Both the position numbers and the translations under genes were made by a program. 64,000 nt of DNA from Harmothoe impar (taxonomy: Eukaryota; Annelida; Polychaeta; Phyllodocida; Polynoidae): positions 64,811,946-64,875,945 of the forward strand of contig OX381720.1 in the NCBI GenBank assembly GCA_947462335.1. Reading direction: 5' to 3'. This document shows positions 1 through 64,000 of the stretch, piece after piece (the stretch's first letter is position 1; each line of letters opens with the position of its first letter). Under the pieces are notes generated by a model. It saw only the letters and a list, made by a program, of their open reading frames with translations, made no database searches and was not told where the DNA came from.

Positions 1-10
1 TCTTCTTCAG

Positions 11-97
11 GGCCTGTAACTGGTTGATCTTCATCAATGACTGAAGGACTTAACACCTAGGACAAACAACGACCACAGACAAGATGGCTTCTCTCTT
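11..97 (+). pseudogene. possible degenerate LRR exon
   Basis: A pyrimidine-rich tract ending in cag at 8-10 and a good donor (gtgagt at 98) bracket 87 bases. All three forward frames contain stops, so it cannot be a normal exon. In the phase used by the other LRR exons it begins with codons for ACNWLIFIND, which resembles the start of a 28-residue repeat, then hits TGA; later it reads QTTTTDKMASL. A one-base gain and a later one-base loss would explain this. It could equally be chance sequence. Low confidence. Confidence 0.25.
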
Positions 98-147
98 GTG
101 AGTACATATACAAAGTAAAGGTGCCCAAAGTGCACCAGGTGAATACA

Positions 148-2367
148 CCATGTGTAATTAATGTGTGAGTGCAGCAGTAAATACACCATGTGTAATTAAT
201 GTGTGGGTGCAGCATGTGTAATAAATGTGTGGGTGCAGCATGTGTAATTAATGTGTGGGTGCAGCATGTGTAATTAATGTGTGGGTGTAGCAGTAAATAC
301 ACCATGTGTAATTAATGTGTGGGTGCAGCAGTAAATACACCATGTGTAATTAATGTGTGGGTGCAGCATGTGTAATTAATGTGTGGGTGCAGCAGTAAAT
401 ACACCATGTGTAATTAATGTGTGGATGCAGCATGTGTAATTAATGTGTGGGTGCAGCAGTAAATACTCCATGTGTAATTAATGTGTGGGTGCAGCAGTAA
501 ATACACCATGTGTAAATAATGTGTGGGTGCAGCAGTAAATACACCATGTGTAATTAATGTGTGGGTGCAGCAGTAAATACACCATGTGTAATTAAGGTGT
601 GGGTGCAGCAGTAAATACACCAAGTGTAATTAATGTGTGGGTGCAGCAGTAAATACACCATGTGTAATTAATGTGTGGGTGCAGCATGTGTAATTAATGT
701 GTGGGTGTAGCAGTAAATACACCATGTGTAATTAATGTGTGGGTGCAGCAGTAAATACACCATGTGTAATTAATGTGTGGGTGCAGCATGTGTAATTAAT
801 GTGTGGGTGCAGCAGTAAATACACCATGTGTAATTAATGTGTGGATGCAGCATGTGTAATTAATGTGTGGGTGCACCAGGTAAATACACCATGTGTAATT
901 AATGTGTGGGTGCAGCATGTGTAATTAATGTGTGGGTGCACCAGGTAAATACACCATGTGTAATTAATGTGTGACTGCAGCATGTGTAATCAATGTGTGG
1001 GTGCAGCATGTGTAATTAATGTGTGGGTGCAGCATGTGTAATTAATGTGTGGGTGCAGCAGTAAATACACCATGTGTAATTAATGTGTGGGTGCAGCAGT
1101 AAATACACGATGTGTAATTAATGTGTGGGTGCAGCAGTAAATACACCATGTGTAATTAATGTGTGGGTGCAGCAGTAAATACCCCATGTGTAATTAAAGT
1201 GCGGGTGCAGCATATGTAATTAATGTGTGGGTGCAGCAGTAAATACACCATGTGTAAATAACGTGTGGGTGCAGAATGTGTAGTTAATGTGTGAGTGCGG
1301 CAGTAAATGCACCATGTGTAATTAATGTGTGGGTGCAGCATGTGTAATTAATGTGTGGGTGCAGCATGTGTAATTAATGTGAGGGTTCAGCAGTAAATAC
1401 ACCATGTGTAATCAATGTGTGGGTGCAGCATGTGTAATTAATGTGTGGGTGCAGCAGTAAATACTCCATGTGTAATCAATGTGTGGGTGCAGCATGTGTA
1501 ATTAATGTGTTGGTGCAGCAGTAAATACACCATGTGTAATTAATGTGTGGGTGTACAATGTGTAATTAAACTGTGGATGCAGCATGTGTAGTTAATGTGT
1601 GGGTGCAGCATGTGTAATAAATGTGTGGGTGCAGCATGTGTAATTAATGTGTGGGTGCAGCAGTAAATACGCCATGTGTAATTGATGTGTGGGTGCAGCA
1701 GTAAATACACCATGTGTAATTAATGTGTGGGTGCAGCAGTAAATACACCATGTGTAATTAATGTGTGGGTGCAGGATGTGTAATTAATGTGTGGGTGCAG
1801 CATGTGTAATTAATGTGTGGGTGCAGCATGTGTAATTAATTTGTGGATGCAGCAGTAAATACAATATGTGTAATTAATGTGTGGGTGCAGCATGTGTAAT
1901 TAATGTGTGGGTGCAGCATGTGTAATTAATGTGTGGGTGCAGCAGTAAATACACCATGTGTAATTAATGTGTGGGTGCAGCATGTGTAATTAATGTGTGG
2001 GTGCAGCAGTAAATACACCATGTGTAATTAATGTGTGGGTGCAGTAGCAAATACACCATCTGTAATTAATGTTTGGGTGCAGCATGTGTAATTAATGTGT
2101 GGGTGCAGCATGTGCAATTAATGTGTGGGTGCAGCATGTGTAATTTATGTGTGGGTGCAGCATGTGTAATAAATGTATGGGTGCAGCAGTAAATACAATA
2201 TGTGTAATTAATGCGTGGGTGCAGCAGTAAATACACCATGTGTAATTAATGTGTGGGTGCAGCATGTGTAATTAATGTGTGGGTGCAGCATGTGTAATTA
2301 ATGTGTGGATGCAGCAGTAAATACAATATGTGTAATTAATGTGTGGGTGCAGCATGTGTAATTAATG
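148..2367. repeat. 26/38-bp minisatellite, first block
   Basis: Tandem repeat with two interchangeable unit lengths. The short unit is about 26 bp (atgtgtaattaatgtgtggg plus tgcagc). The long unit adds the 12 bases agtaaatacacc, giving about 38 bp. Long and short units are mixed without a simple period. It begins about 50 bases after the donor-like site at 98 and ends at a retrotransposon fragment. Open frames on the minus strand are only the repeat read through and are not genes. Confidence 0.95.
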
Positions 2368-2464
2368 ACTCAAGTATCGGTCTACTCACTTTCAATTTTA
2401 CCATAGCATTGTTACGCAGGACTCTTACTGGTGCAATAACACAATCGGCACATTTGGATCTCTT

Positions 2465-4000
2465 TTAGATTATAGCTAGTAAGTGACGTCTCCGGCGCTC
2501 AGCCAACCTATCAACAGAATATACTTCATGCAACGCATCAGTGGTGATATCACGAGGGTCCCGGATCCCTATACATAATCTGAGGCACTTATTCTGGAGA
2601 GTCTGGAGCTTCCGGATGATAGCTACAGGGCCTCCGTCGATAACAAAGTCACAGTAATCCATCACAGGCATAATCATAGTTTTGTAAATAATTAAAGATA
2701 AATCTTTGTCAATCGATTGCTTGAGATTTTGCAATTGTACAAAGCGGGAGAACGCCATCGAACGGACCTTTTTACATTGTGCTTTAAATTGTAGATCAGA
2801 GTCAATTAATACACCCAAATAGTTAAATTCAGATACACGTTTCAATACATTATTACAGAGGTTTACATCACAGTTAGTGAGGTCCAGTGGTTGCCTAACA
2901 GGGTGACACCACAACACTTGTGTTTTATTAGCGTTTACAGTTAAGAAATTAGAGTTACACCAGTTTTCAATACAAAGTAAGTCCTCTTGCATAAGTTCAA
3001 CCAAAATGTCAATAGATTTGCCGCTGACTACAATGGCCAAGTCGTCAGCATATAGGAAATGAGAACAGTTATTAATGGTAGAAACAATATCGTTTATGTA
3101 GATAATAAATAACAATGGCCCCAAGACGGAACCCTGAGGCACTCCGCAATTTATGGGAGCAATGTTGGACTTGACATTGTTAGCAATAGTGGTTTGATGC
3201 CTACCACTCAAGTAGTCCTCAAACCAGTTCACAGCATCAACGTCACAGCCATATTTTCTCAACTTGTTAAGCAGTATGATGTGGTTTACCGTATCAAAGG
3301 CCTTGCGAAGGTCCAGAAATACTACAACGGAAATTTCACCCCTGTTACGTGCCTCATAGAGTTCCTGTATAAGGCCAAAAGAGGCATCAACAGTAGATTT
3401 ACCCGGTAGGAAACCAAAGTGCATATCATCCAATAAATCACAGTGTACACATTTCTCAATCAGTTTACTAAATATATTCAGGAGGCATACAGGTCTCCAG
3501 TTGGAAACATCATGAGGAGAGCCACTTTTAGGCAGTGGGACTACACAGCCAGTTTTCAACTCCACTGGCAGTCTCGACCCTAGTAATGAGTTATTCACTA
3601 GCTGTTGGAGTAATTCAGGTTTACATTTAATAGTGTCCTTGACCACAGCCGTCCTGATATCTGTCAGACCAGAGCTTTTGCCAATCTTTATACTATTTCC
3701 TAACCTCTTAATATGTGCAATATTACAAGGTATGAAAGAAAAGATAGAATGCGTGTCTTGAATAAGATTTACAATGTCAATATCTTCAGGATCGCCATTA
3801 AGGTTTGCAGCGAGATTCTCACCAATGGTAGCATAATATTGATTCACAAATTCAGCAGTATCAGCATTATTAACAAAAGTGCCGTCGTCTCTGCGCAGGC
3901 GCATGGTGTTCTCAAGTCTGTCACCCTTCCAAATTTTGTTAACTACCTGCCAAAACTTGCGCGGGTCATCCTTGTACTTCCTAAGATTATCTACTATCAC
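2465..4000 (-). pseudogene. reverse transcriptase of non-LTR retrotransposon (broken)
   Basis: An open frame of 511 residues that matches the RT of CR1/Jockey-type LINEs. Visible motifs are NWRPVCLLN near 167-175, FLDLRKAFDTVNH at 228-240, GVPQGSVLGP at 286-295 and the catalytic YADD at 317-320. The stretch before FGFLPGKST looks about ten residues short for the family. The frame ends at a TAA near 2462, but recognisable coding sequence (for example CADCVIAPVRVLRNN) continues in the same frame to about 2368. The stop is therefore a mutation inside the ORF. The upstream part is in another frame, separated at a run of seven A (minus strand) near 4009-4016. Confidence 0.85.
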
Positions 4001-4373
4001 AGCCCTCTTTTTTTGCTAGTAATAATGCATTAATCCTACTCATTAATCTTTTAGCCAGAATCAGGTTAACATTGACATTAACAATGCCCCCTCTTGCCCT
4101 TCTCATCCTTCTTGAGCGACGCAGATAAATCTTTTTTAGATTGATAAGGTTGATGATTTCATGGTCAAACAGTGGGTCATTAGGACGTACTTTAAAGGTC
4201 TTAATTGGGTGCATTAAGTCCAGGTAGCCACAGATTTTATCAATGAGTACATTGTAGTTGTCTGGTAGGCTGTCCCCAGCGAGGAATACATCCCAGTTTA
4301 TAGCTTGCATATAATTAAATAATCTTACACTCTCATAAGATTTGTAGGATCTTCCAGTTATGACTCGAGGCAC
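3987..4373 (-). pseudogene. endonuclease-RT linker region of the same LINE
   Basis: A 128-residue open frame directly upstream of the RT on the minus strand. It holds the basic linker (KKIYLRRSRRMRRARGG) typical between endonuclease and RT in Jockey/CR1 ORF2. It runs out of frame at a seven-base A run near 4010, where gain of one base would join it to the RT frame. The first Met is not the real start; coding sequence extends upstream (frame open toward about 4430). Identification rests on position and composition, not on a catalytic motif. Confidence 0.7.
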
Positions 4374-4398
4374 AGATTTAATTAACTTAGCTTGTTTT

Positions 4399-4504
4399 CT
4401 AATTGCAAATACCGGTAGAAGCTACATGCTTACAGTTGATATAAATGTGGTCCAAAGTTGAACTACCATATCTGTGATAGTAACTTGGACTAGTATGCAG
4501 TAAC
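4399..4504 (-). pseudogene. tail of APE-type endonuclease domain, truncated
   Basis: On the minus strand, immediately after the minisatellite boundary, the frame reads YYHRYGSSTLDHIYINCKH. This resembles the C-terminal part of apurinic-like LINE endonucleases, where a (S/T)xxDHIY motif precedes the SDH motif. The SDH residues are not present. A short deletion and frame change follow at about 4400-4430, where the other frame reads LPVFAIRKQAK. It is the 5'-most piece of the retrotransposon retained here. Confidence 0.55.
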
Positions 4505-5204
4505 TTAATGTGTGGGTGCAGCAGTAAATACACCATGTGAAATAAATGTGTGGGTGCAGCATGTGTAATTAATGTGTGGGTGCAGCATGTGTAATTAATG
4601 TGTGGGTGCAGCATGTGTAATTAATGTGAGGGTGCAGCATGTGTAATTAATGTGTGGGTGCAGCATGTGTAATTAATGTGAGGGTTCAGCAGTAAATACA
4701 ACATGATAATCAACAAATTGAATGTACATATGTTGGCCTTCTTCAGATTCTGTAAATCGCAGTGAGAGCCGTGAATTAGTTTGAATAAAAATCTTGAATC
4801 TTAAATCTTGAATCTTGAATCTAAATACACCATGTGTAATTAATGTATGGGTGCAGCAGTAAATACTCCATGTGTAATTAATGTGTGGGTGCAGCAGTAA
4901 ATATGCCATGTGTAATTGATGTGTGGGTGCAGCAGTAAATACACCATCTGTAATTAATGTGTGGGTGCAGCATGTGTAATTAATGTGTGGGTGCAGCATG
5001 TGTAATTAATGTGTGGGTGCAGCATGTGTAATTAATGTGTGGGTGCAGCAGTAAATACAATATGTGTAATTAATGCGTGGGTGCAGCAGTAAATGCACCA
5101 TGTGTAATGAATGTGTGGGTGCAGCAGTAAATACACCATGTGTAAATAATGTGTGGGTGTAGAATGTGTAATTAATGTGTGGGTGCAGCAGTAAATACAC
5201 CATG
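4505..5204. repeat. 26/38-bp minisatellite, second block
   Basis: Same units as the first block, resuming after the LINE fragment. It contains a 121-bp insertion at 4701-4821 and ends at a solo LTR. The copies are slightly more diverged than in the first block (variants such as aatgcgtgggtgc and agggttcagc). Confidence 0.95.
4701..4821 (+). mobile_element. 121-bp 5'-truncated non-LTR retrotransposon 3' end
   Basis: Unique sequence inside a minisatellite unit, flanked by an 8-bp direct repeat TAAATACA (4693-4700 and 4822-4829). It ends in ttgaataaaaatcttgaatc followed by further aatcttg repeats. A short-repeat 3' tail plus a target-site duplication is what target-primed reverse transcription of a CR1/L2/RTE-like element leaves. 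No coding remains. It is probably only the last part of a 3' UTR. Confidence 0.65.
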
Positions 5205-5271
5205 TGTAGGGGCACGAATAATACGTGTACATATAAGGTCTGTGGAGTCAGAGGGTAAGTGCCTCCAAGGG

Positions 5272-5284
5272 ACACTAGGTGGCA
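5272..5284 (+). promoter_or_regulatory. CTCF-like motif in the LTR U3
   Basis: ACACTAGGTGGCA matches the core of the animal CTCF consensus (CCANNAGRKGGCA type) apart from the first base. It lies about 120 bp upstream of the LTR TATA box. A single motif match of this length can occur by chance; binding is inference. Confidence 0.3.
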
Positions 5285-5392
5285 ACACCTAAGCCATGTC
5301 CTTTCGGTTATCCGGTAGCGGAGCCAGGCAGGGCACTCCAGACGGCGCTACGGAGGAGTGCCACGTCGACACTGCTTGGTCCGCGCTCAGGG

Positions 5393-5400
5393 TATATAAG
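5393..5400 (+). promoter_or_regulatory. TATA box of the solo LTR
   Basis: TATATAAG in a GC-richer context within the LTR, about 190 bases from its 5' end, at the position expected for the U3 promoter. The downstream gggagttcgtcccaggacga could lie in R. Confidence 0.6.
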
Positions 5401-5571
5401 AGGCCGAGGTTGGCTACCTCAGGGAGTTCGTCCCAGGACGAGCTCTGACCCACACCTTTCGTACCTTCGCTTTGATAGGGGCACCTACACCCCTCCCACA
5501 TTATGGCTCCTGCACCAGCCATGCTGGCTCAGGGCTTGACTGTCCGGTATTGCTAAGACTTCGAACTATCG

Positions 5572-5615
5572 ATAGAATCCTGTGTGTCTTCGAATAGAAT
5601 CCTGTGTGTCTTCGA
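5572..5615 (+). repeat. 22-bp tandem duplication inside the LTR
   Basis: atagaatcctgtgtgtcttc plus ga occurs twice head to tail with a 22-bp period, between the TATA box and the AATAAA. Small internal duplications of this kind are common in LTRs. Confidence 0.9.
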
Positions 5616-5675
5616 ATGGTTGAAAGACCAAGTGAACCAAGTAGAAACCTTCGTGTACTTTTGAGGCTGTGATCG

Positions 5676-5681
5676 AATAAA
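5676..5681 (+). terminator. polyadenylation signal of the LTR
   Basis: AATAAA, 65 bases before the LTR end and downstream of the TATA box, as expected for the R/U5 boundary region. Confidence 0.6.
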
Positions 5682-5751
5682 AACCTGTTGCATTCAAACC
5701 GAATTTGGAACCTGTGTTCGCGTTATACGCATATGAAACCCCTACACCATG

Positions 5752-6294
5752 TGTAAATAATGTGTGGGTGTAGAATGTGTAATTTATGTGTCGGTGCAGC
5801 AGTAAATACACCATGTGTAATTAATTTGTGGAAGCAGCATGTGTAATTAATGTGTGGGTGCAGCATGTGTAATTAATGTGTGGGTGCAGCATGTGTAATG
5901 AATGTGTGGGTGCAGGGGTAAATACACCAAGTGTAATTAATGTGTGGGTGCAGCAGTAAATACACCATGTGAAATTAATGTGTGGGTGCAGCATGTGTAA
6001 TTAATGTGTGGGTGTGGCAGTAAATACACCATGTGTAATTAATGTGTGGGTGCAGTAGCAAATACACCATGTGTAATTAATGTGTTGGTGCAGCATGTGT
6101 AATTAATGTGGGGGTGTAGCAGTAAATACACCAAGTGTAATTAATGTGTGGGTGCAGCAGTGAATACACCATGTGTAATTAATGTGTGGGTGCAGCATGT
6201 GTAATTAATGTGTGGGTGTGGCAGTAAATACATTATGTGTAATTAATGTTTGGGTGCAGCATGTCTATTTAATGTTTGGGTGCAGCATGTGTAT
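5752..6294. repeat. 26/38-bp minisatellite, third block
   Basis: Continuation of the same array after the solo LTR, ending in diverged units (atgtctatttaatgtttggg). The bases 6295-6541 that follow are AT-rich intron sequence with no recognised element, leading to the LRR exon at 6542. Confidence 0.95.
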
Positions 6295-6541
6295 TACAGA
6301 AATACCTTTTATCAAAAATCACAAGCTTTCCATATTTAAATCAATTGGTTGCTATATTAAGCAACTAGTCTAAGGGTCAGCTGGTGTTTTCTTCTACATT
6401 AATAAAAACAACCTTTACAATTTTATCTTTCTCAAACATATATCAATATATTAAGCAATAATAAAGTATGGCAGAACAATTATATTCACAAACAATGAAA
6501 CAACGCTAAATAATCTAAGAAAGGTTTCATCTCATCAACAG

Positions 6542-6625
6542 GTTGGGTGCCTCTACATTCAGCACTGAGACTAAGAAGAAGCTGGAAACTGCCAAGGCAC
6601 AAAACAAAACCTTGAAACATTTCTC
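6542..6625 (+). CDS. LRR exon 1 (type b, divergent)
   Basis: An 84-bp exon between tcatcaacag and gtaagtaag, phase 2 on both sides. It reads LGASTFSTETKKKLETAKAQ followed by NKTLKHF, a 28-residue leucine-rich repeat. It aligns with the type b exons downstream (STFSDSG at the same place, then the x-x-L helix and N-x-x-L) but shares far less sequence with them, so it is an older module. Joined to the next exon it gives LKHFSFPSS across the splice, a proper LxxLxLxxN-like strand. The exon ends with TC and the next starts with G, making a Ser codon. The intron that follows is 41.2 kb and nearly all satellite. Confidence 0.75.
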
Positions 6626-6855
6626 GTAAGTAAGATTTTAAAATTATAACCATTGCATATACCCACATATTTGACAAACAGCATCTTGATCAGGTTAAAC
6701 ATGTTGTCATGTACAAACACAAACACATCCTTGGACCAAATCGGTCAGGTCTGGTAGATATCAAATTTGCCAACTTTGGTCAGGTTTTGGTCAACACAAA
6801 ATTTGGCATGACAAAAGTTGGACAAAGATGGCCAAGTGTGACCACAATTTGATGT
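6626..6855. other. intron start, unique sequence
   Basis: 230 bases of non-repetitive intron between the LRR exon donor and the first satellite monomers. It contains several related words (aactttggtcagg, caacacaaaatttgg, acaaaagttgg), some in inverted orientation. These may be a decayed repeat, but nothing can be named. Confidence 0.5.
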
Positions 6856-8910
6856 GTACCTGTACTTTCATGCTGACTGACACCACATACTGTACCACAC
6901 CTGTACTTTCATGCTGACTGACACCACATACTGTACCACACCTGTACTTTCATTTTGACACCACATACTGTACCACACCTGTACTTTTATGCTGACTGAC
7001 ACCACATACTGTACCACACCTGTACTTTCATGCTGACACCACATACTGTACCATACCTGTACTTTCATGCTGACTGACACCACACACTGTACCACACCTG
7101 TACTTTCATGCTGACTGACACCACATACTGTACTACACCTGTACTTTCATGCTGACACCACATACTGTACCACACATGTACTTTCATGCTGACTGACACC
7201 ACATACTGTACCACACCTGTACTTTCATGCTGACTGACACCACATACTGTACCATACCTGTACTTTCATGCTGACACCACATACTGTACCACACCTGTAC
7301 TTTCATGCTGACTGACACCACATACTGTACCACACCAGTACTTTCATGCTGACTGACACCACATACTGTACCACACCTGTACTTTCATGCTGACACCACA
7401 TACTGTACCACACCTGTACTTTCATGCTGACACCACATACTGTACCACACCTGTACTTTCATGCTGACACCACATACCATACCACACCTGTACTTTCATG
7501 CTGACTGACACCACATACTGTAGCACACCTGTACTTTCATGCTGACTGACACCACATACTGTACTACACCTGTACTTTCATGCTGACACCACATACTGTA
7601 CCACACCTGTACTTTCATGCTGACACCACATACTGTACCACACCTGTACTTTCATGCTGACACCACATACTGTACCACACCTGTACTTTCATGCTGACAC
7701 CACATACTGTACCACACCTGTACTTTCATGCTGACTGACACCACATACTGTACCACACCTGTACTTTCATGCTGACACCACATATTGTACCACACCTGTA
7801 CTTTCATGCTGACACCACATACTGTACCACACCTGTACTTTCATGCTGACTGACACCACATACTGTACCACACCTGTACTTTCATGCTGACTGACATCAC
7901 ATACTGTACCACACCTGTACTTTCATGCTGACTGACACCACATACTGTACCAAACCTGTACTTTCATGCTGACTGACACCACATACTGTACCACAACTGT
8001 ACTTTCATGCTGACACCACATACTGTACCACACCTGTACTTTAATGCTGACACCACATACTGTACCACACCTGTACTTTCATGCTGAGACCACATACTGT
8101 ACCACACCTGTACTTTCATGCTGACTGACACCACATACTTTACCACACCTGTACTTTCATGCTGACTGGCCAACATACTGTACCACACCTGTACTTTCAT
8201 GCTGACTGACACCACATACTGTACCACACCTGTACTTTCATGCTGACTGACACCACATACTGTACCACACCTGTACTTTCATGCTGACTGACATCACATA
8301 CTGTACCACACCTGTACTTTCATGCTGACTGACACCACATACTGTACCACACCTGTACTTTCATGCTGACTGAAACCACATACTTTACCACACCTGTACT
8401 TTCATGCTGACTGAAACCACATACTTTACCATACCTGTACTTTCATGCTGACTGCCACCACATACTGTACTACACCTGTACTTTCATGCTGACACCACAT
8501 TCTGTACCACACCTGTACTTTCATGCTGACACCACATACTGTACCACACTTGTACTTTCATGCTGACACCACATACTGTACCACACCTGTACTTTCATGC
8601 TGACACCACATACTGTACCACACCTGTACTTTCATGCTGACTGACACCACATACTGTACTACACCTGTGCTTTCATGCTGACACCACATACTGTACCACA
8701 CCTGTACTTTCATGCTGACTGACACCACATACTGTACCACACCTGTACTTTCATGCTGACTGACACCACATACTGTACCACACCTGTACTTTCATGCTGA
8801 CTGACACCACATACTGTACCACACCTGTACTTTCATGCTGACTGACACCACATACTGTACCACACCTGTACTTTCATGCTGACACCACATACTGTACCAC
8901 ACCTGTACTT

Positions 8911-9793
8911 TCATGCTGACACCACATACTGTAGCACACCTGTACTTTCATGCTGACACCAAAAACTGTACCACACCTGTACTTTCATGCTGACTGACAC
9001 CATATTCTGTACCACACCTGTACTTTCATGCTGACACCACATACTGTACCACACCTGTACTTTCATGCTGACTGACACCACATACTGTACCACACCTGTA
9101 CTTTCATGCTGACACCACATACTGTACCACACCTGTACTTTCATGCTGACTGACACCACATACTTTACCACACCTGTACTTTCATGCTGACTGACACCAC
9201 ATACTGTACACACCTGTGCTTTCATGCTGACTGACACCACATACTGTACCACACCTGTACTTTCATGCTGACTGACACCACATACTGTACCACACCTGTA
9301 CTTTCATGCTGACACCACATACTGTAGCACACCTGTACTTTCATGCTGACACCACATACTGTACCACACCTGTACTTTCATGCTGACACCACATACTGTA
9401 CCACACCTGTTCTTTCATGCTGACACCACATACTGTACCACACCTGTACTTTCATGCTGACACCACATACTGTACCACACCTGTACTTTCATGCTGACAC
9501 CAAAAACTGTACCACACCTGTACTTTCATGCTGACTGACACCATATTCTGTACCACACCTGTACTTTCATGCTGACACCACATACTGTACCACACCTGTA
9601 CTTTCATGCTGACTGACACCACATACTGTACCACACCTGTACTTTCATGCTGACACCACATACTGTACCACACCTGTACTTTCATGCTGACTGACACCAC
9701 ATACTTTACCACACCTGTACTTTCATGCTGACTGACACCACATACTGTACACACCTGTGCTTTCATGCTGACTGACACCACATACTGTACCAC
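8911..9793. repeat. 541-bp block duplication in the satellite
   Basis: The segment around 8911-9252 recurs at 9452-9793 with the same series of variant monomers (accaaaaactg, accatattctg, a missing c in tgtacacacctgtgc). The offset is 541 bp, equal to 14 monomers of mixed length. Confidence 0.8.
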
Positions 9794-12700
9794 ACCTGTA
9801 CTTTCATGCTGACTGACACCACATACTGTACCACACCTGTACTTTCATGCTGACACCACAAACTGTACCACACCTGTATTTTCATGCTGACTGACACCAC
9901 ATTCTGTACCACACCTGTACTTTCATGCTGACACCACATACTGTACCCCACCTGTACTTTCATGCTGACTGACACCACATACTGTACCACACCTGCACTT
10001 TCATGCTGACACCACATACTGTACCACACCTGTACTTTCATGCTGACACCATATACTGTACCACACCTGTACTTTCATGCTGACTGACACCACATGCTGT
10101 ACCACACCTGTACTTTCATGCTGACTGACAACACATCCTGTACCACACCTGTACTTTCATGCTGACTGACACCACATACTGTACCACACCTGTACTTTCA
10201 TGCTGACTGACACCACATACTGTACCACACCTGTACTTTCATGCTGACTGACACCACATACTGTACCACACCTGTACTTTCATGCTGACTGACACCACAT
10301 ACTGTACCACACCTGTACTTTCATGCTGACTGACACCACATTCTGTACCACACCTGTACTTTCATGCTGACTGACACCACATACTGTACCACACCTGTAC
10401 TTTCATGCTGACTGACACCACATACTGTACCACACCTGTACTTTCATGCTGCCACCACATACTGTACCACACCTGTACTTTCATGCTGCCACCACATACT
10501 GTACCACACCTGTACTTTCATGCTGACACCACATACTGTACTACACCTGTACTTTCATGCTGACTGACACCACATACTGTACCACACCTGTACTTTCATG
10601 CTGCCACCACATACTGTACCACACCTGTACTTTCATGCTGCCACCACATACTGTACCACACCTGTACTTTCATGCTGCCACCACATACTGTACCACACCT
10701 GTACTTTCATGCTGCCACCACATACTGTACCACACCTGTACTTTCATGCTGACACCACATACTGTACTACACCTGTACTTTCATGCTGACTGACACCACA
10801 TACTGTACCACACCTGTACTTTCATGCTGACACCACATACTGTCCACACCTGTACTTTCATGCTGACTGACACCACATACTGTACCACACCTGTACTGTC
10901 ATGCTGACTGACACCACATACTGGACCACACCTGTACTTTCATGCTGACTGACACCACATACTGCACCACACCTGTACTTTCATGCTGACACCACATACT
11001 GTAGCACACCTGTACTTTCATGCTGACACCACATACTGTACCACACCTGTACTTTCATGCTGACACCACATACTGTACCACACCTGTACTTTCATGCTGA
11101 CTGACACCACATACTGTACCACACGTGTACTTTCATGCTGACACCACATACTGTACCACACCTGTACTTTCATGCTGACACCACATACTGTACCACACCT
11201 GTACTGTCATGCTGACTGACACCACATACTGTACCACACCTGTACTTTCATGCTGACACCACATACTGTACCACACCTGTACTTTCATGCTGACACCACA
11301 TCCTGTACCACACCTGTACTTTCATGCTGACTGACACCACATACTGTACCACACCTGTACTTTCATGCTGACACCACATACTGTACCACACCTGTACTTT
11401 CATGCTGACACCACATACTGTACCACACCTGTACTTTCATGCTGACTGACACCACATACTTTACCACACCTGTACTTTCATGCTGACTGACACCACATAC
11501 TGTACACACCTGTGCTTTCATGCTGACTGACACCACATACTGTACCACACCTGTACTTTCATGCTGACTGACACCACATAATGTACCACACCTGTACTTT
11601 CATGCTGACTGACACCACATACTGTACCGCACCTGTACTTTCATGCTGACTGACACCACATACTGTACCACACCTGTACTTTCATGCTGACTGACACCAC
11701 ATACTGTACCACACCTGTACTTTCATGCTGACACCACATACTGTACCACACCTGTACTTTCATGCTGACTGACACCACATACTGTACACACCTGTGCTTT
11801 CATGCTGACTGACACCACATACTGTACCACACCTGTACTTTCATGCTGACTGACACCACATACTGTACCACACCTGTACTTTCATGCTGACACCACAAAC
11901 TGTACCACACCTGTACTTTCATGCTGACTGACACCACATTCTGTACCACACCTGTACTTTCATGCTGACACCACATACTGTACCACACCTGTACTTTCAT
12001 GCTGACTGACACCACATACTGTACCACACCTGCACTTTCATGCTTACACCACATACTGTACCACACCTGTACTTTCATGCTGACACCATATACTGTACCA
12101 CACCTGTACTTTCATGCTGACTGACACCACATACTGTACAACACCTGTACTTTCATGCTGACTGACACCACATACTGTACCACACCTGCACTTTCATGCT
12201 GACTGACACCATATACTGTACCACACCTGTACTTTCATGCTGACTGACACCACATACTGTACAACACCTGTACTTTCATGCTGACTGACACCACATACTG
12301 TACCACACCTGTACTTTCATGCTGACTGACACCACATACTGTACCACACCTGTACTTTCATGCTGACACCACATACTGTACCACACCTGTACTTTCATGC
12401 TGACTGACACCACATACTGTACCACACCTGTACTGTCATGCTGACTGACACCACATACTGGACCACACCTGTACTTTCATGCTGACTGACACCACATACT
12501 GCACCACACCTGTACTTTCATGCTGACACCACATACTGTACCACACCTGTACTTTCATGCTGACACCACATACTGTACCACACGTGTACTTTCATGCTGA
12601 CACCACATACTGTACCACACCTGTACTTTCATGCTGACACCACATACTGTACCACACCTGTACTTTCATGCTGACTGACACCAGATACTGTACCACACCT

Positions 12701-14099
12701 GTACTTTCATGCTGACACCACATACTGTACCACACCTGTACTTTCATGCTGACACCACATACTGTACCACACCTGTACTTTCATGCTGACTGACACCACA
12801 TACTGTACCACACCTGTACTTTCATGCTGACACCACATACTGTACCACACCTGTACTTTCATGCTGACACCACATACTGTACCACACCTGTACTTTCATG
12901 CTGACTGACACCACATACTGTACCACACCTGTACTGTCATGCTGACTGACACCACATACTGTACCACACCTGTACTTTCATGCTGACACCACAAACTGTA
13001 CCACACCTGTACTTTCATGCTGACTGACACCACATACTGTACCACACCTGTACTTTCATGCTGACACCACATACTGTACCACACCTGTACTTTCATGCTG
13101 ACTGACACCACATACTGTACCACACCTGCACTTTCATGCTGACACCACATACTGTACCACACCTGTACTTTCATGCTGACACAACATACTGTACCACACC
13201 TGTAATTTCATACTGACACCACATACTGTACCACACCTGTACTTTCATGCTGACACCACATACTGTACCACACCTGTACTGTTATGCTGACTGACACCAC
13301 ATACTGTACCACACCTGTACTTTCATGCTGACTGACACCACATACTGTACCACACCTGCACTTTCATGCTGACACCACATACTGTACCACACCTGTACTT
13401 TCATGCTGACTGACACCACAAACTGTACCACACCTGTACTTTCATGCTGACTGACACCACATACTGTACCACACCTGTACTTTCATGCTGACTGACAACA
13501 CATCCTTTACCACACCTGTACTTTCATGCTGACTGACACCACATACTGTACCACACCTGTACTTTCATGCTGACTGACACCACATACTGTACCACACCTG
13601 TACTTTCATGCTGACTGACACCACATACTGTACCACACCTGTACTTTCATGCTGACTGACACCACATACTGTACCACACCTGTACTTTCATGCTGACTGA
13701 CACCACATTCTGTACCACACCTGTACTTTCATGCTGACTGACACCACATACTGTACCACACCTGTACTTTCATGCTGACTGACACCACATACTGTACCAC
13801 ACCTGTACTTTCATGCTGACACCACATCCTGTACCACACCTGTACTTTCATGCTGACTGACACCACATACTGTACCACACCTGTACTTTCATGCTGACAC
13901 CACATACTTTACCACACCTGTACTTTCATGCTGACTGACACCACATACTGTACCACACCTGTACTGTCATGCTGACTGACACCACATACTGGACCACACC
14001 TGTACTTTCATGCTGACTGACACCACATACTGCACCACACCTGTACTTTCATGCTGACACCACATACTGTAGCACACCTGTACTTTCATGCTGACACCA

Positions 14100-17000
14100 C
14101 ATACTGTACCACACCTGTTCTTTCATGCTGACACCACATACTGTACCACACCTGTACTTTCATGCTGACACCACATACTGTACCACACCTGTACTTTCAT
14201 GCTGACACCAAAAACTGTACCACACCTGTACTTTCATGCTGACTGACACCATATTCTGTACCACACCTGTACTTTCATGCTGACACCACATACTGTACCA
14301 CACCTGTACTTTCATGCTGACACCACATACTGTACCACACCTGTACTTTCATGCTGACTGACACCACATACTTTACCACACCTGTACTTTCATGCTGACT
14401 GACACCACATACTGTACACACCTGTGCTTTCATGCTGACTGACACCACATACTGTACCACACCTGTACTTTCATGCTGACTGACACCACATACTGTACCA
14501 CACCTGTACTTTCATGCTGACACCACAAACTGTACCACACCTGTACTTTCATGCTGACTGACACCACATTCTGTACCACACCTGTACTTTCATGCTGACA
14601 CCACATACTGTACCACACCTGTACTTTCATGCTGACTGACACCACATACTGTACCACACCTGCACTTTCATGCTGACACCACATACTGTACCACACCTGT
14701 ACTTTCATGCTGACACCATATACTGTACCACACCTGTACTTTCATGCTGACTGACACCACATACTGTACCACACCTGTACTTTCATGCTGACTGACAACA
14801 CATCCTGTACCACACCTGTACTTTCATGCTGACTGACACCACATACTGTACCACACCTGTACTTTCATGCTGACTGACACCACATACTTTACCACACCTG
14901 TACTTTCATGCTGACTGACACCACATACTGTACCACACCTGTACTTTCATGCTGACTGACACCACATACTGTACCACACCTGTACTTTCATGCTGACTGA
15001 CACCACATTCTGTACCACACCTGTACTTTCATGCTGACTGACACCACATACTGTACCACACCTGTACTTTCATGCTGACTGACACCACATACTGTACCAC
15101 ACCTGTACTTTCATGCTGACACCACATCCTGTACCACACCTGTACTTTCATGCTGACTGACACCACATACTGTACCACACCTGTACTTTCATGCTGACAC
15201 CACATACTGTACCACACCTGTACTTTCATGCTGACTGACACCACATACTGTACCACACCTGTACTGTCATGCTGACTGACACCACATACTGGACCACACC
15301 TGTACTTTCATGCTGACTGACACCACATACTGCACCACACCTGTACTTTCATGCTGACACCACATACTGTACCACACCTGTACTTTCATGCTGACACCAC
15401 ATACTGTACCACACCTGTACTTTAATGCTGACACCACATACTGTACCACACCTGTACTTTCATGCTGACTGACACCACATACTTTACCACACCTGTACTT
15501 TCATGCTGACTGACACCACATACTGTACACACCTGTGCTTTCATGCTGACTGACACCACATACTGTACCACACCTGTACTTTCATGCTGACTGACACCAC
15601 ATCCTGTACCACACCTGTACTTTCATGCTGACACCACAAACTGTACCACACCTGTACTTTCATGCTGACTGACACCACATTCTGTACCACACCTGTACTT
15701 TCATGCTGACACCACATACTGTACCACACCTGTACTTTCATGCTGACTGACACCACATACTGTACCACACCTGCACTTTCATGCTGACACCACATACTGT
15801 ACCACACCTGTACTTTCATGCTGACACCATATACTGTACCACACCTGTACTTTCATGCTGACTGACACCACATACTGTACCACACCTGTACTTTCATGCT
15901 GACACCACATACTGTACCACACCTGTACTTTCATGCTGACTGACACCACATACTGTACCACACCTGTACTGTCATGCTGACTGACACCACATACTGGACC
16001 ACACCTGTACTTTCATGCTGACTGACACCACATACTGCACCACACCTGTACTTTCATGCTGACACCACATAATGTACCACACCTGTACTTTCATGCTGAC
16101 ACCACATACTGTACCACACGTGTACTTTCATGCTGACACCACATACTGTACCACACCTGTACTTTCATGCTGACACCACATACTGTACCACACCTGTACT
16201 TTCATGCTGACTGACACCAGATACTGTACCACACCTGTACTTTCATGCTGACACCACATACTGTACCACACCTGTACTTTCATGCTGACTGACACCACAT
16301 ACTGTACCACACCTGTACTTTCATGCTGACACCACATACTGTACCACACCTGTACTTTCATGCTGACACCACATACTGTACCACACCTGTACTTTCATGC
16401 TGACTGACACCACATACTGTACCACACCTGTACTGTCATGCTGACTGACACCACATACTGTACCACACCTGTACTTTCATGCTGACACCACAAACTGTAC
16501 CACACCTGTACTTTCATGCTGACTGACACCACATACTGTACCACACCTGTACTTTCATGCTGACACCACATACTGTACCACACCTGTACTTTCATGCTGA
16601 CTGACACCACATACTGTACCACACCTGCACTTTCATGCTGACACCACATACTGTACCACACCTGTACTTTCATGCTGACACAACATACTGTACCACACCT
16701 GTAATTTCATACTGACACCACATACTGTACCACACCTGTACTTTCATGCTGACACCACATACTGTACCACACCTGTACTGTTATGCTGACTGACACCACA
16801 TACTGTACCACACCTGTACTTTCATGCTGACTGACACCACATACTGTACCACACCTGCACTTTCATGCTGACACCACATACTGTACCACACCTGTACTTT
16901 CATGCTGACTGACACCACAAACTGTACCACACCTGTACTTTCATGCTGACTGACACCACATACTGTACCACACCTGTACTTTCATGCTGACTGACACCAC

Positions 17001-18700
17001 ATACTGTACGACACCTGTACTTTCATGCTGACTGACACCACATCCTGTACCACACCTGTACTTTCATGCTGACTGACACCACATACTGTACGACACCTGT
17101 ACTTTCATGCTGACTGACACCACATCCTGTACCACACCTGTACTTTCATGCTGACTGACACCACATACTGTACCACACCTGTACTTTCATGCTGACTGAC
17201 ACCACATACTGTACCACACCTGTATTTTCATGCTGACTGACACCACATACTGTACCACACCTGTACTTTCATGCTGACTGACACCACATACTGTACCACA
17301 CCTGTACTTTCATGCTGACTGACACCACATCCTGTACCACACCTGTACTTTCATGCTGACACCACATACTGTACCACACCTGTACTTTCATGCTGACACC
17401 ACATACTGTACCACACCTGTTCTTTCATGCTGACACCACATACTGTACCACACCTGTACTTTCATGCTGACACCACATACTGTACCACACCTGTACTTTC
17501 ATGCTGACACCAAAAACTGTACCACACCTGTACTTTCATGCTGACTCACACCATATTCTGTACCACACCTGTACTTTCATGCTGACACCACATACTGTAC
17601 CACACCTGTACTTTCATGCTGACACCACATACTGTACCACACCTGTACTTTCATGCTGACTGACACCACATACTTTACCACACCTGTACTTTCATGCTGA
17701 CTGACACCACATACTGTACACACCTGTGCTTTCATGCTGACTGACACCACATACTGTACCACACCTGTACTTTCATGCTGACTGACACCACATACTGTAC
17801 CACACCTGTACTTTCATGCTGACACCACAAACTGTACCACACCTGTACTTTCATGCTGACTGACACCACATTCTGTACCACACCTGTACTTTCAAGCTGA
17901 CACCACATACTGTACCACACCTGTACTTTCATGCTGACTGACACCACATACTGTACCACACCTGCACTTTCATGCTGACACCACATACTGTACCACACCT
18001 GTACTTTCATGCTGACACCATATACTGTACCACACCTGTACTTTCATGCTGACTGACACCACATACTGTACCACACCTGTACTTTCATGCTGACTGACAA
18101 CACATCCTGTACCACACCTGTACTTTCATGCTGACTGACACCACATACTGTACCACACCTGTACTTTCATGCTGACTGACACCACATACTTTACCACACC
18201 TGTACTTTCATGCTGACTGACACCACATACTGTACCACACCTGTACTTTCATGCTGACTGACACCACATACTGTACCACACCTGTACTTTCATGCTGACT
18301 GACACCACATTCTGTACCACACCTGTACTTTCATGCTGACTGACACCACATACTGTACCACACCTGTACTTTCATGCTGACTGACACCACATACTGTACC
18401 ACACCTGTACTTTCATGCTGACACCACATCCTGTACCACACCTGTACTTTCATGCTGACTGACACCACATACTGTACCACACCTGTACTTTCATGCTGAC
18501 ACCACATACTGTACCACACCTGTACTTTCATGCTGACTGACACCACATACTGTACCACACCTGTACTGTCATGCTGACTGACACCACATACTGGACCACA
18601 CCTGTACTTTCATGCTGACTGACACCACATACTGCACCACACCTGTACTTTCATGCTGACACCACATACTGTAGCACACCTGTACTTTCATGCTGACACC
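14100..18700. repeat. 3,302-bp spaced block duplication in the satellite
   Basis: A series of variant monomers near 14.1-15.35 kb recurs near 17.4-18.65 kb at a constant offset of 3,302 bp. An example is cctgttctttc at 14115 and 17417. The shared stretch is about 1.25 kb; the sequence between is a different arrangement of monomers. Parts recur again near 19.0-20.1 kb at offsets of about 1,456-1,460 bp. Confidence 0.75.
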
Positions 18701-21700
18701 ACATACTGTACCACACCTGTACTTTCATGCTGACACCACATACTGTACCACACCTGTACTTTCATGCTGACTGACACCACATACTGTACCACACGTGTAC
18801 TTTCATGCTGACACCACATACTGTACCACACCTGTACTTTCATGCTGACACCACATACTGTACCACACCTGTACTTTCATGCTGACTGACACCACATACT
18901 GTACCACACCTGTACTGTCATGCTGACACCACATACTGTACCACACCTGTACTTTCATGCTGACACCACATACTGTACCACACCTGTACTTTCATGCTGA
19001 CTGACACCACATACTGTACCACACCTGTACTTTCATGCTGACACCACATACTGTACCACACCTGTACTTTCATGCTGACACCACATACTGTACCACACCT
19101 GTACTTTCATGCTGACTGACACCACATACTTTACCACACCTGTACTTTCATGCTGACTGACACCACATACTGTACACACCTGTGCTTTCATGCTGACTGA
19201 CACCACATACTGTACCACACCTGTACTTTCATGCTGACTGACACCACATACTGTACCACACCTGTACTTTCATGCTGACTGACACCACATTCTGTACCAC
19301 ACCTGTACTTTCATGCTGACACCACATACTGTACCACACCTGTCCTTTCATGCTGACTGACACCATATACTGTACCACACCTGTACTTTCATGCTGACTG
19401 ACACCACATACTGTACCACACCTGCACTTTCATGCTGCAACCACATACTGTACCACACCTGTACTTTCATGCTGACACCATATACTGTACCATACCTGTA
19501 CTTTCATGCTGACTGACACCACATACTGTACCACACCTGTACTTTCATGCTGACTGACACCACATCCTGTACCACACCTGTACTTTCATGCTGACTGACA
19601 CCACATACTGTACCACACCTGTACTTTCATGCTGACTGACACCACATACTGCACCACACCTGTACTTTCATGCTGACTGACACCACATACTGTACCACAC
19701 CTGTACTTTCATGCTGACTGACACCACATACTGTACCACACCTGTACTTTCATGCTGACTGACACCGCATTCTGTACCACACCTGTACTTTCATGCTGAC
19801 TGACACCACATACTGTACCACACCTGTACTTTCATGCTGACTGACACCACATACTGTACCACACCTGTACTTTCATGCTGACACCACATCCTGTACCACA
19901 CCTGTACTTTCATGCTGACTGACACCACATACTGTACCACACCTGTACTTTCATGCTGACACCACATACTGTACCACACCTGTACTTTCATGCTGACTGA
20001 CACCACATACTGTACCACACCTGTACTGTCATGCTGACTGACACCACATACTGGACCACACCTGTACTTTCATGCTGACTGACACCACATACTGCACCAC
20101 ACCTGTACTTTCATGCTGACACCACATACTGTACCACACCTGTACTTTCATGCTGACACCACATACTGTACCACACCTGTACTTTCATGCTGACACCACA
20201 TACTGTACCACACCTGTACTTTCATGCTGACTGACACCACATACTGTACCACACGTGTACTTTCATGCTGACACCACATACTGTACCACACCTGTACTTT
20301 CATGCTGACACCACATACTGTACCACACCTGTACTTTCATGCTGACTGACACCAGATACTGTACCACACCTGTACTTTCATGCTGACACCACATACTGTA
20401 CCACACCTGTACTTTCATGCTGACACCACATACTGTACCACACCTGTACTTTCATGCTGACTGACACCACATACTGTACCACACCTGTACTTTCATGCTG
20501 ACACCACATACTGTACCACACCTGTACTTTCATGCTGACACCACATACTGTACCACACCTGTACTTTCATGCTGACTGACACCACATACTGTACCACACC
20601 TGTACTGTCATGCTGACTGACACCACATACTGTACCACACCTGTACTTTCATGCTGACACCACAAACTGTACCACACCTGTACTTTCATGCTGACTGACA
20701 CCACATACTGTACCACACCTGTACTTTCATGCTGACACCACATACTGTACCACACCTGTACTTTCATGCTGACTGACACCACATACTGTACCACACCTGC
20801 ACTTTCATGCTGACACCACATACTGTACCACACCTGTACTTTCATGCTGACACAACATACTGTACCACACCTGTAATTTCATACTGACACCACATACTGT
20901 ACCACACCTGTACTTTTATGCTGACTGACACCACATACTGTACCACAGCTGTACTTTCATGCTGACTGACACCACATACTGTACCACACCTGCACTTTCA
21001 TGCTGACACCACATACTGTACCACACCTGTACTTTAATGCTGACTGACACCACATACTGTACCACACCTGTACTGTCATGCTGACACCACATACTGTACC
21101 ATACCTGTACTTTCATGCTGACTGACACCACAAACTGTACCACACCTGTACTTTCATGCTGGCTGACACCACATACTGTACCACACCTGTACTTTCATGC
21201 TGACTGACACCACATACTGTACCAAACCTGTACTTTCATGCTGACTGACACCACATACTGTACCACACCTGTACTTTCATGCTGACTGACACCACATACT
21301 GTACCACACCTGTACTTTCATGCTGACTGACACCACATCCTGTACCACACCTGTACTTTCATGCTGACTGACACCACATACTGTACCACACCTGTACTTT
21401 TATGCTGACTGACACCACATACTGTACCACACCTGTACTTTCATGCTGACTGACACCACATACTGTACCACACCTGTACTTTCATGCTGACTGACACCAC
21501 ATACTGTACCACACCTGTACTTTCATGCTGACTGACACCACATACTGTACCACACCTGTACTTTCATGCTGACACCACATACTGTACCACACCTGTACTT
21601 GCACGCTGACTGACACCACATACAGTACCACACCTGTACTTTCATGCTGACTGACACCACATACTGTACCACACCTGTACTTTCATGCTGACTGACACCA

Positions 21701-24700
21701 CATACTGTACCACACCTGTACTTTCATGCTGACACCACATACTGTACCACACCTGTACTTTCATGCTGACTGACACCACATACTGTACCACACCTGTACT
21801 TTCATGCTGACTGACACCACATACTGTACCACACCTGTACTTTCATGCTGACTGACACCATATACTGTACCACACCTGTACTTTCATGCTGACTGACACT
21901 TAATATTGTACCACACCTGTACTTTCATGCTGACACCACATACTGTACCACACCTGTACTTTCATGCTGACACCACATACTGTACCACACCTGTACTTTC
22001 ATGCTGACTGACACCACATAATGTACCACACCTGTACTGTCATGCTGACTGACACCACATACTGGACCACACCTGTACTTTCATGCTGACTGACACCACA
22101 TACTGCACCACACCTGTACTTTCATGCTGACACCACATACTGTACCACACCTGTACTTTCATACTGACACCACATACTGTACCACACCTGTACTTTCATG
22201 CTGACTGACACCACATACTGTACCACACCTGTACTTTCATGCTGACACCACATACTGTACCACACCTGTACTTTCATGCTGACACCACATACTGTACCAC
22301 ACCTGTACTTTCATGCTGACTGACACCACATACTGTACCACACCTGCACTTTCATGCTGACTGACACCACATACTGTACCACACCTGTACTTTCATGCTG
22401 ACACCACATACTGTACCACACCTGTACTTTCATGCTGACTGACACCACATACTGTACCACACCTGTACTTTCATGCTGACACCACATACTGTACCACACC
22501 TGTACTTTCATGCTGACTGACACCACATACTGTACCACACGTGTACTTTCATGCTGACACCACATACTGTACCACACCTGTACTTTCATGCTGACACCAC
22601 ATACTGTACCACACCTGTACTTTCATGCTGACTGACACCAGATACTGTACCACACCTGTACTTTCATGCTGACACCACATACTGTACCACACCTGTACTT
22701 TCATGCTGACACCACATACTGTACCACACCTGTACTTTCATGCTGACTGACACCACATACTGTACCACACCTGTACTTTCATGCTGACACCACATACTGT
22801 ACCACACCTGTACTTTCATGCTGACTGACACCACATACTGTACCACACCTGTACTGTCATGCTGACTGACACCACATACTGTACCACACCTGTACTTTCA
22901 TGCTGACACCACAAACTGTACCACACCTGTACTTTCATGCTGACTGACACCACATACTGTACCACACCTGTACTTTCATGCTGACACCACATACTGTACC
23001 ACACCTGTACTTTCATGCTGACTGACACCACATACTGTACCACACCTGCACTTTCATGCTGACACCACATACTGTACCACACCTGTACTTTCATGCTGAC
23101 ACAACATACTGTACCACACCTGTAATTTCATACTGACACCACATACTGTACCACACCTGTACTTTTATGCTGACTGACACCACATACTGTACCACACCTG
23201 TACTTTCATGCTGACTGACACCACATACTGTACCACACCTGCACTTTCATGCTGACACCACATACTGTACCACACCTGTACTTTCATGCTGACTGACACC
23301 ACAAACTGTACCACACCTGTACTTTCATGCTGACTGACACCACATACTGTACCACACCTGTACTTTCATGCTGACTGACACCACATACTGTACCACACCT
23401 GTACTGTCATGCTGACACCACATACTGTACCACACCTGTACTTTCATGCTGACTGACACCACAAACTGTACCACACCTGTACTTTCATGCTGACTGACAC
23501 CACATACTGTACCACACCTGTACTTTCATGCTGACTGACACCACATACTGTACCAAACCTGTACTTTCATGCTGACTGACACCACATACTGTACCACACC
23601 TGTACTTTCATGCTGACTGACACCACATACTGTACCACACCTGTACTTTCATGCTGACTGACACCACATCCTGTACCACACCTGTACTTTCATGCTGACT
23701 GACACCACATACTGTACCACACCTGTACTTTTATGCTGACTGACACCACATACTGTACCACACCTGTACTTTCATGCTGACACCACATACTGTACCACAC
23801 CTGTACTTTCATGCTGACTGACACCACATACTGTACCACACCTGTACTTTCATGCTGACTGACACCACATACTGTACCACACCTGTACTTTCATGCTGAC
23901 TGACACCACATACTATACCACACCTGTACTTTCATGCTGACTGACACCACATACTGTACCACACCTGTACTTTCATGCTGACTGACACCACATACTGTAC
24001 CACACCTGTACTTTCATGCTGACTGACACCACATACTGTACCACACCTGTACTTTCATGCTGACACCACATACTGTACCACACCTGTACTTTCATGCTGA
24101 CACCACATACTGTACCACACCTGTACTTTCATGCTGACTGACACCACATACTGTACCACACCTGTACTTTCATGCTGACACCACATACTGTACCACACCT
24201 GTACTTTCATGCTGACTGACACCACATACTGTACCACACCTGTACTTTCATGCTGACACCACATACTGTACCACACCTGTACTTTCATGCTGACACCACA
24301 TACTGTACCACACCTGTACTTTCATGCTGACACCACATACTGTACCACACCTGTACTTTCATGCTGACTGACACCACATCCTGTACCACACCTGTACTTT
24401 CATGCTGACTGACACCACATACTATACCACACCTGTACTTTCATGCTGACTGACACCACATACTGTACCACACCTGTACTTTCATGCTGACTGACACCAC
24501 ATACTGTACCACACCTGTACTTTCATGCTGACTGACACCACATACTGTACCACACCTGTACTTTCATGCTGACACCACATACTGTACCACACCTGTACTT
24601 TCATGCTGACACAACATACTGTACCACACCTGTAATTTCATACTGACACCACATACTGTACCACACCTGTACTTTTATGCTGACTGACACCAAATACTGT

Positions 24701-24789
24701 ACCACACCTGTACTTTCATGCTGACTGACACCACATACTGTACCACACCTGCACTTTCATGCTGACACCACATACTGTACCACACCTGT

Positions 24790-27700
24790 ACTTTCATGCT
24801 GACTGACACCACAAACTGTACCACACCTGTACTTTCATGCTGACTGACACCACATACTGTACCACACCTGTACTTTCATGCTGACTGACACCACATACTG
24901 TACCAAACCTGTACTTTCATGCTGACTGACACCACATACTGTACCACACCTGTACTTTCATGCTGACTGACACCACATACTGTACCACACCTGTACTTTC
25001 ATGCTGACTGACACCACATCCTGTACCACACCTGTACTTTCATGCTGACTGACACCACATACTGTACCACACCTGTACTTTCATGCTGACACCACATACT
25101 GTACCACACCTGTACTTTCATGCTGACTGACACCACATACTGTACCACACCTGTACTGTCATGCTGACTGACACCACATACTGTACCACACCTGTACTTT
25201 CATGCTGACACCACAAACTGTACCACACCTGTACTTTCATGCTGACTGACACCACATACTGTACCACACCTGTACTTTCATGCTGACACCACATACTGTA
25301 CCACACCTGTACTTTCATGCTGACTGACACCACATACTGTACCACACCTGCACTTTCATGCTGACACCACATACTGTACCACACCTGTACTTTCATGCTG
25401 ACACAACATACTGTACCACACCTGTAATTTCATACTGACACCACATACTGTACCACACCTGTACTTTTATGCTGACTGACACCACATACTGTACCACACC
25501 TGTACTTTCATGCTGACTGACACCACATACTGTACCACACCTGCACTTTCATGCTGACACCACATACTGTACCACACCTGTACTTTCATGCTGACTGACA
25601 CCACAAACTGTACCACACCTGTACTTTCATGCTGACTGACACCACATACTGTACCACACCTGTACTTTCATGCTGACTGACACCACATACTGTACCACAC
25701 CTGTACTGTCATGCTGACACCACATACTGTACCACACCTGTACTTTCATGCTGACTGACACCACAAACTGTACCACACCTGTACTTTCATGCTGACTGAC
25801 ACCACATACTGTACCACACCTGTACTTTCATGCTGACTGACACCACATACTGTACCAAACCTGTACTTTCATGCTGACTGACACCACATACTGTACCACA
25901 CCTGTACTTTCATGCTGACTGACACCAGATACTGTACCACACCTGTACTTTCATGCTGACTGACACCACATACTGTACCACACCTGCACTTTCATGCTGA
26001 CTGACACCACATACTGTACCACACCTGTACTTTCATGCTGACACCACATACTGTACCACACCTGTACTTTCATGCTGACTGACACCACATACTGTACCAC
26101 ACCTGTACTTTCATGCTGACACCACATACTGTACCACACCTGTACTTTCATGCTGACTGACACCACATACTGTACCACACCTGTACTGTCATGCTGACTG
26201 ACACCACATACTGTACCACACCTGTACTTTCATGCTGACACCACAAACTGTACCACACCTGTACTTTCATGCTGACTGACACCACATACTGTACCACACC
26301 TGTACTTTCATGCTGACACCACATACTGTACCACACCTGTACTTTCATGCTGACTGACACCACATACTGTACCACACCTGCACTTTCATGCTGACACCAC
26401 ATACTGTACCACACCTGTACTTTCATGCTGACACAACATACTGTACCACACCTGTACTTTCATACTGACACCACATACTGTACCACACCTGTACTTTTAT
26501 GCTGACTGACACCACATACTGTACCACACCTGTACTTTCATGCTGACTGACACCACATACTGTACCACACCTGCACTTTCATGCTGACACCACATACTGT
26601 ACCACACCTGTACTTTCATGCTGACTGACACCACAAACTGTACCACACCTGTACTTTCATGCTGACTGACACCACATACTGTACCACACCTGTACTTTCA
26701 TGCTGACTGACACCACATACTGTACCACACCTGTACTGTCATGCTGACACCACATACTGTACCACACCTGTACTTTCATGCTGACTGACACCACAAACTG
26801 TACCACACCTGTACTTTCATGCTGACTGACACCACATACTGTACCACACCTGTACTTTCATGCTGACTGACACCACATACTGTACCAAACCTGTACTTTC
26901 ATGCTGACTGACACCACATACTGTACCACACCTGTACTTTCATGCTGACTGACACCACATACTGTACCACACCTGTACTTTCATGCTGACTGACACCACA
27001 TACTATACCACACCTGTACTTTCATGCTGACTGACACCACATACTGTACCACACCTGTACTTTCATGCTGACTGACACCACATACTGTACCACACCTGTA
27101 CTTTCATGCTGACTGACACCACATACTGTACCACACCTGTACTTTCATGCTGACACCACATACTGTACCACACCTGTACTTTCATGCTGACACCACATAC
27201 TGTACCACACCTGTACTTTCATGCTGACTGACACCACATACTGTACCACACCTGTACTTTCATGCTGACACCACATACTGTACCACACCTGTACTTTCAT
27301 GCTGACTGACACCACATACTGTACCACACCTGTACTTTCATGCTGACACCACATACTGTACCACACCTGTACTTTCATGCTGACACCACATACTGTACCA
27401 CACCTGTACTTTCATGCTGACACCACATACTGTACCACACCTGTACTTTCATGCTGACTGACACCACATCCTGTACCACACCTGTACTTTCATGCTGACT
27501 GACACCACATACTATACCACACCTGTACTTTCATGCTGACTGACACCACATACTGTACCACACCTGTACTTTCATGCTGACTGACACCACATACTGTACC
27601 ACACCTGTACTTTCATGCTGACTGACACCACATACTGTACCACACCTGTACTTTCATGCTGACACCACATACTGTACCACACCTGTACTTGCACGCTGAC

Positions 27701-30700
27701 TGACACCACATACTGTACCACACCTGTACTGTCATGCTGACTGACACCACATACTGTACCACACCTGTACTGTCATGCTGACACCACATACTGTACCACA
27801 CCTGTACTTTCATGCTGACTGACACCACATACTGTACCACACCTGTACTTTCATGCTGACTGACACCACATACTGTACCACACCTGTACTTTCATGCTGA
27901 CACCACATACTGTACCACACCTGTACTTTCATGCTGACTGACACCACATACTGTACCACACCTGTACTTTCATGCTGACTGACACCACATACTGTACCAC
28001 ACCTGTACTTTCATGCTGACTGACACCATATACTGTACCACACCTGTACTTTCATGCTGACTGACACTTAATATTGTACCACACCTGTACTTTCATGCTG
28101 ACACCACATACTGTACCACACCTGTACTTTCATGCTGACACCACATACTGTACCACACCTGTACTTTCATGCTGACTGACACCACATAATGTACCACACC
28201 TGTACTGTCATGCTGACTGACACCACATACTGGACCACACCTGTACTTTCATGCTGACACCACATACTGCACCACACCTGTACTTTCATGCTGACTGACA
28301 CCACAAACTGTACCACACCTGTACTTTCATGCTGACTGACACCACATACTGTACCACACCTGTACTTTCATGCTGACTGACACCACATACTGTACCAAAC
28401 CTGTACTTTCATGCTGACTGACACCACATACTGTACCACACCTGTACTTTCATGCTGACTGACACCACATACTGTACCACACCTGTACTTTCATGCTGAC
28501 TGACACCACATCCTGTACCACACCTGTACTTTCATGCTGACTGACACCACATACTGTACCACACCTGTACTTTCATGCTGACACCACATACTGTACCACA
28601 CCTGTACTTTCATGCTGACTGACACCACATACTGTACCACACCTGTACTGTCATGCTGACTGACACCACATACTGTACCACACCTGTACTTTCATGCTGA
28701 CACCACAAACTGTACCACACCTGTACTTTCATGCTGACTGACACCACATACTGTACCACACCTGTACTTTCATGCTGACACCACATACTGTACCACACCT
28801 GTACTTTCATGCTGACTGACACCACATACTGTACCACACCTGCACTTTCATGCTGACACCACATACTGTACCACACCTGTACTTTCATGCTGACACAACA
28901 TACTGTACCACACCTGTAATTTCATACTGACACCACATACTGTACCACACCTGTACTTTTATGCTGACTGACACCACATACTGTACCACACCTGTACTTT
29001 CATGCTGACTGACACCACATACTGTACCACACCTGCACTTTCATGCTGACACCACATACTGTACCACACCTGTACTTTCATGCTGACTGACACCACAAAC
29101 TGTACCACACCTGTACTTTCATGCTGACTGACACCACATACTGTACCACACCTGTACTTTCATGCTGACTGACACCACATACTGTACCACACCTGTACTG
29201 TCATGCTGACACCACATACTGTACCACACCTGTACTTTCATGCTGACTGACACCACAAACTGTACCACACCTGTACTTTCATGCTGACTGACACCACATA
29301 CTGTACCACACCTGTACTTTCATGCTGACTGACACCACATACTGTACCAAACCTGTACTTTCATGCTGACTGACACCACATACTGTACCACACCTGTACT
29401 TTCATGCTGACTGACACCAGATACTGTACCACACCTGTACTTTCATGCTGACTGACACCACATACTGTACCACACCTGCACTTTCATGCTGACTGACACC
29501 ACATACTGTACCACACCTGTACTTTCATGCTGACACCACATACTGTACCACACCTGTACTTTCATGCTGACTGACACCACATACTGTACCACACCTGTAC
29601 TTTCATGCTGACACCACATACTGTACCACACCTGTACTTTCATGCTGACTGACACCACATACTGTACCACACCTGTACTGTCATGCTGACTGACACCACA
29701 TACTGTACCACACCTGTACTTTCATGCTGACACCACAAACTGTACCACACCTGTACTTTCATGCTGACTGACACCACATACTGTACCACACCTGTACTTT
29801 CATGCTGACACCACATACTGTACCACACCTGTACTTTCATGCTGACTGACACCACATACTGTACCACACCTGCACTTTCATGCTGACACCACATACTGTA
29901 CCACACCTGTACTTTCATGCTGACACAACATACTGTACCACACCTGTACTTTCATACTGACACCACATACTGTACCACACCTGTACTTTTATGCTGACTG
30001 ACACCACATACTGTACCACACCTGTACTTTCATGCTGACTGACACCACATACTGTACCACACCTGCACTTTCATGCTGACACCACATACTGTACCACACC
30101 TGTACTTTCATGCTGACTGACACCACAAACTGTACCACACCTGTACTTTCATGCTGACTGACACCACATACTGTACCACACCTGTACTTTCATGCTGACT
30201 GACACCACATACTGTACCACACCTGTACTGTCATGCTGACACCACATACTGTACCACACCTGTACTTTCATGCTGACTGACACCACAAACTGTACCACAC
30301 CTGTACTTTCATGCTGACTGACACCACATACTGTACCACACCTGTACTTTCATGCTGACTGACACCACATACTGTACCAAACCTGTACTTTCATGCTGAC
30401 TGACACCACATACTGTACCACACCTGTACTTTCATGCTGACTGACACCACATACTGTACCACACCTGTACTTTCATGCTGACTGACACCACATACTATAC
30501 CACACCTGTACTTTCATGCTGACTGACACCACATACTGTACCACACCTGTACTTTCATGCTGACTGACACCACATACTGTACCACACCTGTACTTTCATG
30601 CTGACTGACACCACATACTGTACCACACCTGTACTTTCATGCTGACACCACATACTGTACCACACCTGTACTTTCATGCTGACACCACATACTGTACCAC

Positions 30701-31773
30701 ACCTGTACTTTCATGCTGACTGACACCACATACTGTACCACACCTGTACTTTCATGCTGACACCACATACTGTACCACACCTGTACTTTCATGCTGACTG
30801 ACACCACATACTGTACCACACCTGTACTTTCATGCTGACACCACATACTGTACCACACCTGTACTTTCATGCTGACACCACATACTGTACCACACCTGTA
30901 CTTTCATGCTGACACCACATACTGTACCACACCTGTACTTTCATGCTGACTGACACCACATCCTGTACCACACCTGTACTTTCATGCTGACTGACACCAC
31001 ATACTATACCACACCTGTACTTTCATGCTGACTGACACCACATACTGTACCACACCTGTACTTTCATGCTGACTGACACCACATACTGTACCACACCTGT
31101 ACTTTCATGCTGACTGACACCACATACTGTACCACACCTGTACTTTCATGCTGACACCACATACTGTACCACACCTGTACTTGCACGCTGACTGACACCA
31201 CATACTGTACCACACCTGTACTGTCATGCTGACTGACACCACATACTGTACCACACCTGTACTGTCATGCTGACACCACATACTGTACCACACCTGTACT
31301 TTCATGCTGACTGACACCACATACTGTACCACACCTGTACTTTCATGCTGACTGACACCACATACTGTACCACACCTGTACTTTCATGCTGACACCACAT
31401 ACTGTACCACACCTGTACTTTCATGCTGACTGACACCACATACTGTACCACACCTGTACTTTCATGCTGACTGACACCACATACTGTACCACACCTGTAC
31501 TTTCATGCTGACTGACACCATATACTGTACCACACCTGTACTTTCATGCTGACTGACACTTAATATTGTACCACACCTGTACTTTCATGCTGACACCACA
31601 TACTGTACCACACCTGTACTTTCATGCTGACACCACATACTGTACCACACCTGTACTTTCATGCTGACTGACACCACATAATGTACCACACCTGTACTGT
31701 CATGCTGACTGACACCACATACTGGACCACACCTGTACTTTCATGCTGACACCACATACTGCACCACACCTGT
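24790..31773. repeat. two tandem copies of a 3,492-bp higher-order unit
   Basis: Variant monomers recur at exactly 3,492 bp. Examples are acaaactg at 24811 and 28303, the odd word acttaatattg at 28066 and 31558, and ttgcacgctgac near 27689 and 31181. The match begins near 24790/28282 and breaks down near 28282/31774, so the copies are adjacent: 24790-28281 and 28282-31773. Within each copy a block of about 280 bp occurs twice, 1,030 bp apart (25118 and 26148; 28610 and 29640), so the repeats are nested. Confidence 0.85.
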
Positions 31774-34700
31774 ACTTTCATGCTGACACCACATACTGTA
31801 CCACACCTGTACTTTCATGCTGACACCACATACTGTACCACGGCTGTACTTTCATGCTGACACCACATACTGTACTACACCTGTACTTTCATGATGACAC
31901 CACATACTATACCACACCTGTACTTTCATGCTGACTGACACCACATACTGTACCACACCTGTACTTTCATGCTGACTGACACCACATACTGTACCACACC
32001 TGTACTTTCATGCTGACACCACATACTGTACCACACCTGTACTTTCATGCTGACTGACACCACATACTGTACCACACCTGCACTTTCATGCTGACACCAC
32101 ATACTGTACCACACCTGTACTTTCATGCTGACACAACATACTGTACCACACCTGTAATTTCATGCTGACTGACACCACATACTGTACCACACCTGCACTT
32201 TCATGCTGACACCACATACTGTACCACACCTGTACTTTCATGCTGACTGACACCACAAACTGTACCACACCTGTACTTTCATGCTGACTGACACCACATA
32301 CTGTAACACACCTGTACTTTAATGCTGACTGACACCACATACTGTACGACACCTGTACTTTCATGCTGACTGACACCACATCCTGTACCACACCTGTACT
32401 TTCATGCTGACTGACACCACATACTGTACGACACCTGTACTTTCATGCTGACTGACACCACATCCTGTACCACACCTGTACTTTCATGCTGACTGACACC
32501 ACATACTGTACCACACCTGTACTTTCATGCTGACTGACACCACATACTGTACCAAACCTGTACTTTCATGCTGACTGACACCACATACTGTACCACACCT
32601 GTACTTTCATGCTGACTGACACCACATCCTGTACCACACCTGTACTTTCATGCTGACTGACACCACATCCTGTACCACACCTGTACTTTCATGCTGACTG
32701 ACACCACATACTGTACCACACCTGTACTTTTATGCTGACTGACACCACATACTGTACCACACCTGTACTTTCATGCTGACTGACACCACATACTGTACCA
32801 CAACTGTACTTTAATGCTGACTGACACCACATACTGTACCACACCTGTACTTTCATGCTGACACCACATACTGTACCACACCTGTACTTTCATGCTGACT
32901 GACACCACATACTGTACCACACCTGTACTTTCATGCTGACTGACACCACATACTGTACCACACCTGTACGTTCATGCTGACTGACACCACATACTGTACC
33001 ACACCTGTACTTTCATGCTGACTGACACCACATACTATACCACACCTGTACTTTCATGCTGACTGACACCACATACTGTACCACACCTGTACTTTCATGC
33101 TGACTGACACCACATACTGTACCACACCTGTACTTTCATGCTGACTGACACCACATACTGTACCACACCTGTACTTTCATGCTGACACCACATACTGTAC
33201 CACACCTGTACTTGCACGCTGACTGACACCACATACAGTACCACACCTGTACTTTCATGCTGACTGACACCACATACTGTACCACACCTGTACTTTCATG
33301 CTGACTGACACCACATACTGTACCACACCTGTACTTTCATGCTGACACCACATACTGTACCACACCTGTACTTTCATGCTGACTGACACCACATACTGTA
33401 CCACACCTGTACTTTCATGCTGACTGACACCACATACTGTACCACACCTGTACTTTCATGCTGACTGACACCATATACTGTACCACACCTGTACTTTCAT
33501 GCTGACTGACACTTAATATTGTACCACACCTGTACTTTCATGCTGACACCACATACTGTACCACACCTGTACTTTCATGCTGACACCACATACTGTACCA
33601 CACCTGTACTTTCATGCTGACTGACACCACATAATGTACCACACCTGTACTGTCATGCTGACTGACACCACATACTGTACCACACCTGTACTTTCATGCT
33701 GACTGACACCACATACTGCACCACACCTGTACTTTCATGATGACACCACATACTATACCACACCTGTACTTTCATGCTGACTGACACCACATACTGTACC
33801 ACACCTGTACTTTCATGCTGACACCACATACTGTACACACCTGTACTTTCATGCTGACTGACACCAGATACTATACCACACCTGTACTTTCATGCTGACT
33901 GACACCACATACTGTACCACACCTGTACTGTCATGCTGACTGACACCACATACTGTACCACACCTGTACCTTCATGCTGACACCACATACTGTACCACAC
34001 CTGTACTTTCATGCTGACACCACATACTGTACCACACCTGTACTTTCATGCTGACACCACATACTGTACCACACCTGTACTTTCATGCTGACTGACACCA
34101 GATACTGTACCACACCTGTACTTTCATGCTGACACCACATACTGTACCACACCTGTTCTTTCATGCTGACACCACATACTGTACCACACCTGTACTTTCA
34201 TGCTGACACCAAAAACTGTACCAAACCTGTACTTTCATGCTGACTGACACCACATTCTGTACCACACCTGTACTTTCATGCTGACACCACATACTGTACC
34301 ACACCTGTACTTTCATGCTGACTGACACCACGTACTGTACCACACCTGTACTTTCATGCTGAGTGACACCACATACTGTACCACACCTGTACTTTCATGC
34401 TGACACCACATACTGTACCACACCTGTACTTTCATGCTGACACCACATACTGTACCACACCTGTACTTTCATGCTGACTGACACCACATACTGTACCACA
34501 CGTGTACTTTCATGCTGACACCACATACTGTACCACACCTGTACTTTCATGCTGACACCACAAACTGTACCACACCTGTACTTTCATGCTGACTGACACC
34601 ACATACTGTACCACACCTGTACTTTCATGCTGACACCACATACTGTACAACACCTGTACTTTCATGCTGACTGACACCACATACTGTACCACACCTGTAC

Positions 34701-37700
34701 TTTCATGCTGACTGACACCACATACTGTACCACACCTGTACTTTCATGCTGACACCACATACTGTACAACACCTGTACTTTCATGCGGACTGACACCACA
34801 TACTGTACGACACCTGTACTTTCATGCTGACTGACACCACATACTGTACCACACCTGCACTTTCATGCTGACACCACATACTGTACCACACCTGTACTTT
34901 CATACTGACACCACATACTGTACCAAACCTGTACTTTCATGCTGACTGACACCACATACTGTACCACACCTGTACTTTCATGCTGACTGACACCACATCC
35001 TGTACCACACCTGTACTTTCATGCTGACTGACACCACATACTGTACCACACCTGTACTTTCATGCTGACACCACATACTGTACCACACCTGTACTTTCAT
35101 GCAGACACCACATACTGTACCACACCTGTACTTTCATGCTGACTGACACCACATACTGTACCACACGTGTACTTTCATGCTGACACCACATACTGTACCA
35201 CACTTGTACTTTCATGCTGACACCACATACTGTACCACACCTGTACTTTCATGCTGACTGACACCAGATACTGTACCACACCTGTACTTTCATGCTGACA
35301 CCACATACTGTACCACACCTGTACTTTCATGCTTACACCACATACTGTACCACACCTGTACTTTCATGCTGACTGACACCACATACTGTACCACACCTGT
35401 ACTTTCATGCTGACACCACATACTGTACCACACCTGTACTTTCATGCTGACACCACATACTGTACCACACCTGTACTTTCATGCTGACTGACACCACATA
35501 CTGTACCACACCTGTACTGTCATGCTGACTGACACCACATACTGTACCACACCTGTACTTTCATGCTGACACCACAAACTGTACCACACCTGTACTTTCA
35601 TGCTGACTGACACCACATACTGTACCACACCTGTACTTTCATGCTGACACCACATACTGTACCACACCTGTACTTTCATGCTGACTGACACCACATACTG
35701 TACCACACCTGCACTTTCATGCTGACACCACATACTGTACCACACCTGTACTTTCATGCTGACACAACATACTGTACCACACCTGTAATTTCATACTGAC
35801 ACCACATACTGTACCACACCTGTACTTTTATGCTGACACCACATACTGTACCACACCTGTACTTTCATGCTGACTGACACCACATACTGTACCACACCTG
35901 CACTTTCATGCTGACACCACATACTGTACCACACCTGTACTTTCATGCTGACTGACACCACAAACTGTACCACACCTGTACTTTCATGCTGACTGACACC
36001 ACATACTGTAACACACCTGTACTTTAATGCTGACTGACACCACATACTGTACGACACCTGTACTTTCATGCTGACTGACACCACATCCTGTACCACACCT
36101 GTACTTTCATGCTGACTGACACCACATACTGTACGACACCTGTACTTTCATGCTGACTGACACCACATCCTGTACCACACCTGTACTTTCATGCTGACTG
36201 ACACCACATACTGTACCACACCTGTACTTTCATGCTGACTGACACCACATACTGTACCAAACCTGTACTTTCATGCTGACTGACACCACATACTGTACCA
36301 CACCTGTACTTTCATGCTGACTGACACCACATACTGTACCACACCTGTACTTTCATGCTGACTGACACCACATCCTGTACCACACCTGTACTTTCATGCT
36401 GACTGACACCACATACTGTACCACGCCTGTACTTTCATGCTGACTGACACCACATACTGTACCACACCTGTACTTTCATGCTGACTGACACCACATACTG
36501 TACCACACCTGTACTTTCATGCTGACACCACATACTGTACCACACCTGTACTTTCATGCTGACTGACACCACATACTGTACCACACCTGTACTTTCATGC
36601 TGACACCACATACTGTACCACACCTGTCATTTCATGCTGACTGACACCACATTCTGTACCACACCTGTACTTTCATGCTGACTGACACCACATACTGTAC
36701 CGCACCTGTACTTTCATGCTGACTGACACCATATACTGTACCACACCTGTACTTTCATGCTGACTGACACTTAATATTGTACCACACCTGTACTCTCATG
36801 CTGACACCACATACTGTACCACACCTGTACTTTCATGCTGACACCACATACTGTACCACACCTGTACTTTCATGCTGACTGACACCACATAATGTACCAC
36901 ACCTGTACTGTCATGCTGACTGACACCACATACTGGACCACACCTGTACTTTCATGCTGACTGACACCACATACTGCACCACACCTGTACTTTCATGCTG
37001 ACACCACATACTGTACCACACCTGTACTTTCATGCTGACACCACATACTGTACCACACCTGTACTTTCATGCTGACACCACATACTGTACTACACCTGTA
37101 CTTTCATGATGACACCACATACTATACCACACCTGTACTTTCATGCTGACTGACACCACATACTGTACCACACCTGTACTTTCATGCTGACACCACATAC
37201 TGTACACACCTGTACTTTCATGCTGACTGACACCACATACTGTACCACACCTGTACTTTCATGCTGACTGACACCACATACTGTACCACATCAGTACTTT
37301 CATGCTGACTGACACCAGATACTGTACCACACCTGTACTTTCATGCTGACTGACACCACATACTGTACCACATCAGTACTTTCATGCTGACTGACACCAC
37401 ATACTGTACCACACCTGTACTTTCATGCTGACACCACATACTGTACCACACCTGTACTTTCATGCTGACACCACATACTGTACCACACCTGTACTTTCAT
37501 GCTGACACCACATACTGTACCACACCTGTACTTTCATGCTGACTGACACCAGATACTGTACCACACCTGTACTTTCATGCTGACACCACATACTGTACCA
37601 CACCTGTACTTTCATGCTGACTGACACCACATACTGTACCACACCTGTACTTTCATGCTGACTGACACCACATACTGTACCACACCTGTACTTTCATGCT

Positions 37701-40700
37701 GACACCAGATACTGTACCACACCTGTACTTTCATGCTGACACCACATACTGTACCACACCTGTTCTTTCATGCTGACACCACATACTGTACCACACCTGT
37801 ACTTTCATGCTGACACCAAAAACTGTACCAAACCTGTACTTTCATGCTGACTGACACCACATTCTGTACAACACCTGTACTTTCATGCTGACACCACATA
37901 CTGTACCACACCTGTACTTTCATGCTGACTGACACCACGTACTGTACCACACCTGTACTTTCATGCTGAGTGACACCACATACTGTACCACACCTGTACT
38001 TTCATGCTGACTGACACCACATACTGTACCACACCTGTACTTTCATGCTGACACCACATACTGTACCACACCTGCACTTTCATGCTGACACCACATACTG
38101 TACCACACCTGTACTTTCATACTGACACCACATACTGTACCACACCGGTACTTTCATGCTGACACCACATACTGTACCACACCTGTACTTTCATGCTGAC
38201 TGACACCACATACTGTACCACACCTGTACTTTCATGCTGACACCACATACTGTACCACACCTGTACTTGCATGCTGACTGCCACCACATACTGTACCACA
38301 CCTGTACTTTCATGCTGACTGACACCACATACTGCACCACACCTGTACTTTCATGCTGACACCACATACTGTACCACACCTGTACTTTCATGCTGACACC
38401 ACATACTGTACCACACCTGTACTTTCATGCTGACACCACATACTATACCACACCTGTACTTATGCTGACTGACACCACATACTGTACTACACCTGTACTT
38501 TCATGCTGACACCACATACTGTACCACACCTGTACTTTCATGCTGACACCACACACTGTACCACACCTGTACTTTCATGCTGACTGACACCACATACTGT
38601 ACCACACCTGTACTTTCATGCTGACTGACACCACATACTGTACCACACCTGTACTTTCATGCTGACACCACATACTGTACTACACCTGTACTTTCATGAT
38701 GACACCACATACTATACCACACCTGTACTTTCATGCTGACTGACACCACATACTGTACCACACCTGTACTTTCATGCTGACACCACATACTGTACACACC
38801 TGTACTTTCATGCTGACTGACACCAGATACTGTACCACACCTGTACTTTCATGCTGACACCACATACTGTACCACACCTGTACTTTCATGCTGACACCAC
38901 ATACTGTACCACACCTGTACTTTCATGCTGACACCACATACTGTACCACACCTGTTCTTTCATGCTGACACCACATACTGTACCACACCTGTACTTTCAT
39001 GCTGACACCAAAAACTGTACCAAACCTGTACTTTCATGCTGACTGACACCACATTCTGTACCACACCTGTACTTTCATGCTGACACCACATACTGTACCA
39101 CACCTGTACTTTCATGCTGACTGACACCACGTACTGTACCACACCTGTACTTTCATGCTGAGTGACACCACATACTGTACCACACCTGTACTTTCATGCT
39201 GACACCACATACTGTACCACACCTGTACTTTCATGCTGACACCACATACTGTACCACACCTGTACTTTCATGCTGACTGACACCACATACTGTACCACAC
39301 GTGTACTTTCATGCTGACACCACATACTGTACCACACCTGTACTTTCATGCTGACACCACAAACTGTACCACACCTGTACTTTCATGCTGACTGACACCA
39401 CATACTGTACCACACCTGTACTTTCATGCTGACACCACATACTGTACAACACCTGTACTTTCATGCTGACTGACACCACATACTGTACCACACCTGTACT
39501 TTCATGCTGACACAACATACTGACCACACCTGTAATTTCATACTGACACCACATACTGTACCACACCTGTACTTTCATGCTGACTGACACCACATACTGT
39601 ACCACACCTGCACTTTCATGCTGACACCACATACTGTACCACACCAGTACTTTCATGCTGACTGACACCACATACTGTACCACACCTGTACTGTCATGCT
39701 GACTGACACCACATACTGTACCACACCTGTACTTTCATACTGACACCACATACTGTACCAAACCTGTACTTTCATGCTGACTGACACCACATACTGTACC
39801 ACACCTGTACTTTCATGCTGACTGACACCACATCCTGTACCACACCTGTACTTTCATGCTGACTGACACCACATACTGTACCACACCTGTACTTTCATGC
39901 TGACACCACATACTGTACCACACCTGTACTTTCATGCTGACACCACATACTGTACCACACCTGTACTTTCATGCTGACTGACACCACATACTGTACCACA
40001 CGTGTACTTTCATGCTGACACCACATACTGTACCACACTTGTACTTTCATGCTGACACCACATACTGTACCACACCTGTACTTCCATGCTGACTGACACC
40101 AGATACTGTACCACACCTGTACTTTCATGCTGACACCACATACTGTACCACACCTGTACTTTCATGCTTACACCACATACTGTACCACACCTGTACTTTC
40201 ATGCTGACTGACACCACATACTGTAGCACACCTGTACTTTCATGCTGACACCACATACTGTACCACACCTGTACTTTCATGCTGACACCACATACTGTAC
40301 CACACCTGTACTTTCATGCTGACTGACACCACATACTGTACCACACCTGTACTGTCATGCTGACTGACACCACATACTGTACCACACCTGTACTTTCATG
40401 CTGACACCACATACTGTACCACACCTGTACTTTCATGCTGACACCACATACTGTACCACACCTGTACTTTCATGCTGACTGACACCAAAAACTGTACCAC
40501 ACCTGTACTTTCATGCTGACTGACACCACATACTGTACCACACCTGTACTTTCATGCTGACACCACTTACTGTACTACACCTGTACTTTCATGCTGACAC
40601 CACATACTGTACCACACCTGTACTTTCATGCTGACTGACACCACATACTGTACCACACCTGTATTGTCATGCTGACTGACACCATATACTCTACTGCACC

Positions 40701-43700
40701 TGTACTTTCATGCTGACACCACATACTGTACCACACCTGTACTTTCATGCTGACTGACACCACATACTGTACCACACCTGTACTTTCATGTTGACACCAC
40801 ATACTGCACCACGTCTGTACTTTCATGCGGACTGACACCACATACTATACCTCACCTGTACTTTCATGCTGACACCACATACTGTACCACACCTGTACTT
40901 TCATGCTGACACCACATACTGTACCACACCTGTACTTTCATGCTGACACCACATACTGTACCACACCTGTACTTTCATGCTGACTGACACCACATACTGT
41001 ACCACACCTGTACTTTCATGCTGACTTCACATACTGTACCACATCTGTACTTTCATGCTGACTGACACCACATACTATAACACACCTGTACTTTCATGCT
41101 GACACCACATACTGTACCACACCTGTACTTTCATGCTGACACCACATACTGTACCACACCTGTACTTTCATGCTGACTGACACCACATACTGTACCACAC
41201 CTGTACTTTCATGCTGACTGACACCACATACTGTATTACACCTGTACTTTCATGCTGACTGACACCACATACTGTACCACACCTGTACTTTCATGTTGAC
41301 ACCACATACTGCACCACGTCTGTACTTTCATGCGGACTGACACCACATACTATACCTCACCTGTACTTTCATGCTGACACCACATACTGTACCACACCTG
41401 TACTTTCATGCTGACACCACATACTGTACCACACCTGTACTTTCATGCTGACTGACACCACAATCTGTACCGCACCTGTACTTTCATGCTGACTGACATC
41501 ACATACTGTACCACACCTGTACTTTCATGCTGACACCACATACTGTACCACACCTGTACTTTCATGCTGACACCACATACTGTACCACACCGGTACTTTC
41601 ATGCTGACACCACATACTGTACCACACCTGTACTTTCATGCTGACACCACATACTGTACCACACCTGTACTTTCATGCTGACTGACACCACATACTGTAC
41701 CACACTTGTACTTTCATGCTGACTGACACCACATACTGTACCACACCTGTACTTTCATGCTGACTGACACCACATACTGTACCACACCTGTACTTTCATG
41801 CTGACTCCACATACTGTACCACACCTGTACTTTCATGCTGACTGACACGACATACTGTACCACACATGTACTTTCATGCTGACACCACATACTGTACCAC
41901 ACCTGTACTTTCATGCTGACACCACATACTGTACCACACCTGTACTTTCATGCTGACTGACACCACATACTGTACCACACCTGTACTTTCATGCTGACAT
42001 CACATACTGTACCGCACCTGTACTTTCATGCTGACACCACATACTGTACCACACCTGTACTTTCATGCTGACTGACACCACATACTGTACCACACCTGTA
42101 CTTTTATGCTGACTGACACCACATACTGTACCACACCTGAACTTTCATGCTGCATGACACCACATACTGTACCACACCTGTACTTTCATGCTGACACCAC
42201 ATACTGTACCACACCTGTACTTTCATGCTGACTGACACCACATACTGTACCACACCTGTACTTTCATGCTGACACCACATACTGTACCACATGTGTACTT
42301 TCATGCTGACACCACATACTGAACCACACCTGTACTTTCATGCTCACTGACACCACATACTGTACCAGACCTGTACTTTCATGCTGACTGACATCACATA
42401 CTGTACTACACCTGTACTCTCATGCTGACATCACATACTGTACCACACCTGTACTTTCATGCTGACACCACATACTGTACCACACCTGTACTTTCATGCT
42501 GACTGACACCACATACTGTACCACACCGGTACTTTCATGCTGACTGACACCACATACTGTACCACACCTGTACTTTCATGCTGACACCACATACTGTACC
42601 ACACCTGAACTTTCATGCTGACTGACACAACATACTGTACCACACCTGTACTTTCATGCTGACTGACACCACAAACTGTACCACACCTGTACTTTCATGC
42701 TGACTGACACCACATACTGTACCACACCTGTACTTTCATGCTGACACCACATACTGTAATACACATGTACTTTCATGCTGACTGACACCACATACTGTAC
42801 CACACCTGTACTTTCATGCTGACACCACATACTGTACTACACCTGTACTTTCATGCTGACTGACACCACATACTGTACCACACCTGTACTTTCATGCTGA
42901 CACCACATACTGTACCACGCCTGTACTTTCATGCTGACTGACACCACATACTGTACCACACCTGTACTTTCATGCTGACTGACACCACATACTGTACCAC
43001 ACCTGTACTTTCATGCTGACACCACATACTGTACTACACCTGTACTTTCATGCTGACACCACATACTGTACCACACCTGTACTTCCATGCTGACACCACA
43101 TACTGTACCACACCTGTACTTTCATGCTGACACCACATACTGTACCACACCTGTACTTTCATGCTGACTGACACCACATACTGTACCACACCTGTACTTT
43201 CATGCTGACACCACAAACTGTACCACACCTGTACTTTCATGCTAACACCACATACTGTACCACACCTGTACTTTCATGCTGACTGACACCACATACTGTA
43301 CCACACCTGTACTTTCATGCTGACTGACACCACATACTGTACCACACCTGTACTTTCATGCTGACACCACATACTGTACCACACCTGTACTTTCATGCTA
43401 ACACCACATACTGTACCACACCTGTACTTTTATGCTGACTGACACCACATACTGTACCACACCTGTACTTTCATGCTGACTGACACCACATACTGTACAC
43501 ACCTGTACTTTCATGCTGACTGACACCACATACTGTACACACCTGTACTTTCATGCTGACTGACACCACATACTGTACCACACCTGTACTTTCATGCTGA
43601 CTGACACCACATACTGTACCACACCTGTACTTTCATGCTGACACCACATACTGCACCACACCTGTACTTTCATGCTGACTGACACCACATACTGTACCAC

Positions 43701-46700
43701 ACCTGTACTTTCATACTGACACCACATACTGTACCACACCTGTACTTTCATGCAGACTGACACCACATACTGTCCAGCACCTGTACTTTCATGCTGACTG
43801 ACACCACATACTGTACCACACCTGTACTTTCATGCTGACTGACACCACATACTGTACCACACCTGTACTTTCATGCTGACACCACATACTGTACCACACC
43901 TGTACTTTCATGCTGACTGACACCACATACTGTACCACACCTGTACTTTCATGCTGACACCACATACTGTACCACACCTGTACTTTCATGCTGACTGACA
44001 CCACATACTGTACTACACCTGTACTTTCATGCTGACTGACACCACATACTGTACCACACCTGTACTTTCATGCTGACACCACATACTGTACCACACCTGT
44101 ACTTTCATGCTGACACCACATACTGTACCACACCTGTACTTTCATGCTGACTGACACCACATACTGTACCACACCTGTACTTTCATGCTGACACCACATA
44201 CTGTACTACACCTGTACTTTCATGCTGACTGACACCACATACTGTACCACACCTGTACTTTCATGCTGACTGACACCACATACTGCACCACACCTGTACT
44301 TTCATGCTGACACCACATACAGTACCACACCTGTACTTTCATGCTGACTGACACCACATACTGTACACACCTGTACTTTCATGCTGACTGACACCACATA
44401 CTGTACCACACCTGTACTTTCATGCTGACACCACAAACTGTACCACACCTGTACTTTCATGCTGACTGACACCACATACTGTACCACACCTGTACTTTCA
44501 TGCTGACTGACACCACATACTGTACCACACCTGTACTTTCATGCTGACTGACACCACATACTGTACCACACCTGTACTTTCATGCTGACACCACATACTG
44601 TACCACACCTGTACTTTCATGCTGACACCACATACTGTACCACACCTGTACTTTCATGCTGACTGACACCACATACTGTACCACACCTGTACTTTCATGC
44701 TGACTGACACCACATACTGTACCACACCTGTACTTTCATGCTGACTGACACCACATACTGTACCACACCTGTACTTTCATGCTGACACCACATACTGTAC
44801 CACACCTGTATTTTCATGCTGACTGACACCACATACTGCACCACACCTGTACTTTCATGCTGACTGACACCACATACTGTACCAGACCTTTACTTTCATG
44901 CTGACTGACACCACATACTGTACCACACCTGTACTTTCATGCTGACACCACATACTGTACAGCACCTGTACTTTCATGCTGACTGACACCACATACTGTA
45001 CTACACCTGTACTTTCATGCTGACACCACATACTGTACTACACCTGTACTTTCATACTGACACCACATACTGTACCACACCTGTACTTTCATGCTGACAC
45101 CACATACTGTACTACACCTGTACTTTCATGCTGACTGACACCACATACTGTACTACACCTGTACTTTCATGCTGACACCACATACTGTACCACACCTGTA
45201 CTTTCATGCTGACACCACATACTGTACCATACCTGTACTTTCATGCTGACTGACACCACATACTGTACCACACCTGTACTTTCATGCTGACACCACATAC
45301 TGTACTACACCTGTACTTTCATGCTGACTGACACCACATACTGTACCACACCTGTACTTTCATGCTGACACCACATACTGTACCACACCTGTACTTTCAT
45401 GCTGACACCACTTACTGTACCACACCTGTACTTTCATGCTGACTGACACCACATACTGTACCACACCTGTACTTTCATGCTGACTGACACCACATACCGT
45501 TCCACACCTGTACTTTCATGCTGACACCACATACTGTACCACACCTGCACTTTCATGCTGACTGACACCACATACTGTACCACACCTGTACTTTCATTCT
45601 GACTGACACCACATACTGTACCACACCTGTACTTTCATACTGACACCACATACTGTACCACACCTGTACTTTCATGCTGACACCACATACTGTACCTGTA
45701 CTTTCATGCTGACACCACATACTGTACCACACCTGTACTTTCATGCTGACTGACACCACATACTGTACCACACCTGTACTTTCATGCTGACACCACATAC
45801 TGTACCACACCTGTACTTTCATGCTGACTGACACCACATACTGTACCACACCTGTACTTTCATGCTGACACCACATACTGTACAACACCTGTACTTTCAT
45901 GCTGACACCACATACTGTACCACACCTGTACTTTCATGCTGACTGACACCACATACTGTACTACACCTGTACTTTCATGCTGACACCACATACTGTACCA
46001 CACCTGTACTTTCATGCTGACTGACACCACATACTGTACCACACCTGTACTTTCATACTGACACCACATACTGTACCACACCTGTACTTGCTGACTGACA
46101 CCACATACTGTATCACACCTGTACTTTCATGCTGACTGACACCACATACTGTACCACACCTGTACTTTCATGCTGACTGACACCACATACTGTACCACAC
46201 CTGTACTTTCATGCTGACACCACATACTGTACCACACCTGTACTTTCATGCTGACACCACATACTGTACCACACCTGTACTTTCTTGCTGACTGACACCA
46301 CATACTGTATCACACCTGTACTTTCATGCTGACACCACATACTGTACCACACCTGTACTTTCATGCTGACACCAGATACTGTACCAAACCTGTACTTTTA
46401 TGCTGACTGACACCACATACTGTACCACACCTGTACTTTCATACTGACACCACATACTGTACCACACCTGTACTTTCATGCTGACACCACATACTGTACC
46501 ACACCTGTACTTTCATGCTGACTGACACCACATACCGTACCACACCTGTACTTTCATGCTGACACCACATACTGTACCACACCTGTACTTTCATGCAGAC
46601 TGACACCACATACTGTACAGCACCTGTACTTTCATGCTGACTGACACCACATACTGTACCACACCTGTACTTTCATGCTGACTGACACCACATACTGTAC

Positions 46701-47849
46701 CACACCTGTACTTTCATGCTGACTGACACCACATACTGTACCACACCTGTACTTTCATGCTGACACCATATACTGTACCACACCTGTACTTTCATGCTGA
46801 CTGACACCACATACTGCACCACACCTGTACTTTCATGCTGACTGACACCACATACTGTACCACACCTGTACTTTCATGCTGACTGACACCACATACTGTA
46901 CCACACCTGTACTTTCATGCTGACACCATATACTGTACCACACCTGTACTTTCATGCTGACTGACACCACATACTGTACCACACCTGTACTTTCATGCTG
47001 ACTGACACCACATACTGTACCACACCTGTACTTTCATGCTGACACCACAAACTGTACCACACCTGTACTTTCATGCTGACTGACACCACATACTGTACCA
47101 CACTGTACCTTCATGCTGACTAACACCACATACTGTACCACACCTGTACTTTCATGCTGACTGACACCACATACTGTACCACACCTGTACTTTCATGCTG
47201 ACTGACACCACATACTGTACCACACCTGTACTTTCATGCTGACACCACATACTGTACCACACCTGTACTTTCATGCTGACTGACACCACATACTGTACCA
47301 CACCTGTACTTTCATACTGACACCACATACTGTACCACGCCTGTACTTTCATGCTGACACCACATACTGTACCAAACCTGTACTTTCATACTGACACCAC
47401 ATACTGTACCACACCTGTACTTTCATGCTGACACCACATACTGTACCACACCTGTACTTTCATGCTGACTGACACCACATACTGTACCACACCTGTACTT
47501 TCATACTGACACCACATACTGTACCACGCCTGTACTTTCATGCTGACACCACATACTGTACCACACCTGTACTTTCATGCTGACTGACACCACATACTGT
47601 ACCACACCTGTACTTTCATGCTGACTGACACCACATACTGTACCACACCTGTACTTTCATGCTGACACCACATACTGTACTACACCTGTACTTTCATGCT
47701 GACACCACATACTGTACCACACCTGTACTTTCATGCTGACGACACATACTGTACCACACCTGTACTTTCATGCTGACTGACACCACATACTGTACCACAC
47801 CTGTACTTTCATGCTGACACCACATACTGTACCACACCTGTACTTTCAG

Positions 47850-47933
47850 GTTCCCCAGCAGTCTACTAACTGACCGCTCCTGTACCGCTATCTGTAAGTT
47901 CTTGCAAAAGAACCGCACCATAAAAGATCTCAG
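47850..47933 (+). CDS. LRR exon 2 (type a)
   Basis: An 84-bp phase-2 exon between ctgtactttcag (the last satellite monomer) and gtaagcaag. It reads FPSSLLTDRSCTAICKFLQK followed by NRTIKDL, one 28-residue LRR. It is the most divergent of the type a exons: the others have SSLTDTSIPALCDFVTKN. Its acceptor and most of its polypyrimidine tract are part of the satellite. Spliced to exon 3 it gives IKDLSFYNST, a correct LRR strand. Splicing over the 41-kb intron is inferred from matching phase and from the repeat register. Confidence 0.8.
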
Positions 47934-48056
47934 GTAAGCAAGATAGTTATGACTTATATTACCTTTAATAAAACTTTGCACTAATTGATACAAAATAGTC
48001 CCTCTTGGTCCTGTCTCCTTCCCGGCCCCTTGATGGATGTCCTTCATGCTACATAG
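47934..48056. other. intron sequence
   Basis: Start of the 2.7-kb intron between LRR exons 2 and 3. Nothing is recognised apart from the features listed separately (hairpin, dispersed repeat, minisatellite, exon relics). Confidence 0.5.
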
Positions 48057-48153
48057 ACAAAGGTATACTCATTTCAGTCTGTTGACTGGGTTATTTCACG
48101 AGGTCAACAAGTGAAAGAACGCAGTCAACAGACTGAAATGAGTGTACCTTTGT
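48057..48153. repeat. near-perfect hairpin (inverted repeat)
   Basis: Arms of 32 bp (48057-48088 and 48122-48153) match with one mismatch, around a 33-base loop that holds a smaller stem (tttcac and gtgaaa). The arms begin acaaaggtatactcatttca and end tttgt. It may be a small foldback element; no clear target duplication is seen. Confidence 0.85.
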
Positions 48154-48346
48154 GTTCATTTTTTTTATCTTATTCGATTCAAAACACCAAAATTATTGTA
48201 GGGGGGAGCCTAAAAGGGCTAAATTAGCTTATTTTTCTATCCCGTTCATTAGGAAGGTAAGTTTAGATATTTATAATGTAGCAGTATAGTTAAAACGGTT
48301 TGTGTCCATGTACCTTAGGGGGTGCACCATACAGCAGTAATATTGA

Positions 48347-48419
48347 GGTAGGTTAAATATACATAGCAGATGTACAGTATAGGATCATCATATCCCATGG
48401 GTGTATACCCAATGCCCAG
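48347..48419 (+). repeat. dispersed repeat, copy 1
   Basis: 73 bases starting ggtaggttaaatat match 50127-50199 with a handful of changes. Weaker similarity (tttgctggtg, gggccat) continues downstream of both copies. Probably an interspersed or duplicated intron segment; the family is unknown. Confidence 0.8.
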
Positions 48420-48599
48420 AAATTACTCCTATCCTCAGGGATGTTAGTGGAGGACCCCCAGTTTGCTGGTGCGGGCCATAGTGGTAGGATAGTCAATGTT
48501 TGTTGTGGTGGGGTCACCAAGGAGGTGAGTTGCCAGGCAGTGGAAGGAAGTGCCACTGGGTAACCTGGAAGTAGACATGGGGAGGGGGACTTACTACCC

Positions 48600-49197
48600 T
48601 AACCCAGTCAGAATCACTTATAGCTTTAGTCTTATAATAATACTTGTATAATTAATTATACCACACATAAATTACTGCCACTATATGCATATTTGGTACT
48701 AAAATATTCCTTACGTCATTGGAGAAGTGAAATAATGAATAAATAACTACCTACTTATATTATTCTATTAATGCACAAGGTTGAGGAAAGAGTTATTGTG
48801 GTGTTGGGGTAGAAAATATCTGTTTTGGTGTACTTTTTGTTCTACAGCTCCCTTATTTCTACTCACAGATAGGCAAAACCTCATCTCCCAAAATCCGGCT
48901 AAGCTTTAAAGCTGAACTCCAGCCCGACTAGAATACATTCAGAGAACCAATGTATCAACCATATGGTTAAAATACAGATGAGAGGGGAATGGTGAAACAA
49001 AGCAGTTTCATGAGAATCAGCGGTTACATACATACAGGCTGTATGTCTGAGGAAGGTGGTGAATTACATTGAATTCCTTAATTACTAAAATGATGAGCTA
49101 CATACCATTAGGAAGGTGGAAAGTGGTTGTGTGGATTAAGTTTGAAAGTTACTGAGATGACATCCAGGTGCCAGTAAGGAGTGTCTCATTGCTACTG
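48600..49197. other. intron sequence without recognised features
   Basis: AT-rich intron between the dispersed repeat and the 54-bp minisatellite. The word gttctacag at about 48839-48847 looks like an acceptor, but the phase-2 frame after it meets a TAG within eight codons, so I see no LRR exon. Confidence 0.5.
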
Positions 49198-49820
49198 CAT
49201 CATCATGGCCGTACATCAACTGCCCCTACCTGTCCCTCTACCTGCCTATGACATCATCATGGCCGTACATTAACTGCCCCTACCTGTCCCTCTACCTGCC
49301 TATGACATCATCATGGCCGTACATTAACTGCCCCTACCTGTCCCTCTACCTGCCTATGACATCATTATGGCTGTACATGAACTGCCCCTACCTGTCCCTC
49401 TACCTGACTATGACATCATCATGGCCTTACACTGCCCTTACCTGTCCCTCTACCTGCCTATGACATCATCATGGCCTTACACTGCCCCTACCTGTCCCTC
49501 TACCTGCCTATGACATCAGCATGGCCGTACATCAACTGCCCCTACCTGTCCCTCTAGCTGCCTATGACATCATCATGGCCTTACACTGCCCTTACCTGTC
49601 CCTCTACCTGCCTATGACATCATCATGGCCTTACACTGCCCTTACCTGTCCCTCTACCTGCCTATGACATCATCATGGCCGTACATCAACTGCCCCTACC
49701 TGTCCCTCTACCTGCCTATGACATCATCATGGCCGTACATTAACTGCCCCTACCTGTCCCTCTACCTGACTATGACATCAGCGTGGCCGTACATTGACTG
49801 CCCCTACCTGTCCATCCACT
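49198..49820 (+). repeat. 54-bp minisatellite
   Basis: About 12 tandem copies of catcatcatggccgtacat followed by caactgcccctacctgtccctctacctgcctatgac. Some copies are 4 bp shorter. Because 54 bases is 18 codons, the array is open in one frame and gives an 18-residue repeat (MTSSWPYINCPYLSLYLP). The frame breaks at the 50-bp copies and there are no exon signals, so it is treated as an intronic repeat. Confidence 0.9.
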
Positions 49821-50126
49821 GTCTCTCCATCCTCTGGTTACCCCATTCCCATCTCATCCATTTGCCTTTGCCTGTCCTTCTACCCGCCTACCTGTTATGG
49901 CCACTGACCCTGCCCCCTCCTCTCTTCTTTTAATCTATCCCATTGTCCCCCATAGCTTGGGATTGGGTTGTGTTGCTCCTAACCCCGAGGTGTAAGATCC
50001 CAGGCCGAATGTCTGACACGCATACACAGAGCTGGAAAGGGACTTTGTATCTAATTTTATAATTATAGGAGACTTACCAATCTTATTAGTTGAAGTAGAA
50101 TTGTAGTTATTCAGAGGGCTGCAGAG

Positions 50127-50199
50127 GGTAGGTTAAATATAGATAGCAGATGTACAGTATAGGATCATCATATCCCATGGGTGCACACCTAATGCCCAG
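50127..50199 (+). repeat. dispersed repeat, copy 2
   Basis: Matches 48347-48419 over its full length. Both copies lie in the same intron, so a local duplication is possible. Confidence 0.8.
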
Positions 50200-50447
50200 T
50201 TTGCTGGTGTGGGCCATGGTAGCCAATGGTGGTTATTCAGAGGGCTGCATAGTGCTTTACCCCTCATGTTGCTGCCCTGACACTAACAGTCAGAGTGGAA
50301 CGAGGCAGGTACTCTGACCTTTATACTCCATGGTTAATGGTGTACCATGTGAACCAATGTTACTTGGCGTAGAGATGGGATACGCATTAACCATTCATGG
50401 CTATGATAACATGTTGTTTTATGAAGTCCTCATCATCTGTATTACAG

Positions 50448-50484
50448 GTTCCTCCATTCAACCCTATCAGACAGCGGGTTGTGC
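50448..50484 (+). pseudogene. truncated type b LRR exon relic 1
   Basis: Follows tgtattacag, the acceptor seen before every type b exon. It begins gttcctccattcaaccctat and continues cagacagcgggttgtgc, similar to the start of the type b exon (tccaccttctctgacagcgg and gatgtgc). It then breaks into atttctaatcttctgtg, which is the intron sequence that precedes the next acceptor. Only the 5' half of the exon remains. Confidence 0.6.
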
Positions 50485-50517
50485 ATTTCTAATCTTCTGT
50501 GTGGTTCTGTATTACAG

Positions 50518-50541
50518 CTTCCAGTGCTCCACCTTTACTGT
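50518..50541 (+). pseudogene. truncated type b LRR exon relic 2
   Basis: A second tgtattacag acceptor is followed by cttccagtgctccaccttta. It matches the first 20 or so bases of a type b exon before diverging. It is followed by another copy of the intron 3' end and then the intact exon at 50625. Confidence 0.55.
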
Positions 50542-50624
50542 AGTATCACATTCATATTGACACATTATTATGATGACAAGAAGTATAAAGACTTTCTAAT
50601 CCTCCGTATGGTTCTGTATTACAG

Positions 50625-50708
50625 CTTCTACAACTCCACCTTCTCTGACAGCGGGATGTGCCGCCTCATGGACTCCCTGACTCACAACCAGGTGCTACAG
50701 AGACTAGA
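50625..50708 (+). CDS. LRR exon 3 (type b)
   Basis: 84 bp between tctgtattacag and gtgagtgtgg, phase 2. The variable strand residues are Y and N at positions 3-4 of the repeat (FYNST). The conserved body is STFSDSGMCRLMDSLTHNQ, then VLQ, R and L, with the split codon giving D. It is almost identical to the exons at 51943, 54581 and 61904, except at the strand codons. It is followed 16 bases later by the 52-bp minisatellite, as in its paralogues. The role inferred is one turn of an NLR-type LRR solenoid. Confidence 0.88.
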
Positions 50709-50724
50709 GTGAGTGTGGCTAGGT

Positions 50725-51257
50725 CACGTTTACATCTCAGGGATTCCCCTCCTAATGTAGGTGCATCACGCTAACTCCCGTTTACATCTCAGGGATTCCC
50801 TCCTAATGTAGGCGCATCATGCTGACTCAAGTTTACATCTTAGGGATTCCCCTCCTAATGTAGGTGCATCATGCCAACTCACGTTTACATCTCAGGGATT
50901 CCCTCCTAATGTAGGCGCATCATGCTAACTCACGTTTACATCTCAGGGATTCCCCTCCTAATGTAGGCGCATCATGCTAACTCACGTTTACATCTCAGGG
51001 ATTCCCTTCCTAATGTAGGCGCATCATGCTAACTCACGTTTACATCTCAGGGATTCCCCTCCTAATGTAGGAGCATCATGCTAACTCACGTTTACATCTC
51101 AGGGATTCCTTTCTAATGTAGGCGCATCATGCTAACTCACGTTTACATCTCAGGGATTCCCCTCCTAATGTAGGAGCATCATGCTAACTCACGTTTACAT
51201 CTCAGGGATTCCTTTCTAATGTAGGCGCATCATGCTAACTCATGTTTACATCTCAGG
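50725..51257 (+). repeat. 52-bp minisatellite (intron after exon 3), about 10 copies
   Basis: Unit tcacgtttacatctcaggga plus ttcccctcctaatgtaggcgcatcatgctaac, 52 bp; some copies are shorter by one or two c. Each copy contains tttacatctcag, a reasonable splice-acceptor word. Confidence 0.95.
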
Positions 51258-51378
51258 AATGTTCATCGTCACTTACATAGATTATCACAGACAGACCACA
51301 TAAAGTGATTCATTTACTTTACTTTACTTAAAAACAACTGATTCCTGAGTTCCCTCTGTTTGAACAATTCTTTCATGT

Positions 51379-51534
51379 GTAGGCCTACAGTGTTGTAGTA
51401 GGCCTTTCATTGGTGTTTCTTTAGGCCTACTATGGGTGTTCCTGTAAGTCTACTCATAATTGTTTTTATAGGCGTACTCATTGTTGTTTCTGTAGGCCTA
51501 GTCATGGTTGTAGTATTAGGCCTAGTCATGTAGA
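51379..51534. repeat. taggccta-rich short repeats, copy 1
   Basis: Imperfect units of roughly 24 bases with tgtttctgtaggcctactca. The palindromic core taggccta recurs. The same region is found at 53428-53552 and 55486-55684 as part of the duplicated intron. Confidence 0.6.
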
Positions 51535-51578
51535 AACCCATGTACCACCAATACACTGTTCTGTTCTCTGTGTTTCAG

Positions 51579-51662
51579 CTTCTCCTGCAGCAGTCTAACA
51601 GACACATCAATCCCAGCTCTCTGTGACTTTGTGACAAAGAATAGACGTATCACAAAACTAAG
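51579..51662 (+). CDS. LRR exon 4 (type a)
   Basis: 84 bp between tctgtgtttcag and gtaagggtt, phase 2. It reads F-S-C then SSLTDTSIPALCDFVTKNRR and ITKL. Strand residues 3-4 are S and C. It begins the first complete a-b exon pair of the tandem duplication. The 280-base intron to exon 5 is equal in length to that of the 61540/61904 pair. Joined to exon 3 it reads LQRLDFSCSS. Confidence 0.88.
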
Positions 51663-51942
51663 GTAAGGGTTAACTTGAAATATACATATTCAAGAGATTT
51701 AGCTTACAAACTTAAGTAAAGAGAGATGGAATTTATCTAGCATAAACTACCTGGTGCACCAACCATGACTCCATGTCATAAACCCACAATTAGGGTCTCT
51801 TTGTAGCAGGCCTTGCAGTCTGAATGTGCTGCAGTTGTAGTATATGTAACAACATTGCTGTATTAAGGCATTCATATTCACAATTATTGACCCTTTCATG
51901 CCATGAAGTGTTTCTAATCCTCCGTATGGTTCTGTATTACAG

Positions 51943-52026
51943 CTTCACCTGCTCCACCTTCTCTGACAGCGGGATGTGCCGCCTCATGGACTCCCTGACT
52001 CACAACCAGGTGCTACAAGACCTAGA
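51943..52026 (+). CDS. LRR exon 5 (type b)
   Basis: 84 bp, acceptor tctgtattacag, donor gtgagtgtgg, phase 2. Variable strand residues are T and C (FTCST), and the later variable codon gives D in LQDL. All other residues equal exon 3; the only silent change is CAA for CAG. Confidence 0.88.
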
Positions 52027-52041
52027 GTGAGTGTGGTTTAG

Positions 52042-53305
52042 TCACGTTTACATCTCAGGGATTCCCCTCCTAATGTAGGCGCATCATGCTAACTCACGTT
52101 TACATCTCAGGGATTCCCTCCTAATGTAGGCGCATCATGCTAACTCACGTTTACATCTCAGGGATTCCCCTCCTAATGTAGGCGCATCATGCTAACTCAC
52201 GTTTACATCTCAGGGATTCCCCTCCTAATGTAGGCGCATCATGCTAACTCCCATTTACATCTCAGGAATTCCCCTCCTAATGTAGGTGCATCATGCTAAC
52301 TCCCATTTACATCTCAGGGATTCCCCTCCTAATGTAGGTGCATCATGCTAACTCAAGTTTACATCTCAGGGATTCCCCTCCTAATGTAGGCGCATCATGC
52401 TAACTCCCATTTACATCTCAGGGATTCCCCTCCTAATGTAGGCGCATCATGCTAACTCCCATTTACATCTCAGGAATTCCCCTCCTAATGTAGGTGCATC
52501 ATGCTAACTCCCATTTACATCTCAGGGATTCCCCTCCTAATGTAGGTGCATCATGCTAACTCAAGTTTACATCTCAGGGATTCCCCTCCTAATGTAGGCG
52601 CATCATGCTAACTCCCATTTACATCTCAGGGATTCCCCTCCTAATGTAGGCGCATCATGCTAACTCCCATTTACATCTCAGGGATTCCCCTCCTAATGTA
52701 GCCGCATCATGCTAACTCCCATTTACATCTCAGGGATTCCCCTCCTAATGTAGGCGCATCATGCTGACTCACGTTTACATCTCAGGGATTCCCCTCCTAA
52801 TGTAGGTGCATCATGCTAACTCACGTTTACATCTCAGGGATTCCCCTCCTAATGTAGGCGCATCATGCTAACTCCCGTTTACATCTCAGGGATTCCCCTC
52901 CTAATGTAGGCGCATCATGCTAACTCACGTTCACATCTCAGGGATTCCCCTCCTAATGTAGACGCATCATGCTAACTCACGTTTACATCTCAGGGATTCC
53001 CCTCCTAATGTAGGCGCATCATGCTAACTCACTTTTACATCTCAGGGATTCTCCTCCTAATGTAGGCGCATCATGCTAACTCACATGTACATCTCAGGGA
53101 TTCCCCTCCTAATGTAGGTGCATCATGCTAACTCACGTTTACATCTCAGGGATTCCCCTCCTAATGTAGGCGCATCATGCTAACTCACGTTTACATCTCA
53201 GGGATTCCCCTCCTAATGTAGGTGCATCATGCTAACTCAAGTTTACATCTCAGGGATTCCCTCCTAATGTAGGCGCATCATGCTAACTCACGTTTACATC
53301 TCAGG
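52042..53305 (+). repeat. 52-bp minisatellite (intron after exon 5), about 24 copies
   Basis: Same unit as after exon 3 but more than twice as long (1,264 bp). It includes a sub-block of units with ctcccatttacatctcag that is itself repeated (about 52250-52740), showing local amplification. Confidence 0.95.
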
Positions 53306-53427
53306 AATGTTTCATGTCACTTACATAGATTATCACAGACAGACAACATAAAGTGGTTCATTTACTTTACTTTACTTAAAAACAACGGCTTTCTGTGTTC
53401 CCTCTGTTTGAACAATTCTTTTATGTG

Positions 53428-53552
53428 TAGCCTGACAGTGTTGTAGTAGGCCTGTCATTGGTGTTTCTGTAGGCTTACTCATTGTTGTTTCTTTAGGCCT
53501 ACACCTAGTTGTTTCTGTAGGCCTAGTCATGGTTGTAGTATTAGGCCTAGTC
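53428..53552. repeat. taggccta-rich short repeats, copy 2
   Basis: Paralogue of 51379-51534 in the duplicated intron, slightly shorter. Confidence 0.55.
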
Positions 53553-53603
53553 ATGTAGAAACCCGTGTACCACCAATACACTGTTCTGTTCTCTGCGTTT
53601 CAG

Positions 53604-53687
53604 CTTCGGATGTAGCAGTCTAACAGACACATCGATCCCCGCTCTCTGTGACTTTGTGACAAAGAATAAACGTATCACAAAACTAAG
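53604..53687 (+). CDS. LRR exon 6 (type a)
   Basis: 84 bp between tctgcgtttcag and gtaagggtt, phase 2. It matches exon 4 except for the strand codons (G and C instead of S and C), one R-to-K change and two silent changes. Its downstream intron carries the TTAA-flanked MITE; without it the intron would be 280 bp, as in the other pairs. Joined to exon 5 it reads LQDLDFGCSS. Confidence 0.88.
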
Positions 53688-53698
53688 GTAAGGGTTAA

Positions 53699-54307
53699 GG
53701 TGGGTCAATGTGATGCCAATTTCGCCCACTGCGCCGTTTCCTGCGCAGGTACTTTCTCTAGTTTGACTACAGACCACCAGGGGACCTTTGCTTCATATTG
53801 GCATAGATAATATGAAATGGTTAGAAAATGATGAAAGAAGTTGCCTGACCGGGGCGAGAACCACCGACCTTTGAATTTGAAGGCATGCATTCTGCCACTG
53901 TGCTATGGAGTCTGTGGTGGTGGCTCTCATTCAGAAGTCATACATAACTACATACTTAGTATATTTCCATTTCCTTTCAATTTTTTTTTTCAATGGACAA
54001 AAACTTTAGAAATATGCCTGGGACCATATGTTCAAAATGGATTTTCTAGAGAGAGAACATTAAAACCTATATCCTGAGAGAGTTATATAGACATTTAGCT
54101 ACTTTTCAATACTATTTTATGTACATATGTGGCAAAACACTATATACTCCTATTACATGAAACATTGACTTCAGGCTTGAATAACTCAGAAAACAGCTCG
54201 GGACCCTCCTATTTTCTTAGCTTTGTTGGAAAGTGTATGCTATTTTGGTCTTATGGCAAAAACCTGATGAAAATCAAGCTACTTTTACACCAAGGTATTG
54301 ACCCACC
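53699..54307. mobile_element. 609-bp MITE with TTAA target duplication
   Basis: TTAA at 53695-53698 and 54308-54311 flanks an element with 11-bp perfect terminal inverted repeats (GGTGGGTCAAT and ATTGACCCACC). The two paralogous introns carry a single TTAA at the same place (for example agggttaacttg after exon 4), which is the empty site. The TTAA duplication points to piggyBac-type transposition, but the element has no transposase frame. It contains a tRNA-like segment. Confidence 0.9.
53842..53914 (-). other. tRNA-like segment inside the MITE
   Basis: On the minus strand the sequence tagcacagtgg (complement of 53895-53905) fits the pol III A box TRGCNNAGYGG exactly. ggttctcgccc (complement of 53852-53862) is a degraded B box, at normal tRNA spacing. 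The fold is imperfect, so it is not a functional tRNA. It may be a decayed SINE head or tRNA pseudogene carried by the element. Confidence 0.4.
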
Positions 54308-54580
54308 TTAACTTGAATTATACATATTCAAGAGATTTAGCTTACAAACTTAAGTAAAGAGAGATGGAATTTATCTAGCATAAACTACCTTGTGCACCAA
54401 CCATCACTCCATGTCATAAACCCACAGATAGGGTCTCTTTGTAGCAGGCCTTGCAGTCTGAATGTGCTGCAGTTGTAGTATATGTAACAACATTGCTGTA
54501 TTAAGGCTTTCATATTCACAAGTATTGACCCTTTCATGCCATGAAGTGTTTCTAATCCTCCTTATGGCTCTGTATTACAG

Positions 54581-54664
54581 CTTCTGGGACTCCACCTTCT
54601 CTGACAGCGGGATGTGCCGCCTCATGGACTCCCTGACTCACAACCAGGTGCTACAGACACTAGA
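54581..54664 (+). CDS. LRR exon 7 (type b)
   Basis: 84 bp, acceptor ctgtattacag, donor gtgagtgtgg, phase 2. Strand residues 3-4 are W and D (FWDST); the later variable residue is T (LQTL). The conserved body is unchanged from exons 3 and 5. Joined to exon 6 it reads ITKLSFWDST. Confidence 0.88.
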
Positions 54665-54679
54665 GTGAGTGTGGTTAAG

Positions 54680-55374
54680 TCACGTTTACATCTCAGGGAT
54701 TCCCCTCCTAATATAGGCGCATCATGCTAACTCACGTTTACATCTCAGGGATTTCCCTCCTAATGTAGGCGCATCATTCTAACTCATGTTTACATCTCAG
54801 GGATTCCCCTCCTAATGTAGGCACATCATGTTAACTCATGTTTACATCTCAGGGATTCCCCTCCTAATGTAGGCGCATCATGCTAACTCATGTTTACATC
54901 TCTTTCCCTCCTAATATAGGCGCATCATGCTAACTCATGTTTACATCTCAGGGATTCCCCTCCTAATATAGGCGCATCATGCTAACTCACGTTTACATCT
55001 CAGGGATTCCCTCCTAATGTAGGCGCATCATGCTAACTCACGTTTACAACTCAGGGATTCCCTCCTAATATAGGCGCATCATGCTAACTCACGTTTACAT
55101 CTCAGGGATTCCCTCCTAATATAGGCGCATCATGCTAACTCACATTTACATCTCAGGGATTCCCCACCTAATGTAGGCGCATCATGCTAACTCACATTTA
55201 CATCTCAGGGATTCCCCACCTAATGTAGGCGCATCATGCTAACTCACGTTTACATCTCAGGGATTCCCCTCCTAATGTAGGCGCATCATGCTAACTCACG
55301 TTTACATCTCAGGGATTCCCTCCTAATGTAGGCGCATCATGCTAACTCACGTTTACATCTCAGGAATGTTCCAT
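54680..55374 (+). repeat. 52-bp minisatellite (intron after exon 7), about 13 copies
   Basis: Same 52-bp family. Variants such as cctaatataggcgcatcatg and one copy missing part of the unit (tacatctctttccctcc) are frequent here. Confidence 0.95.
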
Positions 55375-55485
55375 GTCACTTACATAGATTAGCACAGACA
55401 GACGACATAAAGTGGTTCATTTACTTCACTTTACTTAAAAACAACTGCTTTCTGTTTTCCCTCTATTTGAACAATTCTTTTATGT

Positions 55486-55684
55486 GTAGGCCTACAGTGT
55501 TGTAGTAGGCCTATCATTGGTGTTTCTTTAGGCCTACTATGGGTGTTTCTATAGGCTTACTCATGGTTGTTTCTGTAGGCTTACTCATTGTTGTTTCTGT
55601 AGGCTTACTCATTGTTGTTTCTTTAGGCCTACACATAGTTGTTTCTGTAGGCCTACTCATGGTTGCAGTATTAGGCCTAGTCAT
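55486..55684. repeat. taggccta-rich short repeats, copy 3
   Basis: Paralogue of 51379-51534 with extra units (ttgtttctgtaggcttactc repeated). Its last bases, ggcctagtcat, are the left junction of the DIRS-type insertion. Confidence 0.6.
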
Positions 55685-55913
55685 TCATGGACACCCCCCC
55701 GGACAGACAAGAGGAGAGAGGATTAAAGAACAAATGTTTTAATTGGAGGAATATGCATTATACAATATAAATTTTTACCTGAGATTATATGAAGGTCAAA
55801 TGACATATTTTAGACCTGTATGTATTATAGGTAGACATGATTGAGTATAGGTCTTTTATAACCTTATAATAACATATGATAGGTGATATTAAACATAGAG
55901 TACATGATAATGC
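55685..55913 (-). repeat. split direct repeat B2 (element terminus)
   Basis: 229 bp, identical to B1 at 56171-56398 except for a run of seven rather than six c. It begins tcatggacacc on the + strand, directly after host ggcctagtcat. Confidence 0.92.
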
Positions 55914-55950
55914 TTATTATTTTACCTATTTGATAAGGTGTGGGTGGGTG

Positions 55951-56170
55951 GGAAAACCTGACCTCCTTGGAAGGCTTGTTGTGGTGGAGTGAGGAAGTAG
56001 GTCATAAAACAGGTGAGTGGTGGAGGCTTACATAAGGTGGGTCAGTATAACAGGTGTGGGAGTCACAGTAGGTAGGGTAGTGTGTTGGGGGAGGAATATA
56101 GTAGGTAGGATAATGTGATCTGCCCAGTGAGGGCCATGAATGACAAACCATGCGCGCATGGTCACCCCAT
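55951..56170 (-). repeat. split direct repeat A2
   Basis: 220 bp, identical to A1 at 61270-61490 except for one t. It abuts B1 at 56170/56171 (ggtcaccccat then tcatggacacc), which reproduces the head-to-tail junction of a circular intermediate. Confidence 0.92.
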
Positions 56171-56398
56171 TCATGGACACCCCCCGGACAGACAAGAGGA
56201 GAGAGGATTAAAGAACAAATGTTTTAATTGGAGGAATATGCATTATACAATATAAATTTTTACCTGAGATTATATGAAGGTCAAATGACATATTTTAGAC
56301 CTGTATGTATTATAGGTAGACATGATTGAGTATAGGTCTTTTATAACCTTATAATAACATATGATAGGTGATATTAAACATAGAGTACATGATAATGC
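56171..56398 (-). repeat. split direct repeat B1
   Basis: 228 bp, directly downstream (in element orientation) of the recombinase stop codon and adjoining A2. Confidence 0.92.
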
Positions 56399-56428
56399 CA
56401 AAAATACCAAGAGTTTTATATATTGCAT

Positions 56429-57454
56429 TTAAGCAGATTTTAGTGCATGAGAGAGTTTGGTAGCGATAGTCTTGGAGGCTGACTTTTGGACGTAGGCCCA
56501 TACCGCATCGGAGCGCCATGCGCCAAAGTCTTTAACCTCCTGGATGGATGCGCCGGCCTTGTGGGCGGTGTCGGCGGCCGTCTTCCTTAGCGAGTGAAGT
56601 CTGTTGAACATTGGCGGTGCATTTATCTTGTTGAGTACCCGGGCCCATTCCGCCGCCACGTATTCGGCCGTCACCGGGTTGCGGTCTGCGAACATTATCA
56701 TTGGGTCTGTAGGGTACCTGGTTGGTGCGAGTATCACGGCTGCCGCTAGTGCGGTCCAGGGGCACAGAAGTGGGTCCTTTGATTTGTCGAGATGTCGCGT
56801 TTGTGTCTGATTGTACTTTTGTGCGTTCTTCGCATGTCGGATTGTCACTGTTACGCCAGTACGGTGCAATGACACGTCGGCCCTCGTTAGGTGCAGCCTT
56901 GGGTCGAATGTGCCGGTTGATGGCACACATACCTCGGATCTCCTCATTGCGCCGTAGAACATGGTCAGCACCGCGGCCCGTACTACTGTGCCTGACTCGT
57001 TCCGCGGTATCTCCAGTACGGCAGCTTTGAAGGTTCGTAGGGGGACTGGGGGCCTTGGCCGGGGAACGTATGTGGACGTCCTGTCGATGCCTTCCAGTGC
57101 CTGTGTCACCCTTGGATGATACGTTTTCTCCGTTGGTACTCCCGCCAGCGTCAGGTGTTGTCGCATGTGGGATATTATGTTGCGGATGGTCGCGGGGCAT
57201 TTGTACTGCCGCGCTAGATACTCGATGTAGATGCATATGTGTGTGTGCGCTGGAGCCAGGTGGTCGATGCCCGTGTACCTGCAGAACCAGATGTAGGTCC
57301 GTGTTGCGGTGTCGTGGTTCCTGTTGGTCCCTTTCGCCCTTGCCTGGGTTTGCCGTCGGGTTGCCGCGAGCTGCAGTGATCGGAGTCCCGGATCTGGATC
57401 GTAGAAAAGGAAATACCAGGTTAAAGGCATCTTCACTTGGATATACAAATACAA
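56429..57454 (-). CDS. tyrosine recombinase of the DIRS-type element
   Basis: 341 residues. The SAM-like N-terminal part is at about 40-110 (NRNHDTATRTYIWFCRYTGI). The catalytic domain has Arg in AMRRSE (171-172), the beta-strand Lys in RHAKN (209), the box HSLR (His287, Arg290), Trp313 in GAWRSD in place of the second His, and the nucleophile Tyr321 in WAYV. All expected active-site residues are present. It would integrate the circular cDNA of the element without target duplication by an integrase. The first Met shown may not be the true start: the frame overlaps the RNase H frame, and in this family the recombinase is often a separate or overlapping ORF. C-terminal residues after Tyr are short and basic. 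Confidence 0.9.
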   Translation of the reverse strand: MYLYIQVKMPLTWYFLFYDPDPGLRSLQLAATRRQTQARAKGTNRNHDTATRTYIWFCRYTGIDHLAPAHTHICIYIEYLARQYKCPATIRNIISHMRQHLTLAGVPTEKTYHPRVTQALEGIDRTSTYVPRPRPPVPLRTFKAAVLEIPRNESGTVVRAAVLTMFYGAMRRSEVCVPSTGTFDPRLHLTRADVSLHRTGVTVTIRHAKNAQKYNQTQTRHLDKSKDPLLCPWTALAAAVILAPTRYPTDPMIMFADRNPVTAEYVAAEWARVLNKINAPPMFNRLHSLRKTAADTAHKAGASIQEVKDFGAWRSDAVWAYVQKSASKTIATKLSHALKSA

Positions 57455-58037
57455 GGTTATGTGTTGTGAAGTCCTTCATGGCCCTTTCATAATAAAAGTC
57501 TGAGAGATGGGCTCGGCTAAGATTGTCTGGGACTACATTTTCGATGCCTGGGATATGCTGAATGTCACTTCTAACTGTTGCACCGCCTGTACCATCCACA
57601 CGGCCCGTGCGGCCGTTTTGGAATACTGCGACTGCGGCTTGGTTGTCGCAGAGTACTATGATATGCCCGCCTTTGTCGGAGTCGTCGAGGAACGTATGTA
57701 ACGCGACAACCGCATTGACGGCCTCGAGTTCGTTGATGTCGGCAGCACCGTCCTTGATGGGGGCGACTTGTCGGTAATAGGCGCGCTTGCCGTCGGTGCC
57801 GCCGATCCCCGACAGACAGGCATCGACCTCGAGTGTCTTTGTCGGTTTGGCTGCCGGGATGAGTGCTACCCCGTTCCATTCGGTGGCAAACTCCATGAAC
57901 CATCGCAGGTCGGCGCGCATGTGTTCATTGATGAGTATATGTTCGGTTCTCATGCCCCTTAGTGCCTCTAGTAGTCTAGATATGAACAGCCGCGCCAGTT
58001 TAATGCATCTTCCGATGTGTACTAGTTGACCCACCAA
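57452..58037 (-). CDS. RT thumb/RNase H domain of the DIRS-type element
   Basis: About 195 meaningful residues of a longer open frame. It begins with the RT C-terminal segment (VGQLVHIGRC...ARLFISRLLEALRG) and goes on to RNase H: Asp72 in LEVDACLSG, Glu103/105 in NELEAVNAV, Asp131 in VLCDNQAAV and Asp171 in VVPDNLSRAH. The stretch between Asp131 and HIPGIEN is shorter than I would expect, so a small deletion is possible. It lies in a different frame from the RT upstream; the change occurs near 58060-58070, where a single extra base accounts for it. Past 57452 the frame stays open to 56532 but is only the recombinase gene read out of frame. Confidence 0.8.
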
Positions 58038-60741
58038 CGATTCCAGTTGTTTTCTCGTAAGGTACTGTTCGTAGTTTTACGGTGTGTATGACTTCGCAAA
58101 GCTTTTCGCGGGGCACTGACATGGTCATATCGGCTGCTGAAAACTTAACACCTAGCCATACAACAGCTTGTACCGGGTACTGTCTTTTTTCCTCGGCTTC
58201 CGGGAGGCCGAGTTCTTTGAGGAGGTCGGTGACCATGCTCATGTCGCGGTCCGCGGTCACCTTGTCTGGTGATATGAAGACGATGTCGTCGAGGTACATT
58301 TCCGCCGTGACTCCACTATCCGCTAGTATGGCCACAATCGCGTTTGCGACGCGTTGCATGTGTAGGCTGCTGCAACGTGCCCCGAATGGCATTGCCGTCT
58401 CCATGTAATATAGGCCCCCCCATTTTATGCACTGCAGTGGCAAGTCTAATATGTCAGAGTTAAAGTTTTTGTACGCCCTCGAGATGTCCACCGAGCCCAT
58501 GTATGCGCCGGTACCGACTCTTTTCATGTGTGCGGCTAGTCGGTCGGTGGTGGGGAGTGTGTGGTCTACTATGTGACCGTTGAGGTTATTTTTAATGACA
58601 TACGCATTGATGGATGTCTCGGGTGGGAACGTGAGGTCAGATATGAGGCGTCGTGCGTCGGACGTCTTTTTGGGGCGGGACATGAGCGGTGCGACATGGC
58701 ACCACTCGTCGAACGGGGGGTCCTTGAAGGGCCCCATGAGGCCACCCAAGCCGACCTCGCTGTTTATACAGTCTGATACTTTATCAGAGTAGTTTGTGGC
58801 ACTGGGGTGGTTGTCTACCTTTGTTGTGTCGCTAACCGGGCCTAGGTAGCCCAGTGGGAAACCATACTTTATCATATCCAAGAGGAGTGGGTCCCTGTGT
58901 GATAGGTACTTCTCCCAGACGGATATGTTGAGGGAAGTGGGAAGCACTAGTCTGGATACCATGTGGTTGGGAAGCCCTGTGGCCCTCACTACATCATATA
59001 TTTTTGCATATTGTGCTGTTTTGTTGTCACTGGTAGCACTTTGAGCAAAGCTAGGCCAGAGTGTCTTTCTGTATTCTGAGAGTACAGAGGGGGCTATGTC
59101 TATGTCTATATGCTCATGGTTCCCTTCGGCTATTTGTCTGACCCTATCAAAATACATGGGGAGGCTCTGTAGGTTGGCAGTGTATGCATGCTTACCAGTG
59201 TCAGTGTTGACCGAGTCAGCTGATTGACCGAGGTACCCTTCCCCGATCGATTCTGCCGGAGATTTTCCATAATATATCGTTTGTGGGTATGTGAGTGTTG
59301 GTTCTTCACCGCTGGTGTCATTTTTAGCGCTTCTGGGTGCAGGGGCGCTAAAATAGCGGTCCTTTTCGCTATAATTCGCATTGTTTACCTCTCGTACGGG
59401 GTCGGTGTGGGCGCTGCCATGTTGATGTTTGAAGTCTCGTCTGCTCTCGCCGTTCGCGAGAGGGTGCGAGATTCGGGAATTTTTGTTGTTTTGACCATTT
59501 TCGGCGTGCGGACGAGTCGATATCTCCGGATCTACTTCGTTTTCAGGGTTGGGACCAGCGCCATTTTCTTTATTTTTTAATTCTAGGCCGAAAACATGTG
59601 CTGGGGGGGTGGAATGGTGGCTATTTAGTTCAATTTGAGCACTTTTATCGAATCGAATCGATGCGAGTTGGTGGCGGCCATGTTGGATTTCGTCTTCTCG
59701 TCTTCTCTCGGCTGGCGCGAGAGGGCGTGAGAGAGCCGCGGATCCCGGGGATCGGTTATTATTCAAAATGTCGCAATGTTTTCCGCCCTGTGCGGACGCT
59801 TGGTTTAAGTCCGCAATGTCGTGTTTTTGTCCGGTTTGGGGGATGTTGTTGTCCGGGGGGATCCCTACCATCTCCCTTGGTGCAGGAAACCGCCTTCCAC
59901 ATTTTTTGGGGGATTGTTGTGGGTGGTTCTGGGTGGGTGGTGGGTGGTACTGGGTGTTCATAGGCCTACCTCCCATGGCTGCTACAGCATTGTTACAGTT
60001 GGTGAGGTTATGGTGAGATAGCCATTTCCCAGATATACTATTGCAGTGGGAGCATATGTGGTACACCTTTTTGTCTCCCTCCCCATGGTCTGATGCATGA
60101 ATGCAGCCCTTGGTGGAGTTAAAGTCTCTGCAGGTAGTGACCCGGCCATGGGGCATACTATATGCTCCCTTGGTCTGGCTGGGGTGGTTGCCATGGTTAC
60201 GCGAGGGAGGTACGGAGGTAGAGGTGCGATAGTCCCTCTCCACATTTCCTGACAAACCGAGGGACCTGACATTATGTATGGCTTGTTTGTTGGGCCAACT
60301 GAATTTATCCCTCTCTATGAGATCAAACACCTTCTGTGAATATGTCATGATTTTTTCCCATGATCTCCCACTTAGTCGGTCGGACATGATGTCATGTAGA
60401 TGGCTCAGGATGAAGGGGTTGTTTTCCTGGTCCTCTCTTTTGTCATCCTCTAAGAGGGCTACAATAGCGGTCATGTATTCAAGTTCTGAGAGTTTATGCC
60501 TATTATCTAGCCTTTGCTTGATGGTGGGGGCACCAGGCCTTTCCACGTACATATAGGGTTTCATAATGGGATTTCTTATGAGTGGGTCATGTGCATGACT
60601 TCCCCTACCTGTCGTGAGAATGGCTGCCATGACCTCCCGTTTGAGCTCGTCGTCGATGAAGCCATCGTAGTTCTGACTCCGTCGTAGATTCCTGGGGGAT
60701 GGGATCCTCCTGTGTGGTGTGGGTACCTCCTCCAGTGACAT
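58000..60741 (-). CDS. Gag-RT polyprotein part of the DIRS-type element
   Basis: 913 residues from the first Met; the frame is open further upstream to about 60,985. Residues 1-240 are Gag-like, with a helical part and a zinc-binding motif (Cys204, Cys213, His228, Cys230, Cys233) of the kind found in DIRS/Ngaro Gag. A polar, low-complexity stretch fills about 250-500. The RT lies at about 640-900: ARRLISDLTFPPETSINAYV, catalytic Asp752 in SVDISRAY, AMPFGARCSS and YLDD at 816-819. The frame stops shortly after the RT palm, because RNase H continues in another frame (frameshift near 58065). Codon use and GC are higher than in the flanking introns, fitting a recent mobile insert. Confidence 0.88.
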   Translation of the reverse strand: MSLEEVPTPHRRIPSPRNLRRSQNYDGFIDDELKREVMAAILTTGRGSHAHDPLIRNPIMKPYMYVERPGAPTIKQRLDNRHKLSELEYMTAIVALLEDDKREDQENNPFILSHLHDIMSDRLSGRSWEKIMTYSQKVFDLIERDKFSWPNKQAIHNVRSLGLSGNVERDYRTSTSVPPSRNHGNHPSQTKGAYSMPHGRVTTCRDFNSTKGCIHASDHGEGDKKVYHICSHCNSISGKWLSHHNLTNCNNAVAAMGGRPMNTQYHPPPTQNHPQQSPKKCGRRFPAPREMVGIPPDNNIPQTGQKHDIADLNQASAQGGKHCDILNNNRSPGSAALSRPLAPAERRREDEIQHGRHQLASIRFDKSAQIELNSHHSTPPAHVFGLELKNKENGAGPNPENEVDPEISTRPHAENGQNNKNSRISHPLANGESRRDFKHQHGSAHTDPVREVNNANYSEKDRYFSAPAPRSAKNDTSGEEPTLTYPQTIYYGKSPAESIGEGYLGQSADSVNTDTGKHAYTANLQSLPMYFDRVRQIAEGNHEHIDIDIAPSVLSEYRKTLWPSFAQSATSDNKTAQYAKIYDVVRATGLPNHMVSRLVLPTSLNISVWEKYLSHRDPLLLDMIKYGFPLGYLGPVSDTTKVDNHPSATNYSDKVSDCINSEVGLGGLMGPFKDPPFDEWCHVAPLMSRPKKTSDARRLISDLTFPPETSINAYVIKNNLNGHIVDHTLPTTDRLAAHMKRVGTGAYMGSVDISRAYKNFNSDILDLPLQCIKWGGLYYMETAMPFGARCSSLHMQRVANAIVAILADSGVTAEMYLDDIVFISPDKVTADRDMSMVTDLLKELGLPEAEEKRQYPVQAVVWLGVKFSAADMTMSVPREKLCEVIHTVKLRTVPYEKTTGIVGGSTSTHRKMH

Positions 60742-61214
60742 GGATCTCCTGCTCCTGGGCTCCCTGTAGGTACTCCTCCGGTGCCGGCCCTCTCGCCGGG
60801 GTGGGGTGTCCTCGCGTCGGGGTGGGGTGTCCTCCTGCCGGGGTGGTGTGACCTCGCGCCGGGGTCTCCTCTGCTTTTCCCTGGACCTCCTGGGGGTCCG
60901 GGGGGGGTCCTCTCCTCCTGCTCCTCCTCGTCCGACGATGGTGCCCTGGGCTTCTTCTTCTTCAGGATGGGCTTCCTTGGAGGTTCAATGCTTTTGGATA
61001 TAATCAGGTCTAGCTTGATGCTTATATCCTTTATATCACCCTCCAGTGCTGTGACTCTGGCCTCTGTAGTGTTGGGAGTGGGGTCCACCTCGGGGGCCAC
61101 CTCCTCCTGGTCAGTCTCATCATCAGCCTCATACTCCTTAGCCTTCAGTTTGCTCACCCTGGCAGACCTTCTAGGGGCCTTCTTCTTGGGTATCTCCTTC
61201 TTCTTTGGTGGCAT
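60576..61214 (-). CDS. ORF1 (Gag N-terminal part) of the DIRS-type element
   Basis: 212 residues beginning MPPKKKEIPKKKAPRRSARV. A very basic N-terminus is followed by an acidic patch (YEADDETDQEE), a short coiled-coil-like stretch (TEARVTALEGDIKDISIKLD) and then Pro/Gly/His-rich low-complexity sequence. It overlaps the next frame by about 400 bp. In that overlap both frames are open and rich in short repeats (rc of ggggtgtcctcgcgtcgg). The natural Gag probably joins this N-terminus to the 913-residue frame, by programmed frameshift or because this copy carries an indel. An eight-c run near 60900 is a candidate site. Confidence 0.7.
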   Translation of the reverse strand: MPPKKKEIPKKKAPRRSARVSKLKAKEYEADDETDQEEVAPEVDPTPNTTEARVTALEGDIKDISIKLDLIISKSIEPPRKPILKKKKPRAPSSDEEEQEERTPPGPPGGPGKSRGDPGARSHHPGRRTPHPDARTPHPGERAGTGGVPTGSPGAGDPCHWRRYPHHTGGSHPPGIYDGVRTTMASSTTSSNGRSWQPFSRQVGEVMHMTHS

Positions 61215-61269
61215 GGTGGATAGATCTATGGGGTAGATCTATAGTGGTAGGTCCAGTGGTAGCTCCAGT

Positions 61270-61490
61270 GGAAAACCTGACCTCCTTGGAAGGCTTGTTG
61301 TGGTGGAGTGAGGAAGTAGGTCATAAAACAGGTGAGTGGTGGAGGCTTACATAAGGTGGGTCAGTATAACAGGTGTGGGAGTCACAGTAGGTAGGGTAGT
61401 GTGTTGGGGGAGGAATATAGTAGGTAGGATAATGTGATCTGCCCAGTGAGGGCCATGAATGACAAACCATGCGCGCATTGGTCACCCCAT
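61270..61490 (-). repeat. split direct repeat A1 (element terminus)
   Basis: 221 bp, upstream of ORF1 in element orientation, matching A2. Ends ggtcaccccat on the + strand, followed at once by host gtagaaacc. Confidence 0.92.
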
Positions 61491-61539
61491 GTAGAAACCT
61501 GTGTACCACCAATACACTGTTCTGTTCTCTGTGTTTCAG

Positions 61540-61623
61540 CTTCATGAACAGCAGTCTAACAGACACATCAATCCCCGCTCTCTGTGACTTTGTGACAAAG
61601 AATAAACGTATCACAAAACTAAG
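61540..61623 (+). CDS. LRR exon 8 (type a)
   Basis: 84 bp between tctgtgtttcag and gtaaggggc, phase 2. Strand residues 3-4 are M and N (FMNSS) in place of SC or GC in exons 4 and 6; the remaining body is identical to exon 6 at the protein level. It lies 49 bases past the right end of the DIRS-type insertion, so its acceptor region is intact. Joined to exon 7 it reads LQTLDFMNSS. Confidence 0.88.
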
Positions 61624-61903
61624 GTAAGGGGCAACTTGAAATATTTACATTTTAGAAATTTATCTTACAAACATAAGTAAAGACAGATGACAAAAGTCCA
61701 GTATTACTTAACTGGTGCACCAACCATCACTCCATGCCATAAACCCACAGATAGGGTCTTCTTGTAGCAGGCCTTGCAGTCTGAATATGCTGCAGTTGTA
61801 GTATATGTAACAACATTGCTGTATTAAGGCTTTCATATTCACAAGTATTGAACCTTTCATGACATGAAGTGTTTCTAATCCTCCGTATGGTTCTGTATTA
61901 CAG

Positions 61904-61987
61904 CTTCCCCTGGTCCACCTTCTCTGACAGCGGGATGTGCCGCCTCATGGCCTCCCTGACTCACAACCAGGTGCTACAGGAACTACA
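61904..61987 (+). CDS. LRR exon 9 (type b)
   Basis: 84 bp, acceptor ctgtattacag, donor gtgagtgtgg, phase 2. Strand residues 3-4 are P and W (FPWST), the later variable residue is E (LQEL) and the split codon gives H instead of D. One body change (D to A in LMASL) is unique to this copy. Separated from exon 8 by exactly 280 bases. Confidence 0.88.
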
Positions 61988-62002
61988 GTGAGTGTGGTTA
62001 AG

Positions 62003-62592
62003 TCACGTTTACATCTCAGGGATTCCCCCCCTAATGTAGGCGCATCATGCTAACTCACGTTTACATCTCAGGGATTCCCCTCCTAATGTAGGCGCATCAT
62101 GCTAACTCACGTTTACATTTCAAGGATTTCCCACCTAATATAGGCGCATCATGCTAACTCACGTTTACATCTCAGGGATTCCCCTCCTAATGTAGGCGCA
62201 TCATGCTAACTCACGTTTACATCTCAGGGATTCCCCTCCTAATGTAGGCGCATCATGCTAACTCACGTTTACATCTCAGGGATTCCCCTCCTAATGTAGG
62301 CGCATCATGCTAACTCACGTTTACATCTCAGGGATTCCCCTCCTAATGTAGGCGCATCATGCTAACTCACGTTTACATCTTAGGGATTCCCCTCCTAATA
62401 TAGGCGCATCATGCTAACTCACGTTTACATCTCAGGGATTCCCCTCCTAATGTAGGCGCATCATGCTAACTCACGTTTACATCTCAGGGATTCCCCTCCT
62501 AATGTAGGCGCATCATGCTAACTCACGTTTACATCTCAGGGATTCCCCTCCTAATGTAGGCGCATCATGCTAACTCACCTTTACATCTCAGG
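62003..62592 (+). repeat. 52-bp minisatellite (intron after exon 9), about 11 copies
   Basis: Fourth copy of the 52-bp array at the same distance from its exon donor as the others. Units here are the most uniform of the four arrays. Confidence 0.95.
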
Positions 62593-63762
62593 AATGTTCC
62601 ATGTCACTGACAAACATTAGCAAGGACAGACAACATAAAGTGGTTCATTTACTTCACTTTACTTAAAAACAACGGCTTTCTGTGTTCCCTCTTTTTGAAC
62701 AATTCTTTCATGTGCAGTCCAACAGTATTGTAGTATGCCTACTAATTGTTATTCCTTTATAGACAGGTCATTTTATATATGTGACTCACCCAAATGAGAG
62801 ATTATATTTTGACAGTTGATTCTTGTGCAGTTTTTTCCAGAGAATCCAAATCTGCCTGGGGCCATCGTGAATTTTGCATATTAAGGTCCCTAATTAGCAT
62901 ATTTTAATGAGGTAGGCCAATTAGCAGGTTGGATAAGCAAAAGTACTGTCAAATTGGTCCAAATCTTATAGAAATGATAAAATACCCTTAGATATGGCTG
63001 ATGATCAAAATTGCATCCCTTCATATTTTTTCATTAAGGCCTAATTAGTATAATTTATGCAAAACTAAAGATATGTGCTTAATTTCACTGACAAAATACC
63101 AGATGATAGAAACACATGATTCCCTGCAGGAACAAATCTTAAACTTGGCATGTACATTCCCTAGGCCATGAAAAACATTCATATATTTAGGGCCATAGCA
63201 GATCATATAGACCAAACTTAAAGGAGCTAAAGTGATTTAGGTTAGGATCATGGTTACTTATGTTAACCCTATATTTATAAATGGGTTACTAATTTTCTGG
63301 TCATACATTCTGAATTCTGACTGCTTCTATCATTATAGGGGTGTATCTTTCACAGTCTCCCTTTAGGTTAATTTGCTCAATATAAACTAAAAGGGTGGTT
63401 TTTCATTTCATTTTACTCCCATGTTAAGTGTAGGCCTGCCAATCACATGATACACAGTTACTGAAGAAAGGATAGAGAGTGGCCCCAGGCCTACACAGTG
63501 ACATCTATTGTACAATTACACTCTGTAACTCTACAACTGGTTAGACTAAGTGAACCAACATTGGAAAAAAGCGGTAGGCTAAGGGCCTATATCTATACTA
63601 AACAAAATACTAAGTAGGACTACAACAGATTTAAAATGTTGTAAATTACCACTGCCTAAGGCACTGGTTATTTCTAAGTAATGTTGATATCTAACTCACA
63701 AACACTACCATGGACTGATAACATGCATGCACTTATTCATATAAACTATATTCTTGTTCCAG
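62593..63762. other. intron sequence without recognised features
   Basis: The first 170 bases match the intron segment that follows the other 52-bp arrays (catgtcact, acataaagtggttcatttac, ttaaaaacaac). After about 62760 the sequence leaves the duplicated unit and is AT-rich and unique (for example gtgactcacccaaatgagag). I see no coding frame, structured RNA or transposon end. Confidence 0.5.
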
Positions 63763-63846
63763 CTTTACTTTCAGTGACCTTGATGATTCATCAGTACAGA
63801 AGCTCTGCACCCTCATCCACAAGAACCAGCACAAGCACAAGCTCAG
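63763..63846 (+). CDS. LRR exon 10 (type a-like, divergent)
   Basis: 84 bp between cttgttccag and gtaggacat, phase 2. It reads FTFSDLDDSSVQKLCTLIHK followed by NQHKHKL, one 28-residue LRR related to but well diverged from the a exons. The donor (CAG then gtagga) is weaker than those of the other exons. The 3' end of the exon with its donor is the seed of the 60-bp tandem repeat that follows. Whether splicing uses this donor or a later copy cannot be told. Confidence 0.8.
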
Positions 63847-64000
63847 GTAGGACATGTACTTATAACTCAGTGTGTGTCCTCATCTACAACACCAGCAGCA
63901 GCTCAGGTAGGACATGTACTTATAACTCAGTGTGTGTCCTCATCTACAACACCAGCAGCAGCTCAGGTAGGACATGTACTTATAACTCAGTGTGTGTCTT
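63847..64000 (+). repeat. 60-bp tandem repeat containing exon end and splice donor
   Basis: Period exactly 60 bp, about 2.6 copies, continuing past the window. Each unit runs gtaggacatgtacttataac to cctcatctacaacaccagca gcagctcag. The second half resembles the 3' end of exon 10 (cctcatccacaagaaccagc ... gctcag), so the donor CAG/gtagg is present in every copy. Confidence 0.9.

Follow-up and report, generated by a model that had tools for sequence, protein, structure and literature searches.

Lamprey VLRs form an LRR repertoire with variable concave residues which arises by somatic cassette assembly. Several other systems share single features with the gene described below. In the Podospora HNWD NLRs (het-d/het-e), near-identical repeats within one receptor undergo concerted evolution and a few interaction-surface codons are diversified (PMC1805685), and fungal ANK and TPR NLRs likewise show near-identical repeats, concerted evolution and a few diversified interaction-surface codons per repeat (PMC4986451). 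Brown-algal LRR-ROCO genes encode each LRR in its own exon, with phase 2 introns, and have positively selected concave-face sites (PMC11378527), and Tetrahymena has arrays of 90-bp LRR exons with phase 2 introns which were spread by exon shuffling (PMC6564038). In NLRP1 and PIDD a ZU5 domain lies between the LRRs and a death-fold domain (PMC3210808). Among the titles and abstract openings surveyed, mostly from outside subscription journals, no comparable animal case was described.

Here we describe a gene (gene 1) in a 64,000-nucleotide stretch of contig OX381720.1 of the polychaete Harmothoe impar (the window). The lamprey VLR repertoire, to which the initial annotation had likened this locus, is assembled somatically from cassettes, whereas no intact spare cassettes were seen among the genome matches of the type a and b exons, and a likeness beyond the variable concave face is not supported. 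As in the fungal HNWD and ANK/TPR NLRs, the repeats of gene 1 are near-identical, group by gene and have few predicted surface codons diversified per repeat; however, the fungal receptors are NACHT proteins with WD, ANK or TPR repeats and exchange among many loci, whereas gene 1 has LRRs, one per exon, and between-locus exchange was not seen among the best-scoring genome matches. With the brown-algal genes it shares one LRR per exon, phase 2 introns and change at predicted concave sites, but the algal exons described are 72 nt long and accompany a ROC-COR GTPase, whereas gene 1 has 84-nt ribonuclease-inhibitor-type LRRs, ZU5 and a CARD-like end. The fixed length of the LRR exons and the phase 2 introns are also reminiscent of Tetrahymena, which is however a ciliate with thousands of such genes, and the word "concave" is absent from the text of PMC6564038, in whose passages considered here variation confined to such codons did not feature. 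The ZU5 of gene 1 lies between LRRs and a putative death-fold (CARD-like) end as in NLRP1 and PIDD, but the SF/S or HF/S cleavage motif of the ZU5-UPA junction was not found at this position, and no NACHT was found in the predicted model. Of the systems considered, the closest analogues are the fungal HNWD receptors and the brown-algal ROCO genes.

Gene structure and domains

One open gene model, with 19 exons, 767 aa and GT-AG splice sites, begins in the window and partly lies downstream of it. Its order is ten ribonuclease-inhibitor-type LRRs, ZU5 and a CARD-like end, with the type a and type b exons forming the middle of the gene. Every LRR exon is 84 nt long and in phase 2, and every type a and type b exon is preceded by AG and followed by GT. 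The features, in window coordinates, are:

84..97, + strand, predicted first coding exon (ATG GCT TCT CTC TT, phase 2), from sequence reading; joins the exon at 6542 in frame
6542..6625, + strand, LRR exon r1 (84 nt, phase 2); the paralogue has a matching first repeat
6858..47848, no strand, 41-bp minisatellite of about 41 kb, filling the r1-a0 intron
47850..47933, + strand, LRR exon a0, type a-like, diverged
50435..50484, + strand, decayed type b fragment (nhmmer E 6.6e-7), LH at the variable codons (residues by eye)
50485..50540, + strand, decayed type b fragment (nhmmer E 3.1e-9), QC at the variable codons (residues by eye)
50625..50708, + strand, LRR exon b1; variable codons 50629-50634 (YN) and 50701-50703 (R)
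51579..51662, + strand, LRR exon a1; variable codons 51583-51588 (SC)
51943..52026, + strand, LRR exon b2; variable codons 51947-51952 (TC) and 52019-52021 (D)
53604..53687, + strand, LRR exon a2; variable codons 53608-53613 (GC)
54581..54664, + strand, LRR exon b3; variable codons 54585-54590 (WD) and 54657-54659 (T)
61540..61623, + strand, LRR exon a3; variable codons 61544-61549 (MN)
61904..61987, + strand, LRR exon b4; variable codons 61908-61913 (PW) and 61980-61982 (E)
63763..63846, + strand, LRR exon r10
66370-70634 on the window scale, beyond the window and after r10, linker, ZU5 and CARD-like exons

The gene has very large, repeat-filled introns and an inserted retroelement; two minisatellite unit types are shared between arrays, which was uninformative. 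A first gene model of 803 aa was dropped because two of its acceptor sites were unsupported by the paralogue; it had been the query for the tblastn runs on the paralogue and gene 4 and the source of exons 14 and 16 in the comparison of gene 1 with gene 2.

The predicted 28-residue repeats resemble ribonuclease inhibitor (E 1.4e-16 for the 803-aa model, 4.4e-19 for the LRR part), and Pfam LRR_6 was found in the 803-aa model (E 2.4e-7). Pfam ZU5 matched above the cut-off in both gene 1 (E 6e-7) and the paralogue (E 3.8e-8). At the right place for UPA, after ZU5, there is a conserved region with no Pfam or PDB match. Pfam CARD was found in the paralogue only, below the cut-off (E 0.006), and in neither gene 1 nor gene 2, and the CARD-like end gave 0 PDB matches with a three-sequence profile. 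The cleavage motif at the ZU5-UPA junction was searched for as [HSTY]F[ST] and is absent from residues 442-480 of gene 1; the nine matches in this gene comprise eight within the LRR part and one at 611. Pfam listed no NACHT and no ROC-COR domain for the 803-aa model, and the predicted protein begins with LRRs, this start itself being predicted. ZU5 exon homologues in a metagenomic protein set amounted to two candidates, neither at E ≤ 0.001, with a query which included a stretch now read as intron. The protein is probably an LRR-ZU5 sensor with a CARD-like end, and the immune-type receptor of the initial annotation agrees with the model, LRR-ZU5-(UPA?)-(CARD?), whose layout resembles that of cytosolic immune and death sensors.

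At a distance of 7 Mb lies a paralogue (gene 3) with the same alternating ten-LRR layout and diverged exons. The lengths of the downstream exons match it in all six compared (of eight), and its last exon continues beyond the stop position of gene 1. Searching the paralogue by tblastn with the 803-aa model gave no counterpart of either the start exon or the linker exon. Between gene 1 and gene 2 the five ZU5/UPA-region exons have in sum 7 amino-acid-changing and 10 silent differences; one of them has four amino-acid changes vs one silent, and there is little amino-acid change in the other four. Over all seven compared exons, including the linker and the CARD-like exon, pN/pS is 0.71.

Variation is concentrated at a few codons

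Twelve of the 84 columns vary among the four type b exons, nine of which encode YN/TC/WD/PW and R/D/T/E; of the remaining three, column 48 carries a D to A change, column 76 a silent CAG/CAA change, and column 83 belongs to the split codon in the last copy. Among the three type a exons 9 of 84 columns vary, six in the SC/GC/MN codons, two silent and one R/K. The description of near-identical LRR exons which differ mostly at predicted ligand-facing codons was therefore borne out. The variable codons are LRR positions 7-8 in both types and also position 3 in type b, which the LRR consensus would place on the concave face. LRR positions 3, 5, 7 and 8, which make up 12 nt, contain 10 of the 12 variable type b columns (P = 1.5e-9) and 6 of the 9 type a columns (P = 1.6e-4). 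For the variable codons pN reaches 0.77 in type b and 0.47 in type a, vs 0.009 and 0.012 elsewhere in the exons. The two decayed type b fragments, which the initial annotation does not mention, supply two further distinct residue pairs. It should be noted that the sample is small (seven near-identical exons) and that the codon set was chosen post hoc from the initial observation; the codon set was fixed in advance for two controls, the repeats of gene 3 and the comparison of r10.

The flanking introns had also been described as near-identical. This holds for the a-to-b introns of units 1 and 2, which differ at 9 of 280 nt (3.2%), but not for that of unit 3, which is about 12% different from both, nor for the 260 nt before b1, which have no alignment with the other copies (about 50% identity). 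Taking 38 parsimony steps in 280 sites as the intron rate, the variable codons of b2-b4 show 10 steps in 9 nt vs 1.22 expected (P = 6.7e-7) and those of a1-a3 show 9 steps in 6 nt vs 0.81 expected (P = 2.1e-7), so that these codons have changed some 8-11 times faster than the introns. Elsewhere in the exons there are only 3 steps vs 10.2 expected in b2-b4 (P = 0.009) and 3 vs 10.6 in a1-a3 (P = 0.007). The b2/b4 pair alone has no excess (2 of 6, P = 0.16). An apparent hypervariability of the 40 nt after a1-a3 (30 steps) was rejected as an artefact of ungapped comparison across an insertion in a2.

In the paralogue, where the b and a repeats are 30-56% different among themselves (44-70% identical), the same three exon residues vary more than average (0.89 vs 0.375, permutation P = 0.004), with residue 25 matching the most variable of the three, residue 20 equalling the other two, and 9, 19 and 22 coming close. 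For r10, gene 1 and gene 4 differ at 3 of 9 nt in the variable codons vs 22 of 480 in one intron (P = 0.007); this intron is one of three, the other two having given 77.9% identity with gaps and 97.5%, and six of the nine differences in r10 lie outside the codon set. The diversifying selection which had been proposed is thus supported in its pattern, by the excess at predicted concave positions, the constraint elsewhere and the same positions being variable in the paralogue; selection would be the cause most consistent with it.

Origin and maintenance of the repeats

In a tree of the repeats, those of type b from the paralogue group together (support 95/95), as do its type a repeats with a0 of gene 1 (95/96). 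With the variable columns removed the b split is supported at 93/98; with all columns kept the type b repeats of gene 1 do not fall on one side of a branch, two changes being needed. The repeats cluster by gene rather than by position, and therefore those of gene 1 have been recently homogenised or re-expanded, with the variable codons staying or becoming different. Among the best-scoring candidates of the genome search there were four type b matches, all inside the array, and four type a matches, three inside the array and one at 74%; none of these was a near-identical exon outside the array, and between-gene exchange is therefore not indicated.

We consider it likely that exon duplication, homogenisation and diversifying selection on the presumed ligand-binding surface of an LRR-ZU5-(UPA-like)-(CARD-like) gene best explain these results. 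Unequal exchange or gene conversion would copy two-exon units (b + a) inside the gene without loss of frame, given that each LRR exon has 84 nt and is in phase 2. Exchange, with conversion as the presumed homogeniser, and purifying selection would hold the framework uniform, and diversifying selection would keep the copies apart at LRR positions 7 and 8, and in type b also at 3, which form the putative ligand surface. The product is probably a cytosolic sensor, in which a ten-LRR solenoid may bind non-self or stress ligands through its concave face and which may signal via its death-fold domain.

It seems unlikely that recently duplicated copies each changed by ordinary point mutation, driven by exceptionally strong positive selection, without homogenisation of older variants. 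Recent duplication or homogenisation is itself real, given the 3.2% between units 1 and 2; however, b2 and b3 are different at 8 of the 9 variable nucleotides, for which a divergence of 3.2% predicts 0.3 differences, and whole-exon differences (four for b1-b3, six for b2-b4 and nine for b2-b3) conflict with intron similarity, in which b2 and b3 are closest. Because exon and intron similarities disagree and the repeats group by gene, older variants kept through homogenisation fit at least as well, and it is doubtful that all differences are younger than a recent duplication, as had been suggested.

It is decidedly unlikely that the a and b exons are alternative splicing cassettes, as in Dscam, with no single ten-repeat solenoid. 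The paralogue retains the alternating ten-exon order despite its diverged exons, as expected if all are joined, even though any LRR exon could be skipped in frame and the LRR exons of human NLRs form modules which undergo alternative splicing (PMC6642158). We give little probability to a broader proposal, in which a self-renewing in-frame LRR exon array, with a uniform framework, diversified ligand-face codons, possibly exon skipping and, in its boldest form, active templated or somatic rewriting, would give a NACHT-less LRR-ZU5-CARD sensor new specificities.

The targeted diversification also raised in the initial annotation, a process such as hypermutation, cassette copying or somatic rearrangement which would rewrite the variable codons, is very improbable. 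No excess was found in the 40 intron nt before b2-b4 (2 steps, 5.4 expected), after b2-b4 (1 step) or before a1-a3 (3 steps), and the genome matches contained no spare intact cassettes, just the two decayed type b fragments immediately upstream of b1. It is true that several bases change jointly in adjacent codons with sharp edges, and that silent change is also high at the type a variable codons (pS about 1, resting on very few sites), but the same positions vary in a paralogue which has no near-identical copies, and ordinary selection explains that. A dead gene or a chance pattern is hardly credible: the repeat-filled introns and the retroelement might suggest it, but the frame is open over 19 exons, exon lengths match the paralogue where compared, the exons are constrained outside the variable codons and four of the five ZU5/UPA-region exons have changed little in amino acids between genes 1 and 2.

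If duplication, homogenisation and diversifying selection are indeed the explanation, an animal sensor would share a trick with fungi and brown algae, namely a uniform exchangeable repeat array with few free codons, and the convergent evolution of evolvable recognition surfaces would become directly testable at one locus. LRR-ZU5-CARD proteins without NACHT would then be indicated as receptors and not as mere adaptors.

Other ZU5 loci

No LRR array was found near gene 2 (80365-84748). In gene 4 (C20:64.58-64.59 Mb) r10 was the sole LRR exon found within 24 kb upstream of r10, and this gene may be broken, because nothing in the DNA examined matched the residues after 538 of the 803-aa model. 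LRRs of this kind were absent upstream of the two ZU5 places inspected (about 8-9 kb each) among the 37 outside C20. In total the genome contains 41 ZU5 places, seven of which have stops inside the match.

Gene model and relatives in the genome

The initial annotation had described seven leucine-rich repeat (LRR) exons that differ almost only at predicted ligand-facing codons. All seven lay where it had placed them, with type b exons at 50625, 51943, 54581 and 61904 and type a exons at 51579, 53604 and 61540; each is 84 nt long, in phase 2, with AG before its start and GT after its end. Its account of their differences also agreed with our column counts: 12 of 84 columns vary among type b exons, nine of which belong to the codons of LRR positions 7, 8 and 3 (numbered on LxxLxLxxN, L = 1), and 9 of 84 among type a exons, including six at positions 7-8. 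Positions 3, 5, 7 and 8 are presumably on the concave side or in the adjoining loop.

A profile scan of 264 kb found ten LRR exons, all inside the window (each ≥ 46 bits, next best 8 bits). In the predicted model (gene 1) these are joined with an ATG exon and downstream exons in an open frame of 767 amino acids with GT-AG splice sites.

84-97: ATG exon, joined in frame to the LRR exons
66370 to 70634 (window scale, beyond the window): eight downstream exons, joined in frame

The LRRs matched ribonuclease inhibitor and the ZU5 domain was above the Pfam cut-off. A sub-threshold Pfam match to CARD, in the paralogue gene 3 only, suggests that the C-terminus of gene 1 is CARD-like, and the region after ZU5 is labelled putatively UPA-like from its position and conservation, without a database match. 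The presence of ZU5 and of the CARD-like part points to an animal gene.

DNA searches of the genome, in which the best candidates only were scored, returned four matches to exon b, all within the gene 1 array, and four to exon a, three in gene 1 and one, 74% identical, at 57.80 Mb on the same contig (C20). This last belongs to gene 3, which has the order r1, a0, b, a, b, a, b, a, b, r10 followed by ZU5 and a CARD-like part. Its LRR exons all have 84 nt except r10, the last of the ten, which has 81; all six downstream exons compared have the same lengths as in gene 1 (143, 197, 225, 171, 223 and 191 nt). Its last exon is longer than that of gene 1, and its start and linker exons were looked for and not found.

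Searching with the ZU5 exon gave 41 places at E ≤ 1e-3 among 61 scored candidates. C20 holds four of these places, which we call genes 1 to 4. Genes 2 and 4 are similar to gene 1 in its 3′ part; no LRR exons were found in the vicinity of gene 2, and r10 was the sole one found near gene 4. The other 37 matches were on C4, C8, C12, C15, C18, C19, C145 and C224, several of them clustered. The weaker of the 41 matches may be other ZU5 proteins, and no LRRs of the gene 1 type were found within 8-9 kb upstream of the two non-C20 matches inspected.

Probable selection on the variable codons

In the variable codons (positions 7-8, and 3 in type b) pN was 0.77 for type b and 0.47 for type a; in the remainder of the exons pN was 0.009 and 0.012 and pS 0.030 and 0.076, respectively. 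The a-to-b intron served as yardstick, with 38 steps in 280 sites among three copies. At this rate 1.22 steps were expected at the variable nucleotides of b2-b4 and 0.81 at those of a1-a3, and 10 and 9 were counted, approximately 8 and 11 times as many; b1 was left out, as the intron upstream of it could not be aligned. The exon remainder changed more slowly than the intron (3 steps vs 10.2 expected in b2-b4, 3 vs 10.6 in a1-a3).

With the codon set chosen beforehand, gene 3 gave P = 0.004 as a control, and r10 of gene 1 vs gene 4 differed at 3 of 9 nucleotides (P = 0.007, with one of three introns as yardstick). However, six of the nine differences between these r10 copies fall outside the codon set, b2 vs b4 showed no excess at the variable codons, and further residues outside the set were likewise variable in gene 3.

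Downstream of the LRRs, the linker exon leading to ZU5 (66370-66498 vs 80365-80493 in gene 2) carries 13 amino-acid-changing differences and 1 silent, next to exons which are nearly unchanged, and is possibly a second fast-changing region. For the five ZU5/UPA-region exons the sums between genes 1 and 2 were 7 changes of amino acid against 10 silent changes, and for the CARD-like exon 27.7 against 9.3. The pN/pS of 0.71 over all seven exons is due to the greater change in the linker and CARD-like exons.

Origin of the variation

Repeats are more alike inside gene 1 (b 85-89%, a1-a3 89-93%) than inside gene 3 (b 44-70%, a 44-63%). In a tree from the 84-column alignment they grouped by gene and not by position, with low support at some forks; the b split had support of 93/98 without the variable columns. 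With all columns the gene 1 b repeats were not on one side of a branch, and two changes were needed. Repeat exchange, together with purifying selection on the framework and diversifying selection on the surface, would explain the conflict between exon and intron similarity without the need for new machinery. As the LRR exons of gene 1 are all frame-neutral, exon skipping could add further variants.

A mutator aimed at the variable codons alone would be expected to mark the surroundings as well, including the intron, whose end is four bases upstream of them. Silent change is also high in the type a variable codons (pS close to 1, from a very small number of sites), which fits saturation but would fit local mutation too. 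No excess was found in three flanking intron stretches: 2 steps in the 40 nt before b2-b4, 1 in the 40 nt after them and 3 in the 40 nt before a1-a3, with 5.4 expected in each. The best-scoring genome matches to exons a and b included no intact spare cassette.

Exchange with selection in gene 1 would work like the Podospora HNWD receptors (PMC1805685) and the brown-algal ROCO genes, for which PMC11378527 describes single-LRR, phase 2 exons with positively selected concave sites. We place gene 1 with neither, because no between-locus exchange was seen among the best-scoring matches and the signalling domains differ. Its layout, with a putative CARD-like end, is the LRR-ZU5-death-fold arrangement described for PIDD and NLRP1 in PMC3210808; a self-cleavage motif of their type was looked for at the putative ZU5-UPA junction of gene 1 and was absent there. 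No animal case of the gene 1 pattern was found in the literature searched, with subscription journals mostly outside its reach.

Repetitive elements

One intron of gene 1 is filled by a single minisatellite of approximately 41 kb (6858-47848, 41-bp unit). A 60-bp minisatellite 3′ of r10 (63840-64000 and 1-2030 of the downstream stretch) holds the 3′ end of r10 with its splice donor; CAG|GTAGGA occurs 37 times after r10 (window scale 63830-66100) and 56 times in the array upstream of gene 2. Every intron following a b exon has a 52-bp minisatellite:

50709-51260: 10 units
52027-53310: 24 units
54665-55370: 13 units
61988-62595: 11 units

The b3-a3 intron holds a retroelement on the minus strand (about 55690-61484, ends by eye) with ORFs matching Pfam RVT_1 (8e-14) and, below the cut-off, Phage_integrase (6e-4); we read it as DIRS-like from its reverse transcriptase and tyrosine-recombinase-like ORFs. 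Another retroelement, in the first intron of the model, has a reverse-transcriptase ORF (2465-4015, minus strand, RVT_1 2.5e-38).
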